From Serpula lacrymans var. lacrymans S7.9 (Eukaryota > Basidiomycota > Agaricomycetes > Boletales > Serpulaceae), in contig NW_006763301.1 of the NCBI RefSeq assembly GCF_000218685.1, positions 1,178,001 to 1,242,000 of the forward strand: a stretch of DNA of 64,000 nt, written 5' to 3'. This document shows, piece by piece, positions 1-64,000 of this stretch; the first letter of the stretch is position 1; the number at the start of each line of letters is the position of its first letter. The notes beneath the pieces are model-generated. The model did not search any database, was not told the origin of the DNA, and saw only the letters and a program-made list of their open reading frames with translations. The position numbers and the translations under genes are program-made.

Positions 1-1057
1 CAAGCCCGTTAGCACACTGTTGGTCACCGGCAGTGCCGTTCAACGTTCGACTTGAAGATAGATGGAACTTGGCAGTACTAGTACTATGGCTCTGCCATGT
101 TGCTGATCCCGCTAAATAGATGTATCCGCCCATACCTCGTCTGCTCGTACGAGACACAGTCTTAGTAAGAGTTGACAAGATGTGATTCGTCAACCCACTC
201 AGTAAACTCACTCACCTCATCGCTTGTGGTTTCTAGAGCACAACTGCACGTCAGTCGTTCCTCCCAGCTACATGATATATAATGGACCCCAATGTCGCCA
301 TTCAAATATCAAGGTTACAATTCAGGTTCCCCCTTTTCAAGGCTGGAACTATTGGCTTGGTGTCGATCACTAACGCAAGACCTCGTCCTGTTCAATTGTA
401 GCCATAGTTGTATGCGCTATGCAATACTGTTCAAGTCTCCCCCGAAGGTAGCGCTTGATCTTGAAACAGCTTTTGTAACGGCATCACAATTTAATCCTGG
501 AACTGATGTTTCAAACATATTTTTACTACGATCCAAGCAGTTGGACAACATACCTAGTCATTGTTTCCCTCATTCAACTATCAGTCTTTGAACACTGTAC
601 TAAGTACGAGTGTCATGCATGTCATGTCCGAATTGCACCGAGCATTAGACCGGAGTATGAATGTGATTACGTCATCGTCTATTTTGGACGCCCTTGTTCT
701 GCTCCAGCCATCTTCGAACGTTGGCGAGCTTTAGGTTCTGCCTCATGCATCAAGCGTTCCAAACATGCCCTAGCGTCTGGCAAGTTATTGCATGAACACG
801 TGCTCAAGCTCTATTCCAGTCCTACCACCCACAAAGGCGTCTTTTGAAATCATCTTTCGCCTTCACAGGATGTTGCCAATTGTGATTTGATTGACGGGAT
901 GTAATGCCCAGGCCATGGAACAACCCTACTCATCCTCGAAACTTCCCGGAAATCCCAACAAATCCAGTGCATCTTATCGCCGGCATCTCCTTCCAAACAG
1001 GCACCACTGGTTCTGCCTCACTCCGGCTCACCCATCACCGTGTTTACGGTTGGAAAT
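1..1057. other. Gene-free flank, nothing recognised
   Basis: The short open frames here (for example at 292-591 and 506-847) have no signal peptide, domain or splice-supported extension that I recognise, and several overlap each other on the same strand. From about 886 onward the sequence is shared with 3832 onward: both start with a block containing GATGTAATGCCCAG and run into the promoters of the first two small secreted protein genes. The region before 886 looks unique. Confidence 0.4.
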
Positions 1058-1131
1058 AGGACCGACAACGTAAGGCCGTCATTGTTATTTTTTGAAACGC
1101 ACAGCTTATATTTGGGTCCCCTGTATAAAAG
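1058..1131 (+). promoter_or_regulatory. Promoter of first small secreted protein gene
   Basis: A TATA box (TATAAAAG, 1124-1131) lies 85 bases before the ATG at 1216. About 50 bases further upstream is the block AGGACCGACAACGTAAGGC (1058-1076), which recurs almost unchanged before the second paralogue (3935-3953), also followed by a TATA box. A pyrimidine-rich leader separates the TATA box from the ATG. The conservation may be due to duplication rather than function, but the core AGGACCGAC also recurs before the third, more diverged paralogue. Confidence 0.6.
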
Positions 1132-1215
1132 GCTTACATTTCTATTATTTTAAACACCAGCTCTCCTCTACGACTTCGCTTTAGCTTATTCTAAATCCAC
1201 TCCATAACCCAAGTC

Positions 1216-1776
1216 ATGTTCAAGTCTATCATCTCCCTCGCTCTCTTCGCTGGTGCTGCTTTCGCCCAGAATGTCGCGATTGCCCACCCCGCTCAAGGCG
1301 CCTCGGTGGCTCCAGGTAGCACCTTGATTGTTCAGCTTGACAAGCCAGTAAGTGAAAATCATTTATATGTTCACGTCCTTTGCTAACAGTTAAACCTCTG
1401 TTTGTAGAACTCTCTGTCTCCTTCTGAAGAAGTTGCTGTTGTCATCGGCATTCAGTCTTGCTCTAAATATGCCTGCTCCGCTCCTGCCGATATTTTGGGT
1501 GAAATCTTGTACAACGGAGCTTACAACCCCGTGTACCACGAGCCCCAGTTGCCTCCTTACCAAAACATCTCCGTGACGATCCCAGCTTCATTCCCTAATG
1601 GAACTGCCCAGATCGGCATTGTTCACGTGAACCTGATCGGCGTACGTATTTCTGCCCCTGGTTATGCTGTTGTAGTGCCTTGCTTGTCGTAACATTCTGA
1701 CATTGACGTTCTTTTCTTTCAGGCTGGTCCGATGCCCAACCTCCAGACTCTGAACCAGACGATCACGATCGCTTAA
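1216..1776 (+). CDS. Small secreted protein, paralogue 1 (139 aa)
   Basis: Three exons: 1216-1347, 1408-1641 and 1723-1776, joined by GTAAGT...TAG and GTACGT...CAG introns that keep the frame. The product starts with a clear secretion signal (MFKSIISLALFAGAAFAQ, cut expected after AFA or AQ). The mature part is about 120 residues and has a conserved cysteine pair in the QSCSKYACSAP region, a PYQNISVTIP strand motif and several N-glycosylation sequons (NIS, NGT, NQT). I recognise it as a small secreted protein family of mushrooms with no assigned function; a cell-surface or extracellular role is inference. Two paralogues downstream (4092-4642 and 6671-7205) have exactly the same exon lengths, which supports the gene model strongly. 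Confidence 0.85.
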
Positions 1777-2095
1777 AATCAGGGATATGGGCCATTTGAA
1801 GCAACGACTAAAAATGAAAATATGAACAATTTAGCATGGGGTTTTCTTGATTATACTGGACATTATGATAGGACTATCTGACATTACATGATATGGGACT
1901 TTATATTCACAATGCACTTTTACTCTAATACTTTTTACCAGAGCTTGTTGTTATCCTAAACCAACGAACGATTTGGACATCAGAACTCTTGTCACTCCCA
2001 CAGTTTGATAGTGTGAATTTCTGAAGACCTTACAGCAGATCAAGTGTGATCAGGAAAATATGTATCGAACATAGCCATATCATGTGCTTGCGTAA

Positions 2096-3560
2096 TCAGC
2101 TGGAAATCATGAGCGCCTCAGGCCATTGCACATGACTAGATAGACTCTTTGGAATACCGCACCTCGTTCTCCCTACCCGCCCAGTCAAGTCTATCAGTAC
2201 CACCTTCGATTCAGTGAACAAGACGTTGTTGGGTGGACGCAAGTCTCCAAATACAAGACCTTCACGGTGAAGATGGATGAGCGCCTCCTTGATCTGGGCC
2301 CTTGTATCCCGTGGCCAGGCGGCAGGAGAGATTGCGTGGGCGTGCTCTCCTTCGATGAAATCCATCACCACTATCCTGAGCGGACCGACGTATGGGCCAC
2401 TGCATTTATGGGCGCCGCATGTGTCGTTGGCGCTTCTAGAGTCATCTTCACCGTCGAGGAGGCCGCAGAACAGGAGCTCGGGAGCGATGCCATGACGTGC
2501 CAAGCACGCATGTGCAAGTACGCCATACCGATCCACAAATTAAACCATCAACATTTTTTGGCCGATCCGAAATCGTTTCAGCTCGGAAAGTGACGTTCGT
2601 CGAGTCGTCCTCCAGCACGTCGAGGTATTTGAAAGATGTGGAGGAGCTGGAGCCGTGCTGGGTGGGGGTACGGGAAGTGGCGGGGATGCGGTGAGGTGGG
2701 AATCAGCGTGAGGTGGTCGTCGTAGGATGTACTGAGGGGAACTGTAAAGGTGCGCGCGAGCTGATAAAGATGCCCGTCTTCGTGTGTTCTTGCTTCGCCA
2801 AGCCACATAATATCAGCTGGACGATGAACTTATCGGTCCAGACAACACCGAGGATGGAGAGATAAGGACCTGAACCAGCGATGATAAACGTCGGACAGCA
2901 GCATTTCTCTAGAATGGAGGAGAGCTATTCTACCAATGAGATTTTGTGGTATGTATGGCAGCTGCAATACTCATGCAGTCGTCCATGGCGCTAACGGCAT
3001 CCTCATCGGGCTCACATAGGGGATCGTGGATGCTGTTAAGGAACTGCGCGAAAACGGGATGAAATAATTCGATGGGGGGTGCGATGGTAACCACAGCCGG
3101 TGTATCTTGGGGGCCAACACAAGCATATAAGCCATCGTCAATCGCGGTGTTCCGGCTTTTTTGAAGTCTGAAGTGTTCTATGGATATGGATTCAAGTTTG
3201 GCGCATCTGGACGTTGCCATCGACGTAACTCGTTTTCTTAGAGTTCTGATTCCTATTGTCCTGTGAAGTTTTAAAAAGGAGGCACGTAAAGGTGTAAGAT
3301 GTAACACACGATGATAGAGTCCGTGCAATGGTAGCTCCCTTGCCTCATCGTCCTTTTGCCATTCGAGCCTCCTGAATTCGTCGTCAGATAGCTTGTCGGG
3401 TGTGACGATGAGATGCAAATCATCTTGATCCAGATTTGTTCCAATAACTTTGTCAAGGGATTTAATAGGTTGCTGAAATTCTGCAACGCCTTTTAGATTA
3501 GTGGTTGCGATCCAGTCTAATGTGATTGACTCGATGTCAATCTTTTTGGTTGGCTGAAGA
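2096..3560 (-). pseudogene. Decayed kinase-like protein with possible Crinkler-type N terminus
   Basis: Read on the minus strand, 3560-2930 keeps one long frame with an N-terminal stretch ending in DDLHLIVTPDK, then APPIELFHPVFAQFLNSI, typical of basidiomycete kinase-like proteins whose N terminus resembles the Crinkler domain. The kinase-like C-terminal part lies at 2536-2096: an RIVVMDFIEGE hinge, a catalytic-loop-like LVFGDLRPPNNVLF (one extra N) and a metal-loop remnant VVLIDLTGRVG. Between them (about 2900-2540) the homologous protein text jumps between frames, for example MWLGEARTHEDGHLYQLAR in one and KYLDVLEDDSTNVTF in another, and a TAA precedes FVDRYG. The HRD/DFG equivalents are altered. 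I call it a pseudogene; the Crinkler assignment is tentative. Confidence 0.65.
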
Positions 3561-3934
3561 GCAATGAATGGGCCATGAGAAACAGAAAAGACATTTTATT
3601 TCCTCACTTTCCAGAAGTTTACAGACGGTGTACGAACACGACATTTGAAGTACGTCAGGATTTCTTGGTCCATAATTCACTGTGGCGTGATTGTAAAGAA
3701 TCGTAAAGGTAAAGAGTCATAGCCATCTACATCCATATGCACACTAGACATTGGATTAGCCTCATCGAAATACCAGTATAGCCAGTTAACGCGGGGGAAT
3801 GGAGTCGTGATGAGGTCACAGAATGTTGCGTGATGGACGGGATGTAATGCCCAGCTGTGCAAGAACCGGTGCTACTATCCTTAAAACACCACTGATTTTA
3901 CCTCACTCCGGCACACCATCACCGTCTTTGCAGT
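3561..3934. other. Intergenic stretch, left end of duplicated promoter block
   Basis: The only open frame is 61 codons on the minus strand (3862-3677) with no recognised motif. From about 3832 the sequence matches 886 onward, so this is the upstream edge of the duplicated promoter plus secreted-protein-gene unit. Confidence 0.4.
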
Positions 3935-4008
3935 AGGACCGACAACGTAAGGCTGCCATCATCATTTTTTGGAATGCACAGCCTATATGTGGATCCCCTG
4001 TATAAAAG
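3935..4008 (+). promoter_or_regulatory. Promoter of second small secreted protein gene
   Basis: Same layout as the first paralogue: AGGACCGACAACGTAAGGC at 3935-3953, CCCTGTATAAAAGGCT around the TATA box at 4001-4008, then a CT-rich leader to the ATG at 4092. Confidence 0.6.
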
Positions 4009-4091
4009 GCTCAGGTATATTCAGCATTTTCAACATCATTTTTCGTCTACGACTTCCCCTCTAGCATAGTCTAAATTCACCCCATAAAGCC

Positions 4092-4642
4092 ATGTTCAAG
4101 TCTATCATCTCCCTCGCTTTATTCACTGGTGCTGCTTTGGCCCAGGGTATATTATTTGGCAGCCCCGCTGAAGGCGCCTCGGTGGCTGCGGGCAGTGATT
4201 TGATTGTTCAGCTCGAGAAGCCAGTAAGTGAAATCATCTTCATATTCACGGCCATTTGCTAATGGCGAACGTTCTACCCATAGAACTCTCTGTCCTCGTC
4301 TGTGGAAGTTGCTGTTGTCATCGGCATCGAGTCGTGCTCGAATCAACCTTGTCCTGCTCCTACGGATATGATGGGTCAACTTTTGTATAACGGGCCTTAC
4401 AACCCCGTGGCCCACGAGCCTCAGTTGCCTCATTATCAAAACATCTCCGTGACGATCCCAGCTTCGTTGGCCAAAGGAACTGCTCAGCTCAACATTCTTC
4501 ACGTGAATTTGATCGGCGTATGTATTTCTGTCTTTTGTGACGTTGATATAGTACCTTCATTCTGACATATGACGTTCTTTTCTCTCAGGCTGGTCCGATC
4601 CCCAACCTCCAGATTCTGAACCGGACGATCACGATCACTTGA
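4092..4642 (+). CDS. Small secreted protein, paralogue 2 (139 aa)
   Basis: Exons 4092-4223, 4284-4517 and 4589-4642, each the same length as in paralogue 1. The signal peptide (MFKSIISLALFTGAALAQ) and most of exon 2 are nearly identical to paralogue 1, including the cysteine pair (ESCSNQPCPAP), the PHYQNISVTIP motif and the C-terminal AGPIPNLQ. The most changed part is the mature N terminus just after the signal peptide (GILFGSPAEG against NVAIAHPAQG), as expected if the secreted face is under different selection. The promoter and first exon are duplicated with the gene, so the two arose by segmental duplication around the kinase-like pseudogene. Function unknown. Confidence 0.85.
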
Positions 4643-6570
4643 ATCAGGGATATCGGACGGTAACGGCTGAAAATGAGAATTTGGACATTGACACGGGATT
4701 TTTCTTGTGATACTGGACAATCTGATAGAATCATCTGGCATTACATGGTATGGGACTTTACTCACAATGCACCTTGTTTTCAATGTTTTTACGATAATAA
4801 TGTACCTTTTTTTGGATGATCAAATAGTAGCATGTTTGCTTGCTTTGACTATAATAATCTCTTGGGATCTAGACTTTGGACGTTGAACATGTTCAGTGAA
4901 ATTAGATTTAGATTAGTGGCAGCTATAGTCACTAAAATTATCAACATCTCGAGGTCAGTCAGTTGAACATGCTGGATTCCGAGTATACAAGCACTGCACT
5001 GCCTGCAAATTTCTCCTGAAGATCATGTATCCCGAGTCTGACGCACGGTATTCAACTCGAATAGACAATGTGGCATTGGAAGGACGATGGACTGTACGAC
5101 ATCGTGATTGCTTGCCACCAGGCACAAGAAGACGACGGCTATGATGGGCGATAACATATCAGACTCGAATCTGACAAGCCTGTCATTTGTTTGATAAGCC
5201 TTGCCTCCAATCCAATCAGGTTGTGTCGGTCTTTGACTTCTGACATGTTCTTTACCACCTTCATTAGTGAACAGACGGCCTTCGTCTTATTCAACGCGAA
5301 CCTGAAAGCGTGATCCACAAATCCGAGGATGATCCCTTGTGAGACCGTGAATGGTGAATAGAGAGCCGATGGTTGTCAAGCTCAAGTTCGAGATCGTGTC
5401 AAGGGGAACACGGAGGCCTGTGCACGGTTTACTTCAACGATGTGACTGTAGACGCCAGGAATGTACTGGCTTCAAGTAGCTCTTCATCTGAAATATCATG
5501 ATAGAGGTCGAGTCCGCATTGCCATACCGCTTTTGCGAAATGTGCGTTGTTGAGTTGAAGGAAAGATTATCATAGAAAATGAATCCATGGCCATTGACTG
5601 ACAACTGTCTGGATCAGACGAAACCGTGACACGCGAAAGTCGGAGTCGAAACAGAATAAGCTTCCAGGCGATCCTGCTGATGAAATCTCTCACCATCGTT
5701 TCATTCCAAGTCAGTACCGACATATCCTTCCGAGTACTCTATCACCATCCCCCTCGCCCAGCCTTGCTATCACCAAAGGCACTGCTATAGCTTATTGCGG
5801 TTCTATCCAACGCCGACAAGCGCTAGCAGGAGATGAGTCTGGCCGTCGCGGTGAAGATGGAATTTCATCACCGTCCATCTGCAGCGTGGTACATAATATC
5901 ATGTAAGTTACAGCCTCACAATGATGACATCTGCCATAAAGTCAGGACATACCATACGGATGGATACAAACGGGTGTTTTGAGTGCCGTAGTGAGGCCCC
6001 ATAGCGGATAGGTCAATTGCTGAACTCGTTCAGACACCGTCCAGAAACGATGATGATAATGCGCGCAAAACCCGCGTTCCTTTACGCAAGATTGCAATGG
6101 TATTTCCTCATCCAACTGAAAGAACGGCGAGCACACTGGCGTTGGTGCCGAGCGTCAAACCGTTCGGTCTGTTCCCGATGTTTTCAAATCGGACAATTCA
6201 AGCACACCGAGCACGGCTTTGTTTACACTCACGGCTTTTTTCTATGTCACTAGGAAACGATACGTATTCATGGCGGCGAAGTCGGCATACGTCAAGTTGA
6301 TTTCTCTCAAGTCAGCCTAGCTTTTCATTCTCAAGGCCCGCATCTGACCACCAAAGAGCTGTGCAAATGACGTATTCAATGCGTCCTGGTATGGCCCTGG
6401 TCTGAGCGCTGACGGCCTGTAATACCCCGAATTGCCTGACCTACCCATCGAGCCATCATTCTTGTGGTTGTGTGTCATCGTCTTTCAATATCTGCTGACA
6501 GATGGCTAAGCCGTTTTGAAGTATCGGTCACCGTTAGGCACGGTCCTCTGCATTTAGAACCGCACAGCTT
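4643..6570. other. Long gap with no supported gene
   Basis: About 1.9 kb without a gene I can support. On the minus strand, about 5330-4980 reads as a fairly long protein-like stretch (FVDHAFRFALNKTKAVCS...), and 6136-5942 and 5723-5496 are short open frames. None carries a motif I know, and they are interrupted by stops and shifts. They may be relics of decayed genes. Confidence 0.35.
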
Positions 6571-6590
6571 AGGACCGACCAACATATAAA
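6571..6590 (+). promoter_or_regulatory. Promoter of third small secreted protein gene
   Basis: AGGACCGACC (6571-6580) is followed directly by a TATA box (TATAAA, 6585-6590), about 80 bases before the ATG. The AGGACCGAC core is shared with the two upstream paralogues but sits right beside the TATA box here instead of about 50 bases upstream. Confidence 0.45.
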
Positions 6591-6670
6591 TGGCGGACGA
6601 TTTTGGGCTTGATTCCTTCACCAAGCATAATTAAGAGTATACCATCCTTATAATCAACAGCTATCTTATG

Positions 6671-7205
6671 ATGTTCAAGAGAATCCTCTCCCTCGCGCTT
6701 TTCACCAGTGCCGCTTTTGCTCAAAGTATTCGCATAGGCTATCCACCAGAAGGAACTAGTGTTATTGCGGGGAGCAATGTGACCGTGCAAATTCAACTGC
6801 CTGTATGTCATGGATCGTTCTTCATGGATAGCGGAAATCCTGACGTTCCACTTTGTGATAGCCTACACTTACCAACACACAGCCTATATCTGTTGCAATT
6901 GGACTGCAGTCGTGCCCTAGTGGGAATTGCTTGCCCGTCGCAGATATACTTGGAGATCTTCTTTATGCTGGCCCTATCCAGCCTGTATATGGTCCTGGAG
7001 CATACTACCCGTACCAGAACTTCTCCGTCACGGTACCCCCCACAATCGCAAATGGTACAGCTCAGATTGGTGTCGCCTACTTTTCCCTTATCGGTGTAAG
7101 TGTATATTTGTGGAGTATACTAGTTTGCTGATGGCATCATTTTCTTGTTAGGCTGGACTGTATCCCTTTTTCCAACTTTTGAACGAAACCGTTAATGTTG
7201 TGTAG
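6671..7205 (+). CDS. Small secreted protein, paralogue 3 (139 aa)
   Basis: Exons 6671-6802, 6862-7095 and 7152-7205: again 132, 234 and 54 bases. An ATG three bases upstream (6668) would add one Met; I chose 6671 because it matches the paralogues. Signal peptide MFKRILSLALFTSAAFAQ, mature start SIRIGYPPEGTSV, cysteine pair LQSCPSGNC, then PYQNFSVTVPP and NGTAQIG. It is clearly diverged from paralogues 1 and 2, which resemble each other much more, so it split off earlier. The exon 2 acceptor (TAG at 6859-6861) was picked because it restores alignment position for position with the other two. Function unknown; secreted. Confidence 0.8.
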
Positions 7206-8064
7206 TTTACGATGGACAATTGCCGTCTCTTTATTCCTCTAAGTATGTAGCTCTCACAAGTTTATGAGATGCCGTTGAGTCCATGTCAGGACCGCCCGCA
7301 CTGGTGTCAAGAGTAAAGATCCGAGCTGGCAATGCCAGTGTGAAGTCCTTATCCAATGGGGCTATTAAGTCGTTGTGCCATAATTATTGGGGTGAAAGTG
7401 ATAAAAAAAACAGCGTCGACTGCTACGCTGAGATCGAAGCTTGCAATTCGCTTTGCTAGGTCGTTTAACGTAAGCGTTCTGCCTTGCGGTTCAGTTTATC
7501 AGAACGAGAACGAAGTTCTCATTCGGTTTAAGGTCTTGCTAGTCTTGACTACAGTTACTTTAAAGTGAATTTATGATATTAATGATATGCCGATATTTCG
7601 ACGAATTACACGCACAGGGGCTTGACGTCAACTGGCCTTCGACCAGTTAATAATGAGAAAATCTTTAAACAGATACAGTTAGACTCTGACCGAGTCGCAT
7701 GCCGGTGTCGGCATTGCGAAATTATTAACACTTCGTTTAGTCTCCTGTACGTGTACTTTCACGTGTTGATTTATCGATGTTAATTAAATTGTAACTGACC
7801 CTAGTACTGTGCTACAGTAGAACTGGTACTCTGAGTATGAAATACGACTCTTTCTCATCTTCCCACAACCTTTACCACCTATCCACCGTGACTGGCACTG
7901 GCAAATTTCGTTCTCTTCAGGTTTCTCAGCGGGACAAAGGATTGGCATTGGTGAGTTGACCTATCACTGGCGGCCTATCAACACGGTGGTCACCACATAC
8001 CATATTGCTCTAAACATGTGCTCAATCTTTCACGGGTTAGGAGAACTGACAAACTTATGTCGCA
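7206..8064. other. Intergenic, likely 3' and 5' UTR sequence
   Basis: Nothing recognised. 7850-8060 is CT-rich and lies just before the membrane protein start, so it is probably its promoter and leader. No transposon ends or repeats were seen. Confidence 0.35.
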
Positions 8065-10031
8065 ATGCTGGTAGCGGTACCGCAGTCCTTCGCCAACGAC
8101 CTTATCATAAGGCGGTACGTACCCCTTACCGCATCATGTACCGTGACATTGGCTCGGGATGGCCAGTGCTGATCCTTCGTTCATTTCGGCCCATACAGAG
8201 TCTTTAGTGTCGTGGGCTACACAATTCTTGTTTGGGATTTCATCCTCACTTTGAGCAGAGAGGTGAGGATACATTTTCGAATGGCTTTACGCGCATATGA
8301 CTATGGTCTTATTAGAATTTTTTTTAGATCCATTACATATGGGCCCCAAAAATGTCGACCGTCAATCTCGTTTTCCTCGCCAATAGGTATGCGAACCTCA
8401 TCTGTCAAACAGTGATTATCATGCAAGAGTTGGCTATCATACGAGCACCATCTCATCAGGTTAGTCTTCATCCTGACTAATAAAAACACCCCAAAAAGCA
8501 ACTAGCAGTTTGCACTATCCTAACAGCTACAATACTTCTCATATTAATTATCTCATTTCTACAGTTTTGCTCAAACTTCAAGTCGTTCATGGCCATCTAT
8601 ATAATAGTATCGACTGAATCAATACACAGTCAGTTTTTATGTTTTTGGAGTCACGTACAAGTTCCTTACAGACATGTTATTTCTCTCTCAAGTCTTGGTG
8701 CTCTTGCGGGCGTGGGTTTTCTGGGGATGCGAACGGCAGAAAGCAGCTATTCTGGTTACGATATATGGAGTATACATTCTTGGCATAGTCGGGGTCACGG
8801 CGTGGTGCATGAGTGTCCCACGAGGTGAGCATCCGTATTTTAAGTCATTTTACGGCTAACGCAAGGGCATAATAAAGCTCTCACAATCCATTACAGGGAG
8901 GCCGTGGGCACCTGTGTTTATACAGTTGCGCGTATGTCATTTATATTATTCCTGGTTAATATTACTCACTTACAACTTCATCAATACTCGTTGATGTTTC
9001 TGTGCAGCATACTCGGTAAGTCAAAGATGATCTGTATACTCCATATAAATTCAAATGAGCTATTCGCTACAGTGGTCTTTCTGGGTCATAAGGTTAGCCA
9101 TCTACACATAGTGATATCGGTATACGGTGCTAATAGGATTGATTAGCATTATCCTCGACTCGAGTGTTTTTCTAGTCACCATGAGAAGCTTGAGGTTTTA
9201 TTCCGAAAGCCACCGGGAAAGATATCCAACGCTTTTGCTTCGCTTACTCTATCGAGACGGTGCGTTTGGCCTTACAACTTACGCTTAATAGTTGACTAAT
9301 GCTCTTATTAGCTGTCATATTCTTTACAGTAGGCTTTTTTGATAACCTTTGGTTTGGACAGTCCCAGCTCATGCACACAATCTTCATATTGCACGGAAAT
9401 TCTACCTCGACTAGTTTAGTATTTTAAATAGTGCTCTTGTTATTTTTGCATGGTGAGTACAGGTTTTCCGGCGTGTACCTTATATAGTACTCAATGTGAA
9501 CCTAGGACTGTTTTCTCTGATGTAAGTTTCTCAGATAAAGTCCCTTCAAGTTCACAGGCTCACCCTTCGCTGGCGGTGTTACAACATAGGGTCCCATAAA
9601 CAACATCCCCGTAACGTACGTCCATATTATTTGCTGACCCTGCAGGTTAACATTGCTTTGTTGGATGGTCCAGGTTTACTGTCCCTCTCCTCAATATCGC
9701 TGGCCAGCGGCTCGTTTTGAACTTGCGCTCGACAATGGCACATTCACAGCGGCATGCTATGGATACCACCCGGCTGGATCAAGAAGTGAGCCGCCAAATT
9801 CGGGCCTTTGTTGGCGTCGAATCAGATCCGATGCTGAGTGGCCATGAATGCAACTGCGCCCTTGGATGCGAGTGCGTTTGCGACGACCAGGATGTTGCTC
9901 TGCCTACTTCAAGTTCATGCTGCGAGCATCAGCTAGCAGAACGGGTTGAGAGACAACGGCTTGGGGATGTGGAACTGACTGAAGTAGCTGATAGTGAAGA
10001 TGTTGATAGCTATTACGCGAGAAATTCCTGA
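8065..10031 (+). CDS. DUF6533-type multi-pass membrane protein
   Basis: Exons supported by frame and family match: 8065-8114, 8199-8262, 8328-8459, 8565-8628, 8672-8834, 8897-8931, 9008-9015, 9073-9092, 9147-9259 and 9312 onward. The N terminus gives the DUF6533 signature: FSVVGYTILVWDFILTLSRE, then IHYIWAPK and NLVFLANRY. Further hydrophobic segments follow (QVLVLLRAWVFWG, AAILVTIYGVYILGIVGV, SFWVISIILDSSVFLVTM, LLLRLLYRDG). The last part (about 9672-10031) restores FTVPLLNIAGQRLVLNLRS and an acidic, cysteine-rich tail (CNCALGCECVCD) ending at 10031. Between 9312 and 9672 I could not find an unbroken path: the exon from 9312 meets a stop at 9425, so either a splice was missed or the gene is damaged there. 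Exon 7 is only 8 bases. Family function unknown. Confidence 0.7.
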
Positions 10032-10394
10032 GTGTGTGTAGATATACTTATAACTGGTTAATTGATAGCATTGATTTATGCTGCGGTGCAATTCTAATAA
10101 TTCTTTTAATTGCTCAGTGTACGTTCTGCTTTTTGGAGGAACGGAGGCATACACGGATTTAGTCAGATGAACTAGAGAAAAATTGCATTGTTATGAGGTT
10201 AGAGGGTCTCGGGGACGACCTCATACACTACACTCAAAAGAGGAGTCAATTATGAACGTTTCACAGAAGGCATTCCATGGGTATCAAGAGATTGTTTGTA
10301 GAGCTACTGGGATAGGTTCGCCAAGCTCACGGGCCATCGTGTCCAATGAATAGTAATTAGGATAGTACCGAAAATATTTTGTTTTCGGTTAGCC
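10032..10394. other. Convergent 3' region, no gene seen
   Basis: Space between the DUF6533 gene (plus) and the wax-synthase-like gene (minus), whose stops face each other. Only short open frames; nothing recognised. Confidence 0.4.
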
Positions 10395-11687
10395 TCACTG
10401 GTGCAATAGCTTATCAAAACCTTCTACTGTCCATTGCACCGCTTTCTTCACAGGTGCCACCTGATCCAAGAAACTGGAACACCCAAGCATCCCCGCCCTC
10501 GTCCACGCATCTACCATCAAGTTCCCCCATAACATCATCCACGCCATTGTCCACAGCCACCCTACCCAGCCTCCTACGCGCCGTCGAGTCACACGCTCAA
10601 ACGCGGCTTCGAGTAATATACCGACTCCCATCATCCCAAACGAGACCAACGTGGGCCATGCATCGACTTCTGCGTCTATAGCGAACGTGGCAATATGATG
10701 GTACACCCCAGACGCGAGAAAAGCACCCATAACTACCCCAGCGCGTCCCCCTACGAAGCCAAACCAACGTCCTATGAATACAAAGCTTTGACGGAAGAAC
10801 TGATGCCATCTTCGCCCCCACATTTCTTTAAGGGATGTTGCACGCCATGGTTTGTCAAAGATAGGAGGCCATTGGGAAGGATCGTGACCGAGGAAAAATA
10901 TGCTCACGAAAGCACCGAAATAGTACCCGCAATGCATGAAATTGAAGATTACAAAGGCAGTGAGTGTGGCAATGATGCTGGAACGGGTATACCGTAGCAG
11001 AGGCGCGAGAGAAGGGTCAAATGTAGTGCCACCTGACGAGGAGCCAATTGTTTCGGGAGAAAAAGACTTTACAGCGGTGTGCAGAGTGCCACATATGAAC
11101 GTATACCAAACAAAGAGCATGAAAGTCGAAGCCAGGAAACGGACTTTCGAGCCTGTTGGACGCGTATCCGGCGGTATGTAAAGACCTCGTGACCAATTCC
11201 AGCCAACGCCCCGAAGACTGCACACTAGATCAAGAGCATTCATAAATAGGTTAGAGTACTCTGGCACGGCCTCAGCTTTCGTCCCCAAACCCTCCTTGTT
11301 GAAAGAGTATCTGACTGCTTGCCGGCGATATGGTTCGATTTGAGAAGTCCACTCAAGCGTACGTACAGTGATCAGGAATATCACTAGCTGTTATGGGCAT
11401 CGATATCAAGATGGTGGCCAAGTAAATAAACAGAAAACACTTACATGCTTTAGCGCATCCAGCGCCTGATCTGTAATCAAGACCGCACGAAATACCGCAA
11501 GCACCGTTATTGGAAGCAAAATGATGCGAATAGGTTGGGTACGGGGAAGAAGTACAAGGACTGCTGTTGTATAATAACAAAGTAGGAGTGGAAGAATATG
11601 TGATGCAAATGTTTGGAAAGTCAGCGGAAGTTTAGGTTTTGAGCGGAGGATATCCGAGAAAGCATGGCCAGCGCTGGATAAAGACAT
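10395..11687 (-). CDS. Wax-synthase-like membrane acyltransferase (411 aa)
   Basis: Two exons on the minus strand: 11687-11445 (81 codons) and 11387-10395, joined by a GTAAGT...CAG intron in phase 0. The product is rich in membrane segments (HILPLLLCYYTTAVLVLL, IILLPITVLAVFRAVL, STFMLFVWYTFICG, SIIATLTAFVIFNF, GILLEAAF, WLWTMAWMMLWG). The wax synthase domain is marked by WRATSLKEMWGRRWHQFFRQ, then SFVFIGRWFG and the conserved FLASGVYHH histidine pair expected at the acyl-transfer site of MBOAT-like enzymes. Related fungal enzymes acylate terpenoid or fatty alcohols; the substrate here cannot be read from the sequence and no terpene or polyketide core gene lies in the window. Short relics resembling its C-terminal end occur in the duplicated segments at about 20.3 and 50.4 kb. 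Confidence 0.8.
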
Positions 11688-13257
11688 TATGACCTAAGCG
11701 ATGTGGTGGGGACGCCAGAGTCACTAGTATTTCAAGTTATGTATGGTTTTTGTACTTCGCAGGGGCAGGGTTGGGTCAGGGAGCCGAATTGGGGTGAGTG
11801 CTTGTAACTTGACCCATAAAGATGAACATATTCCACTTGAAGAAAGCGTTCGCAATTTGAGCATCTTATTGGCGCAAGAGGACCGAAGGTTGGACTACAC
11901 GCAGTGCTTTGAGGAGAATCGAGCCGCGAACACGAAGTGGCAGAGTGATAGATTTAGCTCTATCATGGCCATGCACGGCATGCAGTTTGAACTCAGCGGC
12001 GTACTCCCCTGTCCTCGTCTCACAGCGGAACTCGAAAGCAAATGTGGTGAAAACTTCACTAAATGTGAGGGTGAGGGCCACGATTACTTCCCAGAAATTG
12101 CCTAGAGATAGGCCCATTAAGGCGTTGTTATAGCTAGTGTTGGTGGTGCTTACGTTTATCTTCATAACTTGAACCTCGTTAAAGAACGCTTATTGCCTTA
12201 TTTTTGTCATGGCATGATGATATAGATCAACGAGTTTTTCGAACTTCTTTATATGCTGAAAATCATTTTGTCGACGTAGCTGGCAGTACAAACATGATGA
12301 TGATTATGCACTGTGCTTGATGCCTCCACCAGTTGGAAACAAGGTGATCTTTGTCTCAGCATGTGACCTTGATTCAATCCATCTTCAAGTTATCGGCGTT
12401 TCTCGTTCTCTGCATTTGGAACAAACGTGTGAGATTCGTCTCAGCCGGGGTGGTTGATACAATTACTTGTGCTTGTATCTTCAACTGTTCCGGAACGAAA
12501 CGAACTATGATGAGACCTGATTCACGCTGGGTGAATGTGAACTTCGTAAACAGAAGCCCGTCGCTAACATGTGTCGCAGTTGAGATACTGTGTGACGAAC
12601 CTGTCCTGAAAACGACACCTTTGGGTCGTCATACTTGTACTTCAACATTACAGCTTGAAGGGTTCCATGGATATAGCTAACTAATCACCAGATTTCAATA
12701 ATACAGTATTTATTGTAATGACGAAGATTGACCTGACCTTATTTACTGTCAATGGCAAATATGACCTGGGACTTCTGCAAAGGTTCAATGATAATCATGA
12801 GAGAAACCTTGGAGTGAGGCCAGTGACTTTCGCTGGTGATTCCCTCGGGGTTAGCGAGACCCCCGAGGTTAAGGAGGTTAGGTGTGCACAGTCAAACGTC
12901 AACCATAGTGAATCTCGGCGACTCAAAATATAGGCAGACGAACACTTTCTTTGAGCGTAGGCTTCGGTTGGGGCGTGAAGTTCACACCTACGTTCGAACT
13001 AGTGTCTTCTCTATTCAAATAGGCCAGAACGAGCTTCGAGCTTCCCAAATCCACACGTCTTCATATGGCAGCTCTTAGAGCGAGAGGACGGTTTCCCTGG
13101 TCGAAACGATATCATCCGTGAAATAGTTAATCTCCAGAGTACTTGCGAATGGTAGGAATAGCTCCATCATGCGGACAAGTGGACTTAGAATCACGACTGT
13201 GCTCTGGTCGTCCATTAAAGCAGGTTACATTTACTCATACTACAATTCCAGAAGTCT
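11688..13257. other. 1.6 kb without a recognised gene
   Basis: Open frames of 99-120 codons occur on both strands (plus 11743-12105; minus 12165-11866; plus 12351-12680), but they overlap or lack motifs, and I recognise no family. The minus frame at 12165-11866 starts just after a GTAAGC-like donor and could be part of a small spliced gene. Nothing can be said of function. Confidence 0.3.
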
Positions 13258-13570
13258 CTAATGATGCGCCTCTTTGGCAATTTGGGCGACGTAGGGGTTG
13301 CGAGGATCCTTAGCATACTCTTCCGCTATAACACCACGCATTAGTTTATTCTACGTGCGACAGTATACGGTAACTCACATCGGACACCCATGTCTTGCAT
13401 CTTTGAAACGAGGTAGAACGTGATAGAGCTAGCAGCGAAGAAAGGCCACATTGGTCGGAGGACCTGAAGAAAGAAAAATATAAATATATTTAGCGAAAGA
13501 GGATTTTTGTTGCGATAGCGAAAGAACGACGTGCAGGCGTAGGCCACTTGCGGAATCCAAGGAAGCTCAT
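13258..13570 (-). CDS. ATP18: ATP synthase subunit J, mitochondrial (62 aa)
   Basis: Three exons on the minus strand: 13570-13535, 13463-13379 and 13325-13258. The joined product starts MSFLGFRKWPTP, continues VLRPMWPFFAASSITFYLVS and KMQDMGVR, and ends with EEYAKDPRNPYVAQ and IAKEAHH. This is the Atp18/subunit J pattern: a short matrix-facing N terminus with a PTP-x-LRPxWPFF entry, one membrane helix, and a conserved DPRNP near the C terminus. Subunit J is a small Fo component at the dimer interface of the mitochondrial ATP synthase. The length is as expected. The first intron has a GC donor (GCACGT) instead of GT: no GT donor in reach keeps the frame, whereas GC-AG does so exactly. The second intron is a normal GTGAGT...TAG. 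Confidence 0.85.
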
Positions 13571-14141
13571 TTTTTCTATAACTTGTAGATTGAATATAAG
13601 ACACAGTCTGCTGGGTGCAAATGTAGGAAACTCACTGTAACAGGCGAAGGGGACGTGGATGTTGGATGCTGGCCGGGAGAGATCGTTTTGCGGTTTCTAG
13701 CCAAGCCACGTGGCCGCCCTCTTCTTCCCGCGCCTACCCGAGCTTGACCTCTGGGGCTTGGTTTGCCAGTGCTCTTGTTCCTCATCCTCAGGTTGTTAAT
13801 CCCTTACTTGTGATATTTCCTGGCCATAGATTTCCATCACATCTTGGCACGAAAATGCAGCGAGTTACAGGCTCTATGAATTGCCAGTCAAGCTCGGTAG
13901 ACAAAGTGCTCTTTTCTCGCTCCGAGTCTCACAGTCATGTCCTCGGACGCTGTATCATCTGACAACCGTTGAGCCTCGTGCAACAGCTCCAAATACAAGC
14001 CTATCACCAACAACCTGTAAATTTGCTCTCTGACTTCCCGAGGCTTTAACTACCAACCCCAAGTTGCATCCTCTCTCACCGCTAGTGTTTTCTCAGTCAG
14101 TCGTTGACTCGTTGGTACGACCGGTACTTGTCAAAATCATA
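13571..14141. other. Divergent promoter between ATP18 and DUF4419 gene A
   Basis: The starts of ATP18 (minus) and the first DUF4419 gene (plus) are about 570 bases apart and face away from each other, so this stretch must hold both promoters and leaders. Open frames within it look like chance; no TATA box is obvious. Confidence 0.5.
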
Positions 14142-15783
14142 ATGACGCGGAGAGTATCCATCCCAATGCCGTTCTTATCACGGAAGTCCATGCATTCTTC
14201 GTGGTCTTATGCAGAGTCGCAGGGAAGTTCACCTCCTGCTGAATACATTCGTCCACCTATGCCTGTCAGTAAATTCACCGAAGACTGGGTATCAACAAGA
14301 CATGACAGTGGTACGGATGGTGAGACCAACACTATAAGTACAATCATGCCCATTCCTGCGTCCATTGCTGTCAAGCCTCGAAAGCATGGAAAATTGGTTC
14401 GTGCGACTTCTCGCAAGCTGAGACTTAACGACTCAATGGTGTGTGTTCATTCAACATGGATTTCTTACTAAGGTGTGCCTTATGTAGACTTTGCAGCCAT
14501 TGTCTTCCACTGGATCAGTATCATTTGAACTTGCGTCACCTCCTGCCTACTCGTTCACAGAAGATGATAGGCTCCATACCTTTCCCAGCGAAGACCCAGT
14601 GCAGGCGATTCTACGGCAAGCTTGTGAGGGCCAGCATAGAAGATGTGACGAGCTCCTGCAGACGTCCTTGCTTAGGAATGATCATGCCATACGCGACATC
14701 ATGCCTCAAAAACATGGCTTTGTTCATACAGTTTTGGAGGCGTATAATAACCATCGATCATTAATCATCCGCCCAGACGATGTCTGGCTAGCTATACTGA
14801 TTCAATTCAAACTTTTCGTGGATGGAAACCCCGAACTTCTGCGTCGATATTTTGTTAACCATGAAGGTCAGAAGTTCATGGAAATCAGCCCAGGTGATCG
14901 GTACTCGATGAACACTATGGAAATTTCGCGGCAAGTATCAGTACTTATGCTAGAGACTATCGTCGACGTCGATCTTCGAGAATGGATTCTGCCGCAATTC
15001 TCAACCACCACGCTGGCCGATACTACGACGTGTGCCATCGTCATGATGGCAGCGATGAAGGAGCGCTTTTCTCATGAGTATCACCTATCAAGTGGGATTC
15101 CTCGAGTAACGCTTGATGGAGAGAAAAAGGACTGGGAAAATATTCTTATTCGGATAGAAAGGTTGAAGAGATACGGGATAAAAGCTATTGCATGGTATCA
15201 CCTCCTACGCCCCGTCATTTCACGGATTATTGCCGCATGCGACTCCCCCAACAGTGCTCAAAATCTCGAATTCTGGAATAGGATCGTACACTACGAAGCC
15301 AGAGGAAGCTCTTCGCCTCTGCTTACAGGGTGGATTACGGCATTTTGTGTATTTAACGAGCAAGGAATCTGGCAGGGAAACCCGTTGAACGAAAGTCGTG
15401 GGCAGAGCGATGAGCGGAAGAAACTCCTACGCCCTGCTAATCCAATATCGCTGACGCCCGTGCAATTTACGTCTGTATACACCTTCCCCGAGCGGAACCG
15501 CAATCCATACCTGACACTCGATGGTTTCCCGTATCCGAGGATCGATAGCGACAATTTGCCGGCTGGTTATGGTCACTTGGACATCAAACTGAGCGACAAT
15601 GGCGAGTTGTTTGACACTGTACTGGTCGCAGGTTCTATTGGATCTCAGATATGCTCTCTTGAGATATCCGAGCTTTTTCGAAACGGGCTCAGGGATACGA
15701 TTAGACCTGTCGCAGGCTGGTGGTTTTTTACCAAAAGGAGAGAAACAGGAGATGACTGGTTTTCTGCACCCCCCTACTCCTAA
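14142..15783 (+). CDS. DUF4419 protein, tandem copy A (about 527 aa)
   Basis: Exon 1 is 14142-14438. Exon 2 runs to 15783 and starts at 14497 (or 14488; both acceptors keep frame, and 14497 matches copy B). The N-terminal 150 residues are Ser/Thr-rich and poorly conserved. The DUF4419 core starts about QAILRQACEGQHRRCDELLQ and continues with GFVHTVLEAYNNHRSLIIRP, DDVWLAILIQF, WILPQFSTTTLADTTT, GIPRVTLDGEKKDWENIL, RLKRYGIKAIAWYHLLRP and GWITAFCVF, ending in VRPVAGWWFF. The domain is widespread and often multi-copy in mushroom genomes; its activity is not known. This is the first of three head-to-tail paralogues sharing one intron position just before the core. Confidence 0.85.
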
Positions 15784-16407
15784 GCCTATTTCTCGCAGCC
15801 TTGCCCAAAAATCGATCTTTTGGAGCAGTGTCATTCAAATGACAAAGCGAAAACCCGAAGCACTTAGTACATTGGTACTCCACCAGTCCCATCCGAATTT
15901 CCCCCTCCACGCCAATAAATTTCTATATCTGGAGACGGCACCTATACACGTCTGTCACAAGTCAGAATTAATTTGGTGCTCCACGACAATAGCAAAATCT
16001 GGTGCAAGCTAATGCAAGTCGCACTTGCTATTACGAGTTCTGCCTCCAGGCTCACGCATATACACACAGCTTCTGTGTTCTGTAAGACATAAGCTTGAAG
16101 AATATGTGCTGCTGAAAAACACGGGGCCGCGTATATATCTTTTTCGCTTCTTACACACAGCCCTCTGATATGGCAGGAGTACTAACTCTTTTTATCGATG
16201 TCCATGTTATCTGTCATAACGTATCGTGGAGTTGCACTCTCGGACGCAGCTGCGAATTAGCATGACCTCTTTTCATTTTTTTCATTACGCAACTCGTGCT
16301 CCTCATTCATCAAAACACTACAAGACCAAATCATATTAATAAGCTCTATCTCGTCTATAAAACCAGCTTAACGTGTCTGCTATCGTCAAGCCCACAGACT
16401 GCCTGTA
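15784..16407. other. Intergenic between DUF4419 copies A and B
   Basis: About 620 bases; a possible TATA box (CTATAAAACC) near 16355 lies about 50 bases before the copy B start. No other feature seen. Confidence 0.45.
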
Positions 16408-17847
16408 ATGGGACGGTACATGTGTATTCCACTTGCTTTCTTATCGTCTAAATCTTCTCGGTCGAACACTTCTTCGTCAAATACCACCGCCAAACTTGCC
16501 AAGTCCGAAGGATTTATTCGTACAATGTCTCACAATATAATAGCTGATAATCAGGTAATAGCGGCATTCATTGTCCAGTCTGTTTGAGATATACTTACAA
16601 AATTCAATCAGCCTTCATCCACCAAGGTTACTCATTCAGTTTCGTTCGTGGTTGCCTCCCATCCTGCAGAATCCTTCACCGAGAAGGACAAACTACAAAC
16701 CACGTCCGGCGAAGATCCATCCTTAGCTATCCTGCGCCAGGCCTGTGGAGATCAGTATGAGGCTTGTAAAGAACTCCTCCAATCATCGTTACCAAGGAAC
16801 GATCCTTCGTTATATGATATTCTTCCCAAACAGCACGGATTTGTCCAGACGGTCTTGGAGGCATACAATAAGCACCGATCTCTGATCATTCGGCCTGATG
16901 ATGTCTGGCTCGCCATCCTCGTTCAGTTTAACTTTTTCGTAAACGGCAATGCCGAGTTGTTGCGCAAACATTTCGTTAGCCACGATGGGAAAAGGGAATT
17001 GGGTATATCAGCCGTTGGTGGCAGGTATTCAATTGATTTTGGTGCCATATCACGACAGATGACTGAACTTATGGAGGAAAATATCGTGGACCCCAGCCTT
17101 CGCGATTGGATAATGCCACAGTTCTCCACAACTACACTCACCGACACCACTACATACGCGATGGTGATGATGGCAACGATGAAGGAGTATTTTGATTATG
17201 GGATCTATCTGATGTGTGGAATTCCCCGTGTCACGCTTGAAGGCGAGAAACAAGATTGGGAGAATATTCTTACTCGCCTGGAAAGATTGAAGGAGTTTGG
17301 AGTACAAACCATTGCGTGGTATCATATGTTGCGTCCTATCATCACGCGATTTATTGCCGCGTATGATAATCCGGACGGTCAGGAGAATCGGAAGTTCTGG
17401 AGCAAGGTTGCGCATTATGAAAGTTTTGGAAGTGGTCCACCGACTCTTTCGGGATGGATTACCGCCTTTTGTGTCTTCAATGAAGAGGGTGCATGGAGAG
17501 GCACTGTATTTAAGGATGATCCTGAACAAGGTGTCGACCAATCGAGAGACAATCTCAAGTCTACAAATCCCGAGTCGCTCAGTCCAAGTCAGTTTGCTGC
17601 TATGTACACTTTGAAGTATAATAGGGACGATCGTCTTAAGCTCGACGGTTTCCCTTATCCCTCCATTGACAGCGACAGAATCCCGCCTGGTTACGCGCAT
17701 GTGGACGTCAAACTCGACGACAATGGTCAAACGTTTGATACTGCTTTTGTTGCGGGTTCCATCGGCTCGCAGATACTCTCAAATGGGAGAAAAACTCGTG
17801 ATAGTGTACAGCCAGTCACAGCCTGGTGGTACTTTATCAAGAATTGA
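16408..17847 (+). CDS. DUF4419 protein, tandem copy B (460 aa)
   Basis: Exon 1 16408-16554 (49 codons) and exon 2 16612-17847, joined by a GTAATA...CAG intron in phase 0. The N terminus (MGRYMCIPLAFLSSKSSRSN) parallels copy A (MTRRVSIPMPFLSRKS), which supports the start. Core motifs: SLAILRQACGDQYEACKELL, HGFVQTVLEAYNKHRSLIIR, PDDVWLAILVQF, DWIMPQFSTTTLTDTTTYAM, CGIPRVTLEGEKQDWENIL, AIAWYHMLRPIITRFIAAYD, LSGWITAFCVF, and a C-terminal VQPVTAWWYFIKN. No signal peptide or membrane helix. It is the cleanest of the three copies. Function unknown. Confidence 0.88.
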
Positions 17848-18388
17848 AATACTGTTTCTATCACACGTTCAGACAACTACTTGATTGTACTGTTTATACC
17901 GTTGTCCACGATGCAAGCTATATATAAAGTAAGATGCCGTCTTATCAGCTATCTCCATTCTTTGTCTAAGTCGCTTGTCCAGTGGCTACCTTAAAGTACC
18001 ATCGTTTTATCCAAGTTCGAGGAACAGCCCTCATTCACACCAATGTTTACGCAGCACTGTCATGGAAGCTATCTAATAACCATTTTTGGTCAATCTCCTA
18101 CCCCTTGATTCTAGCACCACCCATGAGCGCACCCATATTTCCGGAAAGAAGACATTATTTAATGCCCTTGAGCCATCCATCTAGATCATATCTGTCAAGA
18201 GTTGTGCGGCGTTTCAAAATCCATCCTTCAAGTATTCGTGCAAGGTCCATAAGAGTGATATAGGCAGTCTACTCCTTAACCCCCACAATCGTGAGTGGAG
18301 CTAATCCTCGCCACAACACTACTCATGTTCATGTTCTTTCAATCCTAGCTGTTACCTCTATCTACTAAGTCATCCCTCATCTCTGTCG
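17848..18388. other. Intergenic between DUF4419 copies B and C
   Basis: No gene recognised. A TATATAAAG sequence at about 17921 could be a TATA box but is far (about 460 bases) from the next ATG. Confidence 0.4.
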
Positions 18389-19890
18389 ATGGACAACCGA
18401 CTGGTTAGCGACAACGCCACTAGTGCATATGTGCCAATTGTACCGTCTACCGCTCCAGCTGCAACTCAGGTTCGATATGTATCTGGGGTAGCAGAATCCA
18501 CTGTAGTGGTATGTACAGTGGCAAGTTCGATAGGCACTCACTTACGGGGGGTATTTACAGGACATATCTCCAGTTCATTCTGTATCATTCTCACCAGCAC
18601 CGCATCCCGCTGAGCCATTTCCAGACCGACAATTACAGACTTCATGTGATGAAGGTCCAGCATTAGCCCTTCTGCGACGAGCCTGCACCCGTCAACATAT
18701 GAGATGTGGAGAACTTCTTCAGACATCGTTGTCCGAGAGCGATCCTTCCATCTACGACATTATACCCCAAAAAAACGGCTTTGTCCATACAGTGATGGAG
18801 GCATACAACAGGCACCGAGCACTAATCATTCGGCCGGATGACGTTTGGCTCGCCATTCTTATACAATTCAGCCTTTATGTGAACGGAAACGCTGAGCTTT
18901 TGGGAAAAAAAATTCGTGAGCCACGAAGGAAAGAAAGATTTAACTATCGTTACCGTTGGCGATCGGTACTCTATTGATTTCGGTCATTTGTCACGTGAAA
19001 TGATGAGACTTATGGATGAAAACATTGTCGATCCTAGCCTTCGCGATTGGATCATGCCACAATTTTCGACGACGACGCTCACTGACACGACAACCTTCGC
19101 TATGGCCATGATGGCGACGATGAAAAAGTACTTCTCATATGGATTCACTACCGCGTGTGGGATTCCTAGAGTCACAATCGAAGGAGAGAAACAGGACTGG
19201 GAGAGTATCCTCATACGACTAGAGAAGTTAAAGGAGTATGGAGTCAAGGCTATTGCGTGGTATCATCTTTTGCGCCCTATCATCACAAGGTTCATAGCCG
19301 CGTATGATAATCCAAATAGCAACGAAAATTTCGAGTTCTGGAGCAAGGTTGCACACTATGAGGAATTCGGTAGTGGCTCGCCCCGGCTCTCTGGCTGGAT
19401 CACTGCATTTTGTGCTTTCAGTGCTCATGGCCAGTGGCAGGCCGGTCCGATTAACGAAAACATCGAACAGAATGACGAATTTCTCCGAAGTGCCCATGAT
19501 GATCCTCAAATGCTAAGTCCAGCACAGTTTGCCGCTGTCTACTGCAACACTCCAGAGCATTATGCTCGTCTAGCATTTCTTGCACTCGATGGTTTTCCTT
19601 ATCCAATAATGAATGCTGACAACATCCCACCAGGCTATGAAGAAATTGACATTAAACTCGATGATAATGGCGAGCTGTTCGATACTGTACTAGTCGCAGG
19701 TTCTGTTGGGTGTCGGATATGCTCTGACGAAAAGTCTGGGCAGGCCGGGGGGAGCGTCAGAGATACTGTTCGGCCTGTGACAGCCTGGTGGTATTACATA
19801 AAAAAGGCAAAGGAACAAACTGCGAAAATCTCCAGATCTCAAGCCTGGGATTTTATGACTGCATCTTACGATAGTCTCGACTCTGATTGA
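18389..19890 (+). pseudogene. DUF4419 protein, tandem copy C, frameshifted
   Basis: Exon 1 18389-18508 and exon 2 from 18561. The frame matches copies A and B (LLRRACTRQHMRCGELLQTS, HTVMEAYNRHRALIIRPDDV, FSLYVNGNAELLGKK) up to a run of eight As at 18905-18912. The family then continues in the +1 frame from FVSHEGKKDL, through DWIMPQFSTTTLTDTTTFAM, CGIPRVTIEGEKQDWESIL, AIAWYHLLRPIITRF and VRPVTAWWYYIKK, to the stop at 19888-19890. Seven As would restore one frame. Everything else is intact, so this is either a very young pseudogene or a base-call error in a homopolymer. The C-terminal tail is longer than in copy B by about 30 residues. Confidence 0.8.
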
Positions 19891-21183
19891 GGGAATTTCA
19901 GATCTGGACAGTTTCCATTCGATAGATGGTCAATGATTTTACTGAGGGTTTGGGTTACCTATTCAGTGTTCCACCTGGCATTCCAGACCTATTGAAGTTC
20001 TTCGACGCCTGTGCACTTAATGCAAGTCCTACAAGTAACCAATGCAACGACCGGAGAATCGTGACAAAGTTGGGGCGTGAGTATGATAGCGAGTACCAAA
20101 CTGCATTCGCTGGTAAGTGGCCTCTTTATTTGTCAAGCTGGTGATAAGTGTTACTCGTCACGGTATCTCGAGTCGAGTCCATGATGCATCACACTATCCG
20201 CTTTAAATTCAGTCTCCTGTAAGCAGACCTATCGATCCGGAAGATATCCACAGGTGCCACTGGCACCGTATCCAAAAAAACTTGAACGATGAACTACATC
20301 GAATCTCAAGCTTTAAGCTTCAACGCCCGAACGTCCTATACTCTTTCACCTATGATCGTCACCAAGCACCACCACCACAACATCATCCACGAAATCAGAG
20401 AATATGAATATAGGCAGGTTGAGTTAAGTCCTGAGACTAAATATGACTAACCAACATGCAGAGTAACATCATATGATACACCGCTTGCCAATGGAACTTC
20501 GAAATAACACAGCTTTTAGCATTGACGAGCGGTAGAACATTTCCCGACTGACATGTAGCATGTAGTCCGTGTTAGACGGATAACATAGCCACCGTGGTCG
20601 ATCATCCTCCGAGGCTGAAAGTTGAAGGGACCTGCTCTGTATCAAGTCGATAATTAACTGGATATACAGGTCCCGATCAAGCAGGAAACAGAACACTGGG
20701 CGAGCGGATAACAATGGTACAGCTTCTCCCACGTGCACTGCATGCAAATGCGTACCTACCTTTCATCCAGAAGGCAGACAAGAAGCCCTTCATTTGAAAG
20801 GCCCTACATAAATCCCGCAGGTTATTCTGTCAATCAATTATGATAAGGTCAGCTGATACATGGAGCATGCAGCGTCAAGAGTTATCGTAATAAGAATATA
20901 CTCGGAACTTCAATCTGTCAATTGTCACTTTAGACATCGTTCCATTCAATGGATCCAGAACGAGGTACCCGTGAGCAGGAACTCAAAAAGTACGTACTTA
21001 AGCTTGTAGTGAGACAGAGATATAAGAGCGAGAGTCTGATAGAGTTCATCAGTGGCCTCTAATCCTCTTTCATCGACATCAAGCCACCAAAACCTTGACT
21101 GCACACCCATTGACCTCGTAATTCCATTATCTGTGGCTTTTTAGATTTTCAGAACAGTTTTCGAAAATTCGTCCTCAGAATCC
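19891..21183. other. Start of duplicated segment; wax-synthase-like relic
   Basis: From about 20210 the sequence is homologous to 50335 onward (left copy of the segmental duplication). Around 20250-20400 the minus strand gives a decayed text like the C terminus of the wax-synthase-like gene (WMMLWWWCLVT against WMMLWGNLMV), and the same relic lies at about 50385-50510. 20800-21180 is the phosphatase promoter and leader, well conserved between the two copies. A 72-codon frame at 19926-20144 is unrecognised. Confidence 0.45.
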
Positions 21184-22416
21184 ATGCATCAAAACACAGA
21201 ATGCCCTGTCGAATCACCCCTGTCGTCTGCCGTTGTTGACAGCATCGACAGCATCCGCGAGAGGGCTGTCGGTCATCATCATCGTCGTCGTCATCGGTAT
21301 CTCAAGTTCAATCCAGACCTCATCTTTAGAATTATCGATCCCACCAAAGTCAGGAAATCTAGCAATCCACTGCCCCCGCCTTTTGTTGGCATCGATGGCG
21401 TCCACAACATCCGCACAATAGGCCATTTTCTCCGGTCTCCCTCTGTCAAGATCAAACAAAACCTCATCTATCGGTCTGCCGACCTCAAGGGCATCACAGA
21501 GGAAGGAAAAACACAGTTTATGGGGCATGGTATCAAAACCGTCGTTGACTTGCGCTTAGAGCATGATTACGACAGTATCCCCGGCTTACCGGGTGTCGAA
21601 TGGCTATCGGTCCCTTCAGAGGAGCAACCGCCTGAAACTACCGAGGAGATAATTGGGATGTGAGTTTGCTTGGCACATTTCTGTAAAGATGTGCAAACGA
21701 CGAATTGCTTCCCTTTAGGCTCGAGAGCTTTCAAACGTTTTCATTGGAGGTTAGTTCTGCTCTGTCAATAGAAAGTAAATGTGCTAATAGATGTGTACTG
21801 TAGGCATTCATGGTAGTGTACGCTGAGGTGCTGGAGGTATCAGGAAAAGTCTTCGAACTTTTCTTCACTCATCTCAGGGACAAGCCCAATGTACCGGTTC
21901 TAGTCCATTGCTCTGGTTAGTCATCTCCTTACGATGCATGGTACTTGTCACATTCAACTTCGAATTCAGCCGGGAAAGATAGGACGGGGTTAGCGATAGC
22001 TCTGCTTCTAAAGGTACGACGACCTCTGCTACTTTTTATGGATAGGTTTACATTCCCGAACTTTAGATACTCAGAGTGGACGATTATGATATCGTTTATG
22101 ATTATACCCTGTCGAGCATTGGCCTAGGTACTGCAATGCCGGGCCTCATAACCAGTTTTGGCAATAATAATGAGGCATATCGGGAAAATCCTATAGGATT
22201 GATGAACTTCCTCAGTTCACAGTGAGTAATACTGCGACTGGGGTGCTTTTGTTTGGTTTCAGTGCTCATTATTTACTCTCAAGTCCCGATACAATGGTTG
22301 TGGCGCTGGTGCAATTATGGGAAAGTTTTGGGGGGGCAGAGAACTATTTGATGACACATACGAATTTACAACTCGAAGATATAGAGAAAATTCGCGCAAA
22401 CTTGATTCTGGAATAG
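21184..22416 (+). CDS. Tyrosine phosphatase family protein, left copy (316 aa)
   Basis: Six exons: 21184-21659, 21719-21749, 21804-21915, 21970-22013, 22067-22221, 22284-22416; all joins keep frame. An N-terminal variable, His/Arg-rich stretch leads into RTIGHFLRSPSVKIKQNLIY, RSADLKGITEEGKTQF and GIKTVVDLRLEHDY, the N-terminal pattern of the Y_phosphatase3 group. The active-site loop VLVHCSAGKDRTGLAIALL is complete: HC-x5-R with Cys nucleophile and Arg, split by an intron just after the cysteine codon and the following serine. A DYDIVYDYTLSSIGLG helix and a C-terminal WESFGGAENYLMTH complete the fold. Family members dephosphorylate phosphotyrosine or inositol phosphates; the substrate is not predictable. 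A close paralogue with identical exon structure lies at 51298-52529. Apparently functional although its neighbour VPS11 copy is dead. Confidence 0.85.
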
Positions 22417-22692
22417 AGAAGAATGGTGATCAGTGGCATAACATGTACTGTAAGAACAGACAACTTGTACAAAATAAGGGGAAAAGCACGGTTCGGTTGG
22501 TTACCATCCATCGTTCTACAGACCGTGCCATTATCAAGGATAGTTTAAGTACGTACAGATTTTACGAGCCATGGATTGAGTCTCGTACTAATTGCACATG
22601 ATACTGTTCTTGCAATTGCAATTGCAAGGACGAAATGAATGGCAGTCCTCTAAGTACTGCCAAATTAGGAAATCACTACAACTGGCAGTAGC

Positions 22693-24194
22693 ACTGCAAA
22701 AAAACTGAGATTATCAACCGTGGAAATGTGGCACATTTTGGCCACAATTCCACAGGATATCAATCAGATAATGACCTCTCAACATTTTGCTCTTATGTCG
22801 ACATTTTTACTACATATTGACCAGATTCTCATGATGGACTTAGGTAGAAATAATGCGAAAGACTGTAACCACTTATCTGTAAATACTTGAATTTTGTAAC
22901 TCATTGCTAACTAATAATCAATAATTTAATTGTTCACCAATAACCACCATGTCCATAGACTCACTATCTTATCAACACACCCTGGACCCACAAATGAGCG
23001 TCCCCACTCAATATATTGCTCCAGACTTTGCAATCAGACGCCAGCAGGAGATTGACGCCAAGTTGGAGGAAGTAGAGGCTGCTGAGTATGAAATGACATA
23101 CCTGTGTCTATCTAATCTTAACCATGAGGTAACCATGAGGTGATTCATCATATTATCTCGTCATTTCACCAATAATGCTTTCAACAACCTCTTCAAAATC
23201 TCCACCATGATCTATAGCAACGCCTTGGATCAAGCATTGATGATCATTTGATCATCAAAACAATCTCTCACTCTTTCCAAGTCCCAAGAGATTATGGAGA
23301 AAAATAGGGAGTTGATTAATAGGTGAGTACCATACATCATACCATTGGAGAGGCTTCTGCCAGTGCATCACCAGGTCTTTAGGCCACATGCTAGAGTCTA
23401 TGGTGGAAGGGAAGGCAGGCAGGTTCTTCGCTTCAAGATTGTCAACACTGATTTTTCTGGTGAAGGCTTTGTTTATAGCATCCTACAAAAGTGAGCGTTG
23501 TTTGATCCCATCCCTCTATTCAAAATGGCAACTTATTTTTTTTAGGTTTTCAATTTCCGCTTGCATTTGCTTGTATGCACTCTGCAACCCAATATTTTCT
23601 GTGTCATACTTTCACCTGTTTGTCTGTCATGTCTCTGTAAGTTTGGTTAGTCTCTTTCATATCCTCTACTTCTCTGACAGCTACTTCTAATAACCAGGGA
23701 TTTGTATTAGGTGCTCTTTTGCTCAAGGGAGGTTCAGGATTGGGGCATGGTTTTGTGCTTTTGTGGGGTTTCGAGGGGAGAAAACAGGTATCTCATTGTT
23801 TGCCTAGTCATATATACATATATTCTCATCTGTCTACTCCATGAATGAAGTTTGTTTCCTGTCTGATTGACCTTGAGCGAGCGAGGATATTAATCTGTCC
23901 ATTCATATGAGGGACCAGGTTGATTCGGGTATAATTACCAGTGAATATTATATAATACACTAACATAAGTTCCAGTGGTTATTATATTATTGTCAAAAAT
24001 CCAACTACTCAGATTATACAAGTGAAAATGTGGTTGATACCTGGTTGTGATCTACTTGTAATGTGCATAGAACCCGTTCATTTTCAACTCATTTTGATGT
24101 GGAGTGATCTGATCAACATGTGGTTGGAATGTGGTGAATATGTAGGGATTTCCGGGACATTGCGACATTGCATAATCTGAGTTTTTTCGCAGTG
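22693..24194. mobile_element. CACTA-like DNA transposon, non-autonomous, 1.5 kb
   Basis: Ends are inverted repeats of about 22 bases: CACTGCAAAAAAACTGAGAT at the left, and the complement at the right reads CACTGCGAAAAAACTCAGAT. It is flanked by TAG on both sides (22690-22692 and 24195-24197), and the right copy of the duplication has the uninterrupted site at about 52826. CACTR-type ends with 3-bp target duplications are the signature of the CACTA/EnSpm superfamily. Inside I see only short frames (for example 22949-23143, MSIDSLSYQHTLDPQMS) and no transposase, so it is probably non-autonomous. AT-rich subterminal ATGTGG-type repeats occur near both ends. Confidence 0.7.
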
Positions 24195-24299
24195 TAGGTA
24201 GTACATTTACGTCCGCAATCGCTTTTTACTGCTACTTCACCTTACGACCTTACAAAGTCAAGGCCAAAGCCATCTTTTAGAAAATAAGATCAGAATTAA

Positions 24300-24940
24300 T
24301 GGGAACTAGGAAAGGTTGACAAAAAGACCGGTGCACCAAATCCCCTGCGGTCCACAAAGGTTCAACCTAGTAACCAACTGTAAAAACCTAGACATTATGA
24401 AAACCTCAGTTGTGTTATAACAAGCTGTATCTGTGAGTACCTGAACATTATGAAAATTAGATAAAAAAGACTATTAATATGTGTATCATAACATGAAATA
24501 AATGGAACATACCATCAGTTGTGTTATAACAAGCTGAGGGGAAAGGAAGTTGGTTTGAATAGATATCAACCTCCCGACGTGTTGGTCATGTGACCTTTTT
24601 GGCATTCTGCTTGTAATGTAGATAGGTTCCAACACTGACCACATCCTGTACATCATCTTTTTAGTTTTTTCGATTTCTGTTTCACCTTTTATCCATCCTC
24701 AGGTATCAGCAGTTGCCCTTTCTGCAGCGTTGTCGTATCTTGCGATTGGTCTCAGTGATGGTACTGTTCTCATGTACTGCCATTTAGACCAGTCTATATT
24801 TTCAGGTTCCACCTCTCTAACAGCTTTACCCAAAACAAGGACGGTTCATGAATCTCTGGCTGAACCAATTACTGGTCTAGGTCTCAAGGAGCCTACCAAA
24901 ACCAACCCCAACTTGCATCTGTTCATTGTAGCGATCAAGG
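24300..24940 (+). pseudogene. VPS11 pseudogene, segment 1 (exons 4-5)
   Basis: Homologous to 53646-54028 of the intact VPS11. It begins abruptly inside exon 4 (GGGAACTAGGAAAGG) after a deletion of the gene start, is split by a MITE-like insertion (24379-24634), then continues through exon 5 (LPKTRTVHESLAEPITGLG) to 24940, where Gypsy-1 begins. The homologous text resumes after Gypsy-1 at 39045. Confidence 0.85.
24379..24634. mobile_element. MITE-like insertion, 256 bp
   Basis: Absent from the matching place in the intact VPS11 (within exon 4, about 53718). The ends form imperfect inverted repeats: TGTAAAAACCTAGACATTA at the left; the right end complement reads TGTTGGAACCTATCTACATT. A 22-bp direct repeat (TCAGTTGTGTTATAACAAGC..) occurs at 24406-24427 and 24515-24536. 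No coding capacity. The target duplication could not be resolved, so the exact ends are uncertain by a few bases. Confidence 0.5.
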
Positions 24941-25355
24941 TGTAACAACCAAGAGTTTGTTACTCTGGCGCACAACTCAGACAAGCTATAGAGAGGATGA
25001 TGAGGGAGTGGTTACCTTTTAGGCTTCAACAAGTTAGTTGTGAGGATACAACAGGAGGACTTGCTGAGGAGTCTCCTTGATCTATTGGGGTATATATACT
25101 ACTACAGGTTTGTTTGTACATATGTACTATACAGTTGATGAAGGCAGTGGCTGATGATGTCAGAGGGCGCAGCCCATGTGACCAGCTCCACTGCGTGAGA
25201 TACCTGTAGCTAAAATAAGAAGGAAGGCAGTGCAGCGCGAGAAAGAGGAGTTTGAACAAAGGGGAAAGTGCTGCATGGCACAGTGTGTGAAAACTACAGA
25301 AAAAGGTTAAAGAGGAGAATGAAAATTAAAGGTCCGAAAATTGTGTATCGTAACG
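24941..25355 (-). repeat. Gypsy-1 LTR, left (3' LTR of the minus-strand element)
   Basis: Begins TGTAACAACCAAGAGTTTGT and ends ATCGTAACG; the terminal G is a change from the CA expected and seen in the other LTR. A G-rich polypurine tract (AGGAGGGGGG on the minus strand) lies just inside the element, as expected next to a 3' LTR. Confidence 0.8.
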
Positions 25356-25366
25356 CTACCCCCCTC

Positions 25367-26168
25367 CTAAGGCTCGACTTCCAGGCTCGACCAAGTACCA
25401 GAGGTAGTAGTTAAATTTTCGGGCATAGGTTGAAAAAGGGAATTAAAAAGTTTTGAATCCATGCCTTTAAGGTTTCTAGGAGCCGAGGGATTCTTAGAAT
25501 AAAATTCGCAAACAGCATTGCGGGAATTGTCCAGATGGGCTTCTGGTTCCCACATTCTGTCCTTGTCTCCATAACCCCTCCATAGGACTAGGAACTTCAA
25601 TTTTCCACGCTTCAAGCGTGCATCCACCACTCGTTTGACTTCGAACTCTTCTTCACCTTCCTGGGTGACTACAACTGGTCCGGGCCAGTCTACGCGCTGT
25701 CCCGGCAGCGGCCCTTTGTAGGGTTTCACACGGCTAATATTGACCGTAGGTACTACCCTCATTCGTTTTGTGAGTTCCAGCTCCACTGCATTGGGTTTGA
25801 CTTCCTTAATCCGGTAAAGACCAATCCACTTTTCAGTCAGTTTTCTAGACTGCCGATCTTTTACTTTCAAGTGGTCGGTATCTAACCAGACCAGGTCGCC
25901 GACCTTGTAGTCAGGGGCCTTAGAGCGTCTACGCTCTGCCCTGTCTTTCATCTGCTCTGCAGTTTTGAATAGCGCTTTGCGCGTTTTGTCTAAGACAGAC
26001 TTCATGTCCTTGGCCATGTTACCAGCAGCCTTGTTCTTGCTTTTGCCTGGTTCTACACCCATTCTAGGAAGGTATGATCTTGTAACCTCAAATGGTGCTT
26101 TTCCTGTAGCCGATGACTGTTTGAGAACTGGGCTATCTTTAGCCACTTGGCCCAATCTGTCTGTTTGT
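25367..26168 (-). pseudogene. Gypsy-1 integrase C-terminal part and chromodomain
   Basis: Minus-strand frame with the end of an integrase (KAPFEVTRSYLPRMG, DLVWLDTDHLKVK, KLTEKWIGLYRIKEV, NISRVKPYKGP) and a chromodomain (EFEVKRVVDARLKRGKLKFL, VLWRGYGDKDRMWEPEAHLD). The upstream end is cut at 26168 by the solo LTR, and the first 50 or so residues are frameshifted: TDWAKWLKIAQFSNS lies in another frame. Taken together with 34929-35588 it makes one integrase split by the insertion. Confidence 0.8.
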
Positions 26169-26663
26169 TGTAACAACCAAGAGTTAGTTACTCCGGCGCA
26201 CACAGGAACACACTATAGAGAAGATGAAGAGGGAGTGGTTACCCCTTAAGATGCAGAGAGTTAATTGGTATACAACAGGAGGACTCGCTGAGTCCTTCCC
26301 CAAGATCTACTGGGGTTTATATACTAATACAGTTTTGTTTGTATATATGTACTGTACAGTTGCTAGAAGCAGTGGCTGCTGATGTCATGGGGTCTAGCCC
26401 GTGTGACCAGCTCCACTGTGTGAGATACTTGTATCTAAAATAAGAATAAAGGCAGCGCCGCATGAGAAAGGTGGAGTTTGAACTAAAAGGGGAAGTGCCA
26501 CATGGCACAGTGTGAAAACTACAGTACAAGGTTAAAGCGGAGAATGAAATTTAAAGGAAAGGTCCGAAAATGAAAAGTAAAGTAAATGGTCACATAACTG
26601 GTCATGTGACTTGGAAAATAAAAGTAGAAGTACAAAAGTGAAGCATAAGTAGGTGCTGGTATG

Positions 26664-27291
26664 TGTGAGGAATCGATTTTTCTTATCGCATTCCCGTCAT
26701 GTCGTGGTTAGCAGACTCGATCCCCGTCACTCCTCTTGCCCTTGGACTAGAGATTACAGCAGGTGTCTTATTACTTTTATCATTTTTCTTCTTATTCTCT
26801 CTTCACACTCACGTTCTATCGTATCTACAACGAGGTAGACTTGTTGTCGACCCTCGAGAAGATATCCAGATGACATAGTCACGATCCAGTGCTATGTCTG
26901 GGAATACTTCGGAGGAATATTGATAAGCGAAGAAGGTTGTAAGTCAGCGCCTTCTCATGGGCTTACTGATACAGCCAATCGTACATCCCTTACCAATACG
27001 TTTTCTCATACGATTAGTAAAGACGATAGATCGGACCACTTTCCTCCTTTTTCCTTATTGGTTAGCTAGCTGGTCAGACCACTTTCTTAGTACTTCCCTT
27101 TCTCGGTCTGACCATCGTCGTTCACTATATAGAGAAGTACATACTCGATGTATTGTTCTCCAGTTCAATATTAGTTTGGATTTGCGCTCTTACCGATACT
27201 CTTCATTCTCATACTCTGATTCACCGCCTTCAAGGAAGGACTTGACCAGACATTGGGCTTTGTTATATAGCTTCGTATTTGTTGCCTGACA
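26664..27291 (+). repeat. Gypsy-2 5' LTR
   Basis: Starts TGTGAGGAATCG, ends GTTGCCTGACA. Identical to the 3' LTR except at 26688, 26820 and 27105; each difference is a transition inside a CpG that is intact in this copy. Confidence 0.92.
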
Positions 27292-27548
27292 AAATATTGA
27301 ACTCACCTACCTCGAATCCTTTTCCAGAGCCCCTCTTTGGAAAACCGTTTCCTTACACCCTGAAAAAGACTGTCGTTGCCACTGCACCGGTCTAAACCTT
27401 CATCATCACCTTCTCCACCTCTCTACCATCCCTATCCCTCTCCTCACTATCGTCATCGACCTCTCACTATCCACACCATTACACCTATTGTCGTTCAGTC
27501 TTCTCAAACTGGACGCCTTCTCTACCATCACCGCTCTCGTCCAATTCT

Positions 27549-28052
27549 TTGCGTTCTTTGCCATCATCAGATACCTACAAACCGGACTTGTCAGCGACGT
27601 CGTATACCTCCATCGTGTCTACCTCCCAACAGCTCTCAGAAGAGTGGGTATCAGAAGCGGACCGCAGACACCAGAAAGATTTCCTCGCAGCTCTCAACAA
27701 ACCGCTCCCGGTCCTCCCCGTCCCTACCAAAGCCCGTACTCCAGACGCGGAAGGAACGGTCGAACAGATCACTGAGTTGTATCAAGACTCCTCTGCTTCG
27801 TCTTCTCCAATTGATCCGATCGAGGATATCATCCTCGACATAAACGACGCACTCGCTCTCACCCAATCCATCTTTTACCATTCTGCCATCTGTAGGAGAA
27901 ATTCTCGCAGTCTCGAGGAGATACTCCAACATCTCCGACAGAGCACGGAGAGAACTTTTAATCTTCATATCCCTGCGGCACGAACAAATTCCGTTGATAG
28001 ACTACTTCGAGAGCCTAGTACGCCCGAGTTACGAGAACACTCAGAGGGTTAA
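27549..28052 (+). CDS. Gypsy-2 upstream ORF a (167 aa), unrecognised
   Basis: An open frame between the 5' LTR and gag, starting MRSLPSSDTYKPDLSATSYT. It has proline-rich linkers (NKPLPVLPVPTKA) and a helical stretch (EEILQHLRQSTERTFNLHI). It overlaps the following frame by about 59 bases (+1). I recognise no domain. Canonical Ty3/Gypsy elements have no protein here, so it could be an accessory gene, a captured host exon or the N-terminal part of one frameshift-expressed product with the next frame. Confidence 0.5.
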   Translation: MRSLPSSDTYKPDLSATSYTSIVSTSQQLSEEWVSEADRRHQKDFLAALNKPLPVLPVPTKARTPDAEGTVEQITELYQDSSASSSPIDPIEDIILDINDALALTQSIFYHSAICRRNSRSLEEILQHLRQSTERTFNLHIPAARTNSVDRLLREPSTPELREHSEG

Positions 28053-29031
28053 GCTTTTGAAAGGAATAGCCAACGTACAAGAACGAAACCTGCAACTTAT
28101 TTCGCAGAGCCACATCCCAGATCTCCTCGATCTTTATCGAATCCGCCCTCTCGTTTTTCCAGACATACCCAGCCGCCTCCTCCCTTACGACTTCGAACAC
28201 ACCTTGCTTTGTGGCATTGTGTTAAGGAAGAGGCCTAACGAGGAACCTACCTACGATATCCCGTCCTCATTTTTTACATCTGACTACTACGACACCTACT
28301 CCGCCTCTCCTGTCAGTTACCAACCCATCCAGTACTTCTGCATCGGCAATCATCTGGACCACCTTTCTATTGTCCAATATCTGACACGACTTCGCCGAAC
28401 TCTCTACCTCCCTGAAGTCCAAGATCTTGACGCATTCGGGCCGCGGTTTGGTCTTCAACACAGCACTTCTGTTATAATCGTCACGCCCTCTACTAAAGAT
28501 CATATTCGACGAGTTGTTGCTGCGTTAGCACGATTTGATCAACTCATCGCGACTGCTCAGAGGAAATCCCGTGACGGAGAAGACTACACGACCGAAATCG
28601 ACAACATTCGACACGTTTCAGAATACGTCGACGAATATTACTGGATCCTAGAAATCCTCACTCCATTTGTTGTTAACCAACAATCTGATCACCCCGAACG
28701 TTTCATTGTTACAGTTCTCCAAAGCGATTTCTGGGCCGTTATCAACCATAGCTCACGGACTCGTATCTATTCGCAGTACTCTTACACCTACCAAGGTCGG
28801 AGAGGAGAAGCACCGCTCATCCCGTCGGTTGAACAACTTTTTGCACCTTGTGCAGAAAGGATAGAACGAGAAACAGGAAGTTCATTAACAGATATACTTG
28901 GAGGAGAATCTAGCAGCGAAACCGAGTCAGAAAGTGAAGAGTCTACTCAGGACGTAGAATACTGGAGACCCCGAGAAGCAGAAGGAGGAGACTTCCCTAG
29001 TAATTTTACGTTTGACCCAGACTTTGAGTGA
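27994..29031 (+). CDS. Gypsy-2 upstream ORF b (345 aa), unrecognised
   Basis: A long frame lying wholly between the 5' LTR and gag. Hydrophilic, with helical segments (LFEHTLLCG-type and HIRRVVAALARFDQLIAT) and an acidic C-terminal tail (SSSETESESEESTQD). It begins with a TTG-position residue in the open frame, so the real start may be an ATG downstream or a fusion to ORF a. It is in the same frame as gag, separated by stops over about 285 bases, which hints at an ancestral readthrough or fused reading frame. No domain recognised. Confidence 0.55.
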   Translation: MIDYFESLVRPSYENTQRVKLLKGIANVQERNLQLISQSHIPDLLDLYRIRPLVFPDIPSRLLPYDFEHTLLCGIVLRKRPNEEPTYDIPSSFFTSDYYDTYSASPVSYQPIQYFCIGNHLDHLSIVQYLTRLRRTLYLPEVQDLDAFGPRFGLQHSTSVIIVTPSTKDHIRRVVAALARFDQLIATAQRKSRDGEDYTTEIDNIRHVSEYVDEYYWILEILTPFVVNQQSDHPERFIVTVLQSDFWAVINHSSRTRIYSQYSYTYQGRRGEAPLIPSVEQLFAPCAERIERETGSSLTDILGGESSSETESESEESTQDVEYWRPREAEGGDFPSNFTFDPDFE

Positions 29032-29316
29032 ATAAAAAAGAGACTCGTTATCTAGAAAGACTTGTTATATAAATCCGTTATCTAACCCGTTGAAAATCTG
29101 GAGCCCTATCGAGAACCCCGTCCTCTGGTCACTCCCGACACACCCCCCCCACAATCTCTAGGAGCTGCTGCGGAAGCTCTAGAACCCGACGAACTGTATC
29201 AGTCAGCAGGACCAGAAAACTTTCCTCCCCCACCTCTGACTCCAGAACCCGAAAACCAACCCGACGATTGGTTCGATCAGGAATCTTTAGACCTTGAACC
29301 TGATCTAGCAGCAGCA

Positions 29317-30378
29317 ATGGCCGACGAAACAAATCAAGGAAGCAAAGCTGTCCTTGCCACTCCTCCATTCGAATTCACCGGTAAAAAGGAAACATACGTT
29401 GACTGGAAGAACGCTTTAGCAAACTACTTTTTCGCCTATCCCAGAAGTTTCCAAACCAACTCCTCCAAAATCCTCTTTGCACTATCCCGAATCTCGTCCG
29501 ATAAAGCCAATGACGCCTGTCATACATGGAAGGCGAATTTCAACAACAAAACCGCAGTGCTAGGAGACCTATTTGCACCGCGAAATTGGGGAACTATCTC
29601 AGAATTCATCAAGGAATTAGATAACGAATTCCTGGACCCCCATCTCAAGTTGAAAGCAGAGATTGCCCTTCACGATTACGAACAACGAGAGATGACGGTA
29701 GACGCATATTTTGGAGGACTCAAATCCAAACTTGTGGAAGCAGGATTACCACCAGACGCAGATGAAAGTTATCCGTTCATTCACAGTATCCTTCGCCGCA
29801 ACCTCTCTCAATTCCTTCGTGATCGTATCTCGCAACAGGAAAACCTACCCACCACGTACTTAGAGTGGAAGGCAGCGGCAAGGAAATGGGAACAGCGAAA
29901 TGAAGAACTTAATCTGGAAAGGAGGAGAGATAAACCACCTCAACAGAGGCTGCCAACTCAGTACCAACGATATCAACCGCGCTATCAGCAGAACCAAGAC
30001 TACTCTCCACCACAGCATCGACAGACAGTACCGCGAACAGAGACGCGAAGACCACGGTATATCCAACAGCGACCGTATTATACTCCATCTCATAGACCAC
30101 CGCCCCAGAATGCAGTCCATCCAAACACAGCAGGAACGTTTGGAGGATCAGGTGTACCTATGGAGATTGGGAGTTCCAACACGCAGAGACAACATCGGCC
30201 CAACCCGAATGTTACTTGTTACAATTGTGGCGAACGAGGCCACATTGCTAGAAATTGCCCACATGGAAAGATGGCAATACGATATATGGAAACGGAGGAA
30301 ACCAAAGACACTCCCACTACATCGTCATTAAAAGAAATCGAAGCACCCCCGAAGGATTTTCAGAAAGGTCAGGAGTAA
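29317..30378 (+). CDS. gag: Gypsy-2 Gag (353 aa)
   Basis: Start MADETNQGSKAVLATPPFEF. The frame stays open upstream for about 75 codons without an ATG, so the N terminus may be longer. A retrotransposon Gag core follows (YVDWKNALANYFFAYPRSFQ, ISEFIKELDNEFLDPHLKLK, LHDYEQREMTVDAYFGGLKS). Then a Gln/Arg/Pro-rich linker and one CCHC zinc knuckle, CYNCGERGHIARNC, near residue 310, which binds the element RNA. The last 124 bases overlap pol in the -1 frame, as expected for expression of Gag-Pol by -1 frameshifting. Confidence 0.9.
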   Translation: MADETNQGSKAVLATPPFEFTGKKETYVDWKNALANYFFAYPRSFQTNSSKILFALSRISSDKANDACHTWKANFNNKTAVLGDLFAPRNWGTISEFIKELDNEFLDPHLKLKAEIALHDYEQREMTVDAYFGGLKSKLVEAGLPPDADESYPFIHSILRRNLSQFLRDRISQQENLPTTYLEWKAAARKWEQRNEELNLERRRDKPPQQRLPTQYQRYQPRYQQNQDYSPPQHRQTVPRTETRRPRYIQQRPYYTPSHRPPPQNAVHPNTAGTFGGSGVPMEIGSSNTQRQHRPNPNVTCYNCGERGHIARNCPHGKMAIRYMETEETKDTPTTSSLKEIEAPPKDFQKGQE

Positions 30379-33300
30379 GCACGGACTCTCTGACCCGAAA
30401 TGTTGTACTTAACCCTCGTAAATTACCAACGACTGCAATGAAACGAGTTGATCAACATCTACGTGCTGTAACCGAAACCTACGCAAAGCCACATTCACCG
30501 GAATGGTTGGCCAGACGAATCAAAGACCAGAAACCAGAAAGAGCAAGAGCTCTGTTACGAAACTGGGCCCATAAAGATCACTACGAGCATATCACCCTGC
30601 AGGCGATACAGATGCTAAAGAACCACGACGAAGAGAACATTATAGAACGCATCCATGCTTACACCTCGCCGCACAACCCTACGTCAAAACGAAGTCTCCA
30701 TATCATTTCTCAAGTCACTACCATAGACGACAGACAGACATTCACCGTCCCAACCCTTATCGACTCTGGTTGCACCAACTCGGTTATCGATCGAAGCCTG
30801 GTTGACAAGTATACCCTCAATACTACGCCTCTGCCCGTCCCTCTTGACGCTGCGGGAGCCGATGGTCGTTCCCAGAAAGTAACACACTATGTCACTCTTC
30901 ACATCAATGTGAAAGGGAAAGAACATTTGATAGATGTCATCGTAGCATCTCTACTTTCACCACGCATACTGCTTGGATACGACTGGTTGATACTGACGAA
31001 TCCAACAATTGATTGGCGGACCAACAAGATTACCTTCCCTACTGATGATCCGGAGTATCATCCTGAAGAAGGGGATAAAGTTCTAGCCGTCGATCTTGAA
31101 ACACGAATTATGGAGATAACACAGCTAGAATTGAACGCCTTTGCCACTAAAAGTCAACAAATCGCTGAATCCTCCGAAAAGGCAAAGTCAAAGCTCACCT
31201 TCCGAGATGTCGTTCCTCCAATCTACCATGAATTTGAACCCGTCTTCACCAAAGAATCATTTGACAAACTTCCCCCGAAACGTCCTTGGGACCATGCAAT
31301 TGAGCTAATACCCGAGGCTAATGGTCTTGACTGCAAAACGTACCCTCTTAGCCGAGATGAACAACACCATCTAGACGAATTCCTTAACGAAAATCTAACA
31401 AGTGGACGGATTCGAGTATCCAAATCACCTTACGCATCACCATTCTTCTTTATCAAAAAGAAAGATGGCTCACTACGCCCTGTCCAAGACTATCGCAAGC
31501 TGAATGAACTTACCATAAAGAATCGCTACACCCTCCCCCTCATATCCGAACTCATCGATAAACTCAAAGGTGCCAATTACTTCACAAAACTAGACGTACG
31601 ATGGGGATACAACAACGTCCGAATCCAAGAAGGAGACGAACACAAGGCCGCTTTCAGGACCAATCGCGGCCTGTTTGAACCCCTTGTCATGTTTTTCGGA
31701 CTTACCAACTCGCCAGCGACCTTCCAGACCATGATGGACCACCTCCTAAGAGAACTGATCACGGAAGGAAAAGTTATTGTATATTTAGACGATATTATGA
31801 TCTTCACGGAAACACTCGAAGAACATCGTCAAATAGTCACCAAAGTCCTCCGTATCCTCCAACAAAATCAGTTGTATCTTAAACCAGAGAAGTGCGAATT
31901 CGAGAAACAGGAAGTCGAGTATTTAGGCATGATCATCTCCAAAGACACTATCCGTATGGATCCGTTAAAAGTCGCAGCGGTCGCTGACTGGCCCGCACCA
32001 AAGAACAAAAGAGAACTCCAATCATTCTTAGGGTTCTCCAATTTCTACCGACGATTTGTCAAAGACTACGGACGAATTGCGAAACCACTCACTGTACTCA
32101 CCGGAAAAGTTGACTGGACCTGGAAAGACGAACAAGAGACGTCCTTTGAAACGTTGAAGAAAACGCTTACTACCGCCCCCACCCTTGCTATACCAAATGA
32201 CGACGACCCATTCAAACTAGAAACCGATGCCTCTGACTTCGCTGTAGGAGCCGTCCTATCCCAGAAACAAAACGACAAATTCAGACCCATAGCATTCCTC
32301 TCGAAAGCCCTTACCCCTGCAGAACGAAACTATGAAATTTATGACAAAGAGATGCTCGCAGTTATGACGGCGTTAGATGAATGGCGACATCACCTTGTAG
32401 GATCGAAGCACCCCTTCACCATCTTCACAGATCACCAAAACCTCCTCTACTTCCGTCAACCTCAGAAATACAATCGACGCCAAGCTCGATGGTCATCCCA
32501 GCTTGCAGATTATAATTTTAAAATGGAACATGTCAAAGGGAATCAAAATATGAAGGCTGACCTGTTAAGCAGACGAATTGATCATCCTAAAGGCACAAAC
32601 GATAACGAGGATCAGATACTTCTCCCAGACGTACATTTTGAATTACTTGACACCAACGAAGGATACCTACCAGATATACGTCAAAGCTTCCAGAAACAAG
32701 ACGACGTAGTAAAGAAGAACTTGAAAGAGAAGCCGGATACCTGGAAGATGAAGGATAGGATCGTCTGGATCAAGAGAGAGTCCGCGACGAGTTCCTACCC
32801 GATCCCATTAGCTGACCGAGTATACGTTCCCCGAAATCACGAACTAAGGGCGCGAATATTGAAAGATCATCACAACGAAGCCCTGGCTGGACACCCAGGA
32901 GAAAGAACAATGTTTGAACGAGTGAACCGAGAGCTCTGGTGGCCAAGTCTTCGTACTGATATCAGACGGTATGTACGAGGGTGCGAGAGTTGTCAACGCA
33001 CCAAGGCACATCGGACAAAGCCTAACGCCCCTCTACACCCGAACCCGATACCAGATCGACCTTGGCAGATTATCACCACCAATCTCATAGGCGCATTACC
33101 GGAATCCAAGGGCTACACCGCCGTTCAGGTCTTTGTTGACCGATTTAGTAAAATGGCCCATTTCGTCCCCACCTTCGTCACTCTCGACTCGGCCGGTTAT
33201 GCACGTCAACTCCGAGATAATGTAATACGACTCCACGGAATTCCTGAAAAGATCGTCTCCGATCGAGGTCCTCAATTCATGTCTCGATTCACAAAAGACT

Positions 33301-34271
33301 TTTACGACCTAATGGGGATAACACCAGGCCTCTCTACAGGCTATCACCCTCAAACAGACGGACAGTCCGAACGGATCAACCAGGATCTAGAGCACTACCT
33401 CCGCGTTTTTATAAATCATCGACAAGATGACTGGGCAGACTGGCTCTCCATTGCTGAGTTTACTTACAACAACCACCTCCATACCGCAACGAATCAAACG
33501 CCCTTCTTTTTGAACTATGGGTTACACCCAAGAACGAATATCACCACCACGTCGTCCCCTCGATCCGCTTCTGCAGTAGAATTTAGCGAACAAATGAAAA
33601 AACTCCACGATATCACGAAATCCTCCCTTCTTGTAGCAAACGAGAATCTGAAGAAGTATTACGACCGGAAGAAGTCCCCCTCCCGAGAGTATCAAGCTGG
33701 CGACAAAGTCTGGTTAGAAGGGCATAACATCACAACGGATAGACCAATGAAGAAATTAGATGATAAACGCTTCGGACCTTTCAAAGTCACCCAAAAGGTC
33801 GGACCCTCCGCCTATCAACTCGATGTCCCTAAAAGTTGGAAGTCCATTCATCCCGTATTCAACGAAGCCATCCTCTCCCCATACCACGCTCCCGAATTCA
33901 TCAATCAACCAATTTCCTCGCGACCACCACCCGAGATCGTGGAAGGAATAGACGAATACGAAGTAGAGAGTATAATCGCTTCCAGACCGACCAAACTGAA
34001 AGGTAGTAAACTCGACTACCTCATTCACTGGCATGGTTATCCAGTCTCCGAACGCACTTGGGAACCCGACACCAATCTTACGCATGTCGCTGATTTACTC
34101 GCCGCCTTCCATAAAACAAATCCAGCCGCCCCTCGGATTATTACCGCTTCTCTCCACTTCCGTCCTTACGAAAACTACACCGCCACTTCCAAACCTCCAA
34201 TGCTTTTTGATTGGATTAGTAACAAGTTCCAAAGTGCCGCATCCGGACTCATGAGGACACGAGTCTTATAA
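30255..34271 (+). CDS. pol: Gypsy-2 Pol: protease, RT, RNase H, integrase, chromodomain
   Basis: One uninterrupted frame of about 1,340 codons. In order: retropepsin (PTLIDSGCTNSVIDRSL, near residue 165); reverse transcriptase with LDVRWGYNNVRI and the catalytic YLDDIMIF; RNase H with LETDASDFAVGAVLSQ and TIFTDHQNLLYF; integrase zinc finger (HHNEALAGHPGERTMF, then CESCQRTKAH) and core (SDRGPQFMSRF, GYHPQTDGQSERINQ); and a C-terminal chromodomain (YEVESIIASRPTKLKGSKL, then LIHWHGYPVSERTWEP). The chromodomain places it among the chromoviruses, which target silent chromatin through histone H3 methyl marks. The integrase core's first Asp appears as TTNLIGALPE, that is Asn where Asp is usual, which may disable integration. 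No ATG at the frame start: made by -1 frameshift from gag. Confidence 0.93.
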   Translation: MPTWKDGNTIYGNGGNQRHSHYIVIKRNRSTPEGFSERSGVSTDSLTRNVVLNPRKLPTTAMKRVDQHLRAVTETYAKPHSPEWLARRIKDQKPERARALLRNWAHKDHYEHITLQAIQMLKNHDEENIIERIHAYTSPHNPTSKRSLHIISQVTTIDDRQTFTVPTLIDSGCTNSVIDRSLVDKYTLNTTPLPVPLDAAGADGRSQKVTHYVTLHINVKGKEHLIDVIVASLLSPRILLGYDWLILTNPTIDWRTNKITFPTDDPEYHPEEGDKVLAVDLETRIMEITQLELNAFATKSQQIAESSEKAKSKLTFRDVVPPIYHEFEPVFTKESFDKLPPKRPWDHAIELIPEANGLDCKTYPLSRDEQHHLDEFLNENLTSGRIRVSKSPYASPFFFIKKKDGSLRPVQDYRKLNELTIKNRYTLPLISELIDKLKGANYFTKLDVRWGYNNVRIQEGDEHKAAFRTNRGLFEPLVMFFGLTNSPATFQTMMDHLLRELITEGKVIVYLDDIMIFTETLEEHRQIVTKVLRILQQNQLYLKPEKCEFEKQEVEYLGMIISKDTIRMDPLKVAAVADWPAPKNKRELQSFLGFSNFYRRFVKDYGRIAKPLTVLTGKVDWTWKDEQETSFETLKKTLTTAPTLAIPNDDDPFKLETDASDFAVGAVLSQKQNDKFRPIAFLSKALTPAERNYEIYDKEMLAVMTALDEWRHHLVGSKHPFTIFTDHQNLLYFRQPQKYNRRQARWSSQLADYNFKMEHVKGNQNMKADLLSRRIDHPKGTNDNEDQILLPDVHFELLDTNEGYLPDIRQSFQKQDDVVKKNLKEKPDTWKMKDRIVWIKRESATSSYPIPLADRVYVPRNHELRARILKDHHNEALAGHPGERTMFERVNRELWWPSLRTDIRRYVRGCESCQRTKAHRTKPNAPLHPNPIPDRPWQIITTNLIGALPESKGYTAVQVFVDRFSKMAHFVPTFVTLDSAGYARQLRDNVIRLHGIPEKIVSDRGPQFMSRFTKDFYDLMGITPGLSTGYHPQTDGQSERINQDLEHYLRVFINHRQDDWADWLSIAEFTYNNHLHTATNQTPFFLNYGLHPRTNITTTSSPRSASAVEFSEQMKKLHDITKSSLLVANENLKKYYDRKKSPSREYQAGDKVWLEGHNITTDRPMKKLDDKRFGPFKVTQKVGPSAYQLDVPKSWKSIHPVFNEAILSPYHAPEFINQPISSRPPPEIVEGIDEYEVESIIASRPTKLKGSKLDYLIHWHGYPVSERTWEPDTNLTHVADLLAAFHKTNPAAPRIITASLHFRPYENYTATSKPPMLFDWISNKFQSAASGLMRTRVL

Positions 34272-34283
34272 AAGGGGAGCTAA

Positions 34284-34911
34284 TGTGAGGAATCGATTTT
34301 TCTTATCACATTCCCGTCATGTCGTGGTTAGCAGACTCGATCCCCGTCACTCCTCTTGCCCTTGGACTAGAGATTACAGCAGGTGTCTTATTACTTTTAT
34401 CATTTTTCTTCTTATTCTCTCTTCACACTCACGTTCTATTGTATCTACAACGAGGTAGACTTGTTGTCGACCCTCGAGAAGATATCCAGATGACATAGTC
34501 ACGATCCAGTGCTATGTCTGGGAATACTTCGGAGGAATATTGATAAGCGAAGAAGGTTGTAAGTCAGCGCCTTCTCATGGGCTTACTGATACAGCCAATC
34601 GTACATCCCTTACCAATACGTTTTCTCATACGATTAGTAAAGACGATAGATCGGACCACTTTCCTCCTTTTTCCTTATTGGTTAGCTAGCTGGTCAGACC
34701 ACTTTCTTAGTACTTCCCTTTCTCAGTCTGACCATCGTCGTTCACTATATAGAGAAGTACATACTCGATGTATTGTTCTCCAGTTCAATATTAGTTTGGA
34801 TTTGCGCTCTTACCGATACTCTTCATTCTCATACTCTGATTCACCGCCTTCAAGGAAGGACTTGACCAGACATTGGGCTTTGTTATATAGCTTCGTATTT
34901 GTTGCCTGACA
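34284..34911 (+). repeat. Gypsy-2 3' LTR
   Basis: Same 628 bp as the 5' LTR with three differences; in this copy the three CpG sites are TpG or CpA. Followed immediately by the target duplication GTATG. Confidence 0.92.
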
Positions 34912-34928
34912 GTATGTTAATTGTAACA

Positions 34929-36170
34929 TCTGTTGTTAATAAATATCCGGAGGTATTGCTTCAATTCCTGGTTGAGTCTCTCCATTTGTCCATCAGTCTG
35001 CGGATGGAACACCGTTGATAATTTAGGTTTGATGCCCAGCATCCGGCATAGTTTTTTCATAAATTTGCTAGCAAATTGTCGTCCCCTATTGGAGATAACA
35101 GTTTCCGGCAATCCATGGATAGACCATACAAAATCTTTAAATAAATCAGCCATACCAGCGGCGGTAATGGTTTTGTTGGTGGGAATAAATACCACTTCTT
35201 TGGAGAAGCGATCTATTACCACCATGACTGAATTGTACCCATTTGACTCGGGCAGATCTGTCGTAAAGTCGACCAATATATCTTGCCAGGGACCAGCTGG
35301 TATCGGATTTGGCATAAGTTTACTGGCCGGCAGTTGATGTGAGTTCTTTGCCATGGCACATCTCAGACAGGATTTTATGTATTCCTGTATGTCTTTGACC
35401 ATGCCAGGCCACATGTAGTTTCTGGAGATTAACTCCATTGTTCGTTGCCATCCAGGGTGCCCAGCCACTGGAGTGTCATGATGTCTATCTATTGCCTTGA
35501 TCCTTGCGGACTCAGGCACATATATTTTGTCTTTAAAATGGAAGAGCCCGTCTTCCCATAAATAGTTTTCATTGCCATCAAGGTGCACCTTTTCTTCTGA
35601 GGAAATGTCTTTCTTGAAGACTTCCAGAAGATTGGAATTTTGCCCGATTCAAACATTGGCAACCCTGGATTGATCTATCAGGGTGACACCTTTGTTGTCA
35701 TCTTCAATGCCATTGGCATGATCCTCTCTTCTGGATAAAGTATCTGCTTTCCCCATAGAAGTTCCAAGCTTATGAATTAATTTATAATTCAACCTAGACA
35801 AGTACACCGCGTAGCGGGCCTATCTCTGGTTCAAGCCTTGGGCCGTCATAAAATATTCCAGATTCTTATGATTTGTCCAAATTTCAAATTGGTGCCTAGC
35901 ACCTTCTCAGTAGTGCTGCCAGTGCTCTAAAGCTCTAATAATGGCCAGCATCTCCTTATTGTAAATTTGATAGTTGCGCTCTGTATGCGACAAACTATGC
36001 AATAAATAGGCACAAGGCCTCCAAAGATTGTCAGGGCATTAAATTGATAGAACAGCCCCAGTAGCAAGATCAGAAGAGTCAGTTTCTAGCCGGAACTCTT
36101 TGTCTAATTCTGGAAATGCTAATATGGGCGTCATTGTCAATCTTTTCTAAAGATCTAAGCTCATAAACAT
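34929..36170 (-). pseudogene. Gypsy-1 RNase H remnant and integrase N-terminal part
   Basis: On the minus strand, 36130-36060 gives FRLETDSSDLATGAVLS of RNase H, then [19 protein letters not shown] and later GKADTLSRREDH, in broken frames. The integrase frame (35588-34929) is clean: HHDTPVAGHPGWQRTMELIS zinc finger, CLRCAMAKNSH, core ILVDFTTDLPESNGYNS, VISNRGRQFASKF (Asn in place of the second catalytic Asp) and HPQTDGQMERLNQELKQYLR. It is cut at 34929 by the solo LTR; the rest of the protein is at 26168-25367. Upstream of RNase H, the RT is missing. Confidence 0.8.
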
Positions 36171-36240
36171 GACCAGCGTTTATCTTTTCAAGATGCTCAG
36201 TTTGACGGACGTGACTCAGCTTACCCAAGTTTTTACACTC

Positions 36241-36759
36241 CTAAGGACAACGTGACAATGTGACAACCCCTGTCTGCCAGTCGATCTCAGGATTGTGTTT
36301 AAATAGCCAGGTCCAGCCCAAGATTGAATTAATCTTCCTTAGTTGGGTAGCTTCGGCAGTGACTTGTTCCCTGTGTCCTTGGAATTTGACAACAAAGGAA
36401 CATTTGTGTGTGATACAGCCACCTGCATTAAGTGTACCGTTAACGTTATAGACGGGAATAGATACATCTAATTTTACAAGGGGGAGTCCAATTTGCTCCG
36501 CCCAGACCTGATCTATGAAGATTCTGTTAGCGCCTGAATCAAGCAGTGCGCTGGTTGGGTGTACTATGCCCCGGGCAAGGTTTTCCACACCAACGTCTAA
36601 ATGGATCTCCTTTTGGAATAAATATGTGCACATCAACACACACCTTGGGATTTCTGTGGGAAGTGGCTCCAAAGAAGAAGAAGAATTATCAAAAGAAACA
36701 TGTTTTTCTACTTTAAGATTTTCTATGTTTTTATTTTTATTTTTACCAGAATTAAGCAC
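36241..36759 (-). pseudogene. Gypsy-1 aspartic protease
   Basis: Minus-strand frame with the retropepsin signature SALLDSGANRIFIDQVWAEQ, then INSILGWTWLFKHNPEIDW. It precedes RNase H almost directly: the roughly 1 kb of RT sequence expected between position 36241 and 36130 is absent, so Gypsy-1 carries an internal deletion. Confidence 0.75.
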
Positions 36760-37079
36760 CCTAGTGTTTGTCTCGCTGGGGCCACGCTACAAAGGAGACG
36801 CTGGTACAACAGTGTTTTTATAAGTATTTTCAGCATCCACTTCTTCATCATCCTGACCCACTGAATCAGTGCTCAAAGCAGCTATATCGTCAGGAGGGTC
36901 CAAGACAAATCCACAGTCACAGCTTTGCATACAAGTACATACTTCTGATAACAAATTTGGAAATCTATTTACAAATTGGGGAGCCACCCCCTTCTTTCCT
37001 TTATTGCTTGTGCAACACCCCGGAGCAGGGGCCACCTTGTTGTGGTTTACTTCATTGTTTATAGGAGCAAAGGCACCCA

Positions 37080-38153
37080 AGTGACCTAAGCTTCGAACTC
37101 TTTTCCCTGAGCTTTCATCTCATTGACCTGTTGGTCGTAAAAGAAGGCCCGGATTTTGTCGTACAAAAGACTGGCCAGAGTGTTGAGCCGATCATCCGAC
37201 TTTTCAGCTTCTAATTGGCGCGCCTGGCGCCCTTGGTTAATTTTTTATTGAGCTGCCTGCGCTCCGTTTGGACACTTTTGGGCTATGTGCCCCTCCTGCC
37301 CACAGCTGTAGCAGGTGAATCTGCGCATCTGTCCGCCCTAGACCACGCCAATATCCATTGGGGCTCCCCGCCCTGGTTGAAACCCAAATGGTTGGAACCC
37401 ATGAGAGTGATTTTGTTTGTGGTTTGATGACCCAGGGCTCCTCTGGGAATAGTTGTTTTTGGTGCTGGACCCGCCACCTTGGTGCATTTTGTAGAGCTCT
37501 ATGGCCCTACCTATTTTTCGAACCTCCTCTGCTGCTTAGGAGAGGTTATCACTCCTCATATCCTGCAGATAGAGCTGTTCTGCAATGTGGGGGTTCACAT
37601 TGTGTTCCAGCAGTTCCACTGCATGTTCATTACCTAAGCCCCCTTGGATAGAGAGGGCCAGGAACTGGGTTACGAAATCATCTGTCCTCATGTTTCCTTG
37701 CTTGAAGGTACGGATCTGCTGACACGCCCAGTCACGCTCAGCTTGCGGTTTGAAATACTTTTCGATCTCAACTTTGAGATCATCCCAGACAGGCCACACT
37801 CCCGTGGTGTAGCACTCCTGCATTCTAACTTGGGCGTACCGACCTGCCACAGGTCCTTTTAGTCGAGATAGCACTGCAGTGGCTACCTCAAAATTGTCGG
37901 CAAATGCATCCCAGTTTGCCTTGACCCAAATTTGGAGCTTGATCCACCACTTGGCAAATTGCACTTTGTCTCCCTTGAAGGCACCAGGGTCAGCGACGAC
38001 TTCAACTTTCTTATTGAACTTCATCTCGACCAAGGGGGTTGCTGCAGGGGGGTGTGTCTGCAGCTCGGTGAGTTGTGTGGTCAACGCCAAAATCTGTGCA
38101 CGCATGTTGTGCAACAGAGTGTTGATGTTGGGTTGTTGACTTTGCGACGACAT
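37080..38153 (-). pseudogene. Gypsy-1 Gag with zinc knuckle, stops in frame
   Basis: Minus-strand start MSSQSQQPNINTLLHNMRAQ at 38153. Gag core GAFKGDKVQFAKWWIKLQIW and FKQGNMRTDDFVTQFLALSI, up to a stop at about 37537. The frame continues after it (AAEEVRKIGRAIELYKM) to a second stop, then a zinc knuckle CYSCGQEGHIAQKC at about 37300. At least two nonsense codons make it non-functional. Confidence 0.75.
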
Positions 38154-38629
38154 GTTGACTTGTTCTCTTGGTAAGGTAAAAAAATGTAACAGAGGGTCCC
38201 CGCTTGCTATCTGCGGATCTACCTCTTCCCTGCTGAGTATCGGATCTCAATCTCCGACTACCCACACTATAGTATTTGAAAATGTATATAAAAGATAAAC
38301 ATAATAAACCCTGGTCCGAATGGTTGTCAGGTGGTGGTCCGCTTGTTAAGCTGTCAACCCTTCTCCAGACTGGCGGAGGCAAGTGCCCGACCTGGTCAGA
38401 GGAAAGAGAAAGAGAAGGTTTGTATGTAAATTCTAATCAACAATAGTTCCACACTATTGCTGAGCTAAAGTACTCCCCTTAACACTGGGGGCTATGTATG
38501 AAAAATAAATGTCCTTTCTCCTAGAGCACTATGGGGCCGTCGCTAGGAGCGCACCCCTAAACAACAACCCCTTAACCCTGGGGACCGGGTTTGCACAACG
38601 TGCGAGAGAGTAAAAAGAGCGAGTCCTAA

Positions 38630-39044
38630 TGTGACCACCAAGAGTTTGTTACTCTGGCGCACAACTCAGACAAGCTATAGAGAGGATGATGAGGGAGTGG
38701 TTACCCTTTAGGCTTCAACAAGTCAGTTGTGAGGATACAACAGGAGGACTTGCTGAGGAGTCTCCTTGATCTATTAGGGTATTGATGCTACTACAGGTTT
38801 GTTTGTACATGTGTACTGTACAGTTGATGGAGGCATTGGCTAATGATGTCAGGGGGCACAGCCCGTGTGACCAGCTCCACTGCGTGAGAGAGTTGTATCT
38901 AAAAATAAGGAAAAGGCAGCGTAGCACGAGAAAGAGGAGTTTGAACAAAGGGGAAAGTGCTGCATGGCACAGTGTGTGAAAACTACAGAATAAGGGTAAA
39001 GAGGAGAATGGAATTTAAAGGTCCGAAAATTGTGTATCATAACA
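38630..39044 (-). repeat. Gypsy-1 LTR, right (5' LTR of the minus-strand element)
   Basis: Begins TGTGACCACCAAGAGTTTGT and ends ATCATAACA; 415 bp, same length as the left LTR. The VPS11 pseudogene resumes at 39045. Confidence 0.85.
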
Positions 39045-39587
39045 GTGCACAACACTGGACTGGCGTGCGAGTGACATTGTGATTGCCCGAGAAGATGCAA
39101 TATATGTCTGTGGAGTGGAGGGTTGAGGACTGACCTATGCGTACAAAGGTGTGTGATGTTGATGTTCCTTCTGAGTTATGTTTATGTTGTTGTCTTGCAG
39201 GCCACAAATCACTGTCCATACTCACCTTGTTGTCGTGTCACTTCCATTTGCTCCTTGTGCTGCATCTGCGTCTGTGACTGTTCAGAACTTTGTCTCCAAA
39301 AATGCTACTATTGGGCACATAGACATAACAAAAGTTACTGTTTTTGACCTCGAGAACAAGCTGGTTGCTTATTTGGGCACATTTGTGGAAGGAGTTTGTG
39401 AGGTCATCTCAGAATGGGGTAACATATACATTCTAACCAACAAGGGAAAGGTGCTTTTTGTGACCCAGTATTACCTTTGAACATGAAACTAATGACGGTT
39501 TTAGCTTTCTTGCCTTGTGGAAAAACCAATGTCTGCCAAGCTAGATATGCTATACCAAAAGGCTTTGTACCCTTTAGCTCTCAATAT
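39045..39587 (+). pseudogene. VPS11 pseudogene, segment 2 (exons 5-7)
   Basis: Matches 54107-54653 of the intact gene: the end of exon 5 (TGGCGTGCGAGTGACATTGT), intron, exon 6 (KNATIGHIDITKVTVFDLEN) and the start of exon 7. Substitutions give a stop in exon 5 (GGTTGAGGAC where the intact gene has GGTCGAGGAC, a CGA to TGA change). It ends at 39587 where the TIR transposon begins; the last six bases, CAATAT, are its target duplication. Confidence 0.85.
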
Positions 39588-39704
39588 TATAGTGGTCGGT
39601 TGGTTACAGTTGAAAACTCTAATCACTCCGAGCATCGGCATCACTATTTTAAATCTCCGGGGGTAGTTAGTTAGCTGATAGACTTGAATATTAAAATCAA
39701 TTAT
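39588..39704 (+). repeat. Left terminal inverted repeat, 117 bp
   Basis: TATAGTGGTCGGTTGGTTAC to AAAATCAATTAT. Complementary to 49349-49233 with three mismatches. Confidence 0.9.
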
Positions 39705-39849
39705 AAATGATAAGACTTGCGTGCAGGATCAAGAACAGAGAGCGACTGTTTGGGCAGTATGAGTATCGTTTATTGCAACAAAAAACACAGGCACTGTGCT
39801 ACTGTACATACTTTGCAAGAAATAAGACCTGACAGCCAGCAGCCATAAA

Positions 39850-40504
39850 TCACGGCAAAATCTCCACCTCACCATTGTCTATTGCAAGGTGCATGCTGGC
39901 TATCCCAGCTTCCAGAGATAAAGTGCAAGTATAGGTTGCGTGGCTCACCCCAGTCACATAGGGGGAGGTTGTTTGCCTTGTTATGTAAAATGTAAGAAAA
40001 AATAAGATACAAAGTGACCAGGCTTACCAGGCAGCGAATATCCCAATGCAATGACCTCTGGTAACCAAGTAATATTGGCCCTGCATCCCAGGCTCGGGCA
40101 CATGGAATGGCCACCCTTGGTAAGTCTGGATCGAGGCAGCAGGAGCATGAAACTGGGGTGGCAACTAGTGTGGAAGATGAGGATGTTGCTGCGACAGGAG
40201 CCTGAGTCAAAGGGGGTGTGGCTGTTGAGGCAGATGCTCTCTGGGATGGAGGAGAGGCTCCACCAGCAGCAGTGCGGTCCAGCACTGCAGACATGAGAGT
40301 CATAGCATTGGTGGGGGAGAGACTGATGCCAGCCAACAAGGCCATCACAATATCTGAACAATCCAATGTTAGTATCAATGGTTTTTAAGTGAAATTATAC
40401 GCACCTAACGTATCTGCATTGTTGCCTTCATTTTCTTGCACAGACCATGTGGGTGACTTGCTATTGGAGTTGCTCAAACCGCTGGGGAAAGAGCTTTCAG
40501 TCAT
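39850..40504 (-). CDS. RNase H1 N-terminal-like (viroplasmin-type) domain protein in TIR element
   Basis: Minus strand, start MTESSFPSGLSNSNSKS at 40504. A first intron (GTGCGT...CAG at about 40404-40355) leads to DIVMALLAGISLSPTNAMTL and a Ser/Thr/Pro-rich stretch. The family match is at the C terminus: QYYLVTRGHCIGIFAAW, then across an intron (donor at about 40035) QTTSPYVTGVSHATYT and IASMHLAIDNGEVEILP to a stop at 39850-39852. The pattern Y-x-V-x-x-G-x-x-x-GI-x-x-xW ... V-x-GVS-x-A fits the RNase H1 N-terminal hybrid-binding domain. The frame changes once between the two parts (about 40170), which needs either a short intron or a frameshift. No catalytic RNase H domain follows. Role in the element unknown. 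Confidence 0.5.
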
Positions 40505-40519
40505 ATTGGAAGATCGATG

Positions 40520-41187
40520 AGTGACTCAACAAAAGTGGGGAAAGTATGGTAGCTGCTGAAAATCAATGTAGTTTACGTACCTTTATACCACGCACCTTTC
40601 TAAAAAGAGAAAATAGCTAGAAAAAGAAAATGGCTCCATGGCCACCATCCTGAGGTGCTCAAGGACAGCAACAAGGAGAAGCAATCAAAGGACTCGATGA
40701 AGGACAGAAGTAAAAACTTTTCGAGTGATGGTAACTGTCATTCTGGTCATGTGACCATAACCAAAAACGGACTTCTCAGCTTAGTCCCACAGCGCAATCC
40801 TTGTCTGATGCATTCAGACAAAGCTTGTGGGCTCACCACCTTCTCAGACAGATATGCGGAAGATAGATAAGTACATTGCGCCCATTCCCCATTGATATAC
40901 TGAAATGCCTGTTTTTCAGTGATAAGATGCAGAGTGTGCCAAGTACCAGCTTACCTGCTCTTCCGACATCAGCTTTACCATCTCCAGTGCAAACTCTCCA
41001 CAGAAATGTGTGGATATGGATAGCACAAGGTTTGCAACTGGGGTGGTCATGGTGGAGCAGGTTATCAAATAGGAAAGGAATGAAAGGGCTGTAGCTTAGT
41101 CAAATTGTGCATGTATCTATTCACTTGCTAATTACATTGGATTCCATGATACACTGAGCCATGTAAGGGAGAATGCTTGTGAATAAG
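40520..41187. other. Unassigned internal part of the TIR element
   Basis: A 71-codon plus-strand frame (40655-40870) is Lys/Ser-rich and unrecognised. No match to the other genes of the element. Confidence 0.3.
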
Positions 41188-42960
41188 TCAGGTTTCATTG
41201 ATATATGAATATCCTCCGCTACTTGAGTCAGTCCATTCATAAATGTAGTCACTTTTGTCATCATTGGAAGAAAATTCATTTGTGCATGAACCGCCCGGTG
41301 TAGTTGTTGGTCTGTAGACAGGGAGATTCACCAGAGGCATAAATTCAGACCCGACAAAACCTTCATCCGGCAATGCTGGCTGACCCACAAGAACTCTGTA
41401 GTGTGGTTAGATGTTCTAGTAAACTGAGATAGACATCCCACGCATTGTCTTGCATTACTACAGGCGAGCCGGCACCACGAAGAAAGTTGGAGGCTTCCTG
41501 CGCAAAAGCTGCAGGGACAAGTTCAAAGACATGATGCTCAGGTGGAGCATACGTCTTTCTGACTTCTGCAAGTGAGGGTAGATGCACTTTGACCTATTTA
41601 CAATACAGTTAGTAGTGTAACTTACAGCAAAATGAAAAACTTACTGCAAAGTCTTGAGACTGGAAGTGCTCTGGTTGTTCAAAGATATTGGCTGGGCGTT
41701 CATGCGGTAAAATCTTGTTACGGTTGTGCCAAGAAAGAGTGTGGTTGAATCTGTTGACAAAGAGATCCAGTTTGTCTTGCAGCCAGGGGATGAAGATATA
41801 GTGAAATGTGAGCCTAATAAGACAGTATTATTAGATGCTACTGAGTCCCTTTAATACAACTTACCATTGTAAAGGATCATCTGGGTTGTACAAGCCTTCA
41901 TTTAGTCCGTAGTTGAGGGGATGTTCAAAGCCTGGAGACCATTGCCTACGTAGCTGATTCCAAAATATTTCAGGTTTGATGTTGCGGTGCAAGCCTTTGA
42001 ACTTGTGCTGTAAGGTATGTTCAAGACTGGGGTCTTGCAGATGTCTCAGGAGTGTGTGGCCATTTGCGATGCCATTATTTTCAGAACCGGGGTCGCTTTG
42101 AGTCACCAATGGCATGCCTAGCATGTGATTAGAGTTAATTTCATGAAAAGTACGATTACTTACCATCAAGCTTAGCAACAGTGTCACAATACCATCCACA
42201 TATCAAGCGGGGATTGCGGTTGGCCCACCATATCTTGAGCCATAATATCTTCCCAGAGAACGGTTCCAGTCCTACATGTAAAAACAACTGGAAACACCTC
42301 CATTTGACATGCTGGTCAAAAGACCAGAGATCATTAATGCCCGCCATCCAGTAATAACTGTGTTTAAGCTTTCAACTCCTCCAAGCCACGACCTCTTGAC
42401 GGTGGTGGGTATTCATGTACTTGGGAATAAGCTGACTGTATTCCTTGGGTAAGTAGACAAATACAATGTTCATTATATCAGCTTACCACAGTACCATAAT
42501 CTTTTCTTCTTGTAGTAGAGCTTTTTTCATATCATGTGAACCTTGCACCGGAAAGCACGCGCAGACACGTTCAACAGTGGGACCTATGCTTTCTAATGTG
42601 TGAGCTTGACCGCGTGTACTTTTCAAGCCCCACTGCATGCATTTCTTCTTCAGCAACGCCAGTCTGCAATAATCCTAACTGTGAACTAACCACCTACAGT
42701 GTAGACCCAGGCACTTACAAGAATTGAAAATGGTCAGTGTCATAATACTTCTTCAACCTGTTGACAATCTCTGGGTTGGAATACCCACAGCTGAGGTAGT
42801 GTTCAATCAGAGGACACATTGTTGCATCAGGTGCTGATCACCAAGCATCCAAGTTAGCAACCAGCTGTGAGCATACAACAATACTTACAAGGAGGATGCC
42901 TGGTACCATTTTGTCCTCTTGGGTTAGGCATGCGGTACTGGGAGAGAGTTAGGGTGTGCA
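41188..42960 (-). pseudogene. Integrase-core (DDE) protein with HTH N terminus, basidiomycete family
   Basis: Minus-strand gene with at least six short introns. N-terminal helix-turn-helix-like part: MCPLIEHYLSCGYSNPEIVN, LLALLKKKCMQWGLKSTRG, then ACFPVQGSHDMKKALLQEE. Core: YYWMAGINDLWSFDQHVKW (first Asp), ILWLKIWWANRNPRLICGWY, MPLVTQSDPGSENNGIANGH (second Asp), NIKPEIFWNQLRRQW (Glu), then FIPWLQDKLDLFVNRFNHTL and a C-terminal tail. This is the retroviral-type integrase fold in a family expanded in mushroom genomes, usually annotated only as integrase core domain. A TGA at 42374-42372, just before the core (AWRS-stop-KLKH), breaks the frame; a CGA to TGA change would explain it. All three catalytic residues are present. 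The likely transposase of the element. Confidence 0.75.
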
Positions 42961-43225
42961 GCATCCAGCTGTAACCATTAGGATACGGTACTACTAGTAC
43001 TCAAGCTGGCACTCAACATTCCCCACGGACATAAGTTGGTTCTCGTGTGAATATCATGGTGCTTATTACTTGACATATGAGTCAGCGCCGTGCGTTTGCC
43101 AGGCCGTTGAACCAGGTTAAATGCTGAATGTTGAACCTTGGCCTAGAGGTTCTAGATGGGCCCACACATGCCTCAGAGGTGAGCTCAGATCATTCTCCGA
43201 ACTGAGAACACTTGTGAGTCACATT
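42961..43225. other. Unassigned stretch inside the TIR element
   Basis: Probably the 5' part of the integrase-core gene (PNPRGQNGTRHPP is readable on the minus strand at about 42940-42900) and its promoter. No other feature seen. Confidence 0.3.
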
Positions 43226-44325
43226 GTCGATGATGAGAACTGTAGTTAGAAAACCACACACAAAACAAACTAACACATAATCCTCCCAGATTCCACGGAA
43301 ATTGTGTATGGGCTTTACCTCCTAGAATAGTGGAGTGGTCTGGTTGTTCGTGGGGTGGTATGTATAATAATCCTTCAAAGTAAAACCCAGAGATGTATGG
43401 GTGTGGGTTTTGAGGAGGAGGGATAGTTGAATTATAGAAGATAGGGGCTTAGTGACGAGTATGGACAAGCACTACCTTGCTAATTGTAGCACAAGATAGG
43501 TTTGAGAACAACAAGATGATGAGGTGACAAGGTTCCCAGTGATAGCAGGCTCCTGATGCACAAACTGTAGTGCTCAGAAGGACTCTAATCAAAAGAGATA
43601 ACAATGACTTTGGAAGTGACGAGTGACAATGACAGCAGTTAACAGTAGTAGCAGTGGGAAGTGTTGTGACCACACCGGATCACAAGTAGCAGAGAGAAGT
43701 GAACTTGAGATTAGAGAAGAAGTTTGGATTGGAGTTCTTGTTTTTTTTTTTACAATGTAAAATACAGGGGTTTATATAGTAAAAGAAAGGTAGGCTATGC
43801 ACAGTATAACTGTGCAAAAAGAATGAGAAAGAACATGAAGGAAGGAATGTATGCTAACAAATCCTGTGTAGGTAGTACAGGATAAGATCGTCAAAATAAG
43901 GAAAGGAAAGAGATAGAACAATGAATGCTGTGTAAGTAATGTTACAAGTTTGTACAGCCATAAAGTAAAGTCCAATAGCAGAAAGAGAGCAAGAAAATCA
44001 TGATGTCATGGGAAGATGCAGTAAAAAAGGGCAGGGCAAAAAAAATATCAGTATCAACACAGTTCCTTTATTGTCAGTCAGGCATTCTAAAAAATATGTG
44101 TCCATAAAATGATTCAAAAATCAAAAATAATCGCACTGTAAATGAATGTTCTGCTGAAAAAAAGAAACTGGAGCCACCGGTCCACCACCTAGTCCAAATC
44201 CAACGGTTCCATGGCCTTACCAATAGACTGGTTATATTTGACCACCTGGTCAAACGAGGGAGGGAGGGGAGTAGTTCCAATTTGGAACAAGTGAGTCCCA
44301 GGCAGCGTGTGGTAGCTGTAGCTCG
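43226..44325. repeat. 1.1 kb direct repeat, copy 1
   Basis: Starts TGTCGATGATGAGAACTG and is closely similar to 45759-46855. Includes the last 50 or so codons of the membrane-protein gene X on the minus strand (LPGTHLFQIGTTPLPPSFDQ, VVKYNQSIGKAMEPLDLD) and its 3' flank. Copy 1 is cut off inside that gene, so it is the derived, partial copy. Confidence 0.75.
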
Positions 44326-44392
44326 GCTGACTTTTTTTTTCTGCTTGACAGAGGATTCCTTGCCTACACAATATTTAGGCTCGAGTACAATG

Positions 44393-45319
44393 CCTCCTCC
44401 TCCTCCTCCTCCTCCTCCTATCAGTCGTTCTGCATCAGCCGCATACTCCAATTCTTTGACCGGTTATACATCAAGTCATGCAACCTACGCCCACCACCGT
44501 AACAAAATATTGGCCTCAACAAACTCACCTCAGCATCAAGTAACAATCCGTGCAGCGTTGCATTATCTGAAGGTCAAGGGCAAGTCTGGAACAGAGTTGG
44601 TAGGAGTACGTATTATCTCTTTAGCCCTGAGTTTTAAATTCTGACAGGTTGCTTTTGTGCTGGCGACAGAATATTGAGCGGGACATATCCGTCTCTTTAG
44701 CTATCACTGCATGCCAGCTGCATCTGACTATTATTGACAACCTACAGCTACTATGGGCGGATTGGTCTGTCAATTGCAATTTATCACTAGAATCCCTCAA
44801 AATGCACAAAGCACCCAAACTTCTCCTTTACGACCCTCACATGCCTTTTAAAGGCACAGAAAAACTTGTTCTACACAACTCCTTCTTTCATATTGCAGGT
44901 AAGGACCCCACCCCAAGGTTTGCTCCAAATTTGAAGGTATCAATCATCTTGGTGATGACAAATGCCCAATTTGAGGACATTTTATCTTGGAAACAGGAGT
45001 GCAAGCGGGGTGTGGGTGGCTCAATTGCCAGTGTCCATGCACAACATGATTCTGATGAAGAAGACTTAGAGGAAGATGAGCTACCAGGTGATTATAATCT
45101 GATGGACGAGGTGCGTTAGTTTCTCTCATATTTTCATTCATAACAGTTCTATTCTATAGGTTTTTCTTAAAGTGTTTGGTCAAAAATGTCGCATTTCTCG
45201 TCCTTGTAGAGGTTCTTGCACGCGCGGAAGTTCAACTAGTTGTGGAGGTTCAGGTCCTCATGAAGGTTCAAGTACTCGTGGAGAATCAAACACAAGCTTG
45301 TCATTGAGCAAATTGGGTC
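44393..45319 (+). CDS. Unrecognised spliced gene Y in the TIR element
   Basis: Plus strand. ATG at 44393 opens a proline run, then ISRSASAAYSNSLTGYTSSH and VTIRAALHYLKVKGKSGTEL. After an intron (GTACGT at about 44604 to CAG at 44647) comes LLCWRQNIERDISVSLAITA, DNLQLLWADWSVNCNLSLES, LKMHKAPKLLLYDPHMPFKG and VLHNSFFHIAGKDPTPRFAP, then an acidic stretch (HDSDEEDLEEDELPGDYN). A third part (about 45160-45326) is Gly/Ser/Arg-rich and is broken by the solo LTR at 45327. The protein text is continuous and codon-like, so it is a real gene, but I do not recognise the family. It might be the N-terminal part of the alpha-kinase protein encoded downstream on the same strand. Confidence 0.45.
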
Positions 45320-45326
45320 GTCCAGC

Positions 45327-45749
45327 TGTTACGATAACACATTTTTGGACCTTTAATTTTCATTCTCCTCTTTAACCTTTTACTGTAGTTTTCTCACGTT
45401 GTGCCATGCGGCACTTTCCCTTTTGTTCAAACTCCTCTTTCTCGCACTGCACTGCCTTTTCTTCTTATTTTAGCTACAAGTCTCTCACGCATTGGAGCTG
45501 GTCACATGGGCTAGGCCCTATGACATCATCAGCCACTGCCTCTATCAAACTGTACAGTACACATGTACAAACAAACTGTAGTAGTATATATAGACCAATA
45601 GATCAAGGAGACTCCTCAGCAATTCCTCCTGTTGTATCCTCACAACTAACTTGTTGAAAGTCTAAAGGGTAACCACTCCCTCATCATCATCTCTATAGTG
45701 TGTTCTAGTTGTGCGCCAGAGTAACAAACTCAAACTCTTGGTTGTTACA
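45327..45749 (+). repeat. Solo LTR of the Gypsy-1 family
   Basis: Inverse orientation to the Gypsy-1 LTRs: TGTTACGATAACACATTTT to TTGGTTGTTACA, 423 bp. Flanked by a perfect 5-bp target duplication CCAGC (45322-45326 and 45750-45754). No internal sequence, so a solo LTR. It inserted after the TIR transposon, within unrecognised gene Y. Confidence 0.88.
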
Positions 45750-45758
45750 CCAGCACGG

Positions 45759-46855
45759 TGTCGATGATGAGAACTGTTGTTAGAAAAACCACACACAAAA
45801 ACAAACTAACACACAATCCTCCCAGATTCCACGGAACTTGTTTATGGGCTTTGCCTCCTAGAACAGTGGAGTGGTCTGGTTGTTTGTGGGGTGGTACGTA
45901 TAACGATCCTTCAAAGTAAAACCCAATGATGTATGGGTGTGGGTTTTGAGGAGGAGGGATAGTTGGAATATAGAAAGATAGGGGCTTTGTGGCAAGTATA
46001 GACAAGCACTACCTTGCTAATTGTAGCACAAGGTAGGTTTGAGAACAACAAGGATGACAAGGTGACAAGGTTCCCAGTGATAGCAGGCTCCTGACGCACA
46101 AACTGTAGTGCGCAGAAGGACTCTAATCGAAAGGGATAACAATGACTTCAAAAGTGGGAAGTGACGATGACAGCAATTAACAGTGGTAGCAGTGGGAAGT
46201 GTTGTGACCACACCGGATCACAAGTAGCAGTAAGAAGTGGACTTAAGATTAGAGAAGAAGTCTGGAATCGAGTTCTTGTTGTTTTTTACAAGATAAAATA
46301 CAAGGGTTTATATAGTAAAAGAAAAGTAGGCTATGCACAGTATAGCTGTGCAAAAAGAATGAGAAAGAACATGAAGGAAAAAATGTACGCTGATGAATCC
46401 TGCATAGGTAGTACAGGATAAGATTGTCAAAAAAAGGAAAAGAAAGGGATAGAACAATGAATGCTGTGAGTAATGTCACAGGTTTGTACAGCCATAAAGT
46501 CCAATAGCAAAAAGAGAGCAGGAAAATCATGATGTCATGGGAAGATGCAGTAAAAAAAAGGCAAGGCAAAACACTATCAGTATCAACACAGTTCCTTTAT
46601 TGTCAGTCAGGCATTCTAAAAAATATGTGTCCATAAAAATGATTCAAAAATCAAAAATAATCGCACTGTAAATGAATGTTCTGCTGAAGAAAAAGAAACT
46701 GGAGCCACCGGTCCACCACCTAGTCCAAATCCGACAGTTCCATGGCCTTACCAATGGACTGGTTGTGTTGGACCACCTGATCAAACGAGGGAGGGAGAGG
46801 AGTAGTCCCAATTTGGAACAAGTGAGTCCCAGGCAGCATGTGGTAGGTGTAGTTG
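45759..46855. repeat. 1.1 kb direct repeat, copy 2
   Basis: Starts TGTCGATGATGAGAACTG and runs alongside copy 1 to about 46855. Here gene X continues uninterrupted beyond the repeat end, so this is the original copy. Contains tandem low-complexity A/G-rich stretches and no other coding sequence. Confidence 0.75.
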
Positions 46856-47262
46856 TAGCGAAGACGATGGACAAAAGATAAGTGTACCCAAGTGAATGGG
46901 ACAGCGATGAACACGGGCGACACAAGGGGATGAACCTTCTCCAGCTCAAAAACTACCCACCCATGCTCCAACCAGGCAAGATGAGCAACCGATGTTTTGA
47001 TAGTATATGATGGTAGATCGACGTCATAAAGATGGACATGTTGCCCTATTTGAACCGGCCACAGGGGCTTTGCTGATATCAGCAGTGGCACGTGGTAGTC
47101 AACAGATCAGCAACAGAAGTGGATAGGAAGTGGTGACATCAGAAATGGTGGGGGAGCAAAGAAGATGAGGAGGAGGAGGCTGGAGGTGACGAGGAGGTGA
47201 ACTAAAATAGGGATCCAGAAACGACCGTCGGGTGAGAATAAAAACGAGAGTAAGGGACCCAT
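46720..47262 (-). pseudogene. Unrecognised membrane-anchored protein X, one nonsense codon
   Basis: Minus strand, ATG at 47262 (MGPLLSFLFSPDGRF), then a membrane segment (FWIPILVHLLVTSSLLLLIF) and a globular part: ISAKPLWPVQIGQHVHLYDV, VAHLAWLEHGWVVFELEKVH, VSPVFIAVPFTWVHLSFVHR and YHMLPGTHLFQIGTTPLPPS. It stops at 46720-46722 after GKAMELSDLD; copy 1 of the 1.1 kb repeat has the same stop, which supports it as genuine. A TGA at 47109-47107, between the membrane segment and the globular part, interrupts an otherwise single frame; CGA to TGA would explain it. No family recognised; function unknown. Confidence 0.5.
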
Positions 47263-47674
47263 GGTGGGGCTAGGCAAAGGAAGGGAAGTGAAGGAAACAA
47301 CAAAAGCGAGGACACAATGCAATGTGTAGCCAGTGGCGACGCAAAAATTTGCCAAAATGCCAAAACGCGGAAAGTATCGAATGGAAAAGCAAAGGTGAGC
47401 GTGACTGGATTGCCTAATAGAGGTGGTGCTGATCAGCCACAAGTTCAAAAAAGGCAATATTAATTACTATTCCACGTGGCACTGTGCCTGTGTGGCGCAA
47501 AGGCGAGTCTTTTTGAATATTTGCTTCGTTATTGACACCTGTCCATGCTACCAATCAACTTTGGTGCATGACAACAGGTTCGTCACATTTTCCCATTGTT
47601 TTTTCACCTTGTCTAATTTAATAAATTCTATTGCTAGGCCTCGGCAGGTATTTTGTCTGGATCTTCAAGAGATC

Positions 47675-49069
47675 ATGACTGCAACAATGTTTACGCATCT
47701 GTGGTGAGTGAGATATGCTGCCACAGATACAATCTGATGTTAACTACTTCTTAGCATTGTTCAGCTTTGCCCAAGACATGTTTACAAATGGCCTTACTGT
47801 TTTTGAGTGTAAGTCCTGTAAAGACAGGAAGCCCAAGTGCAAAGAGAGTAGCCAACAGCCCTGAGATCACTAGGTCGCTCGGTAATCTGACTGATGAGTG
47901 TGTTCTTGGCCAAGAACGCACAGATCTTGTGGGGTTCAACATACCAGACAGTAGCACCCTCAAGCGTGTTATGAAAGCACAAAAAGACGTGCGCAGACAA
48001 GCAAAATCTATTCATAAGTTTCCTATGTTATTACATCTTACTTACTAATATGTATTGCTAGTTAACAACAACACAAGCATCACAATCATTTTCCCTGTGC
48101 CTTTCAGCTCCTCGAACGGCTCCGCCCTTTTGACTTCAAGGACAAAGCTAGCCAGCCCATTGTAACTTTGGCTGTGGACCGTAGCACCAAGTCAATGGTA
48201 GCGCCGGCCGGTAGCTTCAAGACATGTCACCCAGCATCATTCGTCAACCTTGACAAATTGTCTCAAGCCCACATTACGGCAGTACCAATTCTGGGGCTTG
48301 AGGCCATTGTGGTGAAGCACGTTTACTGGAGAGTGTCCGGTCCTACATCAAGTCACAAGCAATTGACAATCAATGACAAACTTGTTAAGACACTTGATGA
48401 GGCTAACTGCCTTTATTGGGCCACAAGTCTGATAAATTTACTCTACAGTTATATTGACAAAACCCTTGCTTGCAGAGCACCAACAGCTCCAACCATCATC
48501 GTTCCTCGTCTCCATCTGGTACATTCTGCAGTCGCGGTGCCTCAAGATTCTTGTGAAGCCTCTGCAGCTGTATACCTCTTGGAAGAGAAAATTACTGGTA
48601 AATTTGTGAAATACATCAACAATAACAGTGCCACACTGAGGCAAAATCTTGAGGAGTCTGAGTTAAACATAGCGGAATTTCTGTGCTTTGCACAGCATGC
48701 ACAGCATGCACAATACAACATAACTCAAGGCTTGGTATTTCTGTCAGATTTTCAAGGTATGTTCTTTCTTCCACTTATGTTTAGTGTCTTATGCTGTCCA
48801 ATTAGGTGCAGGCGACCTTCTGACAGATTGCCAGGTCATTACAACCCCGTAAGTACCTCTGCTAGTATTTATTCTCACTCATACTTCATTGTGCACTTTA
48901 GGGACTATGCAAAAAGCTTCAGTGACGGCAATTGGACCAAAATGTTGCACAATTTCCCTAAGCGCCATAATCAACAGATACTGTGTGGCCTTGGGTTTAG
49001 TGTCATTCTCTCGCACCCCGGTACATTTTCTCTTTCATTGTGTTCCCATGTGCACCAATTACTATCTTA
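47675..49069 (+). CDS. Alpha-kinase domain protein carried by the TIR element
   Basis: Plus strand, several exons; start tentative at 47675. The kinase part begins about 48110: LLERLRPFDFKDKASQPIVT, GSFKTCHPASFVNLDKL, VVKHVYWRV, LDEANCLYWATSLINLLYSY, PRLHLVHSAVAV. Then the alpha-kinase core: AAVYLLEEKITGKFVKYINN, NIAEFLCFAQHAQHAQY, GLVFLSDFQ and, across two introns (about 48757-48805 and 48850-48899), GAGDLLTDCQVITTP and DYAKSFSDGNWTKML. The GLVFLSDFQG-LLTD pattern and the C-terminal G-N-x-x-x-x-x-x-F segment are typical of MHCK/EF2K-type kinases, which are numerous in mushrooms. A 9-bp tandem repeat adds an extra HAQ. The C-terminal zinc-ligand cysteines look altered (ILCGLGF). Possibly cargo or regulator of the element. 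Confidence 0.6.
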
Positions 49070-49232
49070 GATGGATACGTCAATCTCAGTATGCCGGTCT
49101 GACGTAGGGTGGAGTAATATCTTGATAGAGACACATAGCACCGTTCTTCATATTTTTCTTGTATTAAATGGGCCTCCTCATACCGAAACACTTGTTCTAC
49201 GCTCTCAATCTGCCACGCACAAATTTATTTTG

Positions 49233-49349
49233 ATAATTGATTTTAATATCTAAGTCTATCAGCTAACTAACTACCCCCGGAGATTTAAAATAGTGATGCC
49301 AATGCTCGGAGTGATTAGAGTTTTCAACTGTAACCAACCGACCACTATA
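49233..49349 (-). repeat. Right terminal inverted repeat, 117 bp
   Basis: Ends CCAACCGACCACTATA at 49349; complement of the left repeat with three mismatches. Followed by the target duplication CGATAT (49350-49355). Confidence 0.9.
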
Positions 49350-49488
49350 CGATATGGCTAAGACGCTGCGTCTAGATGAAGTATCAGTCGCTGAGATTCA
49401 TCGCCAATTCAGTGATAGTCTATATGCCAAAGGAGATTATGACGGAGCCATGCAGCAATTTGTTCAAACTATTGGTCAAATACAGCTT
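49350..49488 (+). pseudogene. VPS11 pseudogene, segment 3 (rest of exon 7)
   Basis: Matches 54651-54787 (GGCTAAGACGCTGCGTCTAG, encoding AKTLRLDEVSVAEIHRQF and AKGDYDGAMQQFVQT). Homology stops inside exon 7 at GGTCAAATACAGC; beyond 49488 the sequence is unrelated to VPS11, so this is the end of the duplicated unit. Confidence 0.85.
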
Positions 49489-51297
49489 ACTATCGTTGGA
49501 CACTGGATGCAACCGGTAAGAGATATGCACTTGGGCCTCCAGAGGCTCAACAATCACTGTACAGGTAGCTAGAAAATTGTCAGATGTAGAATATAGTATA
49601 GAGAATATAATTGTGAAAGAATTTAGTGAATAGCTTATCTGTAGCAACAACGACAGAGACACTATGCTCTTGAACTCCAGAAGTGTGAATTTTGAGGGAA
49701 AGATGGCCAGATTTGACCAGATCTCGTGCTGGGAATATTGCAATATCTTTCTAGAAAACGTCAATAGGTAGGCCCCTACAATGCCAGATACTTACTGAGC
49801 TGATTGGGGCCTCAAAGCGTCTGGAGAAACGAAAACAATGATGAAGTCGTGACTAGGCGACCGAAACAGGTAATCACACACCAAGATAATCAATCAAGGA
49901 CCGCTAGCTCCGCTTCGGTACGTACCGCACATACCACCAGCGTCAGGACTTGGTGTGACCTGGCGGAATTTGACTTGTAAGCTCCGCCTGATTTGGTCCG
50001 TGAGTGCCGCTGTGACCCAGTGTGACCAGAAATTGCAGAACAAAACATGTGTCGTCTTTTCGGTTTTGTTCCGCTGCTCCAATGCTTCAAGTTCTTGCGT
50101 ATTTTTCTACATAGGCAGCTAGAAAACTAAAAATTATATCTACTGGTCAAGTTCCGACAGTCTAAAGCTCAACGACTGGTGAGTTATTCAACTTCTCCCC
50201 AGACCAATTGCACCTATTGTCCAACGATAGTAGTTACGTCTTTTCGCTGGAGTTGAAACCTAATTAGGTGTTATGCTCAACTCTTTGGTATTTCGAGTCG
50301 GCGAGTCCGTGAAGATGATCAACGGGGATCGACGTCCGCCTTTAGTCTCTAAGCAGACCTATCGACCTCCAAGATGTTCAGCTTCATCTGACATTTATCC
50401 AAAAAAGCTTGAACTGCGAGCTTCAACAAACTCCAACGCCCAAGCATCCTGCACTCTTTCACCTACGGTCGTCACCAAGCATCCCCATAACATCATCCAA
50501 AAATCAAGGGATACAAGCGGGTTGAATTCATTCCCACGTTCTCAGACTGAATCTGACTGATCAATTTTCAGGTAAGCAACATCATATGGTATACTGCTTG
50601 CCAATGGAATTTTCGAAATAACACTGCTTTCAGCCTTGACGATAGTATCGGTATTAGACTGACATGTAGTCCTTGACAAACGAACAAAATAGTCGGATCA
50701 TCCTCCGAACCCGAGGTATGAAGGGAAGTCGAAGGGACCTGCTATCTCTTACTACCAAATTGATAATTAACTAGCTATACAGGTCATGGTCATGCAGGGA
50801 CCGAACACTCGGTGACCAGATACCAATGGCACGGTTTCTCCCACCACTGCATGCAAATGCGCATCTACCTTTCATGCAGAAGGCAGACAAAAAGCCCTTC
50901 ATTTGAAAGGCCCCGCATGAACCCCTTACGCTATTTTGTCAAGTAACTATGATGATGGTCGGCTGATAGTACATGGAGCATTCAGGTAGCATCAAGAGTT
51001 ATCGCAATAAGAATATATTCGGAACTTTAATTAGTCAACTGTCACTTTGGACGTCGTTCCATCCAAAGGAGGATCAGGAACGAGTCAGAGGAATGAGGTA
51101 CCCGGGAGCAAGAACGCATACTGTACGTACTTAAGCTTGTAGTGAGACGGAGATATAAGAGTGAGAGTTTGCTAGAATTCACCAGCGTCCTCACATCCTC
51201 CTTCATCGACATCGAGCCGCTAAAGCCTTAACTGCACACTCGCCGACGTCGTCTAGTTCCATTATCTGTGGCTTTTTAGAGGATAGCTTTTGAAAGT
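49489..51297. other. Duplication junction, wax-synthase-like relic, phosphatase promoter
   Basis: 49489-50334 is unique sequence with no gene I can support. 50335 onward is the right copy of the segmental duplication. About 50385-50510 (minus strand) reads WMMLWGCLVTTVGERVQDAW, a relic resembling the C terminus of the wax-synthase-like gene. 50850-51290 is the conserved promoter and leader of the phosphatase copy. Confidence 0.45.
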
Positions 51298-54200
51298 ATG
51301 TCCCCAGAAGTCATGCATCAAAACACAGAATTACCTGTAGCATCACCTACGTCGTCCTCTGTTATTGACAGCGTCGACAGCGACGGCGCGAGGGGCGTCG
51401 GTCATCGACATCGGTTCCTTAATCCAGACCTCATCTTTCGGATTATTGATCCCACCAAAATCATAAGATCTGACATTCCATTGCCCCCGCCTTTTGTCAA
51501 TATTCATGGCGTCGACAATGTCCGCACAATAGGCCATTTTCTCCGGTCTCCCTCTGTCAAGATCAAACAAAACCTAATCTATCGGTCTGCCGACCTCCTA
51601 GGTATCACAAAGCGAGGGAAAAAGCAGTTTATGGGACATAAGATCAAAACTGTCGTTGACTTGCGCTTAGAGCATGATTATGACAGTATCCCCGGCTTAC
51701 CGGGTGTCGAATGGTTATCGGTCCCTTCAGAGGAGCAACCAGCTGCAACTACCAAGGAGATCATTGAGTTGTGAGTTTGTTTGGCATGTTTCTGTAAATA
51801 TGTGCAAACGACGAATTGCTCCACTTAGGCTCGAGGACTACCAAACAAATGTATTGGAGGTTAGTTTTACTCCGTCAACAGAAAGTAAATGTGCTAACAG
51901 ATATGTACTGTAGGCATTCATGATACATTATGCCAGGGTGCTGGAGGTATCAGGAAAAATCTTCGAACTTTTCTTCACTCATCTCAGGGACAAGCCCAAT
52001 GTACCGGTTCTAGTCCATTGCTCTGGTTAGACATCTCCTTACAATGCATGATACTTGTCATATTCAACTCAACTTCGAGTTCAGCTGGGAAAGATAGGAC
52101 GGGGTTAGCGATAGCTCTGCTTCTAAAGGTACGACGACCTCTGCTACTTTTCATGGATAGGTTTACATTCCCGAATTTTAGATCCTCGGAGTCGACGATT
52201 ATGATATCGTTCATGATTATGCCCTGTCGAGCGTTGGCCTAGGTACTGCAATCCCAGGCCTCATAACCAGCTTTGGCAATAATAATGAGGTATATCGGGG
52301 AAATCCTATAGGATTGATGAACTTCCTCAGTTCAAAGTGCGTTTACTGTAACTTGGAAGCTATTTTCGAGTTTCAATGCTCATTAATTGCTCAAAGTCCC
52401 GACACAATGGCTATGATGCTGGTGCAATTATGGGAAAGTTTTGGTGGGGCAGAGAACTATTTGATGACACATACGAGTTTACGATGCGAAGATATAGATA
52501 CAATTCGCAAGAACTTGCTTGTGGAATAGAGAAGAACGGTGATCAGTGGCATAACATGTATTATACGAACAGACAACTTGTGCAAAATAAGGGGAAAAGT
52601 ACAGCTCACAGGTGCCATTATCAAGGATAGTTTTAGTACGTACAGATTCTACGAGCCATGAACTGAGTCTGGTGCAAATGGCACTACACTGTAAGCAATC
52701 GTACGCCAAATCTATAATCTTACAGGCCCCAAGCCTGAAGAATGATGTTGTTATACTGTCCTTGCAATTACAAGAATGGCAGTCCTCTGAGCACTACCAA
52801 ATTAGGAAACCACTACCACTGGCAGCTAGGTCCGAGTCGTACTCTCGAGTTATTACGTCCGCTGAATCGCTTTTACTACTACTTCACCTTACGGCCTTAT
52901 AGAGTCAAGGCCAAGGCCATCTTTCAGAAAACAGGATCAGCATTGAGGTTCACTGCCAGTGGCAATACACGCAAACGGTATCGTACGTGTAGTTTCCCTA
53001 TATATATTAGTATTGCAATTCGCCAAGTGGCGCCTTAAGCTCATTGTGATATATACTTTAGCTCCGTTCTGCCCAAACAAGTTTCTCTGAATCTGGTATC
53101 GATTTTCATACGGAGGATTGATCGTTGAAGTTGTTGATAGCGAGTAAGGATGGCAGTCACAACCGGGGGAGTCGCGACGACTACAGCGGTTCCACCGGTG
53201 AGTTCTTTTGTATCTACCGACTTTAAAGACATCTTATGTGTTACTATTAAGCTGCGGCAATTCTCTTTCTTTGATGTTGAGCCTGTGAAGGACATTCATG
53301 ATCTGGGAAGCTCGCCGGACATATTCAAAGTGCGAGTTGCAGAAGCCTTTCCCCAGCGAAGCTCATGTTGTAACTACAGAATGCTCCGGAAATTTCTACG
53401 ACAGCTTCATCGTCAATTGGCCTCTTGGTTGCAGATATGCACGGTAGTATACATATGGTCAACAAAGACTTCGTGTCGACGACCAGTTGGATCGCACATG
53501 TAGGCGGACGTGTCACACATATGGTCGAAAGGCAGGGTATATTGGTGACGCTCGGGGTATGTTATATAGGCTATGTCTTTTTTATCAGGGATACTGAGAA
53601 TACTGCTAGGAAGAAGATGCAGTGCGTTCTCCCCTTCTCAAGATATGGGAACTAGGAAAGGTCGACAAAAACACCGGTGCACCAAATCTCCTGCGGTCCA
53701 CAAAAGTTCAACCTAGCAACCGACCACACCCTGTACGCCATCTTTTTAGTTTTTTTTTCGATTCTGTTTCACCTTTTATCCATCCTCAGGTATCAGCAGT
53801 TGCCCTTTCTGCGGCGTTGTCCTACCTTGCGATTGGTCTCGGTGATGGTACTGTTCTCCTGTACCGCCATTTAGACCAGTCTATCTTTTCAGGTTCCACC
53901 TCTCTAACAGCTTTACCCAAAACAAGGACAGTCCACGAATCTCCGGCTGAACCGATTACTGGTCTAGGTTTCAAGGAACCTACCGAAACCAACCCCAACT
54001 TGCATCTGTTCATTGTAACAATCAACGGCGTCAGATCATATCACGTTTCTGGCAAGGGGAGCGGTGGAGCGTCTACGATAGTCGATGAAGTTGGATGTGG
54101 GCTTGGGTGCGCAACGATGGACTGGCGTGCGAGTGACATTGTGATTGCCCGAGATGATGCAATATATGTTTGTGGAGTGGAGGGTCGAGGACCGACCTAT

Positions 54201-54787
54201 GCATACGAAGGTGTGTGATCTTGATGCTCCTTCTGAGATATGTTTACATCGTCTTGCAGGCCACAAGTCATCTGTCCATACTCACCTCAATTACCTCGTT
54301 GTCGTGTCACCTCCATTTGCTCCTAGTGCTGCGTCTGCGTCTGCGACTGTTCGGAACTTTGTCTCCAAAAATGCTACTATTGGGGACACAGACATAACAA
54401 AAGTTACTGTTTTTGACCTCGAGAACAAGTTGGTCGCTTATTCAGGCACATTCGTGGAAGGAGTTCGAGAGGTCATTTCAGAATGGGGTAATATATACAT
54501 TCTAACCAACGAGGGAAAGGTGCTTTTTGTGACCCAGTATCACCTTTGAACATTGAACTGATGACAATTTTAGCTTTCTTGCCTTGTGGAAAAACCAACG
54601 TCTGCCAAGCTAGATATGCTATACCAAAAGGCTCTGTACCCTTTAGCTCTCGATTTGGCTAAGACGCTGCGTCTAGATGAAGTATCAGTCGCTGAGATTC
54701 ATCGCCAATTCGGTGATAGTCTATATGCCAAAGGAGATTATGACGGAGCCATGCAGCAATTTGTTCAAACCATTGGTCAAATACAGC
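50335..54787 (+). repeat. Segmental duplication, right (compact) copy
   Basis: Right copy of the phosphatase-VPS11 unit; partner of 20210-49488. It holds the empty sites for all four insertions in the left copy and keeps the VPS11 start that the left copy lost. Confidence 0.85.
51298..52529 (+). CDS. Tyrosine phosphatase family protein, right copy (about 315 aa)
   Basis: Six exons: 51298-51770, 51829-51859, 51914-52025, 52085-52128, 52182-52336, 52397-52529, same lengths as the left copy apart from exon 1. An ATG at 51298 adds five residues before the MHQNTE start shared with the left copy (51313); either may be used. Motifs: GHFLRSPSVKIKQNLIYRSA, KTVVDLRLEHDYDSIPGLPG and the intact active-site loop VLVHCSAGKDRTGLAIALL, with Cys and Arg in the HC-x5-R arrangement. 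C-terminal WESFGGAENYLMTHTSL. Differences from the left copy are concentrated in the N terminus and exon 2, outside the catalytic loop, so both copies appear functional. Confidence 0.87.
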
Positions 54788-56848
54788 CTAGTTACGTGAT
54801 ACGCAAGGTCAGTTAAAATTCACTTCGTCACATTTATTCATCCTCGCTAAATTCGTCGGTGTGTAAAGTTTTTGGATGCACAACGGATACACAATCTCGT
54901 CACGTATCTACAAGAATTGCACACACTTGGACTCGCTAATTCGGACCATACGACGCTTTTGCTCAATACATATACAAAGTTGAAAGATGTTTCGCGCTTG
55001 GATAGTTTCATCAAGACAGAATCCAGGCGCTCGTCATCGGATGAGGAAAAGGACGAACTTCCGTTTGATCTGGACACTGCTATCCGAGTGTGTCGGCAGG
55101 CGGGATATTTCGAGCATGCTTCTTACCTTGCGAAAAAGTACGAAAGGCACGAAGATTACTTACGGATCCAGGTTGAAGATGCGGGCAACTTCAAGGACGC
55201 ACTGGTATACATGCGTAAACTTGGGTCGGAAACAGTAAATCTCGTCTCACTTTGATTATTGTATCGTTGTTCATGTATATGGTTTTGAACAGGCGGAAAG
55301 CAATTTGGCACGGTATGGTAGAGCAATGCTAAATAGTCTACCAGAGGAGACTACACAGCTCCTCATCGACCTTTGCACAAGCTCTGGCTCTCTAGTACAA
55401 CCTGAAGTAGAAGAAGCGCCTATTACCACCTCGAAATCGCTGGGTGGAGCTGCTCCTTCATACCTCTCGTACCTGGCTATTAGTCGTGCACCTGCAGCCG
55501 CACCGACCGTATCTAATGATGCCTCTGTGCTACCATCACCATCAGTGAAGACAGTGAAGCCAGTGGATGCACAGGAAACCCCAAGCGATAACTCGGGATC
55601 TTCGACGCCCTCCCCCATCATCGCGGCTCCCTCTACGAGCGCCATACGTGCAGCGCCACTGAAGAAACCCTCTCCGCGGCTGTACTTTGCGCACTTTGTG
55701 GATCATATGGATTATTTTATGGTATTCCTTGAGACTGTCGCACGGAAACGCTGGGGCCAGAGCATTGATGGGCCTGTCGAGCCATCCAGCAACGACCTTC
55801 CTGCCGACGAACAAGCAGAGAAGCGCGACCAAATCGCTATATGGAACACTCTTTTGGAGTTATATTTGACTCTACCAGAGTCTCATTCTAACGAATCGCT
55901 CCGAGAAAAGGCTATCCGACTACTTAAGAGTGACCTCCCGTATGACCCAACGCATGCCTTGATTCTCTGTTCTAGCCATCAGTATACATCCGGACTCGTC
56001 CTACTGTGGGAGAAGATGGGGATGTACGAAAGTGTGCTCCGTTTCTGGATGGACCAGGATAAAGAAGGCAAGATACCTGATGCTTCGGTTGAAGTGGTCA
56101 AAGCCCTTGAGCTGTATGGCTCTTCAAATCCTCATCTATATCCCCTCGTCCTGCGGTTTTTGACTTCAACGCCTGAATTGTTGTCAAGTCATAAAGCAGA
56201 TATCGGGGCAGTTTTGGAGCACATCGAACAAGAGAAGATAATGCCCCCTCTCAGTGTCATCCAAGTGCTGAGTAGAAATGGAGTAGCAAGCGTTGGTTTG
56301 GTCAAACAATGGCTTATGACGCGTATCAAGGAGTCTCGAGAAGAAATACAGATGGTAACACTGAAACCACTTTTCCAATTAGCTCATACTCATGACAACT
56401 CTTTCTTCGTTAACCAGGATCACCAATTAATCAGCTCTTATCGACAGGAAACTAAGACGAAGCTTAAGCAAGTTGAAGACTTGGCCGATCCAGAGCATCC
56501 TAGAGTATTCCACGTTACCCGATGCTCAAGCTGTGGGGGACAGCTCGATTTACCAAGTATTCATTTCATGTGCAACCACAGTTATCACCAAAGGTATGTT
56601 ACTGCAGGGATCATTAGATGACTGGGCTAAATCTGGTTTGAAGGTGTCTGGTGAACAGTGAAACTGAATGCCCAACCTGCGCTCGCCAACATGGAGTTGT
56701 TCAGGAGATTCGGAGAACTAACGAGCGGCTGGCTGATCAGCACGACCTTTTCTTGTCTGAAGTGGAGGAGAATGGTTTCCGTGCTGTGGCAGGTGGTTTC
56801 AGTCGAGGTGTTCTGAATATGACAGGCCTGGAGGGTGTGGCTGCGTGA
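53150..56848 (+). CDS. VPS11: Vps11 homologue, HOPS/CORVET core subunit (about 1,070 aa)
   Basis: Ten exons: 53150-53197, 53252-53329, 53380-53556, 53610-53732, 53790-54210, 54260-54519, 54574-54807, 54869-55234, 55293-56593, 56644-56848; all joins keep frame. N-terminal beta-propeller with LRQFSFFDVEPVKDIHDLGS, ILVTLG, RSPLLKIWELGKVDK, AIGLGDGTVLLYRHLDQSIF and TGLGFKEPTE. Then the alpha-solenoid (LDMLYQKALYPLALDLAKTL, GDYDGAMQQFVQTIGQIQPS, CRQAGYFEHASYLAKKYERH, YFAHFVDHMDYFMVF, AIWNTLLELYLTLPES). The C-terminal RING-H2 zinc finger (CSSCGGQLDLPS, MCNHSYHQRC, ECPTCARQHG) is split by the last intron. Vps11 is a shared core of HOPS and CORVET tethers for vacuole and endosome fusion. The exon 9 insert is Ser/Ala/Pro-rich. 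Confidence 0.93.
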
Positions 56849-57017
56849 AGTAGAGCATTATTCGATGGCCTACTTTCTTTCTTTCAAGGTAGGATGATCT
56901 GTCTGAGATGAGTCGATAGTTATCAGGCGAACGAGTGCGATTGTTATACATCTGTTACACTTCTTCAATATATACATTAATCCAGGATACTAGTTCGTAG
57001 TGTACGATACATTAAGA
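56849..57017. terminator. Convergent 3' ends of VPS11 and COX16
   Basis: The two stop codons face each other 169 bases apart, so both 3' UTRs and poly(A) sites must lie here and probably overlap. T-rich stretches occur on both strands; no consensus site is clear. Confidence 0.35.
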
Positions 57018-57620
57018 TTAAGAGTTGGTCGAAGGGGGTTCCGTTGGCGGCACACCCCATTCTGGTAGACCTTCGGGGCGTTGAATTCTTTTAGGTTCCC
57101 AATCTTGTTCGCTGGCTGCACTCAGTTTCTGTCGCCAAATGCTAGTCAACGAGATACAATATGCCACAGCAAGTTTTGCTCACGTAGTATTCCTCTCTAA
57201 TATCGAATTTCTTTTTCTTCCTATCCAATCCCAGAGCCTGCTCATGTGTTACCTTTGCGATGAGCACGTTGTTAGTTTTCGTTCTTGATTCGTTATCCAG
57301 TGTAAAGCGTCGACTCGCACCTGTTTGACCTTCTGGTCTTGCAGGTCATATCGCGTTTGCGTGAAAGACTGCAAGCCAAACGAAGCGCCTACAATGATGA
57401 GAACAAAGGGAATACCGAAGAGGCCTGGGTACTTTTTGAGAAGACGGTGTGTGGGGGAGGGATTGAGTGGATTGGACTGAAAGGTAGGCATATGGATGTC
57501 CGGGTCGCGGAGGACGGGGAGGGAAGGAGGCGTCGGGCGAAAAGAGCCGAGCAACACCGCCGGATTGCCTTCTCCGTCCACACTGATAGGATTATCTTGA
57601 CTTTTACTCCGAGTCACCAT
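57018..57620 (-). CDS. COX16: Cox16, cytochrome c oxidase assembly protein (159 aa)
   Basis: Minus strand, three exons: 57620-57321, 57252-57184 and 57128-57018; introns GTGCGA...AAG and GTGAGC...CAG. A variable N terminus with a proline-rich stretch leads to the Cox16 core HRLLKKYPGLFGIPFVLIIV with one membrane helix (GIPFVLIIVGASFGLQSF), TQTRYDLQDQKVKQ, then VTHEQALGLDRKKKKFDIRE, EYYKLSAASEQDWEPKRIQR and PEGLPEWG. The pattern of one helix followed by Y-x-x-x-D-x-x-v-q and a K/R-rich FDIREEYY is diagnostic for Cox16, an inner-membrane protein of mitochondria needed for cytochrome oxidase assembly. Fungal proteins of this family are about this size; the 50-residue N-terminal extension is not conserved. 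Confidence 0.9.
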
Positions 57621-57713
57621 TTATCTAGGACCCTGATCTGAAAACTTGTATATTCTCATCCTTGTCTTTTCCCCCTTACCACAGACTCATAGCACCCTGT
57701 TTGTTCCACGGTC
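57621..57713. promoter_or_regulatory. Divergent COX16/ADE12 promoter, 93 bp between start codons
   Basis: COX16 (minus) and ADE12 (plus) start 93 bases apart. The gap is CT-rich on the plus strand (CTTGTCTTTTCCCCCTTACC). Both UTRs and core promoters must fit here or overlap the neighbouring exons; the long ADE12 first intron may carry further elements. Confidence 0.6.
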
Positions 57714-59399
57714 ATGACTGGTGAGCTGGCACCTATTTTTATGTACTGCTACTAGTAGCTGATTGATTTATGCAGTGACCGTAGTGCTGGGTGCACAGTG
57801 GGGAGATGAAGGGAAAGGGAAATTAGTTGATATTTTATCTGCAGACTTTGACGTTTGCGCACGATGCGCGGGTGGTAACAATGCTGGACATACCATTGTC
57901 GTACCAGTTGGCCCAAACAAAGTCAAAACTACCTTTGCATTCCATTTGCTCCCCAGTGGTATGTGGCGCAGTATAAACATCGACTTCTTGCAAAATAATC
58001 CCATGTTATCCCAGGACTTGTTAACCCCAAATGTATCGGTGTGATAGGATCAGGAGTGGTAGTTCATGTCCCTTCTTTCTTCGCGGAGCTCGATGATCTG
58101 GAAAAACAAGGTAAGCGAAACATGCGCATGTTTCTTTATCTTTCGTACGGACAGTTAATCAGATTGAAAAGGGCTCGATTGCACCGATCGCATATTTTTA
58201 TCGGATCGTGCTCATCTCGTCTTTGATTTTCATCAGATCGTTGATGGATTAAAGGAGGTCGAACTCGGCGGTTCCAGGTGAGAAGCTTTTTTGTCTTTCT
58301 CACTTCTCTGATCATCATGTCGCTTTAGCATTGGTACCACGAAAAAGGGAATCGGTCCGGCCTACTCTGGAAAAGCATCGAGGTCGGGTCTGCGGATACA
58401 CCATCTTTTCGACCATGATACTTTTGCCCAAAAGTTCAGAAAAATTGTAGAGGGCAGATTCAAACGCTATGGGCACTTTGAATACGACACCGAGGGAGAG
58501 ATCGCTCGGTACAAGGTTGGTGACTGTCATTGCTATCATCGAAGTACATTACTGACAATAAACGTCATCGCAGATTCTGGCAGATCGTTTGAGACCTTAC
58601 GTTGTCGACAGTGTTGTCTATATCCATAAGGCTCTGGCAGCAAAGAAGAAAGTTCTCGTTGAAGGGGCGAATGCACTCATGCTTGACTTGGATTTTGGTA
58701 CTTACCCCTTCGTCACCTCCTCTTCAACGACTATTGGTGGCGTCTGTACTGGTCTTGGGATTCCCCCCAAGTTGATTGGCCATACCATCGGTGTCATCAA
58801 GGCTTATACCACTAGAGTCGGTGGCGGTCCCTTCCCAACTGAGCAGCTCAACGTAGGTTTGTCGTAGGTATAAACGAGTGTGGCTGAGCTTGTCTCTCCT
58901 AGGATGTTGGTGTGCACCTTCAAGAAATTGGACGGGAGTATGGGACGACCACGGGTCGTCGCAGGCGTTGTGGTTGGCTAGACTTGGTAGTCATGAAGCA
59001 TTCTTGCTTGATTAACGGTTATGACAGCCTTAACCTGACCAAACTCGATGTTTTGGATGACCTGGAAGAAATCAAAGTTGCCGTCAAGTACATGATCGAT
59101 GACAAGGAGCTCATCGGCTTTCCCGGTACGTTCTGGCATTATCTAATGGTATCTTCTTCTGAGGTCGTTGGTGCGCTATAGCCGATTTGGACGTTCTCTC
59201 GAAGGTGGACGTGGTGTATGTGACCCTTCCAGGGTGGAAAGCACCAATCACCGCGATCACGTCTTTCGGCGATCTCCCGGACAATTGCAAGAAATACATA
59301 GGATTTATTGAAAGGTTTTTAGATGTACCGATAGAATGGATAGGAGTGGGACCTGGAAGAGAAAGTATGGTGAGGAAAGAAGGAAAGATGCTGCATTAG
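57714..59399 (+). CDS. ADE12: Adenylosuccinate synthase (432 aa)
   Basis: Eight exons: 57714-57720 (only ATGACTG), 57776-57958, 58015-58110, 58172-58277, 58329-58515, 58574-58852, 58903-59125, 59182-59399; total 1,299 bases in frame. Signature GTP-binding loop [20 protein letters not shown] with the catalytic Asp, then [14 protein letters not shown] with the catalytic His, [76 protein letters not shown] and the C-terminal [20 protein letters not shown]. The enzyme couples GTP hydrolysis to join aspartate to IMP, the first committed step to AMP; it is cytosolic. Exon 4 begins at GGCTCGATTGC (acceptor AAAAG at 58171), the only choice that keeps the conserved [14 protein letters not shown] in frame. 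Confidence 0.95.
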
Positions 59400-60014
59400 T
59401 TCATTGTTGTAATCTTGTTGTAAATTATAGATGCAAGCCTGCCGCATCTAGCAAGCACACTGCTCGGGTGATCCCCGTATGTATCCTTCGACCATCAACA
59501 TATTATTCGCGTTCAACGCTACACTCCAGTTCAGATAGCAAATGTCTGAACTTGGCTTCGACAACGCCTTAGAACCTAGGGTCCTTACATAATGGAGCAT
59601 ATGATCGAGACGCGCTTTGGTCCGATCACACAAACTTGAAGTGGCTTGTCAATTTTACGGTCAACTTACTTGTGAACACACTGGCTCAGCTGACACTACC
59701 TCTGACTTATACAGCTATTTGACTTTGATGTCCAATCCCTCATATCGTACAATTTGAATCATTAATATGCATCGTGGCTTGTTCGGCTTGTCCTTGCATC
59801 GCGTTCTTCTATTCGTAAACTTGACTCGGACTCAACATATTTTTGCTCTTCCCATTCAAATCCAGTTCCACTGTTATCCAACAAGAATCATGTTGCCCTG
59901 GCTTCCTTGCGATTTATAAGGCCCCAGGCATTCTCTGTCCTGTCTCAGATTTCCCTGCCATCTCAGAGCTGACCTGCACGTAATAGCCAGTTTCACCCAT
60001 CACCGCTGGCACCG
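59400..60014. promoter_or_regulatory. Intergenic and promoter of first DUF7330-like gene
   Basis: A TATA box (TTTATAAG, 59913-59920) lies about 95 bases before the ATG at 60015. About 250 bases before the start match the promoter of the second paralogue (62930-63187): GGCTTGTCCTTGCATC, TTCTTCTATTCGTAAACTT and CTGGCTTCCTTGCGATTTAT. The part 59400-59750 shows nothing. Confidence 0.55.
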
Positions 60015-61497
60015 ATGCATCCCTATCCAGCCCTTGTCGTCGCTTGGCTCTTTTTCACTTTTCTTGCAGACACCCTGGTTGAAGCTGCACGTTATAATCG
60101 CAATACCAACAGTGTATGTTCATCGCCCATCGGTTTGACGGTGCGTCACTAATGAATATCGTCAATTAGAGATCACAGATCAGCTTGGAAAACTACGAAG
60201 CTGGGTTGCCTGGGCCCGGAGACGGTGTTGTTGAACGCTGCGTCGGTGGTCCTGCCTGGTCAGTGTACAACAAGAGTCCTCCTGAGGAATTCTACCCCTA
60301 CAACGCCGAAACCACGTTCCAACTCCCCGTCAGCTATGATTTACTGTACATGATAACTCGCGGCGGTACGAACATTGGAAGCGTCAACATCGTCAGCTCA
60401 AATGTCGTCAAAAATACGGCTGACGTCCTTGTGCACGTCGGTTACTACACACAGCAGGCATTGGATTATGCCAATGTCTGTCTGCTGAACAAAGGGATGA
60501 ATACTCAAGGTGTCGGCATTTATGTGAGCTTATCATTATTGTTCAATAGTAAGGGCTACGTCGAACTGTCTTAATGCCTTGCTAGACGCCCGACAATTGG
60601 ATTCCTTCTGAGCAGGAGGGCCGCATGCACTTTGATGTCACAGTGACATTTCCTGCTACTTCGGACGGCAAGCCCCTGCGGATCAATAACTTTCGAACCG
60701 ACTTCGATCACTATTCCATCAAAATTGACGATATTCAGAAGTCGGTTTACTTCAACTTTATCTTATTATCAACTCTTACCGCAGGCATCAGGTCAGATGT
60801 GAGCTCCGAGTCTTTTCGCGTTCCTCTTTGTTTTGCGCGCTGATTCGAATTCTTTGCCAGTCGATCTTCGCATATACTGGCTCGTTCACGACGACTAGAG
60901 CATTTATCAGGGGTGCCTTCAATGTTTCTCAGCTATCCTTCGGTACAACCTTCGGACCCATCGACGTTTCCGTCGGCCATCCTGTTACGGGTTCAGACCT
61001 TACAGGACTTCCCTTGGGCGGCAATAATAAGTGTGTTGAAGTTTTGCAAGCGAATGCAGTATTATTTTTACTGATACTATCTTCCTAGCCCTATGCAATC
61101 AACCTTTTCCAATGATGCTCGGGCTACAGTCGAATCCTACAGTGCTAGTGCCTACACCAACGATGGGCCCATCACCGTTTATTACACGAACGCCCCAGCC
61201 AACTCTGTTCAAAGCTTTGTCGCGCAAACCTCGGGTTCACCCGTCACGGTATCGATGAGCAATGCATATGAAGGTAGTTTCAGTCTTGACACCACTGGGG
61301 ATAACCCTATCAGCGTGGCAGAACGTGGTGGAAGGGATCCTTCAGGACAAGGAAGGGGGCGTATTGTGAATGTCAGCGCACCGAGCGGCATGACTCACAG
61401 GGACGGCGAAGCGCATTGGGATATTGTTGGGCCAGGCTGGGCAGGAAGCAGCATACAAATCCGAACAGATAGGGCACCCATATGGCTTACCGTCTGA
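60015..61497 (+). CDS. Secreted DUF7330-like protein, copy 1 (414 aa)
   Basis: Five exons: 60015-60113, 60170-60523, 60586-60798, 60861-61030, 61089-61497. N-terminal signal peptide (MHPYPALVVAWLFFTFLADT, cut expected near LVEA). The mature protein has no further membrane segment and is built of beta-rich repeats: GGTNIGSVNIVSSNVVKNTA, DVLVHVGYYTQQALDYANVC, FDVTVTFPAT, FRTDFDHYSIKIDDI. The C-terminal 130 residues (YEGSFSLDTTGDNPISVAER, RDPSGQGRGRIVNVSA, GWAGSSIQIRTDRAPIWL) fit the DUF7330 pattern common in mushroom proteins. Probably an exported or surface-anchored protein; no catalytic motif. A paralogue follows at 63188. Confidence 0.75.
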
Positions 61498-63187
61498 GCT
61501 GTCAGATGCAGGTCAACCCTTCGTCCATTTGCAAGGTTACTGTCTCGAGGTTCCTATCTCAAATTCTTGGTATCTTTTTCTGTCATCTTGTTGTACTATT
61601 TTTCGCCCAAATATGTTGTAACAGGCCCCACAAAGAATAAAAGTCATTTATTTTATCAGTCATGGGTTCTAGTGCAGTTGTCAATGCTTGCCTTAGAACT
61701 TGTCAAGAAGAGCTATTGAGACAATACGTAGTATCAGTACAGTTACATCGGCGAATGTGGAAATTCAATTTTACCATTCAGATGAAATTTTGGTTCTGGG
61801 TGAGCCAATTGCAAGGTACTTTGAAGTCTATACGCGGGAGTGATGTGGTGCGTATCTTTCTTTTCTCGCGACCACATCAAACTCCCAAATTTCGATTTAC
61901 AGAAATCTCAAATTTATTCTTTAGTCTAAAGTTCACTGCTACACTTCATTATACAGAATTTGTCCAACGCACTGTGCTCGAGTCAGTTCGACTCGTTAAG
62001 TTCTCTCTTTCTCTCACATCGGATCTGTTCGACACCCACAGCTCATCTCGAGCATTACCTCCAGACCAGGTTTCGACTCGGAACCGAGAAACCCTTGAAG
62101 TCAGGTTGTCGTCCAATGACGCTTACTTTAATGGAACAAAAACCTGTGGAATAATATACATCACATCTTTTCATTCATTTCTTAATCTACAGACATAGAA
62201 CATACGAAACCCTTGAAGTCAGGTTGTCGTCCAATGACGCTTACTTTAATGGAACAAAAACCTGTGGAATAATATACATCACATCTTTTCATTCTTTTCT
62301 TAATCTACAGACATAGAACATACGAAACGCATAGAAAGATCTATAAGAGATCTAAAGCCAGAGAGTAAAATGCCAGCTCCGCCATATAGTAAGACATTTT
62401 GTGTAAAAGTTTCCTGCAATGCACTATTTCCACTGGGGATACCTTCAGTCTCCGCCAGGCTTCGTTTTCTCGACAAGAAACAAAAGAACGAGAAGGGAGT
62501 TTTTCAAATCAAGGTGCGGTATCTATGGGACATATAGCTTCGAGAACTGCTTATTTTGTTTCCATCTTTTTAGGCTTGGGTTCTTTTTAGGCTCGGGAAG
62601 AATATTGTCAAAAGCAATGGATGAAGGATTATGATATCACACATTTCTCTGAAGATGCTGTTGGGCCCCGTGGCGTAGAACAGAGTGTAATAGGTGTGTC
62701 GAATTTCTGTGAAATCATTCTGTATGGCAATGATGGGAAATAAGCAGAAACAAATGTTAACAACAACGCAGTCGAACTTGTGACAGGCTTGATTTTGCAA
62801 GTACATGCCCATTTTGTGGTCAACACTTATAAATACTCGTGAACCCCACCGTTGGCACTATCACTGACTGATATAGGCATTTGGCTCCAATGTTCAACCC
62901 TCATTTCGTACATTTAGTAATGTATATCGTGGGGTATTCGGCTTGTCCTTGCGTCTGGTTCTTCTATTCGTAAACTTCACTCGGACTCGTCACACATCTG
63001 TTCTTCCCCCATTCGAATCCAGCACTATCTTTCAACGGGGATCATGTCTATTTAACGGGGATCATGTCGTCTTGGCTTCCTTGTGATTTATAAGGCATCA
63101 GGTATTCTCCGTTATATCTCAGGTTTCCATCCCATCGCAGTGCTGACCTCCACACAACAGTAGCCTCATTCACCACCGCTGGCACCG
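61498..63187. other. Intergenic between DUF7330-like genes, with 118-bp tandem duplication
   Basis: A plus-strand frame at 61662-62198 (178 codons) reaches into the tandem repeat but has no recognised motif and low-complexity F/S/T composition, so I do not call it a gene. 62930-63187 is the second gene's promoter, with a TATA box (TTTATAAGG) at 63087-63095 and a short tandem repeat CGGGGATCATGTC at about 63037-63068. Confidence 0.45.
62091..62326. repeat. 118-bp tandem duplication
   Basis: Two adjacent copies, 62091-62208 and 62209-62326, starting ACCCTTGAAGTCAGGTTGTC and ending CATACGAA; they differ at one position by eye (TTCATTCA against TTCATTCT). Non-coding. Confidence 0.9.
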
Positions 63188-64000
63188 ATGTATTCCTTCG
63201 CAACCCCTCTCGTTTCCTGGCTCTTCTTCACTGTTTTCACAGACATCTTGGTTGAAGCAAGATGCTATAATTGCAATACCAACAGTGTATGTCCATCGCT
63301 TTGATGATGCGCAGCTAATGGATATTGTCAATCAGATATCACGTCTCAGCTTGGCTGATGACGAGGCTGGATGGCCTGACCCCGGAGATGGTGTTGTTGA
63401 ACGCTGTCTTGGTGGTTCTGCCTGGTCAGTCTACAACGAGACTCCCGGGGCGTTTTACCCTTATGCTGCCGAAACCTCGTTCGAGTTTCCCGTCGACTAT
63501 GAAATCCTGTACTTGTTAGCTAGAGGTGGTGCAAACATCGGCACCATAACCATCGTCAACTCGAATGTTGTCAAAAATACGGCTGATGTCCTTGTGCACG
63601 TGGGTTACCACACACAGCAGGCGTTGGATCATGCCAATGTCTGTCTGCTGAATAAAGGCCCGGGGTATCATAATACTCAAGGTGTTGGCATTTATGTAAG
63701 TTGATTCTCATTATTATTTTAGGGCTGCCGCAAACCGCCTTGATACATTGTCAGACACCTATCGGATGGTTCCCTTCTGAGCAGGAAGGTCGCATGCACT
63801 TTGACGTCACAGTGACACTTCCCGCTACCCCCGGTGGCAAACCCCTGCAGATCAAGAGATTTGATATCACTACATCTCACTACTCCGTTCAAATCCAGGA
63901 TATCCAGAATTCAGTTTACTTTGACGATATCACAGTGCGTGCTGATGCCGCGGGTATCATGTCAAAGGTGACTTCTCGTGTTAAATCGTCCTTACCTTGC
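63188..64000 (+). CDS. Secreted DUF7330-like protein, copy 2, 3' end beyond window
   Basis: Exons 63188-63286, 63336-63695, 63755-63967 and a donor (GTGACT) after which the window ends. Exons 1 and 3 have the same lengths as copy 1 (99 and 213); exon 2 is 6 bases longer (an extra GYH-type insertion at GPGYHNTQGVG). Signal peptide MYSFATPLVSWLFFTVFTDI, then GDGVVERCLGGSAWSVYNET, ILYLLARGGANIGTITIVNS, VKNTADVLVHVGYHTQQALD and MHFDVTVTLPAT. Promoter and gene were duplicated together. The C-terminal DUF7330 part lies outside the window. Confidence 0.75.

Follow-up and report, generated by a model that had tools for sequence, protein, structure and literature searches.

A probable IS3EU transposon carrying an alpha-kinase gene in Serpula lacrymans, and its recently moved relatives

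It is very probable that a single insertion in the genome of Serpula lacrymans var. lacrymans S7.9 is an old copy of a DNA transposon of the IS3EU superfamily, in which an integrase-core transposase belongs to a four-gene unit that includes an alpha-kinase kept by selection. The insertion lies in a stretch of 64,000 nucleotides, here called the window (GCF_000218685.1, NW_006763301.1, 1,178,001-1,242,000, forward strand), and had originally been predicted to represent a new type of transposon; judged by its structure against published descriptions, it instead matches a superfamily that already has a name, alpha-kinase included. Younger, near-identical copies demonstrate that relatives of the element have moved recently in this genome, and PF24764 integrase-core genes of the window's kind can now be linked to an element of recent activity whose ends, target duplications and empty site are defined.

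The inserted element and its genes

The TIRs and a paralogous empty site mark out positions 39588-49349 as one insertion of 9762 bp (Table 1). The arms of the 117-bp TIRs, whose end motif is TATAG (fourth base A), differ at 3 positions, with weaker similarity reaching inwards to about 200 bp, and comparison of the joined flanks with the paralogous sequence at 54,457-54,790 shows exactly 6 additional bases in the filled site. The TIR length, the 6-bp duplication and the two flanking hexamers read on re-inspection just as they had originally been described. The interrupted gene is a putative VPS11, as the original prediction named it. The copy is old and decayed: there is an in-frame stop in the transposase frame directly 5' of the core, a gap of 17 bases interrupts the alignment close to its 3' end, and three repeats that nested later account for about 3.4 kb of the total, so that 9.76 kb had to be rejected as the cargo size. 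We likewise rejected the idea that the 1-kb direct repeats flanking gene2 are simply two LTRs of one element, since the full repeat is 1.83 kb long and is present elsewhere.

Table 1. Coordinates of features in the window
Feature	Position	Strand	Evidence or remark
Left target duplication, CAATAT	39582..39587	.	Flanks and paralogous empty site
Left TIR, first bases TATAGTGGTCGGTTGGTTAC	39588..39704	+	TIR comparison
Gene3, RNase-H1-N-like, spliced	39850..40504	-	Boundaries by eye against young family
Transposase gene, integrase core PF24764	41188..42931	-	7 exons inferred
Nested interspersed repeat, truncated copy of 1.83-kb repeat	43219..44323	+	
Gene2, conserved between transposase and alpha-kinase	44390..45340	+	Ends by eye
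Nested repeat, other copies at 38642-39045, 24939-25354 and 26166-26557	45326..45756	.	
Nested 1.83-kb interspersed repeat, 93.7% identity to C2 and C8 copies	45754..47587	+	
Alpha-kinase gene PF02816, spliced, start uncertain	47675..49070	+	Pfam
Right TIR	49233..49349	-	TIR comparison
Right target duplication, CGATAT	49350..49355	.	Flanks and paralogous empty site
Uninterrupted paralogous copy of target stretch, empty site CGATTT at ~54650	54107..54790	+	

Both leading domain calls of the original prediction stand: Pfam recognises the integrase core in the joined transposase exons (PF24764, E 2.7e-11), with 40 residues from the second D to the E as we assign them, and the alpha-kinase in the window copy (PF02816, E 9.8e-6). 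In PDB sequence searches, the kinase matches 1ia9 weakly (E 0.005) and the transposase finds nothing above chance level. The HTH domain once attributed to the integrase-core protein drew no Pfam match, its first ~110 residues being without an assigned domain, and the RNase-H1-N-like label of gene3 survives in part, in that the young-family protein matches PF01693 weakly (E 0.004, under the Pfam cut-off) and the window ORF 39869-40384 does not match it in the Pfam scan. The main exon of gene2 has no Pfam or NCBIfam match and, at best, chance-level matches in a PDB sequence search; a single-sequence AlphaFold model of one gene2 exon had a pLDDT of 37.6 and was set aside. Two sets of weak matches below the Pfam cut-off were also set aside, namely RCDG1 at the proline-rich start of gene2, and Med16_N and DUF7394 in ORF 40604-40870. 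NCBIfam returned no match, and one scan of viral contigs found no relative.

Younger copies and a shared gene order

This genome also contains a young family of related elements, with 11 right and 10 left ends; nine of its 10 two-ended copies have perfect, mutually different 6-bp duplications. In one young copy, C21a, there is no matching duplication; a later duplication is likely here, because the right flank is that of copy C21b. The young copies are about 7.3 kb long and keep the four genes of the window element in order, and a comparison of seven found five of them to be without any difference across 3270 bp surrounding the transposase. Longer 'size variants' (two on C5, one on C21) say nothing about length, since the 800-base middles examined were all N. 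These copies define ends and target duplications well beyond the window, and they concur that the TIRs bracket the integrase together with its neighbours and that the integrase-core protein is the mobility gene of a well-delimited element that has TIRs and 6-bp duplications. The possibility, raised in advance, that the integrase is a later element nested within the TIR pair is rejected, because the young copies hold it between their TIRs. The 12-base TIR start that had been suggested as a search probe fared poorly, with 9 exact places in the genome versus 5 for a reversed control, and three of the 9 were not TIRs.

Window element and young family have a common layout, with alpha-kinase and gene2 on one strand and transposase and gene3 on the opposite one. 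Gene2 shares the strand of the alpha-kinase in 17 of 17 places, divergent copies included, and the transposase is opposite in all 16 kinase places with a transposase match within 15 kb (54 of 123 transposase rows were entered, the remainder being additional exons or copies from those loci, along with all 28 gene2 and all 23 alpha-kinase rows; the proximity comparison that includes gene3 used 24 places merged from 44 gene3 rows). The search of this one genome found 23 alpha-kinase places, and 21 of them belong with elements of this kind; with the young family as a single entry, the figure is 14 of 16. The chance expectation (29 transposase clusters x 30 kb / 42.6 Mb x 23 places) is about 0.5 against 16 observed, by simple arithmetic that treats eight kinase places of one family as independent.

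Selection, and what a kinase might do for a transposon

Between old copies, the transposase, gene2 and the alpha-kinase are under purifying selection: dN/dS for the window against C2 is 0.06, 0.13 and 0.16, respectively, ratios that are rough, since window pairs have high dS values of 0.7-1.7, with 129 codons in the kinase comparison. Kept by selection, the three genes would therefore serve the element. One might instead regard the alpha-kinase, gene2 and gene3 as host genes carried passively between the TIRs. Fungal IS3EU elements can acquire genes, such as TET/JBP in rusts and a truffle (PMC12730594, in the portion available), the accessible part of the Styx account has two coding sequences taken up (PMC10853768), and a related copy in this genome (C9, 999775-1022548) has no alpha-kinase among the 23 kinase places found. 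We nevertheless think such passengers improbable, given the purifying selection on transposase, gene2 and alpha-kinase and the identical gene order that divergent lineages of this genome keep.

In the reading we favour, the integrase-core protein is the element's transposase, which would bind the TIRs, cut at the TAY...RTA ends and join the element to the two target strands at points 6 bp apart, leaving a 6-bp duplication. Such cut-and-paste chemistry would be expected from the superfamily; the duplication itself and the recent movement of relatives are observed. In the four-gene unit, with alpha-kinase and gene2 diverging from the transposase and the RNase-H1-N-like gene, the kinase may phosphorylate element or host proteins and so regulate transposition or relieve host silencing, which we consider its most likely role in a judgement that is evenly poised.

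What use a transposon has for an alpha-kinase of its own is a question with wider reach. Alpha-kinases have been counted as an expanded family, with values of 79 and 39 in two table columns of a partly available paper that describes them as 'highly expanded' in the rusts (PMC4469406), and a published set of rust genes subject to diversifying selection includes one alpha-kinase (PMC4150398, likewise in part). We would suggest, with a confidence that falls just short of even, that the IS3EU elements of S. lacrymans are four-gene transposons armed with a kinase that is an essential and selected part of the element, and that fungal alpha-kinase expansions, for example in rusts, mainly reflect transposon proliferation, not host or infection genes. 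If that origin is true, counts of this gene family will be read differently.

Placement among known transposons

IS3EU/GingerRoot elements generally have TA..TA termini, a usual 6-bp target duplication and a DDD/E integrase-like transposase (PMC10045372, partial text), and fungal TET+ IS3EU, as partially described, have TAYGG..CCRTA ends, 6-bp duplications and an alpha-kinase opposite the transposase (Kojima 2025, PMC12730594). We consider the Serpula element very probably a member of IS3EU because its TAY...RTA ends, 6-bp duplications and opposed transposase and alpha-kinase match these fungal members. The window, young and C15 families all start with TAT or TAC, reading TACGG at both ends of the young family and TATGG at the single C15 end examined; besides the young copies and the empty site of the window, the C9 copy has a perfect duplication, CCTAAT. 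A separate new superfamily with convergent ends would fit the fact that Pfam names the transposase only as rva_4/integrase core (PF24764) and that the match to IS3EU is one of structure, yet ends, duplication length, kinase and kinase orientation are all as in fungal IS3EU, making that reading quite implausible.

Maverick/Polinton elements have 6-bp duplications, long TIRs and an integrase, and Polinton ends are AG. The resemblance, which the original prediction had pointed out, extends to all three of the former features, but the TAY ends differ. A degenerate Maverick/Polinton that lost its other genes is hardly credible when young copies of ~7.3 kb carry the identical four-gene set, a Pfam scan of 16 window-element proteins or ORFs yielded neither polymerase B nor ATPase, protease or capsid, and the alpha-kinase is a published IS3EU trait. 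A KDZ element (KDZ transposase, 7-8 bp duplication) does not agree with the 6-bp duplications and the PF24764 core; Zisupton and Kyakuja duplicate 8 and 7 bp, respectively (PMC12730594, in part).

Within IS3EU, alpha-kinases have been reported from rusts and a truffle (PMC12730594), unlike in the available text on IS3EU/GingerRoot as a whole, where none is mentioned (PMC10045372). We found no report of a mushroom IS3EU with an alpha-kinase in the literature searched, and the mushroom transposon tables, as far as available, list IS3EU without gene content (Phlebopus, PMC12411881; Ganoderma, PMC8955403). Among the closest parallels is TET+ IS3EU of rust fungi and Tuber indicum (PMC12730594), known to us by partial description, with its common 6-bp duplication and TIRs above 30 bp; our young family has the same TAYGG..CCRTA ends, the window copy differing in its TATAG, and transposase and alpha-kinase are likewise opposed with one gene in between. 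That gene is TET/JBP in TET+ IS3EU, whereas here its place is occupied by gene2, for which Pfam gives no TET/JBP call. Tet_JBP is present at 25 places in the genome, a single one of them within 15 kb of a transposase match and all of them more than 20 kb away from the kinase places. The Serpula element also has its RNase-H1-N-like gene after the transposase. The IS3EU-related Styx of Zymoseptoria (PMC10853768, in the accessible part) has a 36-bp TIR against 117 bp in the window, and its other ORFs have GATA, CCHC and DUF3577 domains with no alpha-kinase named, but at 7927 bp it has four ORFs where we find four genes, and it shares with the Serpula element the 6-bp duplication, recent activity and decayed copies.

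Ends and target of the window element

The terminal inverted repeats (TIRs) of the window element (39588-39704 and 49233-49349) are mismatched at 3 of 117 positions, and the element is flanked by CAATAT on one side and CGATAT on the other. When the joined flanks are aligned with a second, uninterrupted paralogous copy in the window (54,457-54,790), the filled site is longer by exactly 6 bases, and 39588-49349 is therefore a single insertion with a 6-bp target duplication, as the original prediction of a TIR pair with such a duplication had it; the two duplicates have since changed at one or two bases. The wider target stretch (39046-39587 plus 49350-49489) has a 90-97% identical copy at 54107-54790, about 5 kb off; this is a local duplication, with the element interrupting one copy. 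Less its nested repeats (see the table), the element measures about 6.4 kb.

Repeats within and beside the window element
Position	Feature	Remarks
36241-38246	Gypsy-type retroelement piece	left flank; aspartyl protease by Pfam, gag-like ORF by eye
38642-39045	repeat	neighbour of the Gypsy-type piece; recurs inverted within the transposon
43219-44323	1.83-kb interspersed repeat, truncated copy	nested in element
45326-45756	0.43-kb repeat	nested in element; also occurs outside it
45754-47587	1.83-kb interspersed repeat, full copy	nested in element

The 12-base TIR start, suggested earlier as a search key, does have 9 exact matches in the genome, but a reversed control has 5 and three of the nine have no TIR sequence behind them; alone it is weak evidence. 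The whole TIR has seven matches, including its own two. At C9:999775-1022548 a TIR pair spans 22,774 bp with a perfect CCTAAT duplication, enclosing two Gypsy-type retroelements, one within the other and in opposite orientations (from ORFs, with Pfam for the inner one), together with the transposase, the RNase-H1-N-like gene downstream of it (gene3) and gene2, the conserved gene between transposase and alpha-kinase; none of the 23 kinase places from our genome search lies in this element.

A conserved four-gene unit

The integrase-core gene and alpha-kinase originally proposed as cargo are confirmed by Pfam, on the minus strand (PF24764, E 2.7e-11) and plus strand (PF02816, E 9.8e-6), respectively. 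The main exon of gene2 has no match in Pfam or NCBIfam and no useful one among PDB sequences, while gene3 of the young family (related elements in the same genome, in nearly identical copies) has a weak PF01693 (RNase-H1-N) match (E 0.004, below the cut-off). In the transposase, 40 residues separate the second catalytic D from E, by our own assignment of these residues, and exons and introns align among the window, C9, C2 and young genes. An in-frame stop just before the core is present in the window and C9 copies and absent from the C2 and young copies; the C9 gene has at least one additional stop.

From its left end, the young family carries the alpha-kinase (minus), gene2, the transposase (plus) and gene3 (plus), which is the window order. 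Searches of this one genome, whose counts are lower bounds, found 23 alpha-kinase places, a kinase-like relic beside a TIR on C8 being absent from the list. In thirteen, gene2 lies 3 kb away or less and a transposase hit 15 kb away or less. Four have gene2 only and three transposase only by these limits; the last three include the window, where gene2 lies beyond 3 kb because a nested repeat intervenes. Three have neither nearby, yet one of these, C21:117084, sits within a TIR pair, so that 21 of 23 places are tied to the element (14 of 16 with the young family counted once), the exceptions being C5:1821293 and C2:1711724. All 17 gene2 hits lie on the same strand as their kinase, and all 16 transposases on the opposite strand. 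A transposase or kinase hit lies no more than 15 kb from 16 of the 24 gene3 places; two more (C5:2924369 and C6:673325) are at young-element ends and a gene2 hit is some 2 kb away from C13:287932, leaving five without an explained element link.

A genome search with the transposase protein gave hits in 29 clusters, 7 of them young-family. It missed further PF24764 places (C3:1298141, C14:428090, C3:856907 and C4:466096), perhaps another element family; the PF24764 family search, for its part, omitted the window's own transposase. At C14:602912 another element end adjoins a kinase, and no right ends were found for the C14 element or for that of C15, a further relative.

Selection acts on three of the element's genes. 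Between window and C2, dN/dS is 0.06 for the transposase (367 codons), 0.13 for gene2 (114) and 0.16 for the kinase (129), figures that are rough because dS is 0.7-1.5. Transposase and gene2 give 0.06 and 0.12 between window and C9, and 0.27 and 0.25 between C2 and C9; in young-family comparisons dS is saturated and pN/pS is 0.21-0.36.

Recent movement

DNA searches found 11 right and 10 left ends of the young family, the left end and most of the right TIR having been derived from pieces of one copy; the copy on C13 is 7307 bp long. Ends and target duplications can be defined across copies, as had been hoped: nine of ten two-ended copies carry perfect 6-bp duplications, all distinct (CAAGCG, AAGGGA, AGATTA, ATATCT, CGCTCT, AATATT, ACAAAC, TTATCA and CGCTCA). 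In the tenth, C21a, the two flanking hexamers disagree, and the right flank is in common with C21b. These two copies (C21:116403-124651 and C21:160256-167562) lie 44 kb apart, and their common flank reflects either duplication of this region or the way it was assembled. Over 3270 bp, five of seven young copies are identical, the sixth departs from these five at 6 positions, and differences in the seventh are confined to a 59-base stretch resembling short insertions and deletions; from this near-identity it follows that the young family moved recently.

The four-gene unit has therefore moved, with relatives active recently. The PF24764 protein would cut and join the element ends, and there is about an even chance that the kinase serves a regulatory or counter-silencing role. 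The broader possibility that the alpha-kinase expansions reported in fungi are mainly proliferated transposons draws, for the rusts, on published papers rather than a genome search here.

Known relatives

In the sections of the literature that concern us, IS3EU elements have TA..TA termini and usually 6-bp target site duplications (TSDs) (PMC10045372), and fungal TET+ IS3EU elements have 6-bp TSDs, ends of the form TAYGG..CCRTA, TIRs of more than 30 bp, and TET/JBP between a transposase and an alpha-kinase in opposite orientations (PMC12730594). Our elements start with TACGG (young family), TATGG (C15 family) or TATAG (window family), and since TA termini, 6-bp TSDs and opposed transposase and kinase resemble published IS3EU, we file the element there, by structure rather than by transposase tree. 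Tables of mushroom transposable elements already list IS3EU, in the portions seen of PMC12411881 and PMC8955403.

Among 25 TET/JBP places in the genome at E 0.01 (7 above the cut-off), a single one, C1:1328285, has a transposase hit nearer than 15 kb, at C1:1324137; no kinase lies closer than 20 kb to any of them. This weak Tet_JBP place and the transposase exon some 4 kb away, together C1:1324137-1328515, possibly mark a TET-bearing element. Whereas the fungal elements described in those sections of PMC12730594 hold TET/JBP between transposase and kinase, those here hold gene2. For the IS3EU-related Styx of Zymoseptoria the text consulted likewise gives four ORFs, in 7927 bp (PMC10853768).
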